Positions 1 through 64,000 of a stretch of DNA of 64,000 nucleotides are shown one piece after another. Position 1 is the stretch's first letter, and the number at the start of each line of letters is the position of its first letter. The DNA is taken from positions 104,969-168,968 of the forward strand of contig DYFK01000001.1 of NCBI GenBank assembly GCA_020725265.1, written 5' to 3'. This stretch comes from Hydrogenophilus sp. (GTDB lineage Bacteria; Pseudomonadota; Gammaproteobacteria; Burkholderiales; Thiobacillaceae). The notes beneath the pieces were generated by a model that ran no database searches, was not told where the DNA came from, and saw only the letters and a program-made list of their open reading frames with translations. The translations under genes and the position numbers were made by a program.

Positions 1-1363
1 CCCGATCGATGACGTAGACCAGCAACAGCGCGAACATCAATCCACGCCTGCCATCCTCGTTCAACCGAGCCAGAAAGGCCACGGCCAGGAACCAGATGAA
101 GAACAGCGTCAATGCATGCCACCGGTAGGTCGCGCGCATGTTCTTGATCCCGGGAACCGATTCGTACGCACGGTCGAGGCCGAAATCGAAAACGCCGGCT
201 TCCCTGGGCATGTGGTACTGGTTTAACGGCTTACCCGGCACGTCCGCATCCAAGCGCCGCGCGTCATACTTCAGGGACGGTCCCAGCGACAGCAGGAAGG
301 AGAAGGCCAGCAGAAGCGCGGCCAGCCCGCGCCAACACGGTGCAAGGCGGGAATGGAAAAGGCCAAGCAGGAGAATCACCAGCGACAGACCAAGATAGCT
401 GCCGATCGCCAAGCTACCGTCTCCATAATGCTTTTCTGCCTCATATTTCACGGTCAGGCCAAGCGTATCGGCAAGCCAATGGACTCCCGAACCGGGATGC
501 AGAACGAAATACAGATCCAGCCCCATCGATCTGAACACGTCCGCGTTCTGCAGCCTGAGTTCATCCAGGGCAGGCACATACGCCTTCATCAGAACATAGG
601 CCGTACCGAACGCCAGTACATACAGCGCGCCCGCCCAGGCCAGACGCGCCAACGGCAACCTCGTTGCCGCTCCATTCCCGAGACTGGCATGGACGACGAA
701 AAAGATGCCCAGCACGAAGAACATGACATAGGTATAACCGTCCAGGAACAGCGCGAACACCACGCCAGCGATGAAACCCAAGCCATGCAGGAATCGCTTT
801 CGTGGTCTAGCCGCCGTATCCATGACCACGGAAAAACAGACCAGGGTGAGATAGGCATAGGCCGGCAACATGGCCATGCCATATGCCAACGCGGCATAGC
901 TGGCATGCAGGATCAGGAACGGCGACGACAGATAGCTGGCGGCCATGACGTACGACAGCACCCTGCCCGCTCCGAACCGCCTCGACAACCCGACCGCGCC
1001 CCAGAACGCGAACGTCAGGAAAATCATGCTGGTCAGGCCGTAGGAATCGATGCCGCTCAAGGGTAGTAGCTTGAGCAGCAAGGCCTGGAGATAGGCATAG
1101 GAAGCCCCGAACACAATCGGTGCCCCGAACGGGTACCCCATATGGGACGGATAGGACAGGAACCCACCGGTGGCCAGGGATTGGGCAAAACCGATCTGCC
1201 ACTCGACGATGCCAAGATGACCGAGCATCGTGAAAGGCACCGAGCCATATACCAGATAGACGAAGACCAGGCAGGACAGAAGCAAGAGTGCGTCACGGAC
1301 GCGTACACGCCGCGTCAATGGCGGGTCAGATCGGTCCGAGAACGTCGGGATGTGGGCGCTCAT
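1..1363 (-). CDS. Multi-pass membrane protein of the polysaccharide locus (GT-C/YfhO-like), C-terminus cut by the window edge
   Basis: Open frame from ATG at 1363 to the window edge with no stop. It is absent from the ORF track because the stop lies outside. I translated both ends and an internal stretch; many hydrophobic helices (ALLLLSCLVFVYLVYG, LMFALLLVYVID). ATGA overlap with the upstream gene. Confidence 0.8.
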   Translation of the reverse strand, partial: MSAHIPTFSDRSDPPLTRRVRVRDALLLLSCLVFVYLVYGSVPFTMLGHLGIVEWQIGFAQSLATGGFLSYPSHMGYPFGAPIVFGASYAYLQALLLKLLPLSGIDSYGLTSMIFLTFAFWGAVGLSRRFGAGRVLSYVMAASYLSSPFLILHASYAALAYGMAMLPAYAYLTLVCFSVVMDTAARPRKRFLHGLGFIAGVVFALFLDGYTYVMFFVLGIFFVVHASLGNGAATRLPLARLAWAGALYVLAFGTAYVLMKAYVPALDELRLQNADVFRSMGLDLYFVLHPGSGVHWLADTLGLTVKYEAEKHYGDGSLAIGSYLGLSLVILLLGLFHSRLAPCWRGLAALLLAFSFLLSLGPSLKYDARRLDADVPGKPLNQYHMPREAGVFDFGLDRAYESVPGIKNMRATYRWHALTLFFIWFLAVAFLARLNEDGRRGLMFALLLVYVIDR

Positions 1364-2673
1364 GCCAAGGTATCGGCGGTAGGTTCGTTGAACACGCGCA
1401 GTGGCCCCGCGGTCTCTTCCAGCGCCAGCAACCGGGCCGAGCCACCCCAGCCGGTCAGTAGCGAAGCGAAATGCCCGACCGCCGAAAGCATCGGCTCCGC
1501 CTTGCCGATCGAGCGTATCGTCCGGATCAAGACTCCGGCGTAATTTTCCGCCGTGAATACGCGCCTGGCCCATTCGCGCCCCATTCCGGCAAGGGAATGG
1601 CGAAAAACCGGATCCTCGGCCAGCCGTTCCAGCGCCATCCGGATTCCTCGAAGTTCGTCGACCGGATCGATCTTGACCACGCAGTCATCGGGTAGCTCGC
1701 GATAGAAGCCGGTGTCGGTCACCAGCGTCGGCTTGCCGTGCAACAGGGACTCGATGGCGGAAGCGGAAGCCGCTTCGAGGCTGGGCCAACGCAGGCAACT
1801 GACCACATCGGCGCGCGCGAATGCCCTGGTCAGCTCGTGCTGGCCGACTTCTCCGGAAATGACCAGATCGACCCCGCGCTCCGCGGCCAGGGCTGTGAGC
1901 GAGCGAGCCGTCTCCGCCTCGATCTTCCCGACCAGGCGATAGCGCACCCGATCACGCAGCGACGCACTGTCGCCGATCGCCCGGATCATGCTCGCGACCC
2001 GCTTGTTCGGATTCACGTGTCCGATGGTCAGCAGATGCAACTTGCCATCGTCAGCGGATGGCGCCGCGCCACCGGATTCATCCGGCACCGCGTCATAGGC
2101 AAGGGGCGCGACAAGAACCGGCCCCGGGCAGGACCGAAGGACCCGATCCAGTCCCCAGCGACTATGGGTGACAACCGCTCTCGCCATGGCGCAAACCCAC
2201 TCGGTCATCGGCGACGCGTCGCGCGTACCATCGATGAACGACGCACTGTCCGGATAGGCGAAGAAACGGTCGGCGACATCCTTGCCGTACCAGGAGTCGA
2301 GGACTGCCAGTGCCTGTTCCCGGCGCGTGCCCGACCAGCCGTAAAACAGGTGACCAAGAAAGAAATCGTGCAGACAAACGATGCCGGGATGGCCCGGCAA
2401 CCACTCCATGCAGCCGCGATGGAATTCCAGATTGTCGCCAATCTGATAGATCAGGGCGTCCGCCCCTTCCACATGTCGGCGTAGCCCCCGGGCGTCATTC
2501 CAGGGTACGGCGGACACGCCGAAATCATGCGTGTCGGTATCGAGCAGACTTGCATCCTCGGTCCGCGCCACGGTGACGGCATGACCCTGGGCGATCAAGG
2601 CGCGGCTGACCAGGCTGGCCATGCGCCCGATCGCGGATGCGGTGGTCGCGGGGGTGAACAGGACGAGTTTCAT
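1360..2673 (-). CDS. Glycosyltransferase family 4 (group 1)
   Basis: MKLVLFTPATTASAIGRMASLVSRALIAQGHAV start inside the 1360..2826 ORF; GT4-type C-terminal half (TIGHVNPNKRVASMIRAI, SLEAASASAIESLLHGKPTLVTD); overlaps both neighbours. Confidence 0.85.
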   Translation of the reverse strand: MKLVLFTPATTASAIGRMASLVSRALIAQGHAVTVARTEDASLLDTDTHDFGVSAVPWNDARGLRRHVEGADALIYQIGDNLEFHRGCMEWLPGHPGIVCLHDFFLGHLFYGWSGTRREQALAVLDSWYGKDVADRFFAYPDSASFIDGTRDASPMTEWVCAMARAVVTHSRWGLDRVLRSCPGPVLVAPLAYDAVPDESGGAAPSADDGKLHLLTIGHVNPNKRVASMIRAIGDSASLRDRVRYRLVGKIEAETARSLTALAAERGVDLVISGEVGQHELTRAFARADVVSCLRWPSLEAASASAIESLLHGKPTLVTDTGFYRELPDDCVVKIDPVDELRGIRMALERLAEDPVFRHSLAGMGREWARRVFTAENYAGVLIRTIRSIGKAEPMLSAVGHFASLLTGWGGSARLLALEETAGPLRVFNEPTADTLA

Positions 2674-3707
2674 TTCAACAACATCTCCACCGTGCTCGGC
2701 CAATCGACGCCGATAGCGAGCCACGAAGCCCGCGCCGCCTCGCCCAAATCGCGGGTGCGCATGGGGTTCCGGAAAACCATGTCGATCGCCCCGGCGAGCG
2801 CCGCCGCTGTCGGCTCCACCACCCATCCGGTCTCGCCATGCCTGGCCAGACCGAGCACGCCGCCACTATCGGTTGTCGACAGGATCGGCTTGCCCGCCGT
2901 CGCCGCTTCCATGGCGACATAGCCAAGCGAGTCCTCGTCGAACGGCAGATAGGCCACGGCGGCGGATTCGTTCACGTAGCGGGCGTAGGTTTCCCTGGGC
3001 AGGAAGCGCAGATCGAGCTCTACGCGATCCGCGAGTCCCAATCGTTCCACGGCCTCGCGAAGCCGCTCCGCATCAGCGGGATGGTCCGGCGGACCGGCGA
3101 TGACCAGCCTGGCCTCGCGACCTGCGCTGGCCATGGCCTCCAGCAGCAGATGCTGACGCTTCATGCCATTCACCCGGCCACCGGCGAACACATAGTTGCC
3201 GGCCTGCCCGCCCGCGAACCGCTCCGGATCGTTGACCGGCGGCGGCAATACCCGGGCCGCAATGCCGTTGTATTTGGCCAGTCGGGCACGGGTCACTTCC
3301 GAGTTGGTATAGATGTGGCGGCTTTCCGCGAAACATTCCTGGTCGGCATTGCGGATCAGGTCGCGAATTTCCTCGCCTTGCGGGCCGTGAGGCAGATTGG
3401 TCTGGCCGGCATCGAACAGATCGTAGGCCTGACGGTATTGATGCAGCAGCCATAGCGTCTTGCGCGCGTGCCGGATCAGATAAGCGGGAAATTTCAGGGC
3501 GATGACGTGATCGACGTTCCAGAGCTCCAGCGCGCGGACCATCAGCATCTGGGACGGGATACGCGTGGCCGGCTCCCATTGGAAAGGGATGCGCAGGCTT
3601 TCCGCTTCGTGGCCGGCCAGGACCAGATTCCGGACCAGATGCGTCGCAAGCTCCTCGGCGCCGCCCCAAACGAACGGCGCCATGTTGTTGACCACCAGTA
3701 CTTTCAT
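2670..3707 (-). CDS. Glycosyltransferase family 4
   Basis: MKVLVVNNMAPFVWGGAEELATHLVRNL... LPFDEDSLGYVAMEAATAGKPILSTTDSGG. Confidence 0.88.
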   Translation of the reverse strand: MKVLVVNNMAPFVWGGAEELATHLVRNLVLAGHEAESLRIPFQWEPATRIPSQMLMVRALELWNVDHVIALKFPAYLIRHARKTLWLLHQYRQAYDLFDAGQTNLPHGPQGEEIRDLIRNADQECFAESRHIYTNSEVTRARLAKYNGIAARVLPPPVNDPERFAGGQAGNYVFAGGRVNGMKRQHLLLEAMASAGREARLVIAGPPDHPADAERLREAVERLGLADRVELDLRFLPRETYARYVNESAAVAYLPFDEDSLGYVAMEAATAGKPILSTTDSGGVLGLARHGETGWVVEPTAAALAGAIDMVFRNPMRTRDLGEAARASWLAIGVDWPSTVEMLLK

Positions 3708-3786
3708 TTCGACTCCACCGGATCGCCCCGGAAACAGGGACTGCCCGCTGCCGGAAAAGACGTGCGCGACGGGCTACGGGGCAGCC

Positions 3787-4821
3787 TCATGCCAGCAATC
3801 TCCGCAGTGCATGCCCCCAGGAAATACCCAGCTCGCCAAGTCGGGCCTGGGCACGCGCGCCCATCGCCTCGCTGGCGGCGCGATCCAGATACAGCCTGTC
3901 CATCGCCTCGGCGATGGCTTGTGGAGTCGGCTCGACCACGTAACCGTTGTCGCCATCCCGCGCCAACTCCAGAACGCCACCGGAATCGGTCGTGGTCAGC
4001 ACGGCCTTGCGCGCATGGGCGGCCTCGACGCTGGGATAACCATAGGAATCCTCATCATGCGGCAGATACGCGGCGGCCAGACAGTCCGCCAGGTATTCGA
4101 CCTTTTCCTCCTCGCTGATCCAACGATCCTCCAGCGTCACCCGCTCACGCGCGCCCGACTCGGCGATCTGCCGGCGCAGGCTCGCCGGGTAATCCGATCC
4201 GGCACTGGTGCCGCACAGACGCAGGCGGACGGGAGTACGGGTATGGCGCATCGCCTGGATCAGCAAATGCTGGCGTTTGTGGTGCTCCAGACGGCAAATG
4301 CAAACGATTTCGTCGTTGTAACCCCGGCAATGGAAGCGCTCCGACTGGAACACCGGGGGATACAACACTTCGCCATCGACCCGGTTGAACTGCTTGAGGC
4401 GATCCGCGACCACCCTGGAGTTGGTGAATATCCGCTTCGACTCGCGTAGCCCGGCATCGTCGGCGGCACGCAGGGCATCCCGAATGCCACGATGTTTCAG
4501 GTCGTCGGGAAAACCTCGATAAGGACTGTTCCAGAGATCGTAATAAGCCCGGATATGGTGGATGAACCACAGTACCTTGTGGCGATGCGGAATCAGATGG
4601 GCCTGAGGCCGGAAACAGATGATGCGGTCCGCCGCGTCCAGATCAACCCAGCGGTAGGCCGCCATCTGGCGAAACAGCAGCTCCGGCGTATCGACCTGCG
4701 GAAGATAGACCCGCTCGACCTGGTGCCCCTCTTGCTCCAGATGAAACTGGAGCCACTCGACGATGTTCCGCGCGCCACCATGAACAAATGGGACAAAAGA
4801 CGAACACAACGCGATCTTCAT
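3787..4821 (-). CDS. Glycosyltransferase family 4, paralogous to the preceding gene
   Basis: MKIALCSSFVPFVHGGARNIVEWLQFHL... LPHDEDSYGYPSVEAAHARKAVLTTTDSGG. Confidence 0.88.
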   Translation of the reverse strand: MKIALCSSFVPFVHGGARNIVEWLQFHLEQEGHQVERVYLPQVDTPELLFRQMAAYRWVDLDAADRIICFRPQAHLIPHRHKVLWFIHHIRAYYDLWNSPYRGFPDDLKHRGIRDALRAADDAGLRESKRIFTNSRVVADRLKQFNRVDGEVLYPPVFQSERFHCRGYNDEIVCICRLEHHKRQHLLIQAMRHTRTPVRLRLCGTSAGSDYPASLRRQIAESGARERVTLEDRWISEEEKVEYLADCLAAAYLPHDEDSYGYPSVEAAHARKAVLTTTDSGGVLELARDGDNGYVVEPTPQAIAEAMDRLYLDRAASEAMGARAQARLGELGISWGHALRRLLA

Positions 4822-4824
4822 GAT

Positions 4825-5925
4825 TCAGGACAGGAGCGAAGCCAGGGCGCCGGCGATCCTGTCGACATCCGCACGGGACAAATCCCGATGTGTCGGCAGA
4901 TTGATGCCCCGCTGGGCCCAGACATCGGCCACCGGGTAGGACGCGTCGGATCGATAGGGCGGCATCACGTGCATGGGATGGAATACGGGTCGGGTTTCGA
5001 TCCCGGCTTCATCCAGACGGCGCATGACCTCGTCCCGCCTCGATGCCTCCCCCTCGCGCAGGAAGATGTTGTACATCCAGTAGACGTGCCGCGCCCAGGA
5101 GGCCTGCCCGGGCAAAACGATCCGCTCGCCAAACCCGGCCAGCGCCTGATCGTACCAGCCGGCCAGCCGGTGCCTGTCGGCGAGCGCTTCGTCGATCATC
5201 TCCAGTTGCGCCAGACCGATCGCGGCCTGGATGTTGGTCATCCGGTAGTTGTAGCCGACCACGGGAAACCAGTAGCGGCGCGCCGGATCCATGCCCTGGC
5301 CGCGGAACAACCTGAGGCGCGCGGCCAGTTCGTCATCGTCGGTGGTGACCATGCCCCCCTCGCCGGTGGTGATGATCTTGTTGCCGAAAAAGCTGAACGT
5401 CGCGCACGTGCCCAGACCACCAACCCGACGGCCACCAACCTCCGCGCCATGCGCTTCGGCGGCATCCTCGACCACCCACAAACCATGACGTCGCGCGATC
5501 GCGTCGATTGCCGCCATGTCCGCCGGATGCCCGTACAGGTGCACCGGGATGATGCCGCGCGTCTTGTCGGTGATCCTGCGCTCGATGTCCTCCGGATCGA
5601 GATTCAACGTGCCCGGCTGGACGTCCGCAAGCACCGGGGTCGCCCCGCAGTAACGGACCGCGTTCGCGGTCGCGATATAGGTCACCGTCGGCACGATGAC
5701 CTCGTCGCCAGGCCGAAGATCCAACGCCACCAGCGCAAGGTGGAGCGCGGTCGTGCCGTTGTTGGTGGCGATCGCGTGACGAACGCCACAGTACCGGGCG
5801 AATGCTTCTTCGAAAGCGGTAATGTATTTTCCGATTGAAGAAATCCAGTTGCTGTCGAGGCAATCGAGCACGTATTTCTTCTCGTTGCCCGCCAATCTGG
5901 GTTGCGCCACGAAAATTCTATCCAT
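4825..5925 (-). CDS. per: DegT/DnrJ/EryC1 aminotransferase, GDP-perosamine synthase type
   Basis: VAQPRLAGNEKKYVLDCLDSNWISSIGKYITAFEEAFARYCGVRHAIATNNGTTALHLAL; FFGNKIITTGEGGMVTT (PLP lysine region); RPVFHPMHVMPPY. Strong recalled resemblance to perosamine synthases; next to an acetyltransferase, same locus as gmd. Confidence 0.85.
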   Translation of the reverse strand: MDRIFVAQPRLAGNEKKYVLDCLDSNWISSIGKYITAFEEAFARYCGVRHAIATNNGTTALHLALVALDLRPGDEVIVPTVTYIATANAVRYCGATPVLADVQPGTLNLDPEDIERRITDKTRGIIPVHLYGHPADMAAIDAIARRHGLWVVEDAAEAHGAEVGGRRVGGLGTCATFSFFGNKIITTGEGGMVTTDDDELAARLRLFRGQGMDPARRYWFPVVGYNYRMTNIQAAIGLAQLEMIDEALADRHRLAGWYDQALAGFGERIVLPGQASWARHVYWMYNIFLREGEASRRDEVMRRLDEAGIETRPVFHPMHVMPPYRSDASYPVADVWAQRGINLPTHRDLSRADVDRIAGALASLLS

Positions 5926-6562
5926 GATCCACTCTATGCATTGTCAACACCCTGGCGGGAACCCCGACGGCGGTCGCCCGGTCGCCGATGTCTGAAATGA
6001 CGACCGCGCCCGCGCCGATCACGGCGTATTCGCCAATCACGATTTCCGGGATCACCTTGCAACCGATACCGAGCAGACTCCCGTCCCCCACCGACACGTT
6101 ACCCGCCAACGCCGACTGTGGGCCGATGTGAACCGCCCGGCCGATCCGGCAATCATGGTCCACCACCGCACCGGTATTGATGATGGCCAGATCGGCGATG
6201 ACGCTATCCGCGTTGACCACCGCGCCCGCCATGATCGCAACCCCGGCGCCAACAACCGCGCTTGGCGAAATCACCGCGTTCGGACTGACCGCGTTCACCA
6301 GTTCATAGCCGAGCGTGTTGCCCAGCCCCGCCAATCGATCACGCAGGCGTCCATCGCCGATCGCGACGAACAAGCGGTTGTATCCAGCCTCGCGCAGGTC
6401 GGCGAGATGATCGTCGCCAACCCGCACGGGCACACCCAGACAGGACTCCGTCGCATTCGCTCCGGCGATGCAGAAAGCCACCGTTTCCCCCATCGCGCGC
6501 AACAGTTCGATGCAGACCTTGGCATGCCCGCCCGCGCCAACCATCACGATCTCACGCCTCAT
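5918..6562 (-). CDS. NeuD/PglD-family sugar O/N-acetyltransferase
   Basis: MRREIVMVGAGGHAKVCIELLRAMG N-terminus and left-handed beta-helix hexapeptide repeats (VVGAGVAIMAGAVVNADSVIADLAIINTGAVVDHDCRIG). Confidence 0.88.
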   Translation of the reverse strand: MRREIVMVGAGGHAKVCIELLRAMGETVAFCIAGANATESCLGVPVRVGDDHLADLREAGYNRLFVAIGDGRLRDRLAGLGNTLGYELVNAVSPNAVISPSAVVGAGVAIMAGAVVNADSVIADLAIINTGAVVDHDCRIGRAVHIGPQSALAGNVSVGDGSLLGIGCKVIPEIVIGEYAVIGAGAVVISDIGDRATAVGVPARVLTMHRVDHG

Positions 6563-8208
6563 GACGCCCCCTCCAGACCGGCCCTCGCCCACGCGGCGGA
6601 GTGCGGTCTGGCGAAAAACAGGTTCATGGACTCGGCCCCCGCGCCGCCATCGCCTGGCAGCGGAGTCAGTTCGCCGGAATGCTCGTCGATCATCATGGGC
6701 TGGAAACCGAGTGCCGCGAACCCGGCGAACCATTGTTCGGCGGTCAGCCCGGCGCGCTCGATGTGGGATCGTCCGAATTCGACGATCAATCCGACATCCG
6801 GATTGTTGGCGAGCACCGATCTCGCGCCATCGATCACATCCGCCTCGGCGCCTTCGACATCGATCTTGATCAGGGTCACCGAGATATCCGAGCCGATCGC
6901 ATCGTCCAAACGCATCACCATGACCTCCGCGGCGGCTCCGGTCGCGGCCTGTCGGGCCAGCGGGAACAGGGAATGGTGTCCGCTGGTGGCGCCCAGATAT
7001 AACGTCCTCGGCCCATTTTCGCGGGACAATGCCACGGGGTGGACCTCGGCCAGATCGGAAACGCCATTGATCCAGAGCGTCCTTTCCAGCAATGCCCGCG
7101 TGACCTGGCAGGGTTCGAACGCCAGTATGCGGCCATGCCCCCGCAGCGCGCGGGCCGCCGCCAGCACGTGCATGCCGACATTGGCGCCGGCATCGATGAA
7201 GTGGTCGCCCGGCCGCAAATACCGCTCGATCAGGCATCGAACGCCGGGCTCCAGCTCGCCTCGATCCAGCAGGATCGCCAGCAAGGCGGGATCGGTGGCG
7301 GCGCAGAGCACATAACCCACCTCCGTACGAACCAGCACTTCCCCGGCGCCGCAATTGACGGCGACCCTCCGGGCCGCCGCGAGGCCGTAAGCTTCCATAC
7401 GGTCCAGTTGCGGCTTCATGTCGACCAGGGACTGGCGGGCCGCCAACAGTTCAGCCGCAACGTCTCGTTGCTCGTCAAGAACCCGGTCGACCCGCCCGGA
7501 CAACGCCGCGACCGGCGCCAACCCTTCGATCAGGGCATCGACCCGCCGAGCCTGCAAGACCCCGGTTTCCGATATTTCCCGGGACAATTCTTTCCACGAC
7601 GCGGAGCTGACATCACTCGCATGATCGACCCGAGACTCGACACCCGCGAGCCTGGCGGCTAGATCGACCGACGCTGCCCGCGCCTCGCCGATCGAACCCG
7701 CGAGTTCCGCCTGTCCGGCCCGGAGGCAGGCGACCTCCTGGCGGAGCGCTTCCAGCAAATGCCGGTTATCGAAACGCGACTGCGCGCCATCGAGGAAATA
7801 CGTTCTCAGCCGGGACAGGACCGGCTCCGAGACGGTGAACAAGGCTTGAAACAGTCGATCACGAAACCTGGCGCGCGGGCCACCAGCGCATCCAGGATCA
7901 TCCGGCTTCCTGATGTCTTCGCCGGCCACGGGCATCGTATTTTTCCTTTCCAGGTTGGCGATGAACACGTCGACATCCACGCCATCCCTGACCACCCGGT
8001 TTCCGATCCAACGGTCCGCCGCTGGCGCGCTCGACGAGGCCTGTCTGGCCGCCTCATCCGCATCCTCGATGGCGCGAGCGTCGGGGCGCGGCCTCATGTA
8101 CAACCTTTCGGCGACACCATGAACGCCAAGCACACGGCTGAGCGCGATGCATCGCGCCCGCAAGGCCGGCCGCGCATCAATGAAATCGATCAATCTGAAC
8201 AACGGCAT
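6559..8208 (-). CDS. FkbM-family methyltransferase with N-terminal extension
   Basis: FIDAGANVGMHVLAAARALRGHGRILAFEP and LIKIDVEGAEADVIDGA are FkbM motifs. Confidence 0.85.
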   Translation of the reverse strand: MPLFRLIDFIDARPALRARCIALSRVLGVHGVAERLYMRPRPDARAIEDADEAARQASSSAPAADRWIGNRVVRDGVDVDVFIANLERKNTMPVAGEDIRKPDDPGCAGGPRARFRDRLFQALFTVSEPVLSRLRTYFLDGAQSRFDNRHLLEALRQEVACLRAGQAELAGSIGEARAASVDLAARLAGVESRVDHASDVSSASWKELSREISETGVLQARRVDALIEGLAPVAALSGRVDRVLDEQRDVAAELLAARQSLVDMKPQLDRMEAYGLAAARRVAVNCGAGEVLVRTEVGYVLCAATDPALLAILLDRGELEPGVRCLIERYLRPGDHFIDAGANVGMHVLAAARALRGHGRILAFEPCQVTRALLERTLWINGVSDLAEVHPVALSRENGPRTLYLGATSGHHSLFPLARQAATGAAAEVMVMRLDDAIGSDISVTLIKIDVEGAEADVIDGARSVLANNPDVGLIVEFGRSHIERAGLTAEQWFAGFAALGFQPMMIDEHSGELTPLPGDGGAGAESMNLFFARPHSAAWARAGLEGAS

Positions 8209-8326
8209 GCCGACCCAGGCGGAAGTATTGGGGAGATCACCAGAAGGTGGTCACGCCACCATGCCGTCGCGATGATGGACTGCGCGACAGCCCATACCGT
8301 CGCCAGGAACGAATGACGATCGTCAC

Positions 8327-9508
8327 TCATGAGTCCAGCACATCCGCGTACACCGCGATCGTCCGCTCCGCGCAACGATCCCAGGTCGCGCGCCTTGCGA
8401 TCTCGACACCCAACCGGGTCGCCGACGCCCGCCAGGTATCGTTCTCCAGCAGATTTCGCAATCCCTCGCGCATCGCGTCGTGATCCTCGGGATCGACCAG
8501 CCATGCGGCGCCATCGGCCACTTCCGGCAGGGAAGACCGGTTCGCCGCAAGGATCGGCACGCCGCTGGCCATGGCCTCGAGAACCGGCAGGCCATAGCCT
8601 TCGTAGATCGATGGGTAGCAGAACGCATGAGCACCGGCATAGAGGCTGGGTAGATCGGCATCCGGCACGAACCCCAGATGCCGGACCCAGCCGGATCGCC
8701 CACCGCGTTCCAGTCGCGCGAGAATGTCGTCGTTGAGCCAGCCGGGCGCCCCGGCCAGGACCAATGGAAAGTCTTGCCGCAGCCGATCGGGCAAGACCTC
8801 ATAGGCATCCAGCAATTCGATGATCTTCTTCCTTGGCTCCACCGTGGATACGCACAAGGCGTAGCGTTTCCAGCCCAAGCCATATCGACCGAGCACCGGT
8901 CGCGCTTCCGGTTCGGTGCGTGGATGGAAAGCGGCGGATACACCAAGGTGAACGGCCGTGACCTTGGTGTTCGGCCAGCCGAAATAATCGATCACTTCGC
9001 GCCGCGCGAACTCCGAATCGACAAGGATGTGATCGGCCCGCCTCAGCGTCCTGGACATTTCCAGATCGAACAGTTTCCTGCGCGCGTCGGGGTGCGACTC
9101 CGGAAACCGGTAGATGGAGAGATCGTGCACCGTCGCGATGGAACGCCCCGGAAAATCAGGCAGAAAAAAGTTGGGGGAGTGATAAAGATGGTCATCGAAA
9201 TGTCGCAACAGATGTCGACGCCAGGTCTGCATCAGCAAGCTGTAACCTTGCACCGCCCAGATCTGGCCCGACAGCTTTTTCCTGAGTCCGAGCACGGCCC
9301 CGTTCGCGAAGCGGGAGGGTGTCACGGCGGGCGCCGGCCGCCGCCCCCCCGTCAAACTCGCCAGGTCGGAAGCCCAGCCCGCCATCGCCAGCAGGCGCAG
9401 ATCATCGATGCGCGCGTTCGCGGCCAGCCTCGAAGCCAGCTCCCAGGCGTAGCGTCCGATCCCGGTCAGCGGTGGAAAGATCGCATCCACCGCGAAGATC
9501 ACCTTCAT
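8327..9508 (-). CDS. Glycosyltransferase family 4 (mannosyl/rhamnosyl type)
   Basis: VDAIFPPLTGIGRYAWELA, YHSPNFFLPDFPGRSIATVHDLS, PSIYEGYGLPVLEAMASGVPILAANRSSLPEV. Confidence 0.9.
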   Translation of the reverse strand: MKVIFAVDAIFPPLTGIGRYAWELASRLAANARIDDLRLLAMAGWASDLASLTGGRRPAPAVTPSRFANGAVLGLRKKLSGQIWAVQGYSLLMQTWRRHLLRHFDDHLYHSPNFFLPDFPGRSIATVHDLSIYRFPESHPDARRKLFDLEMSRTLRRADHILVDSEFARREVIDYFGWPNTKVTAVHLGVSAAFHPRTEPEARPVLGRYGLGWKRYALCVSTVEPRKKIIELLDAYEVLPDRLRQDFPLVLAGAPGWLNDDILARLERGGRSGWVRHLGFVPDADLPSLYAGAHAFCYPSIYEGYGLPVLEAMASGVPILAANRSSLPEVADGAAWLVDPEDHDAMREGLRNLLENDTWRASATRLGVEIARRATWDRCAERTIAVYADVLDS

Positions 9509-10395
9509 GTCTCCACCTCGAGCATCCAGCGCAGCGTATCGACCAGGGGAATGTCATCAAGCTGTCCGGTGGCCTGATCCAGCTTGTCCCTCGATCCCGA
9601 CAATCGCCTGACTTCATTCCGCCGCGCATAGGTGGGATTGACGCGCACCGGCATGCGATAGCCGGTGATGTCCGCCATCAGTTCCAGCACTTCGGTCGGG
9701 CTGTATGCGCGGCCGGAGCAGATGTTGTAGACCTCGCCCGGCACGCCGGACGCCAGCAGGGCCCGATACCGCGCCGCGACCACGCGCACGTCGGAAAAAT
9801 CGCGAACGACATCAAGATTGCCCAGTTCGATCACAGCGGCGCGCCGCCGGTAATGGCCGACGATCTTGGGCAACAGAAAGCTTTCCGATTGTCCTACACC
9901 GCTGTAATTGAACGGCCGCGCGATGATGACCGGCAGTTTGTCCAGCCACAGCCGCGACATATGTTCCATCGCCAGCTTGCTGACGGCGTAATCGTTGACC
10001 GGCGCGACCGGCGTTTCCTCGTCGATCGATTCGACATCGGCATTGCCGTATACGTTGGCGCTGCTCGCCAGCAGGACCGCGCGCGGGATGGCCGGACCAC
10101 TGGCAAGCGCCGCCAGCAAATTGCGCGTGCCGATGATATTGACCCGGTAAATGGCCTCGACATCGTCATGTTCGACGAAGGAAATCGCGGCCAGATGGAC
10201 GACGACATCGGGCCGGATCGCCGACACGGCCCGACGCGTGGCGACGGCATCGAGCAGATCGACCCGATTCTCGCCATCCCTCAAGCCATGCACCTCATAA
10301 CCGGCGCGTTCGAGTTCCGCCGCCACGTAACGGCCGGTGAATCCCCTGATGCCGGTCACCAGGGCACGACCACCAGCTCCCACCATCGGCATCAC
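9505..10395 (-). CDS. rmd: NAD(P)-dependent epimerase/dehydratase, probable GDP-6-deoxy-D-lyxo-4-hexulose reductase
   Basis: ALVTGIRGFTGRYVAAELERAGYEVHG, SSANVYGN, YAVSKLAMEHM (YxxxK), NYSGVGQSESFLLPKIV; adjacent to gmd. Confidence 0.8.
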   Translation of the reverse strand: MMPMVGAGGRALVTGIRGFTGRYVAAELERAGYEVHGLRDGENRVDLLDAVATRRAVSAIRPDVVVHLAAISFVEHDDVEAIYRVNIIGTRNLLAALASGPAIPRAVLLASSANVYGNADVESIDEETPVAPVNDYAVSKLAMEHMSRLWLDKLPVIIARPFNYSGVGQSESFLLPKIVGHYRRRAAVIELGNLDVVRDFSDVRVVAARYRALLASGVPGEVYNICSGRAYSPTEVLELMADITGYRMPVRVNPTYARRNEVRRLSGSRDKLDQATGQLDDIPLVDTLRWMLEVET

Positions 10396-10575
10396 CCGGC
10401 CTTTCCCTCAAGCCACGCGCGCGGAGCAGGCGGGAACACGGGTTTCAGAGGGAAAATCGCGCCGGATCGGTCAAATCCGGCCAGATCGATCTCACGGCAA
10501 CGGCCCGGCGGTGAAACGTCCGGATTATCCGGATCGACTTCGGAAGCGCACGAACGAGCCATCCTGATCCGCCGA

Positions 10576-11688
10576 TCAGTGGTAATCCATGGCCTTGTAG
10601 CCATGATTGCGGACCAGCTCATCGCGGCGCGCGGATTCGAGATCGGCGCGCGCCATTTCCGCGACCAGTTCGGCGAAACAGGTCTTCGGTGACCAGCCCA
10701 GCTTTTCACGCGCCTTGCTGGCATCGCCAAGCAGGGATTCCACCTCGGTGGGGCGGAAATAACGCGGATCGACCGCCACCACGGCCTGGCCAGGATCTCC
10801 TTGCGGACGATCGGTCCAATAGCCTTTCTCCTCGACACCACTTCCCCGCCAATGGATCGTCATGTCGAGTTCCTTCGCCGCGGCGTCGACGAAATCGCGC
10901 ACGCTGTACTGCGTCCCGGTGGCGATGACGAAGTCCTCCGGCCGCTCCTGCTGGAGCATCAGCCATTGCATTTCCACGTAGTCGCGGGCGTGTCCCCAAT
11001 CGCGTCGTGCATCCAGATTGCCGAGATAAAGGCAATCCTGCAGGCCGAGCTTGATGCGCGCCAGAGCCCGGGTGATCTTGCGGGTGACGAAGGTCTCGCC
11101 TCGTATCGGCGATTCGTGGTTGAACAGGATGCCGTTACAGGCATACAAACCGTAAGCCTCACGGTAGTTGACGGTAATCCAGTAGGCATACAGCTTGGCC
11201 ACCGCGTAGGGACTGCGCGGGTAGAACGGGGTGTTCTCGGTCTGTGGTGTCTCCCGAACCTTGCCGAACAGTTCGGAAGTGCTGGCCTGATAGAAGCGGG
11301 TTTTTTTCTCCAGGCCGAGGATGCGGATCGCCTCCAGCAAGCGCAGGGTTCCGATGGCGTCGGAGTTGGCGGTGTACTCAGGTTCCTCGAACGACACCGC
11401 GACATGCGACTGCGCGGCCAGGTTGTAGATCTCATCCGGCTGGACCTGCTGGATGATGCGGATCAGGCTGGAACTGTCGGTCAGATCGCCATGATGCAGA
11501 AAGAAGTGGCGATCGGCCTCGTGCGGATCCTGATAAAGATGATCGATTCGATCGGTGTTGAACAAGGAGGAGCGACGCTTGATGCCGTGAACCTCATACC
11601 CCTTGCCCAACAAGAACTCGGCAAGATAGGCCCCATCCTGTCCTGTCACTCCCGTAATCAGCGCGACTTTGACTTTATCCGTATTCAT
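10576..11688 (-). CDS. gmd: GDP-mannose 4,6-dehydratase
   Basis: [65 protein letters not shown]; diagnostic Gmd sequence. Confidence 0.97.
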
Positions 11689-11770
11689 TTTCCTGGCAGT
11701 GCAATATTAGAAGTATGAAGATGAGCGGGCGATCGAATCACGATAGCCTGAATCCATCGAAATTGTTTCA

Positions 11771-12559
11771 TTATCCAACTTTTCCATCCCCGTCCGCGAC
11801 CGTGTCGCGCGCCGGCGAGCCATAACGCGCCAGGCATTCATGCACCTCGCCCGCCGCCACGATGCGCCCCTCATCCAGGACCAGAGCCTTGTTGCAGAAC
11901 TGGGTCAGGATGTCGGAATTGTGCGAGGCGATGACCAGAATCGAGACCTGATCGATCAGGCGTGTGATCCGGACTTGCGCCTTCTTCAGAAAACTGGCGT
12001 CCCCGGCGCCGATCATTTCGTCCATCAGCAGGATTTCCGGCGTGATCGCGGTCGATACCGCGAACGCCAGGCGCAGCAGCATGCCCTGCGAATAGGCGCG
12101 GACCGGCAGGTGCAGATATTCACTGAGTTCGGTGAATTCCTCCACTTCCGGGATCAGCCGGATCGCTTCCGCCTTGGTCAGACCGAGCACGATGCCGCGC
12201 AGGATGATGTTGTCGTAGCCGCTGGCATCCATGTCCATGCCCAGCATGATGTCGGTCAGCGACGACACCCGGCCCTCGATCCGGATGTCGCCGGCGGTCG
12301 GCTCGTAGACGCCGGACAGCACCCGCAGCAACGTGGTCTTGCCGGCGCCGTTGCGACCGATCAGGCCGATGCGGTCGCCATCGCGCAAGGTCAGGTCGAT
12401 GCCGCGCAACGCATGCACGCGGAAGCCGGACAACCCGGATGCCTCGACCCGGCGCTGCTCCTGCTGGGCATAGCGGAACAGAATGTTGAGCAGGCCGCGC
12501 GAGCGGGACGTGAACACGGGAAAGTCGACGGTGACGTCGCGCAGTTCGATCTTCGCCAT
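11771..12559 (-). CDS. wzt: ABC transporter ATPase for polysaccharide export (Wzt/RfbE-type, no long C-terminal extension)
   Basis: Walker [17 protein letters not shown], signature [16 protein letters not shown], Walker [14 protein letters not shown]; start ATG at 12559 inside the longer ORF. Confidence 0.9.
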
Positions 12560-12567
12560 GGCCGCGC

Positions 12568-13383
12568 CTACAACCAGTAGACGATGCGCCGGCGCACCGC
12601 CACGTAGAGAACGTAAAAGACCACGGCCAGTACCGCCTGGATGCCGAGCACCGTCAGCCAGGCCTGGGCCGAAGCCGCCTCGCCGAGCAACGGCGCCCGC
12701 AGGATCTCCAGATAGCTGGCCAGCGGATTGAGATGGACCAGCCATTGCGCCCGTTCGGTCAACTGTTCCGGGCGCCAGATCACCGGCGTCACGAAGAAGC
12801 TGATCTGCATGATGCTGGCGACGATCATCGGGATGTCGCGGTAACGGGTCGCCACCGCGCCCAGGATCGCGATGACGAAACTGGCCGCGAGCATGGTGAC
12901 GGCCAGACCGAGCAGGAACGCCAGCCAGTCGACCTGGGCGAAATGCCCCGACCACAGCAGCACCGCCAGGATCACCACCATGTTGTGGGCAAGCAGGATG
13001 CTGTTGCGCCAGACCACCCGGAAGACGAAGGCGATCTTGGGATAGGGCGTCTGCTTCAGGAAGGCGTCGGCGCTGGTATAGACCGTGCAACCCTCGTTGA
13101 TCAGGGTCGACAGGTACGTGAAGATGATGTGGCCGGCGCAGAAATAGGGCAGGTATTCCTCCACCGAAATCTTGAACAACTGCGCGCCGACCAGACCGAA
13201 GGCGACGATGAAGATGGCGGTGTTGAGCGTGATCCAGACCGGCCCGATGAACGAGCGCCGGTACTGTTTGAGAATGTCGTTCCAGCCCAGATAGGTCCAG
13301 AATCGCCAGTTCAGGACCGACTGGACGACATCGTCACGCAGACGGCGCGCCTGGCTGGTCTGGCTGGAAACCGATACCGGCAT
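12568..13383 (-). CDS. wzm: ABC-2 type polysaccharide export permease (Wzm-type)
   Basis: [39 protein letters not shown]; multi-TM; adjacent to the ATPase. Confidence 0.88.
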
Positions 13384-13460
13384 GAATGCTCCCTATTCCT
13401 TATCGATCCGGTTGCACGGCATGCTGGTGGCGCGCTTCTCCACACCACTCGCCACATCGC

Positions 13461-14279
13461 TCACAGCACATCCGCGAACCCCCGTCGTGTCTTCTGGAAC
13501 CAGGCGAAACCGAGCCAGGCGACCGCCAGACTGACCGCCAGGCCAAGCCCGAGCGCGCCCCAATCCGGCATTTGTCCCCAGATGGTGACCGCGCGCGCCT
13601 GTTCGATCAGGTGGGCGAGCGGATTCAGGTACATGATCGCGCGGTAGTCCTCGGGCAGCGCGGTGACCGGATAAAAGATCGGCGACAGGAACATCAGCAC
13701 CGTGGTCGCCACGCCGACGGTCTGACCGACATCGCGCAGATAGACGCCGAGCGAGGCGAACAGCCAGGCCAGGCCCAGGGTCAGGAACACCAGCGGCAGC
13801 AGCACGACGGGCAGGAACACCACGGTCCATTGCAGGTCGTGGTTGACCAGCGCGTAGAACCCCAACAGCACGGCCAGGCTGACGGCGGCATGGAACAGCG
13901 CGGCGGCGAACACCACCCAGGGCAGGATTTCCAGCGGAAACACCACCTTCTTGACGTAGTTGGGATTGGCCAGCACCAGGCCGGGCGCGCGGTTGATGCA
14001 TTCGGCGAACAGGTTGTAGACGATCATGCCGGCGAACAGGACGATGGCGAACTCGGTCTTGCTGTCCGACCCGGACTGCCAGCGCGCGTTGAAGACGACG
14101 CTGAAGACGAAGGTGTAGACGGTCAGCATCAGCACCGGGTGAAAGAACGACCAGACGATGCCGAGCACCGAACCGCGATAGCGGCCGACCACCTCGCGGC
14201 GCGCCATCTGCGCGATCAGATCGCGGTGGCGCCAGACGCTGGCGACCATGGCGCTCGGGGAAATTTCGAAACGTTGCAT
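13461..14279 (-). CDS. Second ABC-2 type polysaccharide export permease (Wzm/KpsM-like)
   Basis: IAQMARREVVGRYRGSVLGIVWSFFHPVLMLTVYTFVFSVVF; LSPIFYPVTALPEDYRAIMYLNPLAHLIEQAR; likely start ATG at 14279. Confidence 0.88.
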   Translation of the reverse strand: MQRFEISPSAMVASVWRHRDLIAQMARREVVGRYRGSVLGIVWSFFHPVLMLTVYTFVFSVVFNARWQSGSDSKTEFAIVLFAGMIVYNLFAECINRAPGLVLANPNYVKKVVFPLEILPWVVFAAALFHAAVSLAVLLGFYALVNHDLQWTVVFLPVVLLPLVFLTLGLAWLFASLGVYLRDVGQTVGVATTVLMFLSPIFYPVTALPEDYRAIMYLNPLAHLIEQARAVTIWGQMPDWGALGLGLAVSLAVAWLGFAWFQKTRRGFADVL

Positions 14280-14297
14280 GAGGGCCGAAAGGATAAG

Positions 14298-14327
14298 GCG
14301 GATGCCGGCGAAAACCGGCATCCGCCC
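14298..14327 (-). terminator. Perfect 12-bp inverted repeat, possible terminator/attenuator after the DUF6580-like gene
   Basis: ggcggatgccgg-cgaaaa-ccggcatccgcc. Lies between the membrane-protein stop (14347) and the permease start (14279) on the minus strand; only a weak T-tract (ccttatccttt) follows. Confidence 0.5.
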
Positions 14328-14346
14328 ATGACACGATCGCGCGCGT

Positions 14347-14934
14347 TCAGACGGTCGCGGCGGAGCGGCGATGCGCCAGCGCCGCCCGGACCAGCCCGAT
14401 CAGGGCCAGGTAGAGCCCGGCGCCGGCCAGATAGGACGGGTAATACCTGGCGACCGAGGCCAGATACGCGGTCGCCGTCATGTCGCCGAACATCCCGGAA
14501 AAGGCCCAGAAGGTCAGATTGGAAATCAGGAAGGCAAGGCTGACCGCCGTCAGCGCGACCACGCCTAGGATCGCGGCGGCGTGCGTCAGCGGCCGCGCCG
14601 GCTGCCGGGCCAGCCAGCGTCCGGCCAGCCAGAGCGTGGCATAGGTCGGCAGCAGCCCCCAGTAGGCCGGGGTCAGGCACCAGGCCGCCTCGGCGGCGGT
14701 TTTCGCCAGACTCACGTCGATGACCACCGCCAGGGCGATGCCGGCGGCGAACCAGACCCAGGTTCCCAGCCACAGCCCGCCCAGCAGGAACACGGCCAGC
14801 GAAGCGTCCGGCAGGGACACGTCGGAACCGAAATGGCCGACGCGGGTGACGGCCATCAACAGCAACAGCGCGGCGGCGGTGTACAGGCGGGTTCGGGCGG
14901 ACATGACGCACTCCAGGAAGGAAATCGGTGCCAA
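14347..14934 (-). CDS. Small multi-TM protein, DUF6580-like / ECF S-component-like putative transporter subunit
   Basis: RVGHFGSDVSLPDASLAVFLLGGLWLG... and about 5-6 hydrophobic segments; divergent from the cobalamin riboswitch/btuB. Confidence 0.65.
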   Translation of the reverse strand: MAPISFLECVMSARTRLYTAAALLLLMAVTRVGHFGSDVSLPDASLAVFLLGGLWLGTWVWFAAGIALAVVIDVSLAKTAAEAAWCLTPAYWGLLPTYATLWLAGRWLARQPARPLTHAAAILGVVALTAVSLAFLISNLTFWAFSGMFGDMTATAYLASVARYYPSYLAGAGLYLALIGLVRAALAHRRSAATV

Positions 14935-14975
14935 GGATAGCCCAGCCGGAGTCCCTCGCCTACAATCCCCGCCGC

Positions 14976-15165
14976 TACAGGTGCCCTGATCCGACGGTCA
15001 GGGTGAAACGGGAACGAGGTGCGGAGCGTGTCTCCCAGGCCTCGGCTGCCCCCGCAACGGTAAGCGCCCCGGAAATCTCCTTTCCGGCCGGACGCCCATC
15101 ACGCCACTGTCGTTTGACGGGAAGGCGGGCGTCCCGCGAGCGCGAGCCCGGAGACCGGCCTGCGG
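14976..15165 (+). promoter_or_regulatory. Cobalamin (B12/AdoCbl) riboswitch upstream of btuB
   Basis: Ordered conserved blocks: aggtgcc...gggtgaaacgggaa...ggtgcgg...ggctgcccccgcaacggtaagc...cac(tg)...gggaaggcgg...gagcccggagaccggcc. Confidence 0.95.
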
Positions 15166-15292
15166 CGTTGGTGCGCGGGTCGCGGAGGGCGGCCACCGAC
15201 GAACCCGGTCCCCGCGGCCTTCGGCCGCCGCCCCGTTCCCGACCCGCGCGTGTGCATTTCCGGCGGGGTCGCCGGGAACGAGAGGATCCTTC

Positions 15293-17131
15293 ATGCAACG
15301 CAAACCCCTGGCCGTCGCGACCGGCCTGCTGTTCGTCGCCATCGCCGCGCCCACGCGCGCCGATACCCTTCCCCTGCTCGATCAGATCGTGGTCACCGCC
15401 AGCCGGCTGCCGGAGCGGCGCGCCGAGGTCGCCGGCGACGTCTCGGTGCTCACCCGCGCCGACATCGAACGCGCCGGCCAGGCGACGCTGACCGAGCTGC
15501 TGGCCACCCTGCCCGGCGTCGAGATCACCCGCAACGGTGGCGCCGGCGCCGTCACCAGCGTGTTCCTGCGTGGCGCCAACCGCAATCACAGCCTGGTGCT
15601 GGTCGATGGCGTGCGCATGACTTCGGCCAGCCTGGGCAGCGCCCGGCTCGAACACCTGCCACTGGAACTGGTCGAGCGCATCGAGGTGGTGCGCGGCCCG
15701 ATGAGCACGCTGTACGGTTCCGAGGCGATCGGCGGCGTCATCCAGATCTTCACCCGGCGCGGAGGCGGCGCGCCGCGCGCGCATGTCCGCGCCGGCCTCG
15801 GCGGCCTGGGGCTGGCCACGCTCGACGCCGGCCTCACCGGCGGCGCCGACGGCCTGCGTTACGCGCTGTCGGTCGGTCACGCCGAGCAGGACGGCCAGTC
15901 CGCCAGCAACCCGGACGCCGGACCGTGGACCTACAACCCGGACAAGGACGGCTACCGCAACCGGCGCGCGGCGCTGTCGCTGGAATATGACCTGGACGCC
16001 CGCCATGTTCTGTCGCTGCGCGGCCTGGCCAGCGACGGCCTGAGCCAGTTCGACGACGGTCTCGGCTTTTCCGGCGAGACCGTCGACAGCCGCGCCCGCG
16101 CCCGCCTGGGCAACGCCGGCGTCGGCCTGACCAGCAGGCTGGGCGCTGACTGGACCAGCAGCCTGCGCGCCGATTACGCCTACGAGAACGTGCGCACGCA
16201 CGGCAACGGCTACGCCAGCCACATCACGCTCGACCAGTGGCAGCTCGGCTGGCAGCTCGACGGCCGTACCGCGCCGGGGGATTGGGTGTTGCTGCTGGAG
16301 CGGCTCGACCAGAAGGTCGGCGGCGACGTCGGCTACGCGCGCGACCGGCGCGAGCGCGACGCCATCCTGCTTGGCTGGCGCCGCGATTTCGGTCGCCACC
16401 GGCTGCACGCCAACGCCCGCCATGACGACGACAGCCAGTTCGGCGGCCACGCCACCGGCGGCTTCGGCTACGGCCTGCGCCTGACCCCGGCCTGGCGCGC
16501 CGAGCTGGCCTGGGGCAGCGCCTACCGGGCGCCCGCCTTCGACGATCTGTACTGGCCGGGCGGCGGCAATCCGGAGCTGCGGCCGGAAACCGCGCGCAAC
16601 CTGGAGGCCGCCGTCAAACACCAGGCCGGCGACCGGCTCGTCAGCGCGACCGTCTACCGCAATCGCGTCGAGGACCTGATCCAGTGGGCGCCCGGCCCCG
16701 GCGGAAACTGGCGGCCGGACAACATCGCCCACGCCGATCTGCGCGGCCTGACCCTGGCCTGGCGGGATCGCCTCGGCGACTTCGACGCGCGCGCCAGCGT
16801 CGATTTCCAGCGCGCCGAGGATGCCGACACCGGCCAGCATCTGCCCCTGCGCGCCCGCCGTCATGCCAGCCTGGGTCTGGACTGGCGGGCCGGCGCCTGG
16901 ACGCTGTCGGCCGATCTGGTCGCGCGCGACGCCCGTTACGCCGACGCCGGCAACAGCCAGCGCCTGCCCGGGCATGTCGTGATCGACCTGGGCGCGCGCT
17001 ACCGGATCGACCGCGACTGGTCGATCGATGCCCGTCTGGCCAACGCCCTCGACGTCGATTACCAGCTCGCGCGCGGTTACGACGCGCCCGGCCGCAACCT
17101 GTTCGTCGCCGTCGCCTACGCGCCGCGCTGA
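15293..17131 (+). CDS. btuB: TonB-dependent vitamin B12 outer-membrane receptor
   Basis: Signal peptide, TonB-box-like LDQIVVTASRLPERRAEVAGDVSVLTRADIE, plug motif IEVVRGPMSTLYGSEAIGGVIQIFTR, barrel to the C-term; directly downstream of the B12 riboswitch. Confidence 0.93.
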   Translation: MQRKPLAVATGLLFVAIAAPTRADTLPLLDQIVVTASRLPERRAEVAGDVSVLTRADIERAGQATLTELLATLPGVEITRNGGAGAVTSVFLRGANRNHSLVLVDGVRMTSASLGSARLEHLPLELVERIEVVRGPMSTLYGSEAIGGVIQIFTRRGGGAPRAHVRAGLGGLGLATLDAGLTGGADGLRYALSVGHAEQDGQSASNPDAGPWTYNPDKDGYRNRRAALSLEYDLDARHVLSLRGLASDGLSQFDDGLGFSGETVDSRARARLGNAGVGLTSRLGADWTSSLRADYAYENVRTHGNGYASHITLDQWQLGWQLDGRTAPGDWVLLLERLDQKVGGDVGYARDRRERDAILLGWRRDFGRHRLHANARHDDDSQFGGHATGGFGYGLRLTPAWRAELAWGSAYRAPAFDDLYWPGGGNPELRPETARNLEAAVKHQAGDRLVSATVYRNRVEDLIQWAPGPGGNWRPDNIAHADLRGLTLAWRDRLGDFDARASVDFQRAEDADTGQHLPLRARRHASLGLDWRAGAWTLSADLVARDARYADAGNSQRLPGHVVIDLGARYRIDRDWSIDARLANALDVDYQLARGYDAPGRNLFVAVAYAPR

Positions 17132-17496
17132 TCGTCGGCGGACGGCGGCTCGCCGTCGTCGCGGCCGGCCACGCCCGACTCGGCCAGCGCGATGCGCTGG
17201 TTGAGCCGGCGCAGGTCGCGTCTGAGCTGGGTCAGGGCGATGTCGGTGAACAGCGCGCGCAATACCAGCACGACGATGGCGACCAGGAACAGCAGCGCCG
17301 GCGAATAGGCGATGCCGACCGCCTGGCCGAGCAGATCGAGCAACCCCGGCCAGATGCCGAACACCAGCGACCCGACCGCGACCGCGATCCAGAACAGGCC
17401 CTGGCGCAGATGGATGTGATCGCGCCGCACCAGGGTGAGGATGACGATGGCGAGGCCGACGCCGAGCACGGCCGCGACCAGGTGATAGTCCTTCAT
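17116..17496 (-). CDS. DUF2304 family membrane protein
   Basis: MKDYHLVAAVLGVGLAIVILTLVRRDHIHLRQGLFWIAVAVGSLVFGIWPGLLDLLGQAVGI; start ATG at 17496 overlaps the stop of the upstream GT. Confidence 0.8.
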   Translation of the reverse strand: MKDYHLVAAVLGVGLAIVILTLVRRDHIHLRQGLFWIAVAVGSLVFGIWPGLLDLLGQAVGIAYSPALLFLVAIVVLVLRALFTDIALTQLRRDLRRLNQRIALAESGVAGRDDGEPPSADDQRGA

Positions 17497-19358
17497 CGGT
17501 TTGGAGCCTTCGAGTTCCAGCGAGCCAGGCAGAGCAAAGTGGTTTCCGCCATGTAGCGGGCCACGCTCCACCATGAATGAAAAATGCGCGAGGCGCCGTG
17601 CTGGCGCGGGTTCATGGTCACCGGCACCTCGGCCACGCGCAGACCGGCGCGACGCAGCAGCAGCAACACGCCGATGTCCTGATAGTCGAGCAACGTCGCC
17701 TCCTCGCGCGCCAGAAGATAACAGGCTTTGGCGTTGTAATAGCGGAAGCCGGAAGTCAGATCCTCGAAGGCGAAGCCGGTCAGCAGGCGGAAATAGCGCC
17801 AGGCCAGATGGCGCGCCCAGGTGCCGCGCCCCGGGCAGGCACCGATGACGACATCGGCGCCGGCCGCCGCCGCGCGCAACAGGCCGGGCAGCTCCGCCGG
17901 CTCGTGCTGGCCGTCGGCATCCAGGGTGATGACGCCGGCATAGCCGTGACGAACGGCATGGCGGATGCCGGTCTGCATGGCGCCCCAGGCGCCCTGGCGC
18001 AACGGCGGCCGCAACACCGTGGCGCCGGCCTCGGCGGCCAGGCGCGGCGTATCGTCGCGGCTGCCGTCGTCGACCACCACCACGTCGATGCCATCGAGCG
18101 CGCGCACCCGGGCAACCACGTCGGCGATGCTGGCGGCCTCGTCGAGCGCCGGAATCACCGCCAGCAGGCGGCCATGACCGACGCCCACCGCCAGCGGCCG
18201 ATCCGGCTCCGGATCGATGGCGGCGTACAGCCGGCGCAGTTCGCGCGCCGACGCGGCGATGTCGAACTCGGCCAGGAAGCGGGCGCGGCCGCGTTCGCCC
18301 AGGCGCGCGCGCGCGTCGGCGTCGCCGGCCAGCCGGGCGAGCGCGGCGGCCAGCGCCGGCGCGTCGTCGGGCGGCGCCAGCACGGCGTTGTCATCCTCGC
18401 GCGCGACCCAGGTGACGCCGCTGCCGGCCAGGCGGGTGGCGACGATCGGCTTGCCATAGCGCATGGCCTCCATGAGCACGATGCCGAACGCCTCGGTGCG
18501 CTCGCGCGAAGGCAGACAGAACACGTCGCAGGACGCCAGCAGGCGGTGGCAGACCGCGTCGTCGGCCTGGCCGAGCAGACGGATGCGCGCGGGCCGGCCA
18601 AGGCGGTCGAGCAGGCGCTCCAGACGCGGCCGCTCCTCGCCGTCGCCGACGATGTTCAACGCGACGTCGGGCAGGCGGGCGACCGCCTCGATCAAGGTAT
18701 CGAAGCCCTTGTAATAGGTCAGCCGGCCGATCGCCAGCACGCGCGCGCCGGCGCCCCAGTCGGCGGCGCCGGCCGGGGCGGCATCGGCGGCCACCTCGGG
18801 CAGGCGGGCGGGATCGACGCCAAGCGGAATCACCCGGCACTTGTGCCGCCAGGGCCGCAGCGGCCGGCTCGTCGCCAGGTACGGCCGCGAGGTGACGACG
18901 ATGGCCTCGGCCCGCTCCAGCACGGCGCGTTCGAACACCCGGTAGAACGGATAGGCCAGACGCATCGACCAGGGAAAACGACCAGTTTCGACATCGGCAT
19001 GCCAGTGCACGACCCAGGGCCGGCGTCGCGCTGCCGGCACCATCAACGCGGCGAACGCGCTCAAATTGGGCAGATGCAGATGCAGCACCTCGGCATCGTG
19101 GCGGCGCAACGCGCGCACCAGCCAGAACGGAAACGCCGGACTGATCGGCGCGAACAGCAGGTTGAACCAGACCGGACAGCGCATCAGCCAGTCGGGGGCG
19201 GCGGCTTGGCCCGCGCGTGAAGCGGCGCCGGGATCGGCGTGGCACAACACCGCCGGCGCGTCGCCGAGCGCGCGCTGGGCCTCGACCAGATCGCCCAGAT
19301 AGCGCTCGATGCCACCCGGCACCGGCGGATAGAACTTGCCGATGTGCAGGATGCGCAC
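17493..19358 (-). CDS. Fused glycosyltransferase: N-terminal GT4 + C-terminal GT2 (polyprenyl-phosphate glycosyltransferase / DPM1-like)
   Basis: GTG at 19358 gives VRILHIGKFYPPVPGGIERYLGDLVEAQ (GT4, PSRERTEAFGIVLMEAMRYGKPIVAT), continuing in frame to LLAVIPALDEAASIADVVARVRALDGIDVVVVDDGSRDDTPRLA...ITLDADGQHEPAELP (GT2 DPM-like). No stop between domains; the ORF-track N-terminus beyond 19358 is an antisense artefact. Confidence 0.8.
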   Translation of the reverse strand: MRILHIGKFYPPVPGGIERYLGDLVEAQRALGDAPAVLCHADPGAASRAGQAAAPDWLMRCPVWFNLLFAPISPAFPFWLVRALRRHDAEVLHLHLPNLSAFAALMVPAARRRPWVVHWHADVETGRFPWSMRLAYPFYRVFERAVLERAEAIVVTSRPYLATSRPLRPWRHKCRVIPLGVDPARLPEVAADAAPAGAADWGAGARVLAIGRLTYYKGFDTLIEAVARLPDVALNIVGDGEERPRLERLLDRLGRPARIRLLGQADDAVCHRLLASCDVFCLPSRERTEAFGIVLMEAMRYGKPIVATRLAGSGVTWVAREDDNAVLAPPDDAPALAAALARLAGDADARARLGERGRARFLAEFDIAASARELRRLYAAIDPEPDRPLAVGVGHGRLLAVIPALDEAASIADVVARVRALDGIDVVVVDDGSRDDTPRLAAEAGATVLRPPLRQGAWGAMQTGIRHAVRHGYAGVITLDADGQHEPAELPGLLRAAAAGADVVIGACPGRGTWARHLAWRYFRLLTGFAFEDLTSGFRYYNAKACYLLAREEATLLDYQDIGVLLLLRRAGLRVAEVPVTMNPRQHGASRIFHSWWSVARYMAETTLLCLARWNSKAPNR

Positions 19359-21313
19359 TACCGCATCGCCCGGATACGCGTCCGCCACTCGGTCATGGCC
19401 GGATTGCCCGGGTCCATGACCAGCGCCCGCTCGATGTCGGCGAGCGCCGCCGCCCGGTCGCCGAGGCCGTGATGGGCCAGCGCCCGGCCGTAATGCACGG
19501 CGGCCACCGGCGCCTCCTCGATCAGATCGGTGAACAGCGCGCGCGCGCCGGCGAAATCGCGTTGCGCCACCAGCACCATGCCGAGATCGGCGCGCGCCTT
19601 CTTGTGGCGTGGATTCAACGCCAGCGCATTGGCGAAATCGGCGCGCGCGGCGTCCAGCTGGCCCATCTCCAGCGCCACCCTGCCCTTCACCGCCAGCACT
19701 TCCTCGCGCGCCGGCGAATCCGGCGTTTCCGCCAGCGCCAGCGCCAGTTCGCGGCCGGCCTCGCCGAGCCGGCCGAGCGCGTGCAGGATCACCCCACGCT
19801 GATAGCGCAGGCCGGGGAAGTCGTAGCCCGCCCGCTCGGCCCGGTCGACGGCGTCGAGCGCCTGGCCGTGCTGACCGGCCTTGAACAACAGGGCCGCCAT
19901 GTTGAACTGGCCCATGCCCTTGTCGCCGAGCGCCGACGAAGCCTGGAAATCCTCGAACGCCTCGCGCGTCCGCCCCTGCTCCAGCAACAGGTTGCCGCGC
20001 ACCAGATACGGGAACCAGCGGCCCACCGAGCGGGGATCGTCGGGCAACCTGGCGATGGCATCGCTCCACAACCGCTCCGGCTTGGACAACGTGTAGATCC
20101 GGTCCAGCCCCTGCCAGACCAACAGCCCGGCCAGCACGACGCCGAGCGGCAGCAACACCCGGCCGGGCAGGCCATGGAACAGGAAAAACACCAGGCCGGG
20201 CACGCCGATCGCCCACAGATAACTTCGATAGAGCACGAACGGATCCTGCACCCAGACGGTGGCGAACTCGGTCACGAACAGCAGCGCCGGCAGCAGCAGA
20301 GACACGCCGAGCAGCGCGCGCCAGTCGCGGTAACGGATGACCAGGAAGAAACCGCCGACCAGCACCGCCAGATAGCCGAACGCGCCGAACAGGTGCGGGA
20401 AGGTGGTCAGGCTGACCGGAAACGGCGGGCGCAGGTCGATGGCCATCCAGCCGGCGTACGGAATCAGCCAGTGCAGGCCGTACTGGAAGAACAGCCAGGT
20501 CTGGTTGAGCAGGCTGAGCGCGTAGGCGTTGGTCTCCACCTCCGGGCCGAGCGCCGCCAGTTGCGCCAGATAGATCTTCGAGAACTCGTCGAACGGTTTG
20601 CCCAGGATCTCGCCGTACCGCGACGCCAGCAACGCGCCGGCGGCGCCGACCAGCAAGGCGCCGACGCCGGCGAGCATGGCCAGCCGGCGTCCGGACGGCC
20701 GCGCCACCAGCACGTACACCGGCACCGCCGCCAGCGGCGCCATCAGCGCGTGTTCCTTGGACAACACCGCCAGCGCGTAGCAGACCAGCGCGGCGCCGTG
20801 CCAGAGCGGATTGCCGCGCAGGCCGCGCGCGAACGTCCACAAGCCGAGCAGCACGAACAGGGTCGCCATCAGGATCGAGCGCTGCACCAGATAGGCGACG
20901 GCGTACACCGCCACCGGATTCAACGCGAAGAAGCCCACCGCCAGACCAAGCGCCGGCGAGCGGTGATAGTCCGCGCCCGCCGGCGCGTCGTCCGGCGCCG
21001 CGATCGACTTGAGCAGCTCCCGGTACAACCCCCACAGCGCCAGCGTCGCGCCCACGTGCGCCAGCAGATTGAACGCCCGCTGCATCGGCCAGCTCTCGCC
21101 GAACCACGTCTGGAGCCAGACGAAACTGCCATAGGACAACCAGCGCGGCCGCCAGTCGGCGAGCGAACCGTAAACGCCGAAGATGCGACCGTCGGTCAAG
21201 GCGTCGTCGTCGAACACCAGCGGATTTCCCAGGCTCGGCAGATAAATCGCCGCGAGCGCCAGCAACACGAGCAGCGGCCAGGCCAGACGGCTGGCCATTT
21301 CATCGATTTTCAT
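19358..21313 (-). CDS. TMTC-like integral membrane protein with C-terminal TPR repeats (putative GT-C)
   Basis: MKIDEMASRLAWPLLVLLALAAIYLPSLGNPLVFDDDALTDG (early loop DD motif), many TM helices, LSKEHALMAPLAAVPVYV, then about 6 TPRs (GNLLLEQGRTREAFEDFQASSALGD...). Confidence 0.8.
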   Translation of the reverse strand: MKIDEMASRLAWPLLVLLALAAIYLPSLGNPLVFDDDALTDGRIFGVYGSLADWRPRWLSYGSFVWLQTWFGESWPMQRAFNLLAHVGATLALWGLYRELLKSIAAPDDAPAGADYHRSPALGLAVGFFALNPVAVYAVAYLVQRSILMATLFVLLGLWTFARGLRGNPLWHGAALVCYALAVLSKEHALMAPLAAVPVYVLVARPSGRRLAMLAGVGALLVGAAGALLASRYGEILGKPFDEFSKIYLAQLAALGPEVETNAYALSLLNQTWLFFQYGLHWLIPYAGWMAIDLRPPFPVSLTTFPHLFGAFGYLAVLVGGFFLVIRYRDWRALLGVSLLLPALLFVTEFATVWVQDPFVLYRSYLWAIGVPGLVFFLFHGLPGRVLLPLGVVLAGLLVWQGLDRIYTLSKPERLWSDAIARLPDDPRSVGRWFPYLVRGNLLLEQGRTREAFEDFQASSALGDKGMGQFNMAALLFKAGQHGQALDAVDRAERAGYDFPGLRYQRGVILHALGRLGEAGRELALALAETPDSPAREEVLAVKGRVALEMGQLDAARADFANALALNPRHKKARADLGMVLVAQRDFAGARALFTDLIEEAPVAAVHYGRALAHHGLGDRAAALADIERALVMDPGNPAMTEWRTRIRAMR

Positions 21314-21611
21314 GCGTATCCCTGAACCGAAAAAACGCGGCGGATGCCGCCGGTGGGCGATTTTCGCATAGCGCGGCGGCGCTGGCCCCACGCCCCGCCC
21401 GGCGTCGGGGATACCGGCAGCGACGCCCGATCCATGCCGTGGAAGCGGAAGAAAGTTCACATATTTCGACTATCATCGGTCCCCGCCCCGCCCGCCCGGG
21501 TGGGATTCCGCCGAAACTTTCCGGCCTCCCGCAACGACGATCTCGATACCCGCCGACCCCTGACCTCGCGCTTCGACCGGCCCGCCCGACGCCGACGCGC
21601 CGCCCCCGAAA

Positions 21612-23906
21612 ATGCCCCGCGCGCGCCTGTTCCTCCAACGACTCCGCTACCAGCTCCAGCGTCTGTTCAGCCTGATCGTGGCGTTGCCGATGCTGATCCG
21701 GCATTACGGCTCGCTGGGCAACGTCATCGTCAAGGCCTTCCGCGTCCTGCGTCGGCAGGGGCTGACCGGCTTCCGGCTGCGGGTGGCCATGTTCCTGCAT
21801 CTGGCCCGGCAGTCGCGCGGCGACCAGACCGACGCCCCCCCGCCAGTGCCGCCGATGGCGCTGTACGAAATCCCGGACGCGCCCGACTTCGCGCCCCGCG
21901 TCTCGGTGATCGTGCCCAACTACAACCACGCCGGCTACCTGCGCCAGCGGCTCGACAGCATCTACGGCCAGGGCTACGCCAATCTCGAAGTCATCCTGCT
22001 CGACGATTGCTCGTCCGACGACAGCCGGGCGATCCTGCGGGAATACGCCGACCGCTATCCGGACATCACCCGTGTCGCCTTCAACACGGAAAACTCCGGC
22101 GGCGTCTTCCACCAATGGCGCAAGGGACTGGAAATGGCCACCGAGATGGCCACCGGCGAACTGGTCTGGATCGCCGAGAGCGACGACCATTGCACGTCCA
22201 ACCTGCTCGCCGAACTGGTGCCCTGCTTCGCCAACCAGGCGGTCATGCTCGCCTTCTGCCGTTCCGATTTCGTCGAGGACGGCAAGGACGCCCCGGTCTG
22301 GAGCACCGAGGACTACCTGCATGACCTGTGTCCGGACTGGCGCCAGCCGTTCGTCCGGTCCGCGCACTGGCTGGTCAACCACGCCTGGGGCGTCAAGAAC
22401 ATCGTGGCCAACGTCAGCAGCGCGCTGTTCCGGCATCCCGGCCGCCTGCCGCTGCTGGAAGACCCGGAATGGACCGGCCTGAAACTGTGCGGCGACTGGA
22501 TCTTCTACCTGACCCTGATCCGCGGCGGCCTGGTCGCCTACACGCCCAGGGCCACCAACTTCTACCGCCAGCATCCGCGCAACACCTCGGTCGGCGCGCA
22601 CGGCGAGGACCGCTATTACCAGGAGCACGAACGGGTGCTGCGCCATCTGGTGTCGATGTACCGGATCGACCAGGCCACCCTGGACCGCAACCGGGCAGCC
22701 CTGCGCGCGCACTGGCTGCGCAACCGGCCCGACGCGCCGGAAACCGGCTTCGACGCGCTGTTCGACCCCTCGCGCGTCCGCGACGCGGCCGACACGCGCC
22801 GCAAGAACATCCTGATGGCCTCGTTCGGCTTCATCCCCGGCGGCGGCGAAACCTTCCCGATCACGCTCGCCAACCTGCTCAAGCGGCGCGGCCACGCGGT
22901 CACCTTCTTCAACCTGCGCGAAGGCCACGCCGTACCCGGCATTCGCGGCCTGCTCGACCGCGACATCCCGGTGCTCGAACTCGACCGCCTGGAACTGACC
23001 GGCGCCGTCTGCGTGGACATGGGCATCGAAATCGTCCACTCCCACCATGCCTGGGTGGACATGACCCTGGCCGCGCTGCTGATCGGCCTGTCCGACATCA
23101 AGCAGGTGGTGACCATGCACGGCATGTACGAAATGCTGCCGGCGGAACAGATCGCCGGCATGCTGCCGCTGCTGGAGCAACGCATCAGCCGCTTCGTCTA
23201 CATCGCCGACAAGAACCTGGCGCCGTTCTCCGCCGAATTCCGCCAGCGCAAGGGCTTCGTCCGCATCGACAACGCCCTCGCCCTGTCGGAAATCCGGCCG
23301 ATCCCGCGCGCCGAACTGGGCATCGCCGACGACGCCTTCGTGCTCTGCGTGGTCTCGCGCGCGATCCCGGAAAAAGGCTGGGAAGAAGCCATCCAGTCCG
23401 TGGCCTGGGCGCGCGCCCATTGCCAGCGCGACATCCAGTTGCTGCTGGTCGGCAGCGGCGACGAACTCGACCGCCTGAACCGTGGCGACGCGCCCGACTT
23501 CGTCCACTTCATGGGTTTCCGTGCCAACACGCGCGACTACTTCGCCAGCGCCGACCTGGGCTTCCTGCCCTCCCGCTTCGGCGGCGAAAGCTACCCGCTG
23601 GTGATCATCGACTGCCTGCACGCCGGCCGGCCGGTGCTGGCCAGCCGGCTCGGCGAAATCCCGGCCATGCTGGAAACCGGCCATGGCCCCGCCGGCGCGC
23701 TGTTCGACCTGGAGGACTGGCGCATCCCCATCGAACACGTCGGCCGCCTCATCGCCGACCTGGCGACCGACCCCGACCGCTACCGCGCCCTGCTCGAACG
23801 CGTACCCGCCGCCGCCGAGAGATTCAACCCGGAAAACATGGTGACCAGGTACGAGACGGTGTATGCGGAGTGCTTCAGGACCGGCGACGATGCCAGCCAA
23901 CCATGA
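21612..23906 (+). CDS. Bimodular glycosyltransferase: GT2 domain followed by GT4 domain
   Basis: PRVSVIVPNYNHAGYLRQRLDSIYGQGYANLEVILLDDCSSDDS (GT2) and later VLCVVSRAIPEKGWEEAIQSVAWAR...SRFGGESYPLVIIDCLHAGRPVLAS (GT4). Confidence 0.9.
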   Translation: MPRARLFLQRLRYQLQRLFSLIVALPMLIRHYGSLGNVIVKAFRVLRRQGLTGFRLRVAMFLHLARQSRGDQTDAPPPVPPMALYEIPDAPDFAPRVSVIVPNYNHAGYLRQRLDSIYGQGYANLEVILLDDCSSDDSRAILREYADRYPDITRVAFNTENSGGVFHQWRKGLEMATEMATGELVWIAESDDHCTSNLLAELVPCFANQAVMLAFCRSDFVEDGKDAPVWSTEDYLHDLCPDWRQPFVRSAHWLVNHAWGVKNIVANVSSALFRHPGRLPLLEDPEWTGLKLCGDWIFYLTLIRGGLVAYTPRATNFYRQHPRNTSVGAHGEDRYYQEHERVLRHLVSMYRIDQATLDRNRAALRAHWLRNRPDAPETGFDALFDPSRVRDAADTRRKNILMASFGFIPGGGETFPITLANLLKRRGHAVTFFNLREGHAVPGIRGLLDRDIPVLELDRLELTGAVCVDMGIEIVHSHHAWVDMTLAALLIGLSDIKQVVTMHGMYEMLPAEQIAGMLPLLEQRISRFVYIADKNLAPFSAEFRQRKGFVRIDNALALSEIRPIPRAELGIADDAFVLCVVSRAIPEKGWEEAIQSVAWARAHCQRDIQLLLVGSGDELDRLNRGDAPDFVHFMGFRANTRDYFASADLGFLPSRFGGESYPLVIIDCLHAGRPVLASRLGEIPAMLETGHGPAGALFDLEDWRIPIEHVGRLIADLATDPDRYRALLERVPAAAERFNPENMVTRYETVYAECFRTGDDASQP

Positions 23907-24014
23907 TCGGCCTGGAACCCAACATCCCGGCCCGCCACCTGCTCAAGGACGATGAAGCGCAGTTCGAACGGGTCCGGGCCATCGTCGAAGCGACAGGACG
24001 GTAGACCACGCCGG

Positions 24015-24860
24015 TCACCCGGGCGGCGAGCAGAAAGCCACGCCCTCGCCCTTCCAGCCATCCGCGATCATGCGGCGGTAAGTCTCGACGCTGGTGACGA
24101 AACGATGGTTGCTGTCCAGCTCCGCGAAACGGCCGTTGTACAACCTCCAGACCGGCGTCGTGCCAACCGGACAGCCCATCGCCGTCGGCACCAGCGCTCT
24201 GAACGCGACACCCTCGTAATTCCAGCCGCTGTCGAAAGAGCGCAGCCCCTCGCATTCCCCCTCGCTCGCGGTATGGAAGTGCGAATTGACGAGCGGCGAA
24301 TAGAACCGGCAGACCGGCCGCGCGGCGTTCGGCGCCGGCCCATCGGCCGGCCAGACGTTGAATCCGAAATCCACGATCCACCATCCATGATCGACGATTT
24401 CACGGACCTCCGGCAGGGAGGCGGACACGAAGTAATGGCCGATTCCTTCATGGAAAAGCGCGTGCGCGAGCCGCGTCGGGGGCGCGTCGGGGATCGTGAT
24501 GGTCTCGTTCCATTCGCGCTCCTCGCGCTCCCCGTCCGGTGACGCCGGCATCTCGACGGACTTGATCCGGTATACCCCCGGCGGCAGCCCGGTGACCTGG
24601 ATGACGGAAGGAGTCGGCGGCGGCGCCACCGGAAAAGTCGCGCCGATATTGCGGTGGCCGATCAGTATGGTGTCGCCGTCCACCTCCACGAAAATGGACG
24701 CGTTGGGCTCCGGCTGATACAGCGGGTGAAGCACGGCTTCGATGGAGAAAGGCTCATAGGCTCCAGGCGCCGCCGGGGAAACAACGAAAGCCATCGCCTC
24801 GACCACCGTGAAACCAAGCCCCGCCAATAGAAGAACGAGTTTTCCTGACAGGATTTTCAT
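24015..24860 (-). CDS. Secreted protein with DUF5648-type repeat domain
   Basis: N-terminal signal peptide; CRFYSPLVNSHFHTASEGECEGLRSFDSGWNYEGVAFRAL and VWRLYNGRFAELDSNHRFVTSVETYRRMIADGWKGEGVAFC form two DUF5648-like modules. Confidence 0.75.
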   Translation of the reverse strand: MKILSGKLVLLLAGLGFTVVEAMAFVVSPAAPGAYEPFSIEAVLHPLYQPEPNASIFVEVDGDTILIGHRNIGATFPVAPPPTPSVIQVTGLPPGVYRIKSVEMPASPDGEREEREWNETITIPDAPPTRLAHALFHEGIGHYFVSASLPEVREIVDHGWWIVDFGFNVWPADGPAPNAARPVCRFYSPLVNSHFHTASEGECEGLRSFDSGWNYEGVAFRALVPTAMGCPVGTTPVWRLYNGRFAELDSNHRFVTSVETYRRMIADGWKGEGVAFCSPPG

Positions 24861-24910
24861 GACACCTCCGTTGATTATTTTTCAATCGCCCAGGCGGAGC
24901 GACAAGCTCG

Positions 24911-25870
24911 CTAGCCCTCGGCGAATCGATCACGCAACACGCTTCTGAACAGCGCGTGGTAGCGACGCGCGAGAGGACTGGCCCCGGGATCGCCCGCCTC
25001 CTCGGCCGCGTCGCCTTCTCCGGCAGTCGTCACCCTGGACGACAGGCACTGGTATTTTTCCCCGAGGTTGGTTCCAACCTTCTTCAGGAACTCGTCCGCG
25101 CCCGGCTTTTTCCGGAACTGCGCGAGTATCCAATCACGGGAGTTCTCCGCCACCGGAATGCGCCAGACCGTGATGTCCAGATGGTCGCCCATGCGTTCCC
25201 GCAGGGAGATCCGGGCGCCACGATTCCAGATCACGAAGTCCCCATCCCGCTCGGTGAAATTCCACTGATGGAAACCTCCGTATTTCTCGTATTCGGCCTC
25301 GTTCTCCCAATGCCCGAGCTGGACGAATCCGCGCGTTGAAACCACTTTCAGCATTTCGAGGATGCCGTTCAACGGGTCATAGGAATGATCCAGCGCATTG
25401 GCGCAATGGACCGCGTCGAAATCCCCCCAACCGAAGAACTCCGACAGATTTTCGGCATCCGCGAATTTCGTGCGCACCGGGGGTGTGATGCCATTTTCGT
25501 CGAGCAACCAGCCATAGACATCCGCCAGAGGATCGCAGGGCACCATTTCAACCTCGACGCCGGGCAGTTTTTTGCCAAGATTGGTCAGCGGTCCGGCACC
25601 GACGTCCAGCAATCGAACCCTTGGGATTTCCATCGACGACAAGGCGCGCGCCAGCTTGTCGTCGCGCTCGCCGATCTCGGTGTCCGGCCGGAGCCGAAAG
25701 GAAAAGTCACCGTGGAAGTCATGCCCCTGGCTGCCCAGGTAATGCCGCCAGAACCGGATTTCATCGGGAATGCCATTCAGCCAGTTCTCGAAATCCGCCA
25801 ACCTCCCGGCGGAATTCTGGTCGTTCATGGCCTTACGCCCCGGGAAAAGCTTTTGTATCAGATGGATCAT
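24911..25870 (-). CDS. Class I SAM-dependent methyltransferase (putative)
   Basis: VRLLDVGAGPLTNLGKKLPGVEVEMVPCDPLADVY (motif I) and FDAVHCANALDHSYDPLNGILEMLKV. Confidence 0.78.
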   Translation of the reverse strand: MIHLIQKLFPGRKAMNDQNSAGRLADFENWLNGIPDEIRFWRHYLGSQGHDFHGDFSFRLRPDTEIGERDDKLARALSSMEIPRVRLLDVGAGPLTNLGKKLPGVEVEMVPCDPLADVYGWLLDENGITPPVRTKFADAENLSEFFGWGDFDAVHCANALDHSYDPLNGILEMLKVVSTRGFVQLGHWENEAEYEKYGGFHQWNFTERDGDFVIWNRGARISLRERMGDHLDITVWRIPVAENSRDWILAQFRKKPGADEFLKKVGTNLGEKYQCLSSRVTTAGEGDAAEEAGDPGASPLARRYHALFRSVLRDRFAEG

Positions 25871-25963
25871 GATGATCTCCCTATCATTCGTTCAGCGCGC
25901 GCATGGGCGCGCATCGTGGATCGGCATGGGCGGTAAACCGTCATGCCGGCGCAATCGATTCCG

Positions 25964-27631
25964 TCAGGATCGCGGCGGTTCGTTCTTCGGCGCGCGAACC
26001 TTCCCCGACAACCAGCGCAGCGGCGCGGTGACACGCCACGAGGTCGAGGCGCGTAGCGCGGCGAGTTCGGCCTGGCGGGCGGCGAGCTCGCCGTCTAGCG
26101 CGGCGATGTGGTTGGCGTGGGCGGCGAGTTCCGCGCGTTCGGCTTCGAGTTCGCGCGCGCATTCTTCCAGGCGCAGGTGGAGCTGGTTTTCCCGTTCCCG
26201 GGCGGCGGCTTCGGCCTGGCGGGCCTGTTCGCATTCGCGCGCCAGTTCCTGACGCAGTTGCTCGGCCTGGACGTCGAGGGCGACGCGCAGTTCGGCTTCG
26301 CGCCGGCGCGCTTCGGCCTCGGCGTCGTGCGCGCGCAGGAGTTCCGCGCACAGGCCGGCGGCCGGGAAGGGGGTGGTCCGGGCGGGGTCGGCCGGGGGCA
26401 TGTGCGCGAGGTAGTCGGCGACCATGGCGGCGCGGTCGCGCAGCGGCTGGCCGGCCAGGTGCGCGGCGATGCGGCGCAGCGGCGCCGGGTCGTCCGCCAG
26501 GCGGGTGACCAGCTCGATCAGGGCTTCGGCGTCGGGCTCGAACAGCAGGCCGTTGACGCCGTGCTCGACGCGGTCGGCGAGCGCGCCGACGCGGGTCGCC
26601 AGCGGTGGCACGGCGAGCGCCATGAGTTCGCTCAGGGTGTAGCTGAAGGTTTCCGGCACCAGCGACAGCACCAGCGCGCAATCCGGCCGCCAGGCGTCGA
26701 TCAGGCCGGCCAGTTGCTCGGTCCGGTAGTCGGCGATCAGGTGGACGCCGTCGAGCCCTTCGAACGGGGCGCAGAACACGCCGCAGCCGACCAGCACGAA
26801 TTCCGCGCGCGGAAGCAGCGCCGGCAAGGCCGCGCGCAGCAGTTCCTGGCCCTTGTGCGGCGGCAGGCGGCCGAGCACGAGGACGCGCAGGCGGGTGGCC
26901 GCCGGCGCCGGCGGCGGGGGTTCCGGATGGGTGAGCAGGGCCGGATCGAGGCCATGCCCGATGACCCGCCGGGGCTTGGCCGCCAGCCGGGGTTCCAGCG
27001 CGATCAGGTGGCGGAACACCGAATCCGACGGCGCCAGCCAGATGACGTGTTCGGCGAGCAGACCGCGCGTGAAATGCTCGCGCAGGGCCAGCCATTTGTC
27101 GGTGTCCTCGGGCCGGCCATGCTGGATGTTGTCGGGATTGCCGGCCAGGCAGGCGGCCAGCCGGTCGCGCCCGCAGCTTGCGCAGACGCCGTCGAAATGC
27201 AGGAACAGCGCGGGACACCAGGGATAGTAGTCGTGCTGGACCAGCAGGGTCGGCAGGCCGGTGTCGAGCGCGTCGAGGGCGTGGCCGACCAGCGAGGAGA
27301 CGATCAGGGCGGTGGCGCCGGTGACGGCGATGACCTCGTCGAGGATGGCCCGATAACGGGGCTGGGTGATGACGGCGGCGTCGATCGGCGTGTCCAGCGG
27401 CCAGCGCGCCAGCGGCGCGTCCATGCGCTCGGCGACCAGCAGTTCCAGGGCATGGCAGCGGGCGTCGCCACCGCTCACCGAGCGCAGCACGAGGTGGCGG
27501 CCGGTAGGGTCGGCGGCGGCGAAGTCGCCCACCCAGGCGGCGACGCCGCCACCCCAGTTGTGGGTGATGTGCAGACGCGTCGGGCGCGCCGGCTCGCCCG
27601 GACTATCAGCCTGGAACGGCAGGTCAGGCAT
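25964..27631 (-). CDS. GT4-like glycosyltransferase with long C-terminal coiled coil and SxSWRxTxPLRW tail
   Basis: RVLVLGRLPPHKGQELLRAALPAL; VPETFSYTLSELMALAVPPLATRVGALADRV; then an Arg/Glu/Ala-rich heptad region and STSWRVTAPLRWLSGKVRAPK. Confidence 0.85.
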   Translation of the reverse strand: MPDLPFQADSPGEPARPTRLHITHNWGGGVAAWVGDFAAADPTGRHLVLRSVSGGDARCHALELLVAERMDAPLARWPLDTPIDAAVITQPRYRAILDEVIAVTGATALIVSSLVGHALDALDTGLPTLLVQHDYYPWCPALFLHFDGVCASCGRDRLAACLAGNPDNIQHGRPEDTDKWLALREHFTRGLLAEHVIWLAPSDSVFRHLIALEPRLAAKPRRVIGHGLDPALLTHPEPPPPAPAATRLRVLVLGRLPPHKGQELLRAALPALLPRAEFVLVGCGVFCAPFEGLDGVHLIADYRTEQLAGLIDAWRPDCALVLSLVPETFSYTLSELMALAVPPLATRVGALADRVEHGVNGLLFEPDAEALIELVTRLADDPAPLRRIAAHLAGQPLRDRAAMVADYLAHMPPADPARTTPFPAAGLCAELLRAHDAEAEARRREAELRVALDVQAEQLRQELARECEQARQAEAAARERENQLHLRLEECARELEAERAELAAHANHIAALDGELAARQAELAALRASTSWRVTAPLRWLSGKVRAPKNEPPRS

Positions 27632-27694
27632 CCATCGTTCTCCCTCGTTCAGATTGCCGGCATGGCGCCGAGGCCACGCCGGAACCCGACTTTA

Positions 27695-30226
27695 TCATCG
27701 GCCGGACAACCGGCGGACCCATCCGCCCAGCCAGCGCAGCGGCCGGGTCACCCGCCAACTGGTCGACGCCCGGGTTTCCACCAACGCGGCGCGCGCCGCC
27801 GCCAGCTCGTCGTGCAACGCTTCAACCCGGGCGCGCGCGTCGGCGCATTCATCGGCGTGCGCGGCCAGGGCGGCGACCAAGCCGTCGCGTTCCCGCGCCA
27901 GTTCGGCCAAGGCCGACTCCCGCGCCCGCGCCGCCTCGGCCAGTGCGGTGGCCAGTTCGGCGGTCAGGCCGTCGACCCGGGCGCGCCATTCGCCGACCCG
28001 CGCGGCGCGCAGGTCCAGCAGCAGATGCTGGCGTTTGATCGTCTTCCATTGCGTGACGGTCGCGTGCGCCCAGGCCAGGGTTTCCCGTTCCGCCGCCGAA
28101 GGTGACCGATCCAGCCAGTCGGGCGCCTGGTCGCCGAAACCGGACGGCAGCAGCCGCCGGTAATCGGCGACCATGTCGGTGGCGGCGCGCGCCGTTTCGG
28201 CGCGCAGACGGTCGGCGACCGCGCGCAGGCCGGCGCGGTCGGCGTCGAGCGCGCGCAGGCAGGCGAGCATGGCGTCGGCGTCCGGCTCGAACAGGAAGCC
28301 GGTCTCGCCCGGCCGGATGCGCTCGGCGAACGCGCCGAGCCGGGTCGCCGCCGGCGGAATGCCGAGCATGCGCAGCTCGGTCAGGGTGTAACTGTAGGTT
28401 TCCGGCCAGATGCTCAGCAGCAGGCCGACGTCCGGCCGGATGTCGGCGAGCAGTCCGGGCAGTTCGTCCAGACGGTAGGACTCGATCACGCGCACGCCGG
28501 GCCGGTCGAGGAACAGCTCGCCGACCTCGCGGGCGCCAACCAGATACAGATCGGCGAATTCGAGCAGGCGGTCGAGACCGGCGCGCAGCAGGTCGACCCC
28601 CTTGCTCACCGCCAGCATGCCGAGCACCAGCACGCGCAGGCGGTGGCCGCCCATGCCAACCGCTTGCTCGTCACCCCCTTGCCCACGCGCGGCCGGCAGC
28701 GGCGCGAAGCGGTCGACGACGCCGTGTTCGATGGTCACCGCCGGGATCGCGGCAAGGTCCGGGAACAGCCCGGCCAGATGGCGCCGGACCGAGACGTCGG
28801 GCGCCACCAGCGCGAGCGGGCGGGTGGCCAGCAGCGCCAGGTAACGCGCGCGCAAGGCCAGACGGGTTTCGGCGGGAAAGTCGATGAAGGGCAGGTTGAA
28901 GCCGGGGTTGGCGCCGGCGCAGGCACGCAGGCGGTCGCTGTCGCAACTGGCGCAGACCTCGCCGAAATGGAGGTTGATGGCCGGGCACAGGGGAAAGTAA
29001 TCGTGGCCGACCACCAGGGTGGGCAGGCCGGTGTCGAGCGCGTCCAGGGCATGGCCGATCAGGGACGACACCAGCACCGCGTCGACACCATGCGCGCGGA
29101 CGATGTCGGTGAGTGCCCGGCGGTATTCCGGATGCGTGCCGACGCAGGCTTCGATCGGCTCGACGAAGCGGTGCAACGCCAGCGGCCGTTCGCCGTCCGC
29201 GTCGGCCAGCGACAGCAGCAGCCCTTCGCCGAAGCGGCGGCCATGACAGTACGGGCGCAGCGCCAGATGGACGGCCTGGCGGTCGGCGCGGCGGACATCG
29301 TCGAACCAGCGGTCGATGCCGCCGCCCAGGTCGTGCAGCACGTGCAGCAGCACCGGCCGGGTCGGTTTCGGTGCCGGCGCGGCGGCCGCCAGCCGGGCGC
29401 GCGCGCGTTCGACGTCGACGGCATGGCGATACCGTGCCGGCGCATCGGCGGCGATGAAATCGCGGACCAGGGCGTGGTATTCCGGATGCAGTCCGTCGAG
29501 CACGGTGCCGGCATTGCGGGTCAGCGCCGCGCGCTCGTCGCGGAAGCTGACGCCGCCGGCATGGAACACGAACACGTCGGCGCACAGCAGATTGCGCCAG
29601 CCGGCCTTGGCCGCGCGCCGGCTGAAATCGTTCTCCTCGCCATAGCCGCGGCCGAAACGCTCGGCGTCGAAGGCGCCGACCCGGTCCAGGCAGGCGCGCC
29701 GGATGTACATGCAGAAACCGACGGCGGTCGGGATGTCGAGCGCGGCGCCGGCGTTGACCCGGGCGAACATCGCGTCGAGCCCGGCCACGCCTTCCGCCGG
29801 CGCCGGGTTGTCGGCGCAGAACAGCGGGTAACTACAGATCGTGGCGTTGTTGGAGAACGGCGTCACCGTGCCGATGTCGTCGCCACGCCAGGCGCATGCG
29901 CGCAGCCGGTCGAGCCAGTCGTTGGCGACCTCGGTGTCGCTGTTGAGCAGCACCACGTCGCGTTCCGGGTGCAGGGCCATGCCGCGATTGACCGAGACGA
30001 CGAAACCGGCGTTGGCGGCGTTGCGCAACAGATGCACGCCCGGCCGGGTGGCGACTTCGTCGAGATAGGCGGACAGCGCCGGCTCCGGGCTGGCGTCGTC
30101 GATCAGGACCAGTTCGAACGGCGTCGCCTGTGGATGCGCCAGCACCGATTCCAGGCAGCGGCGGGTGGCGGCCAGGTCACGGTAGACCGGAACGACGACA
30201 TCGACGACGGCGCGGGCGGAGGACAT
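27695..30226 (-). CDS. GT2 + GT4 glycosyltransferase with C-terminal coiled coil and SxSWRxTxPLRW tail
   Basis: VDVVVPVYRDLAATRRCLESVLAHPQATPFELVLIDDASPEPAL (GT2); GT4 half paralogous to the 25964..27631 product; tail STSWRVTRPLRWLGGWVRRLSGR. Confidence 0.88.
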   Translation of the reverse strand: MSSARAVVDVVVPVYRDLAATRRCLESVLAHPQATPFELVLIDDASPEPALSAYLDEVATRPGVHLLRNAANAGFVVSVNRGMALHPERDVVLLNSDTEVANDWLDRLRACAWRGDDIGTVTPFSNNATICSYPLFCADNPAPAEGVAGLDAMFARVNAGAALDIPTAVGFCMYIRRACLDRVGAFDAERFGRGYGEENDFSRRAAKAGWRNLLCADVFVFHAGGVSFRDERAALTRNAGTVLDGLHPEYHALVRDFIAADAPARYRHAVDVERARARLAAAAPAPKPTRPVLLHVLHDLGGGIDRWFDDVRRADRQAVHLALRPYCHGRRFGEGLLLSLADADGERPLALHRFVEPIEACVGTHPEYRRALTDIVRAHGVDAVLVSSLIGHALDALDTGLPTLVVGHDYFPLCPAINLHFGEVCASCDSDRLRACAGANPGFNLPFIDFPAETRLALRARYLALLATRPLALVAPDVSVRRHLAGLFPDLAAIPAVTIEHGVVDRFAPLPAARGQGGDEQAVGMGGHRLRVLVLGMLAVSKGVDLLRAGLDRLLEFADLYLVGAREVGELFLDRPGVRVIESYRLDELPGLLADIRPDVGLLLSIWPETYSYTLTELRMLGIPPAATRLGAFAERIRPGETGFLFEPDADAMLACLRALDADRAGLRAVADRLRAETARAATDMVADYRRLLPSGFGDQAPDWLDRSPSAAERETLAWAHATVTQWKTIKRQHLLLDLRAARVGEWRARVDGLTAELATALAEAARARESALAELARERDGLVAALAAHADECADARARVEALHDELAAARAALVETRASTSWRVTRPLRWLGGWVRRLSGR

Positions 30227-30243
30227 CGGCGTTCGCCCCCTAT

Positions 30244-31149
30244 TCAGCGCGCCGGCTTGCGCAGCAGCAGCAGGATTTCGTTGGTGCGCAGCCGGTCCTC
30301 ATCCATCAAGCCGGCCAGCGCGTCCGGAATCGGCCCGGTCAGATCGGCTTCCATGCGCCGCCGCTCCCGCCGGACGATCTCGAAACCGACGCCGGTGACC
30401 AGCGCTTCCAGCTCGTCGGCGGTGAGCCGGTTGAGATGCAGGAATTCATCGAAGATGAAACGCTTGTAGCCGAGTTCGCCACCGTGATCGGCGTGGGAAA
30501 GATCCTTTTCCAGCGCGTCGATCTCGCCGGCATGCCCGCGCACCGCCTGCCACAGCGCGTTGCCGTCCAGCGTCAGGTGCGCCCACGGTTGCGCGACGAA
30601 GCGGCCGAGATGGGAACCGAACGGCGAGAAATACAGCGGTTCGATCTGCAGGAAGAACCAGCCGCCCGGAGCGAGCAGCTCGAACAGGTCGGCGGTGACC
30701 GGCCGCAACAGCTCGCGATCGATGTGCTCGAAGGTGGACCAGCTGTAGATGGCGTCGACCGGCCCGGCGTCGGTCGATCTCATTCCGGCCAGCCGGGCGC
30801 CGGGCTCGATGCGGCGGAAGTCGAGCCCGGCCGGCGGCGCGCGCAGGCCGAGCTGCGCGCGAGCCACCGCCGGCAGCCGCTCGAAGCTGGGGCGGACATC
30901 GACGCCGGTGACCGAACGCGGCCGGAAACGCAGACGCACGCCCAGATCGGTGATGCCATCGCCACAGCCGAAATCGAGCAGGTTGGCATCCTCGACGCGC
31001 ATCACCTCGCCCAGCCACTGGCCGACCACGCCGGCGGCGTACTGGTAATGGGCGCGGAACCAGTCGTCGTGGATGCGCGACTCGTCGTACTCCGGCTCGG
31101 CCGGCGCGCGGCCGGGGCGCAGGCCCAGGCGTTCCAGGATCGATGCCAT
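30244..31149 (-). CDS. Class I SAM-dependent methyltransferase
   Basis: NLLDFGCGDGITDLGVRLRFRPRSVTGVDVRPSFERL; VDAIYSWSTFEHIDRELLRPVTADLFELLAPGGWFFLQIEP; start ATG at 31149. Confidence 0.85.
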   Translation of the reverse strand: MASILERLGLRPGRAPAEPEYDESRIHDDWFRAHYQYAAGVVGQWLGEVMRVEDANLLDFGCGDGITDLGVRLRFRPRSVTGVDVRPSFERLPAVARAQLGLRAPPAGLDFRRIEPGARLAGMRSTDAGPVDAIYSWSTFEHIDRELLRPVTADLFELLAPGGWFFLQIEPLYFSPFGSHLGRFVAQPWAHLTLDGNALWQAVRGHAGEIDALEKDLSHADHGGELGYKRFIFDEFLHLNRLTADELEALVTGVGFEIVRRERRRMEADLTGPIPDALAGLMDEDRLRTNEILLLLRKPAR

Positions 31150-31166
31150 CCGGCCGCCCTTCCCGC

Positions 31167-31439
31167 TCAGGCCCGGCCGCGCAACAGCGCGGCCAGACGC
31201 CGGCACCAGAGCGCGCAGCGGCTGGCCGGCGCGGCTTCGGTGGGCATAACTTCGGCCGGCGCCGGAGTGGCCGCCGCCAGCTCCCGGGTCAGCGCCTCGA
31301 CCCGATCGCGCAGCGCGGCGATGTCGGCGTCGCGCTCGCGCAGCAGGCGTTCGTAGTCGTCGACCAGATCGAAGAAGATCGCCTTGTCCTGTTCGAGCAG
31401 CAGGACCAGATCGTCCAGGGTTTCGTCGCGCTCGCTCAC
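31167..31439 (-). CDS. Small (90 aa) coiled-coil protein with Pro/Ala linker and cationic amphipathic C-terminus
   Basis: GTG start at 31439 overlapping the pyruvyl transferase stop: (V)SERDETLDDLVLLLEQDKAIFFDLVDDYERLLRERDADIAALRDRVEALTRELAAATPAPAEVMPTEAAPASRCALWCRRLAALLRGRA. Fills the gap between two overlapping operon genes. Confidence 0.65.
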   Translation of the reverse strand: MSERDETLDDLVLLLEQDKAIFFDLVDDYERLLRERDADIAALRDRVEALTRELAAATPAPAEVMPTEAAPASRCALWCRRLAALLRGRA

Positions 31440-32623
31440 AAAAGGTCTCCAAACATGTGTCCGATGTTGTCCTCGGCCAGGCCGGCCACGCGCGCGGCCA
31501 GATCCCGGCGCTCGGCCTCCGGCGTGGCCAGCGCGCGGGCGCAGGCGTCGTCGAGCTGGTCGAGGCCGACATCGGCCGGAAACAGGCCATCCCACAGGCC
31601 GGCATAGTGCGCCACCTTGTCGTTGCGCAGGCCGACCCGGGGTACGCCGGCCGACATCGACAACACCCAGCCGTGCAGCGAAGTACCCACCCAGAGCGCG
31701 GCGCCGCGCACCTGGGCGGCGATGGCCAGGGCGTCGCGCCGGAAGAACACCCGCGCGTCGAGTCCGCCGGCCAGTTCCCGCGTCAGCGCCGCCAGACGCA
31801 GGTAGTGGGCGTAGCGGTCGTGGTGGTTGGCGGTGCCGGACGCCACGAACACCACGTCGAGACGATGACGGACGGCGACGCGCGCGAGCGCCTGGGCGAC
31901 CGGCGCATGTCCCCAGTCGCCAACCAGGTCGCCGATCATCTGGAACACCAGGTACGGCCTGCCGGCGGCCGGCGGCGCCGCCAGTTCGTCCGGGAAATAA
32001 CGCGCCAGCGCGTGGATGCAGTCCGGCGCCAGCCGGGCTTCGATGCCGGCGGCGGCCAGATGCGCGCGCGTGGTCTCGTCGCGCACCGATAGCCGATGGA
32101 CCTGCCCGAGCACCGCGTGGCTCATGGCCACGAACGGATGGTCGCCAATCTGCGCCAGCCACGACAGACCGACCGAATTGACGCAGTACAGGGCGTCGCG
32201 GTTTTGCTCGAACGCCGACAGGTCGGGCAGGTAGGCCATCTGGTTGCCCGCCGCGCTGGCCAGGAAGCGCCGGGCCGGCGCGCGCTCGGGCATGTCCAGG
32301 AAAATCCGCTCGGCGCGCGGCTCCAGCACCATGCGGAAGGCATGATCGAGATCGACCGCGCCGATCTCGCCGCCAACCACGATGACGACGTCCCAGGCAT
32401 GCCGTGCCAGCAGGTGGTTGTAGGGCAACACCACCTCGCCGAAATACGGCCGCATGTCGCCGAACACCGCGCCCGCCGGGCGGACGTGGTGGCGCGCGAA
32501 CAGCCGGCGCACCAGCAGGTAGAACAGGATGTCGCCCAGGTTGTCGCGCTCGAAAGCGCCGACCGCGAGCACGCGCCTGGCCGGGGCGCTCGGAGCGGCG
32601 GCGGGCACGGGTGAACCGCTCAT
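31436..32623 (-). CDS. Polysaccharide pyruvyl transferase family protein
   Basis: LAVGAFERDNLGDILFYLLVRRLF; VVIVVGGEIGAV; RRDALAIAAQVRGAALWVGTSLHGWVLSMSAGVPRVGL (typical C-terminal PVT motif). Confidence 0.82.
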   Translation of the reverse strand: MSGSPVPAAAPSAPARRVLAVGAFERDNLGDILFYLLVRRLFARHHVRPAGAVFGDMRPYFGEVVLPYNHLLARHAWDVVIVVGGEIGAVDLDHAFRMVLEPRAERIFLDMPERAPARRFLASAAGNQMAYLPDLSAFEQNRDALYCVNSVGLSWLAQIGDHPFVAMSHAVLGQVHRLSVRDETTRAHLAAAGIEARLAPDCIHALARYFPDELAAPPAAGRPYLVFQMIGDLVGDWGHAPVAQALARVAVRHRLDVVFVASGTANHHDRYAHYLRLAALTRELAGGLDARVFFRRDALAIAAQVRGAALWVGTSLHGWVLSMSAGVPRVGLRNDKVAHYAGLWDGLFPADVGLDQLDDACARALATPEAERRDLAARVAGLAEDNIGHMFGDLL

Positions 32624-33903
32624 GGCTGGACCGCCTCCACGACGATGTCCGGGTTTTCCAGGTAGACCAGACCGGTGAGCTTGCCCAGATCGGCCGGCGG
32701 CAACACCTCGAATTCGCAGACGCCGTTGAGCATGCACAGCGATTCGTTGCCGGCGTATTCGCCATCGACCAGGTTGGTGTAGAAGTTGTAGAAGCCGCGC
32801 GCCAGGTTGGGCAGCCGGAAGCGCAGGCGGAACACGCGCGTTTCGCCGGCCCGGATCGGCGGCAGGCGGCGGCCGTAGATCTCGGTGTTGTAGTGGCAGA
32901 CGGTGACCGCCTTGGCGTTGACGATGGCCACGCCCAGCATGGGCCGGGCGACATCGGCCTCGAACTCGACGCGCAGCGCGTATTCGACCAGTTCGTTGCC
33001 GTCGAACGGCCGCGCCAGCCCGGCCTCGGCGCCGGCGCGACCGAAGCGCAGCGCGCAACGGGCGCCGTTGCGCACCGTGTACTTGTTGTCCGGCACCGGC
33101 GCGAAGGCGTCCTCCGTGCCGGCGATCGCCGTCGGCGACGGCGCCGCCACCACCGACTGGCGGGCATCGCCGTAGAGCATGAAGGCGGCGTAGTGATCGG
33201 TGACGTCGCGCGCGTTGCCCTGCTCGCGCACCCGGCCCTGGTCGATCCACAACGCCCGCGCGGCGATCGAACGCACCGAGCCCATGTCGTGCGAGACGAA
33301 CAGCAGGGTGCCGCCATCGGCGACGAAATCGCGCATCCAGCGGAAGCATTTCTGCACGAAATTCATGTCGCCCACCGCCAGCGCCTCGTCGACGATGAAG
33401 ATGTCCGGATCGATGTGGGTGGCGCAGGCGAACGCCAGACGCATGAACATGCCGCTGGAGTAGCGCTTGACCGGCTGCTGGATGAACGCCTCCAGTTCCG
33501 AGAAGCGGACGATCCGTTCGATCCGGGCTTCGGTTTCGTCCGGACTCAGGCCGTTGATCGCGCAGAAAGTCCGGATGTTTTCCAGGCCGGTGCATTCCAC
33601 GTCGAAACCGACCCCGAGTTCCAGCAGCGAAGCCAGCCGGCCGCGCGCCTCCACCCTGCCCGTGCTCGGCGCCAGCACGCCGGCGATGATCTGCAACAGC
33701 GTCGACTTGCCGGAGCCGTTGCGGCCGACGATGCCGTAAGCCTCGCCCCGACGCACTTCCAGATCGATGCCTTCGAGCGCCTGAAACTTGCGGTGCAGCG
33801 GCCGGCGCAGCGGGTGGAACATCTCCTTGATGCGGTCGCTCGGGCGGGCGTAGATGTCGTAGGCCTTGCCGACGCCCTCCAGCCGGATCGCGATTTCGTT
33901 CAT
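32620..33903 (-). CDS. wzt: ABC transporter ATPase Wzt with C-terminal carbohydrate-binding-like domain
   Basis: YGIVGRNGSGKSTLLQIIAGVLAPSTGRV; YSSGMFMRLAFACATHIDPDIFIVDEALAVGD; about 190-aa beta-rich C-terminal extension (ALRVEFEADVARPMLGVAIVNAKAVTVCHYNTEIYG...). Confidence 0.93.
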   Translation of the reverse strand: MNEIAIRLEGVGKAYDIYARPSDRIKEMFHPLRRPLHRKFQALEGIDLEVRRGEAYGIVGRNGSGKSTLLQIIAGVLAPSTGRVEARGRLASLLELGVGFDVECTGLENIRTFCAINGLSPDETEARIERIVRFSELEAFIQQPVKRYSSGMFMRLAFACATHIDPDIFIVDEALAVGDMNFVQKCFRWMRDFVADGGTLLFVSHDMGSVRSIAARALWIDQGRVREQGNARDVTDHYAAFMLYGDARQSVVAAPSPTAIAGTEDAFAPVPDNKYTVRNGARCALRFGRAGAEAGLARPFDGNELVEYALRVEFEADVARPMLGVAIVNAKAVTVCHYNTEIYGRRLPPIRAGETRVFRLRFRLPNLARGFYNFYTNLVDGEYAGNESLCMLNGVCEFEVLPPADLGKLTGLVYLENPDIVVEAVQP

Positions 33904-35954
33904 GCCGTCACCGCCTCGGCATGGACGCGGCGCAGCGCCTCGGCCAGCGCCTGGACCGGCTCCGGCCGGTCGAACAGCGCGGGCAGCCCGGCGCCGACGC
34001 GCGCGGCGGCATCGGCGCGCGCGGCCGGATCGCGCCCGAGCCGGGCGGCGATGTCGACGTAATCATCGACATCGCGCGCGATCAGGTCGTCCAGCCCGAG
34101 CGCGCGCAGCATGGCCATGCTCTGGCGGCCGCGCATCCAGCGTCCGGGCAGGGCCACCAGCGGCAGCCGGCAGCGCAGCGCGTCGAGCGCGGTATGACCA
34201 CCCGACCAGTGCTGGCTGTCGAGCATCACGTCACAGACCTGATTCAGGCGCAGGTAGTCGTCGTGTGGCATCGGCGCGAGCACGCGCACGACTTCGGCCG
34301 TGACCAGGCCCTGGCCGGCGAGCGCCTGGCCGAGTCTGGCGAGCAGCGCGGCCATGGCCGGATCGGCGGCATCGCCGAGCAGGACCAGCCGGCTGCCCGG
34401 CACCGCCGCGAGCACGCGCGCCAGCGCGGCGTCGTTGTCCGGGTGGCACTTGTAATGCGATTGCGGAAACAGGTAGAGCACGCCGGTCTCGGGCAGGCCG
34501 AAGGCGGCGCGTCCACCGGTCGCCGGCGGTGGCGGCGCCAGCGGATAGCGGACCCCCAGGCCGGGCAGCGGCAGCACGCGCTCGACATAGTCGGCGGCGC
34601 CGTTTTCCGGCTCCATGTCGGCGCAGGTGAAGAAATGGTCGACGTTGGCCAGGCCGCTGGTGACCGGGTGTCCCCAGGCCGCGCACTGGACCGGCGCCAG
34701 ACGTAGCGCGGCAAGCAGGAAGGTGGTGCCGTCCATGCCCAGCTCCGGGTAGATCAGCACGTCCTGCCCGGTCGCGGCGATGGTCTCGGCCAGGTCGGCG
34801 GGCGATGTCCGGTCCGACAGCACGTGGACCCGCGCGGCGGCGGCATCGACGCGCGCGCGCAACGCGTCGGCGTGATCGCCGAGGTGGAACAGGCTGATCT
34901 CGAACCCGGCCGGATCCAGCCCGGTGATCCAGCTCTGGAAATAGTTGCCGACCGTGCAGTCGTGCAGGAAGCGGGAAACGAAGCCGACCCGGATACGGCC
35001 GGCGGACGCGCGCGCCGGCCGGGAAGCCGGCATGGCGCGCGCGTATTCGGGCAAGGCCGCCGCCAGCAGGCGTTCGAGAAACCGGCCATAGGCGCGCTGC
35101 GCCGCCCGGTCGTCCAGACACTGGTAGGCCAGATAGAAATTGCCGTGTCGCAGGCCGGCCAGCAAGGCTTCGGCGGGCAGCCGGGCGAGCGTGTCGGCGA
35201 GGCCGTCCAGGCGCGCCATGCCGGCCTCCCAGTCGGCGCGCGCGCGCGCCAGCGCGGCGGCCGAGGCATACACGCGCGGCAGGGTCAGTTCGGCCTCGAT
35301 GGCATCGCCCACCCGCGCGGGATCGAGCCGATACGCGCGCGCGAAGCAGTCCCGGGCCGCTTCGGCCTGGTTGCTCTCGGCCAGCGCGCGGCCGAGCAGG
35401 GCCAGGCTTTCGGCGTCAGCGGGCGCCAGCCGGAGCGCCTCGCGCAGCGCGCGCTCCGCCGTTGGGTAATCCTTGCGGCGCAGGGCCAGGCGGCCGAGAT
35501 CGCGGCGAACGCCGGCATCCTCCGGCGCCCCGCGCGCCAGCGCTTCCAGATCCCGGCCGGCTTCGTCCGGCCGGTTCAGTTCGAGCAGCAACGCGGCCCG
35601 GTTGCGCAACGCGGCCGTATAGCCGGGCTGGAGCGCCAGGGCGCGGTGGTAGGCATCGAGCGCGTCTTCGGTCCGACCGGCATCCCGCAAGGCCAGCCCG
35701 AGGTTGTTCCAGGCCTGAACAATGCCGGGATTGCGCGCCAGCGCCTGCTGGTAGGCGGCGGCCGCGTCGGCCGGCCGGTCCTGGTCGTGCAACACCAGCC
35801 CCAGCGTGTACGGATAGGCGGGTTGCGCCGGATCGAGCGCCATGGCCGCGCGCAGATGCGCCTCCGCCGTCGCCAGATCGGCCGCCTGATGCGCCGCGAT
35901 GCCCTGCCGATACCGGACCTGGGCCGGCGCGGTCGACGCGCTGGAGTGGTTCAT
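33900..35954 (-). CDS. TPR protein with GT41 (OGT/SPINDLY-like) catalytic domain
   Basis: TPRs (AWNNLGLALRDAGRTEDALDAYHRALALQPGY) then RVGFVSRFLHDCTVGNYFQSWITGLD...LAPVQCAAWGHPVTSG...LPLVALPGRWMRGRQSMAMLRALGLDDLIA. Confidence 0.88.
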   Translation of the reverse strand: MNHSSASTAPAQVRYRQGIAAHQAADLATAEAHLRAAMALDPAQPAYPYTLGLVLHDQDRPADAAAAYQQALARNPGIVQAWNNLGLALRDAGRTEDALDAYHRALALQPGYTAALRNRAALLLELNRPDEAGRDLEALARGAPEDAGVRRDLGRLALRRKDYPTAERALREALRLAPADAESLALLGRALAESNQAEAARDCFARAYRLDPARVGDAIEAELTLPRVYASAAALARARADWEAGMARLDGLADTLARLPAEALLAGLRHGNFYLAYQCLDDRAAQRAYGRFLERLLAAALPEYARAMPASRPARASAGRIRVGFVSRFLHDCTVGNYFQSWITGLDPAGFEISLFHLGDHADALRARVDAAAARVHVLSDRTSPADLAETIAATGQDVLIYPELGMDGTTFLLAALRLAPVQCAAWGHPVTSGLANVDHFFTCADMEPENGAADYVERVLPLPGLGVRYPLAPPPPATGGRAAFGLPETGVLYLFPQSHYKCHPDNDAALARVLAAVPGSRLVLLGDAADPAMAALLARLGQALAGQGLVTAEVVRVLAPMPHDDYLRLNQVCDVMLDSQHWSGGHTALDALRCRLPLVALPGRWMRGRQSMAMLRALGLDDLIARDVDDYVDIAARLGRDPAARADAAARVGAGLPALFDRPEPVQALAEALRRVHAEAVTA

Positions 35955-38389
35955 CCCCGGCCGGTGATGTCCGCGACGCCGCCATCCGCCAGCACCGCGA
36001 AATCGGCCGGCGCCTGGCCGGCGAGCCGGCGCGCGTGCATGTGCTGGAAGGCGGCTTCCAGATGGCGCCGGAAGCGGTCGCTGTCGAACAGCGGGGCGGT
36101 CGCGCGCGCCGCCGTCAAACGCGCGCGGAGATCGGCCAGCATGTCCGGGTTGCCGGCCAGGCGCAGGGCGATCGCCTCGTACTCGTCCGGCGTGCCGGCG
36201 ATCAGTTCGGGCAGGCCCACGGCCTTGAGCAGGCTGGCGGCGACCCGGCCGGCGAAGGCGCGGCCCGGCCGGGTCAGCACCGGCACGCCGGCCCACAGGG
36301 CATCGCTGGCGGTGGTATGGGCGCCATACGGCAGGGTATCGAGGAACAGGTCGGCGCGCGCCAGGCGGGCCAGATGCTTGGCGATCGGCCGGATACGCGC
36401 GAACACCAGCCGGTCCGGCGCGACACCGCGTTTTTCCGCCTCACCGCGCAGGTTGGCCTGCGCGGTCTCGTCGTCGCACAGCAGCCAGAGCACGCTGCCT
36501 TCGACCTTGGTGAGCAGACGCATCCAGAGGTCGAACACCGCCGGTTTGATCTTGTGAACGCCGTTGAAGCAACAGAATACGAAGCCGTTTTCCGGCAGGC
36601 CGAGCTCGGCGCGCGACGGCGCGTCCTCGTGGATCTCGCGGGTGGCGTCGTTGACCTGGTAGCTGTCCGGCAGCCAGACCACGCGCTCCTGGAAATGGAC
36701 GAGGCCATCGACCGGAATCACCGTCTCGTCGGCGATCACGTAATCGATGAAATCGGCGCCCATGCTGCCCGGATAGCCGAGGTAGTTGATCTGGATCGGC
36801 GCGCAACGGCCGGCCAGGATGCCGGTGCGAGCATCCTTGGTATAACCCTTGAGGTCGACCGCGATGTCGATGTCGCGCTCGCGCAGGTAGGCGATCACCT
36901 CGGCGTCGGACATCTCGCGCGCGTCGACGAAGTGCTCGAAGGCGGCCCGCGCCCGCTGGCGCATGGCGTCGTTGGCCTCCGGACCGATCGACACGCCCCA
37001 GACCTCGAATCGTTCGCGGTCATGCAGTTCGAACAGACGCGCGGCCAGGATCATGGTGGCGTGGTTGTGGAAATCGGCCGAGAGGTAGGCGACCCGGATA
37101 CGCCCCGGCGCGCGCGCCGCCGCGACCGGCGCCGCCACGTCCGGAAAATGCCGGGCCACCCAGTTGCGCGCGGCGCGCAGCGCCAGCTCCGGATCGTCCA
37201 GCCAGGCAAGCACCGCGAGCGGCTTGACCTCGCCATTGCCGGCCAGAATCTGTTCGCGGATCACCGCCTCATGCAGGGCGTTGTCACGCCAGCGGCACTG
37301 ACTGGCATGCGCGGCGGCGAGTCGATCGCCGACCAGTAGCTCGGGTTCCGCCAGGGCCACGCCACGTGCCCGCATCAGCCAGCCCTCGGCGACGTCGGGC
37401 AGGTTTTCCAGACGCGCCAGTTCGGCCAGTTCCAACATCGCCTCCAGATTACCGGCGTCCAGGCGCAACGCGCGCGCGAGCGCGTCGGCGGCTTCCGGAC
37501 GCCGATCCAGGCGACGCGCCAGCCGGCCCCGATTGACCCAGGCAGTGACGAAGGCGGGGGCGCCGGTGGTCGCCATCTCGTAACGGGCGAGCGCTTCCTC
37601 GATGCGGTCCATCGATTCCAGGATCACGCCCTGGGTGTTGATCGCGTCGGCATCGTTCGGTGTCGCCGCCAGCAGGGCATCGAGCTCAGCCAGCGCTTCT
37701 TCCGGCCGGCCGGCGCCAGCCAGAGCCTGCGCGCGGCCGACGCGGGCATCGCGCAACGGCCCTTTGGCCAGCAGCAGATCGAAATGCCCGATCGCCTCGT
37801 CGGCGCGGCCCAGTTCGGTGAGAACCCGGCCGATGGTCAGGTGGGCGATGATCAGTCGCGGCTCGGCGGTCAATGCCCGTTGCGCGCTCTCCAGCGCCTC
37901 GTCGGGCCGGCGCGCGACCAGCAGCGCGTTCGCCCGGTTCAGCCAGGCCGCCGCGAACTCGGGCATGCGCGTCAGCGCGGTATCGAAGCTCGCGATCGCG
38001 TCGAGCGCCCGCCCCATCGCCAGCAAGGCATTGCCATGGCCGAACCAGGCATTGACCAGATCGGGATTGAGCTTGAGGGCCATGTCGAACGCCAGCAGGG
38101 CCTCGTCATGGCGCCCCAGCGCGGACAGCGCCCGGCCCCGGCCGACATGCGCCTCGGCGAAATCCGGGGCGCCACGCGTAGCCGCCTCGAACCGGGCGAG
38201 CGCGTCGGCCGCCGCGTTGAGTTCGAGCTTGCATTCACCCAGATGGTGCAGCACCAGCGGGTGCCCGGGTTTTTGCATCAATACCGTTTCATACAGGGCC
38301 ACCGCCGCCCGGTATTGCTGGGGCGCGCGCGCCTGGTTGTGCATGCGCACCGCCTGCTGGAAAAGGGCATCCGCCGTATTGGTCGCCAT
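35951..38389 (-). CDS. TPR protein with GT41 (OGT/SPINDLY-like) catalytic domain, tandem paralog
   Basis: Many TPRs; RIRVAYLSADFHNHATMILAARLFELHDRERFEV; CAPIQINYLGYPGSMGADFIDYVIAD; DALWAGVPVLTRPGRAFAGRVAASLLKAVGLPELIA. Confidence 0.92.
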   Translation of the reverse strand: MATNTADALFQQAVRMHNQARAPQQYRAAVALYETVLMQKPGHPLVLHHLGECKLELNAAADALARFEAATRGAPDFAEAHVGRGRALSALGRHDEALLAFDMALKLNPDLVNAWFGHGNALLAMGRALDAIASFDTALTRMPEFAAAWLNRANALLVARRPDEALESAQRALTAEPRLIIAHLTIGRVLTELGRADEAIGHFDLLLAKGPLRDARVGRAQALAGAGRPEEALAELDALLAATPNDADAINTQGVILESMDRIEEALARYEMATTGAPAFVTAWVNRGRLARRLDRRPEAADALARALRLDAGNLEAMLELAELARLENLPDVAEGWLMRARGVALAEPELLVGDRLAAAHASQCRWRDNALHEAVIREQILAGNGEVKPLAVLAWLDDPELALRAARNWVARHFPDVAAPVAAARAPGRIRVAYLSADFHNHATMILAARLFELHDRERFEVWGVSIGPEANDAMRQRARAAFEHFVDAREMSDAEVIAYLRERDIDIAVDLKGYTKDARTGILAGRCAPIQINYLGYPGSMGADFIDYVIADETVIPVDGLVHFQERVVWLPDSYQVNDATREIHEDAPSRAELGLPENGFVFCCFNGVHKIKPAVFDLWMRLLTKVEGSVLWLLCDDETAQANLRGEAEKRGVAPDRLVFARIRPIAKHLARLARADLFLDTLPYGAHTTASDALWAGVPVLTRPGRAFAGRVAASLLKAVGLPELIAGTPDEYEAIALRLAGNPDMLADLRARLTAARATAPLFDSDRFRRHLEAAFQHMHARRLAGQAPADFAVLADGGVADITGRG

Positions 38390-38730
38390 CCGTCGCGCTT
38401 TCTCTTTCAATGGAATTGCGCCGCGCCAGCGGAGAACCCGACGCGCGGCGAGAACGCGCGATTATCCGTCATTCATGGGGGTTTTTCGCGCTTGGCGCGC
38501 CCGCCCGGAGCGTTCCCGGCCTCGACATCTCCGATCCCGCCACCGGCGCCATGACTACCCAGGCGCGAAATTGTGGCGCCTATCGGTCCGACTCGGTCAA
38601 AGCCCGTACGACATGTTCAGGGCTCCGCCTGCAATCCAGAATGCGCCAGACCTCCATGGCTTCGCCATTGATCCAGTGCACTCCCCGCAGCCTTGAACGC
38701 GCCCGTTCGACAGGCCGACCATACCCATGC

Positions 38731-38759
38731 ACTGGATTCCCGCCACGCGGGAATCCAGT
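38731..38759. repeat. REP-like hairpin: 13-bp perfect inverted repeat
   Basis: actggattcccgc-cac-gcgggaatccagt in an intergenic region. Confidence 0.7.
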
Positions 38760-38775
38760 CGACGCGCCCTGCGTG

Positions 38776-39684
38776 TCACTCCTTCCTGGCGAACGGATTG
38801 ACCACCATCTCCTCGAACGCCTGCTTGTCGAAGGTCACGTCCGGCAGGTTTTTGTATTTCTCGATTTCCACGTCGACCAGATCGCGGCGGAATCGATTCA
38901 TTTCATCCTGAATCAGCCTTTCCTTGACGTCGTCGAACGGCACCGGACCGGCCGCCCTGCGATCCGTCAGGCGGATCAGGTGATAGCCGAACCGGGTCTT
39001 GACCGGACCAGCCAGATCGCCAGCCTTTTCCAGGCCGAAAGCGGCTTCCTCGAATTCCTTGACCATGCGGTTGCGGCCGAAGTATCCGAGATCACCCTTG
39101 TTCTTCTTGGCCGAGGGATCCTCGGAAACCTCGACGGCCAGATCCGCCAGCGACTTCTCGCCGGACTTGATCTCGGCCAGCAGCTTTTCCGCCAGCGCCA
39201 GGGCCTCCTCGTCGGTACGATCCTTTGTCGTGATCAGGATATGTTCGGCGCGCACCTGTTCCGGACGCATGAACTCATCCTGTCGCACCTTGTAGGTCTC
39301 CAGCGCGAGTTTTTCGAAATCGGGCTTGGGCGCGGTTTCATGGAGATAGTTGATCTGGAATTGCGAGCGCATCCGGCTGGTGACGTCCTCCAGCGCCAGT
39401 TTCTCGTCCGGCGTCAGCGGCCGGTCACCGATGGCCTCGGCCAGCTTGCGCGTCACGAACATACCGAATACGAATTCCTCCACTTTTTTCCGGTCCGCCC
39501 AGAAGGCATCCTGCTTGTCTTTCGGAACGCTCATCAGGACGTGCATGCGCAACGCCTCCTGGGTGATGGTCACGTCGCCATGCTTCATGATGACACGCCC
39601 AACCGACTCGGTCGCGCCAGCCAAACCCGAACCCATCACACCCGAAATCATGGCGACCATCACGGCAACCCTGGAAAACTTCAT
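38776..39684 (-). CDS. Secreted PpiC-type (parvulin) peptidyl-prolyl isomerase / foldase
   Basis: Signal peptide MKFSRVAVMVAMISGVMGSGLAGA; RAEHILITTKDRTDEEALALAEKLLAEIKSGEKSLADLAVEVSEDPSAKKNKGDLGYFGRNRMVKEFEEAAF...GYHLIRLTDRR. Confidence 0.93.
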   Translation of the reverse strand: MKFSRVAVMVAMISGVMGSGLAGATESVGRVIMKHGDVTITQEALRMHVLMSVPKDKQDAFWADRKKVEEFVFGMFVTRKLAEAIGDRPLTPDEKLALEDVTSRMRSQFQINYLHETAPKPDFEKLALETYKVRQDEFMRPEQVRAEHILITTKDRTDEEALALAEKLLAEIKSGEKSLADLAVEVSEDPSAKKNKGDLGYFGRNRMVKEFEEAAFGLEKAGDLAGPVKTRFGYHLIRLTDRRAAGPVPFDDVKERLIQDEMNRFRRDLVDVEIEKYKNLPDVTFDKQAFEEMVVNPFARKE

Positions 39685-39719
39685 CTTCAAACTCCCATGA
39701 ACAGACAATCGAAGGACTC

Positions 39720-39753
39720 AAAAAAATGCCCCAGCCGGAAAAGGCTGGGGCAT
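39720..39753 (-). terminator. Rho-independent terminator of the repeat-protein gene
   Basis: atgccccagcc-ggaaaa-ggctggggcat with an adjacent poly-A run on the plus strand (poly-T for the minus transcript). Confidence 0.88.
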
Positions 39754-39767
39754 CCGCCAAACGGAAA

Positions 39768-41468
39768 TCAGTTGCTTTCGAAATAGAAGCTGCAACCGTT
39801 CGACGACGTGCAGGTGGGCTCACCGGTCGGGTCGTTCCGGCTGGAAACGTTCACCCAGTAGGTTTGACCCGGCTGCAGGTGGCAATACCTGGAAAGTGGC
39901 GCCACCGAGGTGGAATACCCGATCGAGTATTTGACCTGGGAAACCTCGGTACCCAGACCATAACAACCCGCCAGCTTGTTCGAGGTCGCGTAGTCGCCCT
40001 TGCACTGGGAGATCACCACCCGCTTGGCGTTCTGCGACGAGGTCGTCCTCGTCGCGTTGATCGAGCGGACCGAAGCGCCGGCCCCCGCGGGAACGGTGAT
40101 CTTGAAGGCGTAGACGACATCCGGCCCCGGCGAGTAGGTCGCGCGCTGCATTGGGTTGGCGGACATCGGCGTATCGACTTCGGTGATCGTGCCCGGCATG
40201 TTGATGCCGTTACAGGAGATCCCGGTCGGCGTCTGCTCGAACGTGAACGCCACCGCGCAATCGCCGCTGACCGCGCCCGTGGTGTAGGTCCAGCTGGTCC
40301 CGCTGCCCGACAGCGTGCCACTCGCGCAGGTATTGGAACCGACCACCGGGTTGTAACCAGTCGTGGTGGTCAGGCCGATCACCGCCGTGGTACCGCCCGC
40401 GACCGGATTGCCCGGCTGTTGGGACACGCTGCCGTTGGCGCCACTGGCGCTGGCGGTCACGGTATAGCCGCGCTTGACGGAACAGCTCGCGGTGCTGCTT
40501 GAGCCATTGATGCCGCTACACGTCCAGGAGTACTGGTTGGCGCTGGTGGAGACCGCGGATGGCGTCGTCCCGCTGCCACACAAATTGGCGGTCGGCGCCG
40601 AGGTCAGCACGTTGGTGGTGCTGTGCGCGCTGCCACAAACCCCCGCCACCGGCGTGTTGCTGAAGGTCGCCACCAGCGTGCAAGCGGCGTTGATCGGCCC
40701 GGCATTGAAGGTATTTCCGCTCGCGGAACCAGGACAACCGGAGAACGAAACCGAATAATTATTGGAGCTGGACGCGGTGAATTGCGCGCTGCCGCCCTGC
40801 GCCACATCCGCGCTGCCCGGCGAGACGTTGAAGGTACCCGTCAGACCCGACGAAACCGTGCTGGTTGCGATGGTATAACCCTTGACCGCGTAGCAACTGG
40901 CATCGCTACCGCCACCGGAGCCCGCGCAGGTCCAACTGAAATAATCCGGGCCGGTCACCGCCAGCTTCGGCGTGCTTCCAGCCGCGCACTGCTCGGTCCC
41001 ACTCGGCATCGACGTCGCCGAGCCGTTGTTCTTGGTGCCGCAGGCACCGTTGACGACGCCGTAGCTGCCCGGGCTACCAGAGGTGACTGTCGCCAGCGGG
41101 TTGGCCGACTTGACCACCACCCTGGCCTCGGTGGAAGTGACCGCGCTATCGCCAGTACCGGCCACTGTAAATATGTAAGGCGTGGTATCGCTAGTGCCGC
41201 TGCCCAAGGTGGCGGGCGTGGTGAATTTGACTGGCTTGCCCACGTCCTGATTCAGCGTGATGCTGCCGGTCACGCTTGCACCATTCAAGCGCCAATCAAT
41301 GGTGTCCAAGGCATTTTCCGCGCCAGCACCACAATCAGCGGTCAGTTCGATGGTCTGGCCCTCGGCCAGAATGCTGTATGCCGGCGTGATCGTACAGTCG
41401 ATCGCCGCCGCCGTTCCCGACATGGCGAACAACAAAGCCGCCAACGTCGCTCTATTCATGTGCTTCAT
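39768..41468 (-). CDS. Secreted repeat-containing surface protein (Cys-rich SWTC modules)
   Basis: Signal peptide MKHMNRATLAALLFAMSGTAAA; repeated modules GACGT..CAAGST..YFSWTCAGSGGGSDASCYAVKGYTI and GVCGS..LCGSGTTPS..QYSWTCSGINGSSSTASCSVKRGYTV. Confidence 0.8.
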   Translation of the reverse strand: MKHMNRATLAALLFAMSGTAAAIDCTITPAYSILAEGQTIELTADCGAGAENALDTIDWRLNGASVTGSITLNQDVGKPVKFTTPATLGSGTSDTTPYIFTVAGTGDSAVTSTEARVVVKSANPLATVTSGSPGSYGVVNGACGTKNNGSATSMPSGTEQCAAGSTPKLAVTGPDYFSWTCAGSGGGSDASCYAVKGYTIATSTVSSGLTGTFNVSPGSADVAQGGSAQFTASSSNNYSVSFSGCPGSASGNTFNAGPINAACTLVATFSNTPVAGVCGSAHSTTNVLTSAPTANLCGSGTTPSAVSTSANQYSWTCSGINGSSSTASCSVKRGYTVTASASGANGSVSQQPGNPVAGGTTAVIGLTTTTGYNPVVGSNTCASGTLSGSGTSWTYTTGAVSGDCAVAFTFEQTPTGISCNGINMPGTITEVDTPMSANPMQRATYSPGPDVVYAFKITVPAGAGASVRSINATRTTSSQNAKRVVISQCKGDYATSNKLAGCYGLGTEVSQVKYSIGYSTSVAPLSRYCHLQPGQTYWVNVSSRNDPTGEPTCTSSNGCSFYFESN

Positions 41469-41796
41469 TTTCCATCCTTTCCACATCCAGTCACAAACCC
41501 ATGGGGCAGACAGGGCCACGAGACTCAAGTTCCTCAAGCTCCCGACACTCGCGCCATCTTGGCGCAACCCCAACCGTTTGGACGCAGCGCTTTTCAACCC
41601 TTCTGGCCACGCAGCCATCCCATGCTTCGCGCATCAAGCCGATCCTCCAACCGATGCCTCATTTTCATTATAAATCGCATACCAAACATCAGTCCCCGCG
41701 CAAGCGACCGTTCACCCCCCTGATACGCACGGCAGTCAGCCCCTTTCAGCCGCGGGCATCGGACCAAGGCCGGGACGGCTCGCCGGTCTTTGGACG

Positions 41797-41827
41797 AAAA
41801 AAAACCGGACACCCGAAGGTGTCCGGT
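41797..41827 (-). terminator. Strong Rho-independent terminator of the S-layer-like gene
   Basis: Minus strand ACCGGACACC-TTCG-GGTGTCCGGT-TTTTTTT: perfect 10-bp stem, UUCG loop, poly-T. Confidence 0.95.
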
Positions 41828-41870
41828 CATCAACCTGAGCAAGGACTCTTGCGAGTCCGACTTTGTCAGG

Positions 41871-43313
41871 TTACCGGTTGTAGGTACCCGTTTCAGCCTT
41901 GTGCACCACGCTACCCATGTAGTTGCTCAGGCCACCCGCGAGGGTGTTCTCACTGGTAAAAGCCGAGTAGCCGATGACCGGCAGGCCAACCAGGGTGTCG
42001 TAGGACGGAGTACCAACACCAGCAACGGTGGCATCGCCCGGCAGCAGCGCGCGGCCGCTATCGAACCAAGAACCGTCGTCATTGGCATCACCGGTGAAGG
42101 TGATCTTCATCCAGCCCAGCTCAAAGCCGGAGGCCAGCTGGATGCTGTTGTTGGTGTAAACGGCACCGTACAGCGAAGCCGCGCTACCGGTGCCATCACG
42201 CTTGATGGAAACGGTGTTGACTTCGTGACACAGGTTCAGGCCAGGGTTGCCCGGGGGCAGCGGAGAGAAGTCACCTTCGGTCACGACGGTGGTGTTCTCT
42301 TCACGATCCCAGTAATCGACGGCGATCGGGTCGCAGGACTCGGCGGACGACGTGTTCCACTTGGCGGAGAACGGACGCGCCGTATTCGGGCCGTTGACGT
42401 AGAAACGCTTGGTCGGGAAGGTCACAACCCAGTTGGTGCTGGAGTTACGGCCGCTATCCACAACGTAGTCGTTCATGATGGCGCTGCGCATCAGCACGGC
42501 GGAAACCGGGTCGACCGGCTGGGCGCGAGTAGCGTCCGGAGCCCAATCGATGGCCATGCCATCACGGATCAGCACGGCATCGGTGCCAACCTGTTCCAGC
42601 GACGGCAGCAGGCTGCCCGGAGGCGTGTGCTGACCACCGTCCAGAGCGGACCAGAAGTTGTCCAGCGCGACGGCGTCATAGGTGGTGCGCAGACCGCTGC
42701 CCACGGAGATGGTGGTGCCGTAGCCATACAGGCCACCGGTCGGAGCAACGACGTTGCCAGACTGGTTCAGCAGACCGCCGGAAGCGGCGGCGGTACGGAC
42801 CGTGCCGCAGTTGCCGGGAACGCCATTGACGTGCTTGATCGCGGTAACCAGGGTGGAGTGAACCACGTTACCCATCTCGATCAACTCGATGTAGCCCTCG
42901 CGAGTACGCGCGGTGGTGCGCCAAGCGGTGGCATCGGTCACGTACTGGTAGTTCCGGAACTCGATACCGGAGGAGGTCACCTGACCGGACGTGCAGGACG
43001 TATCCGTGGTCATGATGGCGGCGCCAGAATCGGTACGGAAGATCTTGGCGCTCCACTCGTCATACGGGGACAGGTAGAGGTTGAAGTCCAGAACTTCCTG
43101 GCTGTTCATGCCTTCCAGGATACGGACCTTGACGGCCTTGGTCGTGTTCTGGGTGTTCACGACGCTGACGTAGGTTTCGTAACCATTCTGAACGGTGTAG
43201 TACGGATAGAGCAGGACTTGCCCGGTGCCGTCCGGGTTGACGTGCACAGCTTGTGCGGAGCCTGCAACGCCAAGACCGGCCAGCATGGCAGCAGAGAGAA
43301 GTTTCATCTTCAT
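41871..43313 (-). CDS. Probable S-layer-like / abundant cell-surface protein
   Basis: Signal peptide MKMKLLSAAMLAGLGVAGSAQA then VHVNPDGTGQVLLYPYYTVQNGYETYVSVVNTQNTTKAVKVRILEGMNSQEVLDFNLYLSPYDEWS; strong terminator and narrow codon choice suggest high expression. Confidence 0.7.
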   Translation of the reverse strand: MKMKLLSAAMLAGLGVAGSAQAVHVNPDGTGQVLLYPYYTVQNGYETYVSVVNTQNTTKAVKVRILEGMNSQEVLDFNLYLSPYDEWSAKIFRTDSGAAIMTTDTSCTSGQVTSSGIEFRNYQYVTDATAWRTTARTREGYIELIEMGNVVHSTLVTAIKHVNGVPGNCGTVRTAAASGGLLNQSGNVVAPTGGLYGYGTTISVGSGLRTTYDAVALDNFWSALDGGQHTPPGSLLPSLEQVGTDAVLIRDGMAIDWAPDATRAQPVDPVSAVLMRSAIMNDYVVDSGRNSSTNWVVTFPTKRFYVNGPNTARPFSAKWNTSSAESCDPIAVDYWDREENTTVVTEGDFSPLPPGNPGLNLCHEVNTVSIKRDGTGSAASLYGAVYTNNSIQLASGFELGWMKITFTGDANDDGSWFDSGRALLPGDATVAGVGTPSYDTLVGLPVIGYSAFTSENTLAGGLSNYMGSVVHKAETGTYNR

Positions 43314-43669
43314 CGCATGGTTCCCTTGCGTGGTTGAGAAAAATTTGGAGCCTAACAACAAGCCGGGCTCACAACCCAGACTCGTGGGGGCGAGTATCTC
43401 ACAAGGCCCCTGAGCCGCGTCAAGCTTGCGGCCGCTTCCTTCAATTACTTGTTCCATCTTCGATGTTGCGCCCGAACAACAAGGATTCATCAATCGAAAT
43501 GGGCCAAACATCTTGTGACAGATTAAACCAGTCTTGTGTGGTTTCAAGGCGACGGCGCGATTGATCGATGACGGATACGGAATTTGTTGCAACTTCGTCA
43601 CCAACCCGGCTGACGGCGCGGATTGGATTTCATCCACACCGCGCCCTCATGACCACCGCCATTTCCGGC

Positions 43670-44125
43670 CTAGATCTGATACCGCCACCATTGCCCATCC
43701 AGGCGTACCCAGGTATCCGGAACGATCGAACTGGACTCGCCCTTGATTACGGTCCGCCCGGTATCCAGATCCCGGTAGGTCAGCCGGACTTCCGCGCTAC
43801 AGCGGTCTTCCTGCTGGCATTCGACCTTGAGCACGCTGGCGGATATGAACCTGGCGATCGGCTGGGTGCGCACGACGTGGCGTTCATATCGGGTGCGCTG
43901 ACGGTATCCCGGCGTCATCAGATCGTAGGTGCCGCGATAGTCTTCCGCGACCACCGCGTTCCAGTACGCCTGCACACGCTCGGCGACCAATTCCTCCACG
44001 GTCTTGGTTTTTTCCACCGCCTCGGCGGGCGGTTCAGCCACGGTTTCGGCGGCCTTCGACATGGCCGATCCACCCATCAGAACGCCGGCAAGAACGACAA
44101 AAGCAACACGATGCAATGCACTCAC
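43670..44125 (-). CDS. Secreted hypothetical protein (NTF2/SnoaL-like)
   Basis: MSALHRVAFVVLAGVLMGGSAMSKA signal peptide; AERVQAYWNAVVAEDYRGTYDLMTPGYRQRT...; VRLDGQWWRYQI. Confidence 0.65.
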   Translation of the reverse strand: MSALHRVAFVVLAGVLMGGSAMSKAAETVAEPPAEAVEKTKTVEELVAERVQAYWNAVVAEDYRGTYDLMTPGYRQRTRYERHVVRTQPIARFISASVLKVECQQEDRCSAEVRLTYRDLDTGRTVIKGESSSIVPDTWVRLDGQWWRYQI

Positions 44126-44284
44126 AACACACTCCTATTAGTAAATAGCAGCCCACCCGGAAGCGCCGTGGGCATTTTCCCTATTTCCGGCGGCGGTTGA
44201 ACGGCTTTCAAAGCCGTTCGAACGGCGCCTTCCATGCTCCCGTTTTGCTGGCTCAACCTGCCGTGACCCGGCCGGACGTGGACA

Positions 44285-44884
44285 TCAAAGGGTTACGCGG
44301 AGTTTCTCATACAGCCGCAACACCTTGGGCACGTAGGCCAAGGTCTCGCGGTAGGGGGGGATTTTGCGGCCGTGGCGGATGACGGCGTTCTCACCGGCGT
44401 TGTAGGCCGCCAGCGCCAGTTCGAGGTTGTCGCCGAACAGGTCGAGCAGGTCTCGCAGATAGCGGGTGCCGCCCCGGATGTTCTGGGCTGGATCGAAGGC
44501 ATCGGCAACTTCATAACGTTTGGCGGTGCCGGGCATCAGTTGCATGAGCCCCTGGGCGCCGACTCGGGACACGGCCCTGGGGTTGTAGCCGGACTCGGCG
44601 GTGATGACGGCGTGGACGAGTGCCTTGTCGACACCGAACTCCTCGGCGGCCGCCTCGACATGTGGCGCGAACTCGGCGGCACGGCCGGTTTGTGGCGAGG
44701 CCTTGGCGCGGTTGTCGGCGGCTTCGGCTTTCAGCAAGGCGAAGATGAGTTGAAAGCCGTTGTGCGAGGGCACATTGGTGTAATGCACGACGCCATCGGC
44801 GTCGGTATAGGTGTAGACGTCCGCGCGCGCGCCGGCTCCGGCCAGCATGGAGGCGATGAGAAGCGCGCGGATGGCGATGATCAT
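44285..44884 (-). CDS. Lytic transglycosylase with N-terminal DUF4124 domain
   Basis: ARADVYTYTDADGVVHYTNVPS (DUF4124); ALVHAVITAESGYNPRAVSRVGAQGLMQLMPGTAKRY...NIRGGTRYLRDLLDLFGDNLELALAAYNAGENAV (SLT). Confidence 0.92.
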   Translation of the reverse strand: MIIAIRALLIASMLAGAGARADVYTYTDADGVVHYTNVPSHNGFQLIFALLKAEAADNRAKASPQTGRAAEFAPHVEAAAEEFGVDKALVHAVITAESGYNPRAVSRVGAQGLMQLMPGTAKRYEVADAFDPAQNIRGGTRYLRDLLDLFGDNLELALAAYNAGENAVIRHGRKIPPYRETLAYVPKVLRLYEKLRVTL

Positions 44885-45055
44885 GACGATATAGATATAT
44901 GGGATGGGCGGAGCCGCGGGTTGCCGTACATGGAACAATTTCACCGAGAATTGTTCCCAACCCTTTGATTTTACGTAATAGCCACTCGATCCTGAAAGAT
45001 CAGCCCAGGTATGGACCGACAGCGCGCCACGGGTTGTGGTCGATTCGCCCGATGC

Positions 45056-45145
45056 CCACCGGACACCATCCCATCGCGGGCGGGCGGGAATCCGGCATGC
45101 AGGCACTCGCCCGATTGCGCTGGCCTCCCGCATGCGCGGGAATGA
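45056..45145. repeat. Degenerate REP-like element
   Basis: catcgcgggcgggcgggaatccggcatgc... and cccgc-atgc-gcgggaatgacgg in an intergenic region; shares the GCGGGAAT core with the hairpin at 38731. Confidence 0.45.
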
Positions 45146-45163
45146 CGGAGCTTGGATGCCGAA

Positions 45164-45709
45164 TCAGTAATCCCGCTGGTACTGGCCGCCGCTGTCGAGC
45201 AGCCGGCGTATGGTCGGCAGGTGATTGGGCGCTTCGACCGTGCAGAAGTAGTGGAAGAACAACTCGCGGTGATAGCCGCCGGACAGACGGGCCTGGATGG
45301 GTTCCCAACGGGCGTTGCGGTTGCGCGACCATTCCCCGTCGGTAGCCTGCTTGCGGCCGAACGCATAGAGCTTGCGTTCCCCGGTTTCGCAACGCATGCC
45401 TTCGAAACTGACGTTTTCCGCGCCGGTCGCGCTCCGGATGACCATGACGTAACGGACGACACCGTCCTCGCCGGCGGACAGCGAAGCGCGATCGACGAAA
45501 TAGCGATGACTGGTGGTACCGCCGATCTCGACGCGGACCAGATTGCGGTCCTCCGGATAAGCCGGCAGGCGCGCCTGGATTTCGTTCCAGGTCCTGGCCT
45601 CTCCCTCGAAGTCCCGTTCAAACTCGCCCCAGTTGGCGGCGGTGGCGGCGGCGGTGGCCGTCCCAACCAGAAAAGGGGTGATCAGGGTGGCGGCGATGAA
45701 GTGGCGCAT
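45164..45709 (-). CDS. CNP1-like family secreted protein
   Basis: Signal peptide then NWGEFERDFEGEARTWNEIQARLPAYPEDRNLVRVEIGGTTSHRYFVDRASLSAGEDGVVRYVMVIRSATGAENVSFEGMRC. Confidence 0.85.
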   Translation of the reverse strand: MRHFIAATLITPFLVGTATAAATAANWGEFERDFEGEARTWNEIQARLPAYPEDRNLVRVEIGGTTSHRYFVDRASLSAGEDGVVRYVMVIRSATGAENVSFEGMRCETGERKLYAFGRKQATDGEWSRNRNARWEPIQARLSGGYHRELFFHYFCTVEAPNHLPTIRRLLDSGGQYQRDY

Positions 45710-45718
45710 GCGGTGTTC

Positions 45719-46645
45719 CTATTTCTTTCTGGCGCGCGGGTGTGCCTGGTCATAAACCCGGGCGAGATGCTGGAAATCGAGGTGGGTATAAATCTGGGTG
45801 GAAGAAAGGCTGGCATGGCCGAGCATTTCCTGGACCGCGCGCAGGTCACCGGAAGATTGCAGGACATGGCTGGCGAAGGCATGACGCAAGGCATGCGGAT
45901 GGACGTGGCCGTCCACCTGTTGCCTGGCCGCCATGGCGCGCAGCGCGACATGCACGCCGGAGGCGGAGATGCGGGCGCCACGCCGGCCGACAAACAGCGG
46001 CTCGTCGCCGATATTCGGCGCGAGCACCCGCGCGCGCGCCGGCAGCCAGTTCCGCAATGCCGCCAGCGCCTGACGGCCGACCGGCACGACCCGGGTCCGG
46101 GCTCCCTTGCCGGTCACCCTGGCCTGGGCTACATCGAGATCGATATCGCCGACGTTCAATCCGATCAGTTCGGCGCGACGCAGGCCGGAGGAATACATCA
46201 GCTCGAACATGGCCAGGTCGCGGATGGCCCAGACATCGTCGGCCGGCGCGTCGAGCAGACGCGCCATCTGGTCGACCGACAAGGCGTTGGGCAGTTTTCT
46301 TTCACCCTTGGGCGGGTGCAGGCCAAGGCACGGGTTGGCCTCGACCTCGCCCTGGCGGGCCAGATACCGGAAAAATCCGCGCCACGCCGACAATATCCGC
46401 GCCAGCGTTTTCGGCGCCATGCCGCGCGCGTGCAGGGTGGCGAGCGCCCGGCGCAGATCGTGTCCGGCCAGACCGGCCGGTTCGGTTTCGCCCAGACATT
46501 CGCGCAGGTGCCGCAGATCGTAGGCGTAGCCGGCGACGGTGGCGGGACTGTAGCGACGCGCCGTCAGGGCGGCGAGATAGGCGGCGATCCGACGCGACAG
46601 CGGCCCCGTCCCGACCGGATCGTCGACCACCACGGCATCCGCCAT
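45719..46645 (-). CDS. xerC: Tyrosine recombinase XerC
   Basis: ARILSAWRGFFRYLARQGEVEANPCLGLHPPKGERKLP; LMYSSGLRRAELIGL; HPHALRHAFASHVLQSSGDLRAVQEMLGHASLSSTQIYTHLD; linked to DUF484-dapF. Confidence 0.96.
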   Translation of the reverse strand: MADAVVVDDPVGTGPLSRRIAAYLAALTARRYSPATVAGYAYDLRHLRECLGETEPAGLAGHDLRRALATLHARGMAPKTLARILSAWRGFFRYLARQGEVEANPCLGLHPPKGERKLPNALSVDQMARLLDAPADDVWAIRDLAMFELMYSSGLRRAELIGLNVGDIDLDVAQARVTGKGARTRVVPVGRQALAALRNWLPARARVLAPNIGDEPLFVGRRGARISASGVHVALRAMAARQQVDGHVHPHALRHAFASHVLQSSGDLRAVQEMLGHASLSSTQIYTHLDFQHLARVYDQAHPRARKK

Positions 46646-46655
46646 CAGCCCGCCA

Positions 46656-47315
46656 TCAGAGAAAACGCGAACAGGCGGCGCCGGTCAGTTCCGCCAGCCA
46701 GGACAGGTACAGCGTGCCCATTTCCGGATAGAAACGCTTGGCGTCCTCCGAGGCCAGCACCAGCAGGCCGTTCAGGTTGTCCTCGCGCAGCGGCGCCAGC
46801 GCGAACGATTTCTGATGCTCGCCGATGGTACCGAACCAGGCGCGGATTTCATCGGGTACATCGGCGCCACAACGCGGATGCGTGAGACCGGTCATCAGCA
46901 CTTGGATGTCCGCGCTGACCCGCGAGAACTCCGGCAGGCCGGCCAACGCCTCGGGCGTGTCGTCGGTCCACAGGCGGATGCTGGCATGCGGCACCACGAA
47001 ACTGTCGGACAACGACAGGTACAGCGTCTGGAACACCGCCTCCAGGCCGCGCGCGCGCATCAGGCCGAGAGAAAGTTTGTGCAGCTTTTCACCGATGGCA
47101 TCGTTTTCCTCGGCGAACTGGATGAACTCGCGCAGCTTCAACTCCAGGCCGCGCGATTTGTCGCGCAGCGCCAGCACCTGGCGCTCGCCAAGCGAGATGG
47201 CCTGGCCGCTGAACGGGTGCGGCACCGTGATGTTCGCCAGCAACTCAGGGTGACCGACGAAGAAATCCGGATTGAGATTGAGAAATTCGCCGATCTGTTC
47301 GGGAGTGATGTTCAT
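46656..47315 (-). CDS. DUF484 family protein
   Basis: [65 protein letters not shown]; between dapF and xerC. Confidence 0.92.
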
Positions 47316-48163
47316 GTTTCGATCTCGCCTTGGAAAACGGTGACCGCCGGGCCGGTCAGGAATACGGGCTGGTCGGCGCCTGCCCAATGGATGGTGAGGT
47401 CGCCTCCGCGCGCGTGGACCAGCACGGTGTCATCGAGCAGACCGCGCAGGATGCCGGCGACCACGGCCGCGCAAGCGCCAGTGCCGCAAGCCAGGGTCTC
47501 GCCGGCGCCGCGCTCGAATACGCGCAAGACAACCTCCCGTCGATGCATAACCTGCATGAAGCCGACATTGACCCGTTCGGGAAACGCCGGATGACGTTCC
47601 ACGCGCGTGCCCAGCTCGGCCACCGGCGCGGCCTCGACATTGCAGACCACGCGCACCGCGTGCGGATTGCCCATGGACAGCACGGTCAACTCGACCGGCT
47701 CGCCATCGACATCGAGCACATGGGTATTGGGCATCGCCGGAACCGCCGGTGCCGCCAGCGCGGGCAGGAACGGAATCTCGATCGGCGCGAAACGCGGCGG
47801 CCCCATGTCGACGGTGACGCGGCCATCGTCCTCCAGACGCGGCACGATCACGCCGGCGGCGGTTTCCACCCGGATCTCGCGCTTCGCGGTCAGTCCCTGA
47901 TCGTGCACGAAGCGCGCGAAACAGCGCGCGCCGTTGCCGCATTGCTGAACCTCGCCGCCGTCGGCGTTGAAGATGCGGTAGCGGAAATCGCAATCCGCCC
48001 GCGTCGCCGACTCGACCAACAGGATCTGGTCGCAGCCGATCCCGAAATGGCGATCGGCGATGTCGCGGTATTGCGCGGGCGTCAACGCGACCCGCTGACG
48101 AACGCCGTCGAACACGACGAAATCGTTGCCGGCGCCCTGCATTTTGGTGAAACGCAATCTCAT
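47312..48163 (-). CDS. dapF: Diaminopimelate epimerase
   Basis: [61 protein letters not shown]. Confidence 0.97.
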
Positions 48164-48173
48164 GACGTCCAGT

Positions 48174-48704
48174 TTACCAGCCCATATGCAGGAAATAGGC
48201 GGTGTAGAACGCCAGCCAGCAAAGGGCCAGGACACCCGGACCCCAGGCTTCCGGCAGGCGACGGGCGATGGCGTGGGTCAGCCAGACGATCAGGACGAAA
48301 CGCAGCGCGCGCGCCGGTACGCTGACCAGCAGAAACGCCGCGAAAGGCAGCGCCTGCTGGCCGGCCGCCACGGCATAGAGCTTGTAGGGCACGCCGGTCA
48401 GCGGACCCAGGAACAATGCGCCCAAGCCATGTTCAGCCAGGCTGTCATGCACCTGCCGCCACATGGCGGCGTGGATGGCCGGCACCCGGTCGAGCGCGAG
48501 CCACGCGAAATCGGGCGCGACCGCCCCCCATGCATACATGGCCGCGCCACCGGCGAGGGCGCCGGCGGTGGCCCAGAAGCTGGCGCGCAGGGCGGCGCGC
48601 CGGTGCCTGAGCGCGATGGCGGAGAGCAATACGTCGGGGACGATGAAGAACGCCTCGGCGAATCCCCAGGCAGCGGCGAATCTACCGGCTCGCGGCGGTT
48701 TCAT
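48174..48704 (-). CDS. Small DedA/YqaA-like membrane protein
   Basis: [83 protein letters not shown]. Confidence 0.65.
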
Positions 48705-49329
48705 GCGCTTCCGGGCGCGGCAGTTCACTGGCCAGCGCGCGCATGCGCGCCTCCAGCCCGGCCAGGAAATCGGTTTCGTCACCACGCATGGCCTCGCCGA
48801 CGAAGACATCGCAGAAAAACGGCACCAGGATGGGATCGTCCTTGGGCAGGGCCTTGCCCAGGCCGTGCAGGAATACCGGCGTCACCGGCACTTCCGGCCG
48901 GCGCGCGGCGAGCACGGCGACGCCGCGCTTGAAGCGGCCGAGCACTTCCGGCTCGCCGCGACTGCCCTCCGGAAACAGGATCAGGATTTCGCCCCGGTCC
49001 AGCGCCTCCTCGCACGGTTTCAGCGGATCGCGGCCACCGTGGGTCTCCCGGGCGATGGGCAGGATGCCGATCACATTCAGGGCGAACCAGGCCACCAGAC
49101 GGTTGCGCAGGAAGTAATCGGCCGCCGCCACCGGCCGCAGCCTGGGCAGCAGGGCGACGGGAAACAGCGACACCAGCACCAGGGTGTCCAGGTGACTGTT
49201 GTGGTTGGCGGCGACGATGGCCGGGCCCTCCTTGGGCAGCCACCGCCGGTGGCGGACATTGAGGCCCAGCACCACCAGCGCGATGGGACGGGCAACGAGC
49301 AGCCAGAAGGCGAATCGGACCAGCCGCAT
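48682..49329 (-). CDS. PlsC-type 1-acyl-sn-glycerol-3-phosphate acyltransferase
   Basis: AIVAANHNSHLDTLVLVSLFP (HX4D: NHNSHLD) and ILILFPEGSRGEPEVLGRFKRGVAVLA. Confidence 0.9.
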   Translation of the reverse strand: MRLVRFAFWLLVARPIALVVLGLNVRHRRWLPKEGPAIVAANHNSHLDTLVLVSLFPVALLPRLRPVAAADYFLRNRLVAWFALNVIGILPIARETHGGRDPLKPCEEALDRGEILILFPEGSRGEPEVLGRFKRGVAVLAARRPEVPVTPVFLHGLGKALPKDDPILVPFFCDVFVGEAMRGDETDFLAGLEARMRALASELPRPEAHETAASR

Positions 49330-50267
49330 CAGTAATGCAGGTAATACAGATAGTGGAAGAACAGTGGCGCGGTGAAGGTCAGGCTGTCGACGCGGTCGAG
49401 CACGCCGCCGTGGCCGGGAATCAGGCTGCCGCTGTCCTTGATGCCCAGGTCGCGCTTCAGGGCCGAGATGTTGACGTCGCCGACAAAACCGGCCAGACCG
49501 ATCAGCAAGCCCGCCACCGGCGCCTGCCAGCCGACCAGCGGCGTCAGCCAGGGCGCCAGCAGCCAGGCCGCCAGCGTGGTGGTGGCGATGCCGCCGACGA
49601 AGCCTTCCCAGGTCTTCTTCGGGCTGACCTTGGGGATGATCTTGTGGCGGCCCAGCGTCTTGCCCCAAACATACTGCGCGACATCGTTGAACTGGGTCAG
49701 GAACATCAGGAACAGCACCAGACCGGCGGCGCCGCCGGCGGGATTCACGTCCTCCGGCAGCGCCAGCAGGAAGGCCATGTGCGACAGGTTGAACACGGTC
49801 AGCATCAGGCCCCAGTGCAGGGAGCCGGCGGCGCGCAGGAAGCCGGCGGTCTCGCCAATCAGCACCATGCGCATCGGCAGCAGCAGGAACAGGTAGACCG
49901 GGATGAAGATGATGAACATGCCGTACCAGCCGATCGCCACCCACCAGAACTGCACCGGTATGGCCAGGTAGGCCCAGAACAGCACGCGCCGGTCGGCGCG
50001 GCGGGTGGGGATCAGCGACAGATATTCCTTGAGCGCGAGGAAGCTGACGAAACCCAGGAAGATCAGCGACAGGGTCGGAGACAACGCCATGGCGACCGCG
50101 AAGATGCCGGCCATCACCCACCAGGAATTCACGCGCGCGGCGAGTTCGCCGTAATCGCGCTCGGGATGCGCGCGCCGCAGCGCGAACACGATCAGGCTGG
50201 CAAGCAGCAGGATCGCGAAGATGCCGGCGAGGAAGGCAGCGGCGTTGGCGGTGAGCGCCGCGAACAT
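49329..50267 (-). CDS. Phosphatidate cytidylyltransferase family (CdsA-like)
   Basis: SPKKTWEGFVGGIATTTLAAWLLA and RDLGIKDSGSLIPGHGGVLDRVDSLTFTAPLFFHYLYYL. Confidence 0.92.
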   Translation of the reverse strand: MFAALTANAAAFLAGIFAILLLASLIVFALRRAHPERDYGELAARVNSWWVMAGIFAVAMALSPTLSLIFLGFVSFLALKEYLSLIPTRRADRRVLFWAYLAIPVQFWWVAIGWYGMFIIFIPVYLFLLLPMRMVLIGETAGFLRAAGSLHWGLMLTVFNLSHMAFLLALPEDVNPAGGAAGLVLFLMFLTQFNDVAQYVWGKTLGRHKIIPKVSPKKTWEGFVGGIATTTLAAWLLAPWLTPLVGWQAPVAGLLIGLAGFVGDVNISALKRDLGIKDSGSLIPGHGGVLDRVDSLTFTAPLFFHYLYYLHY

Positions 50268-50875
50268 CAGACCGCGCCCTCGGCCAAGCCGCGCCGGGCA
50301 CGGTTCACCACGGTCCAGACCGACAGGGCCAGGACGACGGCGAGCACGCCATCGAGCCAGCCGCCGGCCGGCGCGCCCAGGCCCAGGACGAGGCCGAGCG
50401 CGCCGAATACCAGGGCACGGTCGCTCTTGCCCATCGGCCCGTCATAGCGTCGACTGGCGCCCAAGGTCTGGCTCAGCACGCCGGTCATTTCGCCAAGCGT
50501 GGCCAGCACGACGATGCCCACCACCAGAACCGGCGAAAACCCGGCCACCAGCGCCAGCGGCAGATACAGGGCCGCGTCGGAAACGACGTCGCCGAGTTCG
50601 TTGAGCACGGCGCCCAGGCGCGATTTCTGGCCGTGTTCGCGCGCCAGCATGCCGTCGATGGCATTGAGCGCCATGCGCGCGAACAGCACGCCGGGCAGCA
50701 GCAACAGCCAGCGCGTGTCGTCCGGCCACAGGGCGATGACCACGCCGGTGGCGATCGACAACAGCATGGCGGCGAGGGTGACCTGATTGGCGGTGACGCC
50801 AACGCGGGCCAGCCCGCGCACCAGCGGCCGCAGCAAATTCTGGAAAGCGGGTTTCAGATCGTGGACGCTGGGCAT
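50267..50875 (-). CDS. CDP-alcohol phosphatidyltransferase
   Basis: FARMALNAIDGMLAREHGQKSRLGAVLNELGDVVSDAALY (DG..AR...G...D...D motif). Confidence 0.88.
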   Translation of the reverse strand: MPSVHDLKPAFQNLLRPLVRGLARVGVTANQVTLAAMLLSIATGVVIALWPDDTRWLLLLPGVLFARMALNAIDGMLAREHGQKSRLGAVLNELGDVVSDAALYLPLALVAGFSPVLVVGIVVLATLGEMTGVLSQTLGASRRYDGPMGKSDRALVFGALGLVLGLGAPAGGWLDGVLAVVLALSVWTVVNRARRGLAEGAV

Positions 50876-51336
50876 GCTTCCTCTCCGGCCAGACTCAGGA
50901 TGTAGGCGGAAAAATCGGGATCCTCGCCACGCAGCAAGTCTGACAGGCGGGCGCGGAAATCCTCGCGCCGGCACCATTCGCGCATGTAGTCCTCCCAGGA
51001 ATGCCAGAGCCGGCGCTGCTTCTCGTCCATGTCCGGTTCGTAGGCGAGCAGGTAGGCGCGCTCGAACAACGAGATCAGCATGTCGAAGATGACCAGCTTG
51101 CGTTCGTGCTGCTCTTCGGTCAGATCCGGCACGGAAGCCTGGCTGCGCAGCTTCAGGTCGGGATTGGCGAGCACCACTTCCAGGAAATCGATATAGGCGT
51201 CGGACAATTGCTGCCAGATCGCTTCTTCCTCGTTCTCGCGCTCCTTGCGCTGGTCGAACAGGAACACGCCGATGGCGAGCGGCAGACCGATCACCGTGAC
51301 GACGTAGGACAGGAGTTCCCAGGTTTCCAGGTTCAT
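50854..51336 (-). CDS. Conserved hypothetical protein with one N-terminal TM helix
   Basis: MNLETWELLSYVVTVIGLPLAIGVFLFDQRKERENEEEAIWQQLSDAYIDFLEVVLANPDLKL. Confidence 0.7.
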   Translation of the reverse strand: MNLETWELLSYVVTVIGLPLAIGVFLFDQRKERENEEEAIWQQLSDAYIDFLEVVLANPDLKLRSQASVPDLTEEQHERKLVIFDMLISLFERAYLLAYEPDMDEKQRRLWHSWEDYMREWCRREDFRARLSDLLRGEDPDFSAYILSLAGEEACPASTI

Positions 51337-51440
51337 GGCCGGCGATTCTACGGTGTCGGCGGCGGCTCGGCGCGCGGCATATAATCCGCTGCCCCGACCG
51401 GGCGCGTCCCGCCTGCCCGGCCCGTCCACGGAAGCCTCCG

Positions 51441-52760
51441 ATGTCCGCCCACAAGAAACCCGCCCGTCCGTCCCGTCGTGGCGCCGCCCCCCATGCCGCC
51501 GCCGCGCCCTCCGACACGCCGTTCGATCTGGCGATGGCGATCGACGCGCTCGACCGGGTGTTGACGCTGGAACATCCGGCCGATGCCTGCCTGTCGCGCT
51601 TCTTCCGCGATGTCCCGAAACTGGGCGCGCGCGACCGCGCCTTCATCGCCGAGGCGGTGTACGGCGTGCTGCGCCATCTGCGCAGCCTGAGCGCGCTCGC
51701 CGCGCCCGCCACGCCGCGCCGGCTGCTGCTGGCCTGGATGGCCCGCCACGGCGGCTACAACCTGCGCCAGTTCGAAGGCCGCATCAAGGACGACGACCTG
51801 GACTGGCTGCGTCAGGTCAAGTCGGCCGATCTGTCGGAACAGCCGGAAGCGGTCCGGCTCGAGCTGCCCGACTGGTTGCACGAACGGCTGGCCACGCGTC
51901 ATGGCGACGACCTCGCCGAACTGGCGGCGGCCCTGAACCGGCCGGCGCCGCTCGACCTGCGCGCCAACACCCTGAAGATGCGGCGCGACGACGTGCTGAG
52001 CGCGTTCCAGGCCGAAGGCATCGCCGCCACGCCGACGCCCTGGTCGCCGCTCGGCATCCGCCTGCCAGGCAAACCGGCCCTGCACCAGCATCCGATGTTC
52101 CAGGCAGGCGCCGTCGAGGTGCAGGACGAGGGCAGCCAGTTGCTCGGCCTGCTGCTGGCGCCGCGGCGTGGCGAAATGGTCTGTGATTTCTGCGCCGGCG
52201 CCGGCGGCAAGACCCTGCTGCTGGGCGCGCTCATGCACAACAGCGGCCGCCTGTATGCCTTCGACGTCTCCGAAAAGCGCCTCAACAACCTGAAACCGCG
52301 GCTGGCCCGTTCCGGCCTGTCCAACGTGCATCCGCAATGGATCGCGCACGAACGCGATCCCAAGATCAAGCGTCTGGCCGGCAAGTTCGACCGGGTGCTG
52401 GTCGACGCGCCCTGCTCCGGCCTGGGCACGCTGCGCCGCAATCCCGACCTGAAATGGCGGCAAAGCCCGGAATCGGTCGCCGAACTGACCGCCAAACAGG
52501 CCGCCATCCTGGATTCCGCCGCGCGCCTGGTGAAGCCCGGCGGGCGCTTGGTCTACGCCACGTGCAGCCTGCTGACGGAGGAAAACGAGGACATCGTGGC
52601 CGCCTTCCTGAACGATCACCCGGATTTCCACCTGGTTTCGGCGGGCGACCTCCTGGCGGCCCAGGGCATCGCCCTGGAAATGGGCGAGCACCTGCGCCTG
52701 GATCCGCCCCGTCATGCCACCGACGGCTTTTTCGCGGCGGTGCTGGAACGCGGCGCATGA
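51441..52760 (+). CDS. RsmB/NOP2-family rRNA m5C methyltransferase
   Basis: VCDFCAGAGGKTLLLGALMHNSGRLYAFDVSEKRL; DRVLVDAPCSGLGTLRRNPDLKWR; GGRLVYATCSLLTEENEDIV. Confidence 0.93.
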   Translation: MSAHKKPARPSRRGAAPHAAAAPSDTPFDLAMAIDALDRVLTLEHPADACLSRFFRDVPKLGARDRAFIAEAVYGVLRHLRSLSALAAPATPRRLLLAWMARHGGYNLRQFEGRIKDDDLDWLRQVKSADLSEQPEAVRLELPDWLHERLATRHGDDLAELAAALNRPAPLDLRANTLKMRRDDVLSAFQAEGIAATPTPWSPLGIRLPGKPALHQHPMFQAGAVEVQDEGSQLLGLLLAPRRGEMVCDFCAGAGGKTLLLGALMHNSGRLYAFDVSEKRLNNLKPRLARSGLSNVHPQWIAHERDPKIKRLAGKFDRVLVDAPCSGLGTLRRNPDLKWRQSPESVAELTAKQAAILDSAARLVKPGGRLVYATCSLLTEENEDIVAAFLNDHPDFHLVSAGDLLAAQGIALEMGEHLRLDPPRHATDGFFAAVLERGA

Positions 52761-53311
52761 AACGCTGGCTGGCGCCGACGCTGGCGCTCGCGCTGCTCCT
52801 GGCCGGCCCCGACGCGCGCGCCGAGCCGCTCACCCTGACCGCGCGCGGCAGCGTCCAGATCGCCTTCACGCCCGGCGACGACGCCGCCGGCCTGATCATC
52901 GAAACCCTCGGCAAGGCGCGTCGCCAGGTGCTGGTGCAGGCCTACAGCCTGACCCACAAAGGCATCGCCGCGGCGCTGGTCGCCGCCCGACGACGGGGGC
53001 TGGACGTCGGCGTCATCGCCGATCGCGATCAGCATGGTCGCGTGGTCACCAGCCAGGTCGCCTGGCTGGCCGCCCAGGGCGTGCCGGTCTGGCTGGACGG
53101 CGACCACGCGGCGGCGCACGACAAGGTCATGATTATCGACAGCGGCACACCGGACGCCATCGTCATCACCGGCTCGTTCAACTTCAGCCACGCCGCCCAG
53201 CACCGCAACGCCGAGAATCTGCTGATCCTGCGCGGACACCCGACCCTGGCCGAGGCCTACGCCGCCAACTGGCGCCGGCACCGCGCGCATTCCCTGCCGC
53301 TGCATCCCTGA
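52757..53311 (+). CDS. Secreted phospholipase D-like nuclease (Nuc/ZucchiniI type)
   Basis: Signal peptide; AHDKVMIIDSGTPDAIVITGSFNFSHAAQHRNAENLLI (HxK...N...SFN PLD motif). Confidence 0.88.
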   Translation: MKRWLAPTLALALLLAGPDARAEPLTLTARGSVQIAFTPGDDAAGLIIETLGKARRQVLVQAYSLTHKGIAAALVAARRRGLDVGVIADRDQHGRVVTSQVAWLAAQGVPVWLDGDHAAAHDKVMIIDSGTPDAIVITGSFNFSHAAQHRNAENLLILRGHPTLAEAYAANWRRHRAHSLPLHP

Positions 53312-53331
53312 CCCATCCCGAACCGACGATC

Positions 53332-54621
53332 ATGACCCCGAACGACACCGAGAACTTCAACAACCTGATCGCTCCGCTCCTCGCTTCCCTGGGCAACACC
53401 GCGATGCTGATCGAACTGGCCGCGCTGATCGGCATCGGCATCCTGTCCTGGTTCGCGGTGCATCGTCTCAAACGGCGGCTGGGCGATACCGACACCCTGC
53501 CGATCCCGCTCGCCGACTCCGACTGGAGCCGGCTGGTGTTGCCGCTCGGCCTGCTCGCGCCGGTCCTGATCGGCCGCGCGGTGCTGGCGCACTGGCAGAG
53601 CGTGCATCTGTTCAACCTGGCGGTACCGCTATTGCTGTCGTTCCTGGCGATCCAGGGCTGCTTCTACGTGCTGCGCGCCATCCTCAAGCCCAGCCGCGTG
53701 CTGCAAACCGTCGAACGCATGGTGTCCTGGCTGGTCTGGGGCGTATTCGCGCTGCACCTGACCGGCTATCTGGGCGACGTTGCCGCCACCCTGCACGGCA
53801 TCGGCTTCCATGTCGGCAAGCAATACCTGTCGCTGTACACCGTGCTGGTCGGCCTGCTGTCGCTGGCGGCGACGCTGGTGCTGGCGCTCTGGCTGGCGCG
53901 CACCGTCGAACAGCGGGTGATCGGCGCCATGCCGGTCACCGGCAACATCCGGCTGGCGCTGAGCAAGCTGGCGCGCACCGTGTTCGTGGTCCTGGCGGTG
54001 CTGGTGGCGCTGCCCATGGTCGGCATCGACATCACCGTGCTGTCGGTGTTCGGCGGCGCGCTCGGTGTCGGCCTCGGCCTCGGCCTGCAGAAGGTCGCGG
54101 CCAACTATGTGTCCGGCTTCACGCTGCTGCTCGACCAGTCGATCCGCATCGGCGACATGATCCAGGTCAACGAACACTACGGCGAGGTCAAGGAAATCGC
54201 CACCCGCTACACCGTCATCCGCAACCGGACCGGCATCGAGAGCGTGATCCCCAACGAAATCATGGTCACCTCGCCGGTCATCAACCGCAGCCTGAGCGAC
54301 CGCAACAACCAGGTCCGGCTGCCGGTGCAGGTGGCCTACCGGACCGACCTGGACCGCGTGCGCGAACTGCTGACGCCGGTCGTGGCCGATCACCCGCGCG
54401 TGTTGCCGGAGCCGGCGCCGCAAGTGCGGCTGGCCCGCTTCGGCGAAAACGGCATCGATCTGGAACTGGTGTTCTGGATCGCCGACCCGGAACTCGGTGA
54501 GGGCCGCCTGCGTTCCGAACTCAACTGGGCGGTCTGGGACACTTTCAAGCGCGAGGGCATCGAGATTCCCTATCCGCAACGCGTGGTGCATATGGCCAAC
54601 GCGAAAAGCCAGCCGGATTGA
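53332..54621 (+). CDS. MscS-family mechanosensitive ion channel
   Basis: GALGVGLGLGLQKVAANYVSGFTLLLDQSIRIGDMIQVNEHYGEVKEIATRYTVIRNRTGIESVIPNEIMVTSPVINRS. Confidence 0.93.
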   Translation: MTPNDTENFNNLIAPLLASLGNTAMLIELAALIGIGILSWFAVHRLKRRLGDTDTLPIPLADSDWSRLVLPLGLLAPVLIGRAVLAHWQSVHLFNLAVPLLLSFLAIQGCFYVLRAILKPSRVLQTVERMVSWLVWGVFALHLTGYLGDVAATLHGIGFHVGKQYLSLYTVLVGLLSLAATLVLALWLARTVEQRVIGAMPVTGNIRLALSKLARTVFVVLAVLVALPMVGIDITVLSVFGGALGVGLGLGLQKVAANYVSGFTLLLDQSIRIGDMIQVNEHYGEVKEIATRYTVIRNRTGIESVIPNEIMVTSPVINRSLSDRNNQVRLPVQVAYRTDLDRVRELLTPVVADHPRVLPEPAPQVRLARFGENGIDLELVFWIADPELGEGRLRSELNWAVWDTFKREGIEIPYPQRVVHMANAKSQPD

Positions 54622-54643
54622 GGCCGATCCGACTGGACCAATG

Positions 54644-54681
54644 CCAATGAAAAACCCCGCCGAAGCGGGGTTTTTCATTGG
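54644..54681. terminator. Bidirectional Rho-independent terminator between mscS-like gene and rpmG
   Basis: ccaatgaaaaaccccgc-cgaa-gcggggtttttcattgg, 17-bp perfect inverted repeat with T/A tracts on both strands. Confidence 0.95.
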
Positions 54682-54696
54682 TCCGGAAACGCCGGC

Positions 54697-54864
54697 TTAT
54701 TTCAGCTTGGTTTCCTTGTACGGCACATGCTTGCGGGCGACGGGATCGAACTTGCTGATCTCCATCTTCTCCGGCATGGTCTTCTTGTTCTTGGTGGTGG
54801 TGTAGAAATGGCCGGTGCCCGCGGTGGACTCCAGCTTGATCTTTTCGCGTCCGCCTTTTGCCAT
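54697..54864 (-). CDS. rpmG: 50S ribosomal protein L33
   Basis: [55 protein letters not shown] read directly from the minus strand; too short for the ORF track. Confidence 0.96.
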
Positions 54865-54876
54865 GATGCGCTCCTA

Positions 54877-55110
54877 TCAGATGGCGCCGCTGGCGCGCAG
54901 ATCGGCCAGGACGACTTCGATGCCCTTCTTGTCGATCAGACGCAGGGCGGCATTGGAAAGACGCAGACGAACCCAGCGGTTCTCGCTCTCGACCCAGAAC
55001 CTGCGGTACTGGAGGTTGGGCAGGAAACGACGCTTGGTCTTGTTGTTGGCGTGGGAGACGTTGTTCCCCACCATCGGCTTCTTGCCGGTAATCTGACATA
55101 CACGGGCCAT
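54877..55110 (-). CDS. rpmB: 50S ribosomal protein L28
   Basis: [75 protein letters not shown]. Confidence 0.97.
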
Positions 55111-55175
55111 GACGGTCACCCCTGGACAATGCTGAAACGGAAAGTCGGCCTTTATACACGAAGCCTTCGATCCGG

Positions 55176-55850
55176 TCAAAGCCACCCGCGTTCGGCGAAC
55201 GACAGGCCACCGCCGTCGGCGACGATGAAATGGTCGAGCACGCGCACGTCGATCAGGCCGAGCGCGGCCTTGAGCTGGTCGGTGAGCCAGCGGTCGGCCT
55301 GGCTCGCCTCGGCGACGCCGGAAGGATGGTTGTGCGCCAGGATGACGCCAGCGGCGTTGCGCGCCAGCGCGCGCTTGACCACCTCGCGCGGATACACCGA
55401 GGTCTGCGTCAGCGTGCCGCGAAACAGCTCCTCGACCTCGATCACGCGATTGCGCGCGTCCAGGAACACCGCCACGAACACCTCGTGGCCAAGCCCGGCC
55501 AGACGCAGGCGCAACCAGTCACGCACCGCCGCCGGCGAATTGAGCGCGTCACCGGCGCGCATGGCCTCGGCCAGCGCGCGCCGGGCCATTTCCAGCACCG
55601 CCTGCGACTGCGCGTACTTGGCCGGCCCCATGCCGGGAAAGGCCGCGAATTCCGCCTGGCTGGCGGCGAACAGACGGTTCAGGCCACCGAAATGCGCGAG
55701 CAGGTCGCGCGCCAGATCGACCGCGCTCTTGCCGGGCACGCCGACGCGCAGGAAGATCGCCAGCAGTTCGGCGTCGGACAGCGCGGCGGCGCCGCGCGCG
55801 AGCAGTTTTTCCCGGGGCCGTTCGCCCTCGGGCCAGTCGGTGATGGCCAT
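55176..55850 (-). CDS. radC: RadC family JAB-domain protein
   Basis: [78 protein letters not shown]. Confidence 0.95.
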
Positions 55851-55926
55851 GTGTTCTCCCGGTTTTGTGGTGTCGTGCCGCGCGTCTTCGTCGCGGCACC
55901 ACAGGCTACAGGCGACCGGCCACCGG

Positions 55927-57144
55927 CTACAAGTCCAGCAGACTGATCCAGTGCACCACCGGCACGCCGCTGGCGGCGGCGAGATGGCTCTGGCAGCCGA
56001 TGTTGGCGGTGGCGATGAGTTCCGGGCCACGCGCGGTGAGATGCGCGAGCTTGCGTTCGCGCAGGCGCCCGGCCAGTTCCGGCTGCGACAGGGAATAGGT
56101 GCCGGCCGAGCCGCAGCACAGGTGCGCCTCGGCCACCGCCAGCAGTTCGTGGCCGAGGCCGGCAAGGATGGTTTCGATCACGCCGCGCACCCGCTGGCCG
56201 TGTTGCAGGCTGCACGGCGGGTGGAAGGCAACCCGACGCGCCGGGCCGGCGCGCAGACCGGAAAGATCCTCGCGCGCGAGGATCTCGCCGAGGTCGCGGG
56301 TCAGCGCCGACACGCGCGCGGCTTTTTCCGCGTAGGCGAGGTCGTCGCGCAGGTGGTGGCCGTAGTCCTTGACCAGACTGCCGCAGCCGCTGGCGGTCAT
56401 GACGATGGCCTCCACGCCGGCCTCGACATGCGGCCACCAGGCGTCGATGTTGCGGCGCATGGCCGCGCGCGCCGCTTCCGGCGCGGCGAGGTGCTGGTCG
56501 ATGGCGCCGCAGCACCCGGCGCCGGGCGCGGCGAACAACTCGATGCCCAGCCGCGCCAGCACGCGCGTCGCGGCGGCATTGGTTTCCGGCGCCAGCGCCG
56601 GCTGCACGCAACCTTCCAGCACCAGCATGCGGCGGCCATCTCCATCGGCACGGGTGGCGGCCGCTCGGGAAAGCGGCGAGACGGGGGGCGGGATGTGCTC
56701 GCGCAACACCGCCGGCAGCGCGCCGCGCACGCCCTGTCCCAGTTTCAACAACGGCGTGAACACGGCCGGCGTGGTCAGCGTCCGCCGCAGCCCGGCGCGC
56801 AGCAGGCGTTCGGGGAGTGGTCGCGGGCTGAGTTTCTCCATCACTTCGCGGCCGATGTCGATCAGGCGGCCGTATTGCACGCCGGACGGGCAGGTGGTCT
56901 CGCAATTACGGCAGGTCAGGCAGCGGTCGAGATGCCGCCGGGTGACGTCGCCGGCCGGCTGGCCCTCCAGCATCTGCTTGATCAGATAGATGCGGCCGCG
57001 CGGGCCGTCCAGCTCGTCGCCGAGCAGTTGATAGGTGGGACAGGTGGCGTTGCAGAAGCCGCAATGCACGCAGCTCCTGAGGATGGCCTCGGCCTCCTCG
57101 CCTTGCGGCGAGGCGCGCAGGAAATCGGCGAGCCGGGTCTGCAT
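55927..57144 (-). CDS. glcF: Glycolate oxidase iron-sulfur subunit GlcF
   Basis: [59 protein letters not shown]; two CCG domains. Confidence 0.95.
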
Positions 57145-58187
57145 CAGAGCCCCTCGTACAGACGGCCGGGATTGAACAGGCCATGCGGGTCGAGCGCCTG
57201 TTTCACGCGTCGGTGCAGGGCCAGCAGCGTCGGCGCCAGCGGCGGGAAGATCGCGCCGGCGCCGTCGTGGTTGCGGAACAGCGTGGCGTGGCCGCCCAGC
57301 GCGGCGACCCGTCGGCGCAGCGTATCAGCCGCCAGATCGCTGACCAGCCAGCGCTGCGCGCCGCCCCACTCGCTGAGTTGCTCGCCGGGCAGACTCAAGG
57401 CCGGCGCCGCCGGCGGCAGGCTGACGCGCCAGAGCGGGCGGGGATCCTGGAAGAAGGCCAGGGTCTGCTCGCGCGCGGCGCGCCAGATCGCGTCGTCACC
57501 GGGCTCGCCGCCCAGCGCCTGGCGCGCCGCGCGCACGCCCTGCGTGCTGCCGGACAGGCGGACATGCAGGCGGCCGGCGTGAACCAGGGTGGCGGACAGC
57601 GGCAACGGCCGGCGCCCCCATTCGACCAGGCGCGTGGCGGCGGCTTCGGCGTCGAGCGCGAAGTCCAGGGTGATTTCCTCGGCCGGGCGGGGCAACACCT
57701 TTAGCGAAACCTCCAGCAACACGCCCAGCGTGCCGAGCGCGCCGACCATCAGACGGGAAAGGTCGTAGCCGGCGACGTTTTTCATGACCTGGCCACCCAG
57801 GCGCAGCACTTCGCCGCGCCCGTTGAGCAGCTTCACGCCCAGCACGGCGTCGCGCGCGGAGCCCCCCCAGGGACGGCGCGGACCGGACAGGCCGGCGGCG
57901 ACCATGCCGCCGAGCGTGGACCGCGCGGAGAAATGCGGCGGCTCGAACGGCAACATCTGGCCGTTGTCCGCGAGCAGCGCCTCGATCTCGGCGAGCGGCG
58001 TGCCGGCGCGCGCGGTGATCACCAGTTCGGAAGGTTCATAGGCGATGACGCCGCGATGCGCGCTCAGGTCGAGCGCCTCGCCATCGCAACGGCGGCCATA
58101 AAAGGCCTTGCCGCCGCCACCCTGGATGCGCAGGCGCGTGCCGTCGGCGATGGCCTGGCGGACGCGCTCGATCAATACATCTTCCAT
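57144..58187 (-). CDS. glcE: Glycolate oxidase FAD-binding subunit GlcE
   Basis: RLRIQGGGGKAFYGRRCDGEALDLSAHRGVIAYEPSELVITARAGTPLAEIEALLADNGQMLPFEPPHF...GGMVAAGLSGPRRPWGGSARDAVLG. Confidence 0.93.
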   Translation of the reverse strand: MEDVLIERVRQAIADGTRLRIQGGGGKAFYGRRCDGEALDLSAHRGVIAYEPSELVITARAGTPLAEIEALLADNGQMLPFEPPHFSARSTLGGMVAAGLSGPRRPWGGSARDAVLGVKLLNGRGEVLRLGGQVMKNVAGYDLSRLMVGALGTLGVLLEVSLKVLPRPAEEITLDFALDAEAAATRLVEWGRRPLPLSATLVHAGRLHVRLSGSTQGVRAARQALGGEPGDDAIWRAAREQTLAFFQDPRPLWRVSLPPAAPALSLPGEQLSEWGGAQRWLVSDLAADTLRRRVAALGGHATLFRNHDGAGAIFPPLAPTLLALHRRVKQALDPHGLFNPGRLYEGL

Positions 58188-58192
58188 GGCGT

Positions 58193-59656
58193 TCAGAACC
58201 TCGGCAGTTCGGGAAACGGCAGTTCGCCGCCATGCACGCGCATGCGCCCCAGTTCCGCGCAACGGTGCAGGGTCGGCACCGCCTTGCCCGGATTGAGCAG
58301 GCCGTCCGGATCGAAGGCGGCCTTGATGGCGTGGAACTGCGCGAGTTCCGCGGGCGTGAACTGGCTGCAACTGGCGTCGAGCTTTTCCACGCCGATGCCG
58401 TGCTCGCCGGTGACGGTGCCGCCGACTTCCACGCACAGCTTGAGGATGTCGGTGCCGAAGTCTTCCGCCCGTTGCAGCTCGCCCTCCCGGTTGGCGTCGA
58501 ACAGGATCAACGGGTGCAGGTTGCCATCGCCGGCATGGAAGACGTTGGCGACGCGCAGGCGGTATTGCGTGGACAGCTCGGCGATGCGCTTCAGCACGAA
58601 GGCCAGTTGGCTGCGCGGAATGGTGCCGTCCATGCAGTAATAGTCCGGGCTGATGCGGCCGACGGCGGGAAAGGCGCCCTTGCGCCCGGCCCAGAACTTC
58701 ATGCGCCGCGCCTCGTCCTCGGCGGTGCGCACCGCGCTGGCGCCGGCTTCGACCAGCACTTCGCGCACCGCCATGATCTGTTCGGACACCTCGGCGTTGG
58801 CGCCGTCCAGTTCGCACAGCAGGATGGCGGCGGCGTCCACCGGATAGCCGGCATGCACGAAATCCTCGGCGGCGCGGATCGACAGGTTGTCCATCATCTC
58901 CAGCCCGGCGGGCAGGATGCCGGCGCCGATCACCGCCGCCACCGCCGCTCCGGCCGCCTCGACGCTGTCGAACGCGGCCAGCACCACCTGCGCGCGTTCC
59001 GGCCTGACCAGCAGGCGCACGGCGACCTCGACGACGATGCCGAGCAGGCCTTCCGAGCCGGTCATCAACGCCAGCAGGTCGTAGCCGGGCGCGTCGAGGG
59101 CACCTGGCCGGGCGCAATCGCCGAGTTCGAGCAGTTCGCCGTCCAGGGTCAGCACCTTCAGCGCCAGCAGGTTGTGCACGGTGAGGCCGTACTTCAGGCA
59201 ATGCACGCCACCGGAGTTCTCGGCGACGTTGCCGCCGATCGAGCAGGCGATCTGCGAGGAGGGATCGGGCGCGTAATACAGGCCGTAGGGCGCCGCCGCC
59301 TCGGAAATGGCCAGGTTGCGCACGCCCGGCTGCACGCGCGCGACGCGGTTGTCGGGGTCGACTTCAAGGATGCGGTTGAAGCGCGCCAGCGACAGGATCA
59401 CGCCATCGGCCAACGGCAGCGCGCCACCGGACAGGCCGGTGCCGGCGCCGCGCGCCACCACCGGCACGCGATGCGCGCGACAGGCGCGCAATACCGCCTG
59501 GGCCTGTTCCAGGGTTTCCGGCAGGCAGACCGCGAGCGGCACCTGGCGATAGGCCGAGAGACCGTCGCACTCGTAGGGGCGCAGCGCTTCCGCTTCGATC
59601 AGCAGCGCGCTGGCCGGCAGCGCGGCGCGCAGATCGGCGAGGAAGGCGGGGGTCAT
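58193..59656 (-). CDS. glcD: Glycolate oxidase subunit GlcD
   Basis: VPVVARGAGTGLSGGALPLADGVILSLARFNRILEVDPDNRVARVQPGVRNLAISEAAAPYGLYYAPDPSSQIACSIGGNVAENSGGVHCLKYG. Confidence 0.96.
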   Translation of the reverse strand: MTPAFLADLRAALPASALLIEAEALRPYECDGLSAYRQVPLAVCLPETLEQAQAVLRACRAHRVPVVARGAGTGLSGGALPLADGVILSLARFNRILEVDPDNRVARVQPGVRNLAISEAAAPYGLYYAPDPSSQIACSIGGNVAENSGGVHCLKYGLTVHNLLALKVLTLDGELLELGDCARPGALDAPGYDLLALMTGSEGLLGIVVEVAVRLLVRPERAQVVLAAFDSVEAAGAAVAAVIGAGILPAGLEMMDNLSIRAAEDFVHAGYPVDAAAILLCELDGANAEVSEQIMAVREVLVEAGASAVRTAEDEARRMKFWAGRKGAFPAVGRISPDYYCMDGTIPRSQLAFVLKRIAELSTQYRLRVANVFHAGDGNLHPLILFDANREGELQRAEDFGTDILKLCVEVGGTVTGEHGIGVEKLDASCSQFTPAELAQFHAIKAAFDPDGLLNPGKAVPTLHRCAELGRMRVHGGELPFPELPRF

Positions 59657-59664
59657 GCCCGGGA

Positions 59665-60981
59665 TTATGCCGAAAGCCGCCAGCAGACCGTGGTCAAGGC
59701 GTCGTCGTCACCGACGTTGCCGGGGAAGATCACCACCGGCAAGCCGGGAAAGCGCGGGTGGTCGTCCGGGCAGCGCACCACCGAGCAGCCCGGCAGGATC
59801 TGCCCGAGCACGCGCGCGGCGCGCAGCGCCAGGCCGTCGGAAAGCACGTCGTTGGAGGTGATGCCGCCCTTGCTGACGAGGAAACCCAGGCTTGCCGGCA
59901 GGCCGCGCACCACGTCCATCAGGAATGCCGACACCGTCTCGCCGAAGGCCAGACGGGTAGCCGCATCGTCGAACCGGCGCTCACCCCGGCTGGTGTAGAT
60001 CACGACGATCCGACCCAGTTCGTGAGCGGTGGCCGCGCGCGCCAGGATCGTCGCCAGCAGTCCGGCGCGATCGCTGGAGATCCGGTCGACTTCCACTTCC
60101 AGCGCCTCCACGCCATCCTGCGCCAGCAGCTTCGCCAGTTGCGTGGTGGTCTTTCTTACGTGCGAGCCGACAATCACCGCGCCGGGCCGGCCGTCGCGCG
60201 TGAAGGCGCGCATCCCCGCCGCGGCCACCGGCTGCGGTGGCAGCCTGGCCAGCGCGGTGAGCAGGCTGGCGGCGGAACGGAACAGGAAGCGCTTGCCGCG
60301 CGCGGCGGCGGCGCGCACCTGATCGGCGAAGCGGTTCATGTCGTCCTGGGTTTCCGCGTCCACCGCCACGCACCGATTGCTGGCCAGCGCGTCCAGACGC
60401 GCGGACAGGTCGCCGCGCACGTCGGCCAGCGAAAAGCGCTCGACCTCGGCGGCGCGGATGCGGCCCACGGTCTTCTCCTCGACGTAATCCGGCAGGAAGC
60501 TGTGGCGATAGCCGAACACCGAATCGCGCGCGAATTCGGTTTCCGCCACCGGCGTCGGCGTGCCGTCGACCATCAGGTAATGGATGCCGTCGCGCGTGAA
60601 GCGGCCGCCCTCGAAGAACGCCGGGGTCAGGAAATGCGCGTCGAACGGGCCGAGTTCCTCGGCCATGACGTCGGTTTCCACCGGGTAGTGGCCGCGCAAC
60701 GTGGAATCCGAACGGCTGACAAAGATCGGGTTGAAGGCGCGGCCTTGCGCCGCCAGGTCGGCCAGGGCTTGTTTGAGGTTGTGGCAAACCTCGCGGGTCA
60801 CGGTGACCGCGCGCGCCGCGTCCATTCCGCGTGTGTTGGTCAGCACGAAGAACAATGGCGCGGCGTCGAGCAGCGCGGCGCGCAGGGTGGCGGGGTCCCA
60901 GCGGGTCAGCAGCAGGCAGGAATGCACCGTCTGCGAGCCGGTGGGGTCGTCGTCGAGGACGATGATCTTGGTGTCGGTCAT
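59665..60981 (-). CDS. DUF1537 four-carbon acid sugar kinase family protein
   Basis: IIVLDDDPTGSQTVHSC; FVSRSDSTLRGHYPVETDVMAEELG; AVIVGSHVRKTTTQLAKLL; FLVSKGGITSNDVLSDGL. Confidence 0.9.
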   Translation of the reverse strand: MTDTKIIVLDDDPTGSQTVHSCLLLTRWDPATLRAALLDAAPLFFVLTNTRGMDAARAVTVTREVCHNLKQALADLAAQGRAFNPIFVSRSDSTLRGHYPVETDVMAEELGPFDAHFLTPAFFEGGRFTRDGIHYLMVDGTPTPVAETEFARDSVFGYRHSFLPDYVEEKTVGRIRAAEVERFSLADVRGDLSARLDALASNRCVAVDAETQDDMNRFADQVRAAAARGKRFLFRSAASLLTALARLPPQPVAAAGMRAFTRDGRPGAVIVGSHVRKTTTQLAKLLAQDGVEALEVEVDRISSDRAGLLATILARAATAHELGRIVVIYTSRGERRFDDAATRLAFGETVSAFLMDVVRGLPASLGFLVSKGGITSNDVLSDGLALRAARVLGQILPGCSVVRCPDDHPRFPGLPVVIFPGNVGDDDALTTVCWRLSA

Positions 60982-61027
60982 GTCGGTGTGCGGACGTGAA
61001 TTCGGGAAGGGGGCATGCAACCGCCCG

Positions 61028-61062
61028 CTCCCCCGGCCCCTCCCACGCTCGCGGGGGAGGGG
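61028..61062. repeat. Intergenic GC-rich imperfect inverted repeat (dispersed-repeat-like)
   Basis: tcccccggcccctcccacgctcgcgggggaggggag between the transketolase-like and DUF1537 genes. Confidence 0.45.
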
Positions 61063-61072
61063 AGCAGGGCCG

Positions 61073-63286
61073 TCAGGCCAGCAACGCCATTGCCCGCGCC
61101 GCCATCGCTTCGCCGGTGAGGCCGTTGAAGGCCATGATCTCGCCCGGGCTGGCGGTGGTTTCGCCGCGTTTCCAGGCCATCACGTCGCGGCGCGCGGCGC
61201 GGGTGCGCAGCAGGATGGGTTCGAGCGGGCCGGCCGGACCGCCGGAGACGCCGATCAGCGCGTCCGCGTCGAACAGCGCGTTGAAATGGTCGTCGTCCAT
61301 GAACGCGTTGTCCGGTTCCGATACGGTATCCCAGGCGACATCCGTCGGGCGGTACAGGCGGCGCGGGTTGGCGGCGCTGACGATGCGCACCCGGAAGCCG
61401 GCGGCTTCCAGTCGATCCTTGGCCTCGAACACCGGCAGCAGCACCATGTCGCCGGTGACCGCGAACACCACGGTCTTGCCGCCAGCGGCGGACTCGTACA
61501 GCGTCACCGCGCCGCGCTCGATGCCCTCGCGCGCCTGATCCAGCGTGGTGTACACCGGTAGCGGCGACTTCGATGCGATGATCGCGATGCCCTTGTTGTG
61601 CGTGTCCAGCGCCCACTCGTAGGCGACCTGGATCTGGTTGGCGTCGCACGGGAACAGTGGATAGACGTTGCCGTTGCGCATCTGCGCGGCGAAGTAGTTC
61701 TCGATCTCCGGCCGTTGGTGGGTCCATCCGTTGCGGCCCTGTTCCAGCGCGCCGGCGGTGAACATGCAGACGAAGGACGGCGTCTTGCGGCGCAGTTCGG
61801 CCATGGCCTGGGTCACGGTCTGCACGATCGGCCAGCCGTTGATCGCGAAACTCTCGTACGACAGCCACAGCGAACGGCCGCCGAACAGCGCCAGGCCGGC
61901 GGCGAGACCGGCGCAGGCATCCTCGTTGAGCGGCTCGTAGACCTGGCCGGTCGGGCCCTGGTGGTACAGGCCGTCCTCCACCGGATGGCGGATCTTCAGC
62001 GCGACGTTGATGTTGGCCATGGCGCTGGCCTCGTTGCCGTCGGCGTTGGTCACCACGAAACGCGGATCGTGCTGACCGACGAAGGCCGCCAGCGCGCCGA
62101 AGGCGGTGGCCGGCACCTGCTTGTCGCCGGGCGTGAAGGTGTTGATCGGCAGCGCGGGCAGCGGCGCCGGTGCCGGCGCGCGCTCGGTGACCACGGTCCT
62201 GGCGGCCGGACCGCCGCCGGCGCGCCGGAAATTCTCGCGCACCACGCGCCAGGCCTCCGGATTCAGCGCGCGCCGCTGGAGACCGTCGACGATGTGCTCG
62301 GCATCCAGGGTATCGGCCGGATACAGGTTGTGCGCCTTGGCGCCCAGTTTGTGCACGCCGGCGCCCTTGAGCTGCTTGACGATCAGCACCGTGCGCCGAC
62401 CGCCGAGCGCGCTCTTCGCCGCCTGATCGGCGGCCCGCAGCACGGCGGCGACGAAATCGAGCCGGCGTTCGAAGGAAAAGCGCGTGCTGTCGACGTAGGC
62501 GCCGACCTGGTTCTGGTCGTCGAACTGGCGGGCATCGACCAGGAACACGCTGTCGAAGCCATGCCCCTTCCAGTAGGCGGTCATCTCATCGTTGCTCCAG
62601 GTCGCGCACATGGCGTGGTGTTCCTGGCTGTAGCCGTTCCAGACCAGCACCGGCAGGTAGTTGGTCGCCGCCGGATAGGCGGTGTTGAAGTGCATCATCG
62701 AATTCAGCACATAGGGTTCGCCCATGCCGCCATCACCGATGGTCACCGGGAACAGCGTGCCCGGATGCAGCAGCGCGCCGGCCATGGCGAAATGCTGGCC
62801 CTGGCCGAGCGGGCCGGCCGGCGCCAGCAGACCGGGAATGGCGCCGGACAGATGGCCGAGCAGGCCGTGCCGCTCGCGGAAACGCTCACGCATGTCCTGA
62901 ACCGTGCGGATGCCCATTTCCTCCAGCGAGGTATCCAGGAACATCGCCGAATAGAAGCCCGGCGCGTGATGGCCGACCTCGGTGACGATGTTGGTGTGTC
63001 CGAGCATGACCAGCGCCGCGTAGGCCTCGGCGCTGGAGGCGAAGCCACCCGGATGGCCGGAGGCCTTGGCGCCGCAGACTTGCAGGGTCAGATAACGCAA
63101 CGCATCGGCGGCCAGCAGGGTCTGGTAAGCGGCGGCGGGCGCGCGCGCGTCGGCGACCCCGGCGGCGCCCTCGACGATCGCCGGCTCGGCGGCATGCTCG
63201 GCGAATCCCGGCCAGGCCGGGCCGTAATACTGGATGCCCTCGCAAAAGGCGGGCGCGAGTTGCTCGGGTTGGGTGCTGGGGGTCAT
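61073..63286 (-). CDS. Thiamine-diphosphate transketolase/phosphoketolase-like enzyme (often annotated xylulose-5-phosphate 3-epimerase/phosphoketolase)
   Basis: VCGAKASGHPGGFASSAEAYAALVMLGHTNIV; GPLGQGQHFAMAGALLHPGTLFPVTIGDGGMGEPYVLNSMMHFN; ThDP-binding GDGGMGE...N; TPP-enzyme pyrimidine-domain region EDACAGLAAGLALFGGRSLWLSYESF. Confidence 0.8.
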   Translation of the reverse strand: MTPSTQPEQLAPAFCEGIQYYGPAWPGFAEHAAEPAIVEGAAGVADARAPAAAYQTLLAADALRYLTLQVCGAKASGHPGGFASSAEAYAALVMLGHTNIVTEVGHHAPGFYSAMFLDTSLEEMGIRTVQDMRERFRERHGLLGHLSGAIPGLLAPAGPLGQGQHFAMAGALLHPGTLFPVTIGDGGMGEPYVLNSMMHFNTAYPAATNYLPVLVWNGYSQEHHAMCATWSNDEMTAYWKGHGFDSVFLVDARQFDDQNQVGAYVDSTRFSFERRLDFVAAVLRAADQAAKSALGGRRTVLIVKQLKGAGVHKLGAKAHNLYPADTLDAEHIVDGLQRRALNPEAWRVVRENFRRAGGGPAARTVVTERAPAPAPLPALPINTFTPGDKQVPATAFGALAAFVGQHDPRFVVTNADGNEASAMANINVALKIRHPVEDGLYHQGPTGQVYEPLNEDACAGLAAGLALFGGRSLWLSYESFAINGWPIVQTVTQAMAELRRKTPSFVCMFTAGALEQGRNGWTHQRPEIENYFAAQMRNGNVYPLFPCDANQIQVAYEWALDTHNKGIAIIASKSPLPVYTTLDQAREGIERGAVTLYESAAGGKTVVFAVTGDMVLLPVFEAKDRLEAAGFRVRIVSAANPRRLYRPTDVAWDTVSEPDNAFMDDDHFNALFDADALIGVSGGPAGPLEPILLRTRAARRDVMAWKRGETTASPGEIMAFNGLTGEAMAARAMALLA

Positions 63287-63375
63287 GGTCGGCTCCGTGG
63301 TCTGAATGGCGATGGCGATAATCTACTGAATCAGTCAACTTTTCACAATGCAGATGTTGTTTCATAATGTGGAAC

Positions 63376-64000
63376 ATGACGGAACCCAAAACCTCCCCCA
63401 TCCAGGTCATCGACCGCATGGCCGCGCTGTTCGACGCGCTCGCCAGCGAAGGCGACGGCGCCTCCCTGAAAGTGCTGGCGGCGGAAACCGGCCTGCATCC
63501 CTCCACCGCCTTCCGCATCCTGGCCGCGCTGGCCGTGCACGATCTGATCGCGCGCGACGAGGCCGGCCACTACCGGCTCGGCCCACGCCTGCTCGGCCTG
63601 GCGGCCCGGGTGCGCGCCGGGCTGGACGTGCGCGCGCTCGCGCGTCCGGAGATGGAATGGCTGCGTGATCAGGTCGGCGAAACCGTCAACCTGACCGTGC
63701 GTCAGGGCGACGAGGTGGTGTACGTGGAACGGGTCACACCCAACCGGATGATGCGGGTCGAGCAGGTCATCGGCAGCCGCGCGCCGCTGCACGTCACCGC
63801 CGTCGGCAAGCTGATGCTGGGCGAGGCCGGCCCGGCCGAGATCGAGCAATATGCCCGACGCACCGGCCTGCCCGCCTACACCGTCAACACCCGCGCCGGC
63901 ATCGCGCCGCTGCGCGCCGACATCGAGTCCTGCCTGGCGCGCGGCTACGCGTTGGACGACGAGGAAGCGGAACTGGGTGTCGGCTGCATCGGCGCGCTGG
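63376..64000 (+). CDS. IclR-family transcriptional regulator (C-terminus cut by window end)
   Basis: SPIQVIDRMAALFDALASEGDGASLKVLAAETGLHPSTAFRILAALAVHDLIARDEAGHYRLGPRLLGLAARV; divergent from the glc/DUF1537 operon; no stop before the window edge. Confidence 0.93.
   Translation, partial: MTEPKTSPIQVIDRMAALFDALASEGDGASLKVLAAETGLHPSTAFRILAALAVHDLIARDEAGHYRLGPRLLGLAARVRAGLDVRALARPEMEWLRDQVGETVNLTVRQGDEVVYVERVTPNRMMRVEQVIGSRAPLHVTAVGKLMLGEAGPAEIEQYARRTGLPAYTVNTRAGIAPLRADIESCLARGYALDDEEAELGVGCIGAL

Follow-up and report, generated by a model that had tools for sequence, protein, structure and literature searches.

The systems closest to the locus described here are GacI/GacJ/GacK/GacL of Streptococcus pyogenes and WpsA/WpsB(/WpsC) of Lactococcus, which likewise combine a DPM-like GT2 glycosyltransferase lacking transmembrane (TM) helices with an adjacent DUF2304 membrane activator (PMC10821137, PMC8327497). 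The GacI/GacJ and WpsA/WpsB pairs make GlcNAc-P-undecaprenol. In the Gac system the GT2/DUF2304 pair serves a GT-C enzyme that decorates an ABC-exported rhamnan outside the cell, while in the Wps system the lipid-P-sugar is extended with a second sugar by WpsC (PMC10821137, PMC8327497). A comparable set of proteins acts in the GalN modification of arabinogalactan in mycobacteria and corynebacteria, namely the GT2 polyprenyl-P-GalNAc synthase PpgS (Rv3631), the small membrane helper Rv3632 and the GT-C transferase Rv3779 (PMC9671496, PMC3485146). The eukaryotic O-mannosyltransferases TMTC1-4 and their full-length prokaryotic homologues carry a GT-C membrane domain followed by TPRs on the non-cytosolic side (PMC7801869), an architecture that one protein of the present locus is predicted to share.

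Here we analyzed a three-gene module in a window of 64,000 nucleotides from Hydrogenophilus sp. From the layout of the genes, the predicted fold, the conservation of catalytic residues, the co-conservation of the genes and their genomic context, we conclude, with a probability of roughly 0.6, that it is an extracytoplasmic glycosylation module consisting of a lipid-linked mono- or disaccharide synthase and a periplasmic transferase. Our searches of the open-licence literature found no paper on such a GT4::GT2/DUF2304/TMTC-like set.

Gene layout and co-conservation

The three minus-strand genes encode a 651-aa membrane/TPR protein (19358-21313), whose ATG start is shared with its relatives, a 621-aa GT4::GT2 fusion protein with a GTG start (17493-19358), and a 126-aa DUF2304 protein (17116-17496). 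Read directly from the codons, the final G of the membrane gene's TAG (19360-19358) is the first base of the fusion's GTG start (19358), and the fusion's TGA (17495-17493) overlaps the DUF2304 ATG (17496-17494) as ATGA. These start and stop codons confirm the three overlapping genes of the original prediction, with overlaps of 1 and 4 bases, and Pfam matched the other features that it had listed: C-terminal TPRs, an uninterrupted GT4-then-GT2 frame and DUF2304. Two large plus-strand ORFs lie antisense to the triad (17577-19220 and 19217-21325) and were taken as GC-rich shadow frames because the conserved families sit in the minus-strand frames.

Phylogenetic profiling revealed that the triad is conserved elsewhere, recurring far beyond chance. 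Among 300 genomes of the order, the seven with the fusion are exactly the seven with the closest relatives of the membrane protein. The two genes adjoin in 7/7 of these genomes (p=3e-7), all of which also carry DUF2304. The fusion is kept in 14 further loci, and in beta, gamma and delta proteobacteria alike GT4 and GT2 stay paired, either as a fusion or as neighbouring genes. A cultured environmental relative, Acidovorax sp. MR-S7 (locus L058), also has the module.

A putative polyprenyl-phosphate-sugar synthase

The GT2 half of the fusion (residues 396-621; 17496-18173, minus strand; PF00535, 70.3 bits) is DPM/GacI-like. Its best solved relatives are DPMS (5mlz, E=6.7e-9) and ArnC, and its best curated GT2 model is PpgS, at 72 bits under a model cut-off of 370. 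The predicted metal/nucleotide site, D480-A-D482-G-Q484-H485 (17904-17921, minus strand), is invariant in 13 aligned fusions, and its DxDxQ, corresponding to D96/D98/Q100 of WpsA, is intact, so that the DPM-like catalytic residues anticipated from the sequence are indeed present. This half has no TM helices; the sole hydropathy peak of the fusion, at about residue 398, corresponds to the strand that opens the Rossmann-like fold of GT2. The DUF2304 protein (PF10066, 77.6 bits) has about three TM segments by hydropathy, resembling GacJ, WpsB and Rv3632, and the GT2-DUF2304 pairing is that of GacI/GacJ and WpsA/WpsB, comparable to PpgS/Rv3632.

The GT4 half (residues 1-385; 18204-19358, minus strand; PF00534, 113.8 bits; PF13579, 82.9 bits) is related to PimA-like and other GT4 structures, and both glutamates of the EX7E motif of retaining GT4 enzymes (E289...E297; 18468-18494, minus strand) are invariant in the 13 aligned fusions. 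The GT4 half, to which the earlier reading assigned no function, is co-conserved with the GT2 half.

We propose that the DUF2304 protein keeps the GT2 half at the membrane, where this half very probably moves the sugar of a nucleotide-sugar onto undecaprenyl phosphate. By analogy with WpsC acting after WpsA/WpsB, the GT4 half may then add a second sugar to give a lipid-P-disaccharide, a step toward which we lean slightly.

A GT-C-like membrane domain with TMTC-like features

Several Pfam TPR models match the membrane/TPR protein at residues ~430-640, and no Pfam family matches its membrane part. The full-length protein was modelled by AF2 with a pLDDT of 83.1 and a pTM of 0.77. Since the whole-protein Foldseek search gave only TPR structures among the matches listed, the membrane domain (residues 1-417; 20063-21313, minus strand) was folded alone, which yielded a pTM of 0.87. 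Among the matches listed for this domain, all of those at probability of at least 0.87 are GT-C enzymes (PglB, ArnT with Und-P, EmbA/B/C, STT3, ALG3 and Pmt4; 0.87-1.00), and other membrane proteins reach at most 0.35. The GT-C matches are modest, with E-values of 0.01 and TM-scores of ~0.4. A sequence profile of the domain compared with the PDB matched no solved GT-C enzyme or any other entry, and the PMT_2 model matched 8 of the 22 family members weakly. A GT-C fold, set beforehand as a test, was thus found, and with the GT2 residues and the conserved triad the core of the original prediction, in which a polyprenyl-phosphate-sugar synthase is paired with a GT-C transferase, has withstood its three tests.

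Residues corresponding to TMTC/GT-C active sites are conserved. D35-D36 in the first periplasmic loop (21206-21211, minus strand), the putative catalytic DD of GT-C/TMTC enzymes (PMC7801869), is invariant in 15 close relatives and at least 90% conserved in 22 diverse relatives; of the early DDD motif noted previously, these two residues (F-D35-D36) stand, and the third varies among relatives. Within K186-E187 (20753-20758, minus strand), the KE motif or M4 of TMTC, K186 is invariant and E187 at least 90% conserved in the 15-member set, and both are at least 90% conserved in the 22 relatives. R363 (20225-20227, minus strand), the TMTC M7 arginine and a predicted lipid-phosphate contact, is invariant in 22/22 relatives.

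The DD in loop 1, the KE and the R are shared with TMTC at similar spacing (PMC7801869), the D-R-K-D-R intervals being 110/41/107/70 in the membrane protein versus 115/52/111/74 in TMTC1. M3 and M5 are each half kept: R145 is present without a D at +2, and D293 is followed by L, the W being missing. Motif M2 (SHKSYRP) is absent, loop 1 having no HK and only an SY-containing stretch, and Pfam DUF1736 (PF08409), a TMTC segment, had no match at E<=0.1 in the membrane protein or the 22 members. The protein thus resembles TMTC, the human protein-glycosylating enzyme, and we call it TMTC-like; because these defining features were looked for and found absent or incomplete, membership of the TMTC family, as first suggested, is unsupported and we do not claim it.

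The C-terminal TPR array (residues ~433-648; 19370-20017, minus strand), defined by Pfam and AF2 helix pairs, is predicted from the helix count to be periplasmic. The GT-C domain would probably hand the glycan to a periplasmic acceptor, to which the TPR array, on the same side, would bind.

Acceptor, alternatives and comparison with known systems

Before this transfer, the lipid-linked sugar would be turned over by a flippase. The module contains no flippase gene, and a genome search covering the GtrA-like and PF01943 families found no GtrA-like protein above cut-off, which removes GtrA as a candidate, and a single PF01943 protein on another contig than the triad. DUF2304 adjoins GT2 in most relatives and lies 12-20 kb from the other two genes in two. 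The earlier description of the module as self-contained is therefore unsupported.

The triad lies near genes for the ABC-2 permease Wzm (13461-14321, minus strand; PF01061) and a GDP-mannose 4,6-dehydratase (10576-11688, minus strand; PF16363, 525 bits). Close relatives of this Wzm are encoded beside the module or a short distance away in loci L031, L059, L146 and L148, and Wzm/Wzt genes are direct neighbours of the module, or at most 20 kb from it, in the window and in L031/L052, L059, L065, L072 and L146-L148, with DUF2304 in L146-L148 standing first in a DUF2304-ManC-GT-Wzm-Wzt cluster. Such proximity could reflect shared residence in a glycan island. Given this repeated linkage, we favour decoration of an ABC-exported O-polysaccharide, and periplasmic decoration of such an O-antigen has precedent (PMC11127046). 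By analogy with GacI/J/K/L and rhamnan, we give about even odds that the acceptor is the O-polysaccharide exported by the adjacently encoded Wzm/Wzt transporter. Against this reading, the gammaproteobacterial relatives often occur singly, flanked by housekeeping genes and genes for small secreted proteins and not by an O-antigen locus. The original prediction had left protein and glycan acceptors side by side; context points more often to the polysaccharide.

In an alternative that we consider unlikely, secreted or surface proteins would be the acceptors, the TMTC-like enzyme placing the lipid-linked sugar on their Ser/Thr residues in the manner of eukaryotic TMTCs and PMTs and the TPR array recognising the protein. 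TPR arrays usually bind peptides, the membrane protein has TMTC-like architecture and motifs, and secreted Ser/Thr-rich proteins adjoin the module in several loci (raw adjacency): a Cys-free protein of 774 aa with 26.5% S+T in L059, a 932-aa protein within the L064 operon, and small secreted c7/c8 proteins beside Xanthomonadales operons. However, neither the window nor most Thiobacillus loci showed a Ser/Thr-rich secreted protein next to the triad, and the Xanthomonadales cases represent one ancestral gene order with a different membrane protein (cluster c4). Profile comparison of c4 with our membrane domain gave 11% probability over 96 columns, which does not establish a common family, and c4 is at most a candidate GT-C protein. 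The GT4 half could also work independently, extending an O-antigen or lipid in the cytoplasm and being fused or co-transcribed for stoichiometry only, which we regard as rather improbable. Many lineages encode GT4 and GT2 separately, in two gene orders, and PimA, one of the solved GT4 relatives, has a lipid substrate that is not Und-P-sugar; yet both halves occur, mostly adjacent, in 51/54 loci retrieved with seeds taken from the fusion, and the distances of the two halves are correlated, with r of 0.89 (0.90 for unfused pairs), in part through shared species history. Clearly doubtful is the narrower proposal of bacterial TMTC-type O-glycosylation, in which the TPR-bearing GT-C enzyme would transfer an Und-P-linked disaccharide, preassembled by the fused GT4::GT2, to surface-protein Ser/Thr; if true, the donor pathway of a TMTC-like enzyme from a prokaryote would be known, and the system could serve to model how eukaryotic TMTCs arose. 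Very unlikely is the assembly by GT2, GT4 and other cytoplasmic enzymes of a longer Und-P oligosaccharide that the membrane protein, as polymerase or ligase, would polymerise or move en bloc, as for lactococcal PSP: the window holds many GT genes and WpsA/B-made GlcNAc-P-C55 is the acceptor lengthened by WpsC-F, but several relatives stand alone with no more GT genes nearby, and the membrane domain resembles GT-C transferases, although PglB-type GT-C enzymes do transfer en bloc.

We thus retain the reading of a lipid-linked sugar synthase with a periplasmic transferase. O-antigen glucosylation by GtrA/GtrB/Gtr and the Citrobacter GT136 pentofuranose system similarly add side-chain sugars extracytoplasmically, from a polyprenyl-P donor and with a GT-C enzyme. 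GtrB has TM helices of its own in place of DUF2304. Both systems have a flippase (GtrA-like or MATE), whereas the search of the GtrA-like and PF01943 families found none for the module; the GT136 system acts on ABC-type O-antigens (PMC11127046). The PpgS/Rv3632/Rv3779 system has neither GT4 nor TPRs, and its acceptor polymer differs. Unlike Gac and Wps, the module has its GT2 fused behind a GT4, a GT-C partner with a TPR array, a Gram-negative host and no Wzx-type flippase. It brings Gram-negative O-antigen loci into the range of DUF2304-dependent synthases, which have been studied in Gram-positives and mycobacteria. The fusion supports the idea, tentatively raised for WpsA/B/C, of a single complex in which the priming glycosyltransferase works with the one that adds the second sugar. 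Going by the open-licence papers found, prokaryotic TMTC-like proteins are known as sequences only. In contrast to TMTC1-4, the membrane protein of this module is linked to its own lipid-P-sugar synthase, which ties one TMTC-like subfamily to a dedicated source of lipid-linked sugar; the donor should therefore be findable by expressing two genes and reading the lipid, and the bacterial relatives of TMTC gain a testable set of partners.

A conserved, overlapping gene triad

As originally noted, three overlapping minus-strand genes encode a membrane/TPR protein (19358-21313), a GT4::GT2 fusion (17493-19358) and a DUF2304 protein (17116-17496). Start and stop codons confirmed both junctions: the membrane-protein gene runs from an ATG at 21313 to a stop at 19358 and shares a single base with the GTG that starts the fusion; at the second junction, the fusion and DUF2304 genes overlap as ATGA. 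Such overlaps are a typical sign of translational coupling, which may link the three genes. Pfam detected TPRs alone in the membrane protein, confined to its C-terminal third, GT4 followed by GT2 in the fusion, and DUF2304 in the third protein. A BtuB-like TonB receptor gene (15293-17131, plus strand) converges on the DUF2304 gene, overlapping its 3′ end by 16 bases. On the other side, a second, unrelated fusion with reversed domain order, GT2::GT4 (21612-23906, plus strand), begins 298 bases from the triad and diverges from it; near the triad in relatives, it has only weak matches.

The nearest named loci belong to Thiobacillus MAGs (77-80% identity across the fusion) and one Hydrogenophilales MAG, suggesting that the window is Thiobacillus-like. 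Profiling of an unbiased sample of 300 genomes of the order bore out the expected conservation: the fusion occurred in seven genomes, the membrane-domain family in 38, and DUF2304 above cut-off in 11. In all seven fusion genomes, which are the top seven of the 38 by membrane-protein similarity, the membrane-protein gene adjoins the fusion (hypergeometric p=3.1e-7; rank chance 8e-8; both ignore shared ancestry). All seven also carry DUF2304: four have it adjacent, two (G166 and G235) have it on the same contig at a distance of 12-20 kb, and one, whose fusion sits at a contig end, has it on a separate contig. The triad is thus a real, conserved module. None of the remaining 31 membrane-family genomes has the fusion, indicating that the membrane family is wider than the module, and no GT2/DUF2304 partner was found at the four loci examined among them.

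Probable synthesis of a lipid-linked sugar

Compared with solved proteins, the GT2 half matched P. furiosus DPMS (5mlz; E=6.7e-9) and ArnC (2.3e-7). The anticipated DPM-like catalytic residues are retained: D480, D482 and Q484, invariant across 13 aligned fusions, correspond to the metal-binding DxDxQ of WpsA and DPMS. The nearest NCBIfam model was PpgS (polyprenyl-phospho-N-acetylgalactosaminyl synthase; 72 bits, far under its cut-off), followed by AglJ and a haloarchaeal dolichyl-P hexose transferase. Like WpsA, the GT2 half has no TM helices. GacI/GacJ and WpsA/WpsB produce GlcNAc-P-undecaprenol, with the DUF2304 partner boosting activity, and GacJ-like proteins are described as typically carrying DUF2304 (PMC10821137, PMC8327497); PpgS with Rv3632 produces polyprenyl-P-GalNAc (PMC9671496, PMC3485146).

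In the GT4 half, the EX7E pair E289/E297 is invariant among aligned fusions. Short seeds placed in one half or the other retrieved 54 loci from genome contigs, and both halves are present in 51 of them. Within this set, 14 loci, all beta-proteobacterial, have the halves fused; in delta and many gamma loci the two are adjacent, in the order GT4-GT2-DUF2304, and in Xanthomonadales/Chromatiales the order is GT2-DUF2304-GT4. GT4 and GT2 distance matrices correlated with r=0.89, or r=0.90 when restricted to unfused loci, values that include common species history. Because WpsC converts GlcNAc-P-C55 into a lipid-linked disaccharide, the most economical role for the GT4 half would be addition of a second sugar to the lipid-P-sugar. 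The fusion is consistent with a WpsA/B/C-type complex, proposed but not predicted in the WpsC work. No flippase was found in the module; a genome search found no GtrA over cut-off and one PF01943 protein, away from the module.

A putative GT-C transferase

AF2, run with 14 relatives, modeled the whole membrane protein at pTM 0.77 and residues 1-417 alone at 0.87. Foldseek searches with the membrane domain returned PglB, ArnT with undecaprenyl phosphate, EmbA/B/C, OST/STT3, ALG3 and Pmt4 at probabilities of 0.87-1.00, the remaining proteins among the matches listed being at or below 0.35, and the model thereby supports the GT-C fold originally proposed. As E-values (~0.01-0.2) and TM-scores (~0.4) were modest, the assignment draws on the consistency of these hits, on weak PMT_2 matches in eight of 22 family members (2.6e-4 in the homologous locus L059), and on conserved residues. 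In the TMTC motif table of PMC7801869, DD corresponds to D35/D36, KE to K186/E187 and the arginine of ERxxY to R363; RxD retains its arginine (R145) and lacks its aspartate, and DW retains its aspartate (D293) and lacks its tryptophan. Spacings are 110, 41, 107 and 70 residues, versus 115, 52, 111 and 74 in TMTC1. Simple helix counting, with the N-terminus taken as cytoplasmic, places the TPR array in the periplasm together with the loops that bear DD, KE and R363; by this count, the D293 loop would fall on the opposite side. Full-length, uncharacterised TMTC-like proteins have already been noted in prokaryotes (PMC7801869).

Unfused GT2/DUF2304/GT4 sets adjoin two other proteins (L083:8194-10784, L061:8330-10795, L079:8566-11221), c4 (~490 aa, polytopic, with an invariant WDAW motif) and c5 (~440 aa), which are fused in some species. 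Neither has a Pfam match, and they are candidates for a new GT-C family.

Acceptor and relation to known systems

In the window, the triad lies ~3 kb from Wzm, with Wzt, GMD, a second Wzt bearing a Wzt_C domain and many glycosyltransferases nearby. In L031 and L052 the triad is directly followed by a close relative of Wzm, and in L059 such a relative comes after ManC; in L146 and L148, DUF2304 heads a DUF2304-ManC-GT-Wzm-Wzt cluster (ManC named from its sequence start only), 11-20 kb from the fusion/membrane pair. Wzm/Wzt also lie near the module in L065 and L072. This recurrence in separate lineages favours an ABC-exported O-polysaccharide as the acceptor decorated by the predicted transferase. 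Glycosylation of a protein instead is a less likely possibility; it is suggested by secreted neighbours, small ones adjoining Xanthomonadales operons set amid housekeeping genes, and large ones beside the module in L059, L064 and L029.

The L059 protein (1391-3712), directly upstream of the TMTC-like gene, is S-layer-like (774 aa, 26.5% Ser+Thr, no Cys). The small Xanthomonadales proteins (L080, L082, L083, L088, L091, L092, L094, L095 and L099; ~1.9-5.8 kb) are conserved at their C-termini, which end in LPVxLQxFSx in proteins of 160-190 aa and FDxFDSRRQTFIG in those of 253-357 aa, possibly signals for sorting or processing. An O-antigen-like locus in the window also encodes two proteins (33900-36296 and 35951-38410, minus strand) that combine TPRs with GT41 (O-GlcNAc transferase/SPINDLY-like) domains, and similar proteins adjoin L030 and L067. 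Another GT2-DUF2304 pair (L155:7185-10336), with a 601-aa ten-helix protein, adjoins Wzm/Wzt, and ABC O-antigen loci may thus often carry DUF2304 systems.

Periplasmic GT-C systems are known to decorate ABC-exported O-polysaccharide (PMC11127046), and GacI/J/K/L, which acts on an ABC-exported rhamnan, parallels the putative O-polysaccharide decoration by the triad. With its enzymatic roles inferred, the triad belongs with known polyprenyl-P-sugar/GT-C glycosylation systems as a variant, from which it differs in its GT4::GT2 fusion and its TPR-bearing, TMTC-like putative transferase.
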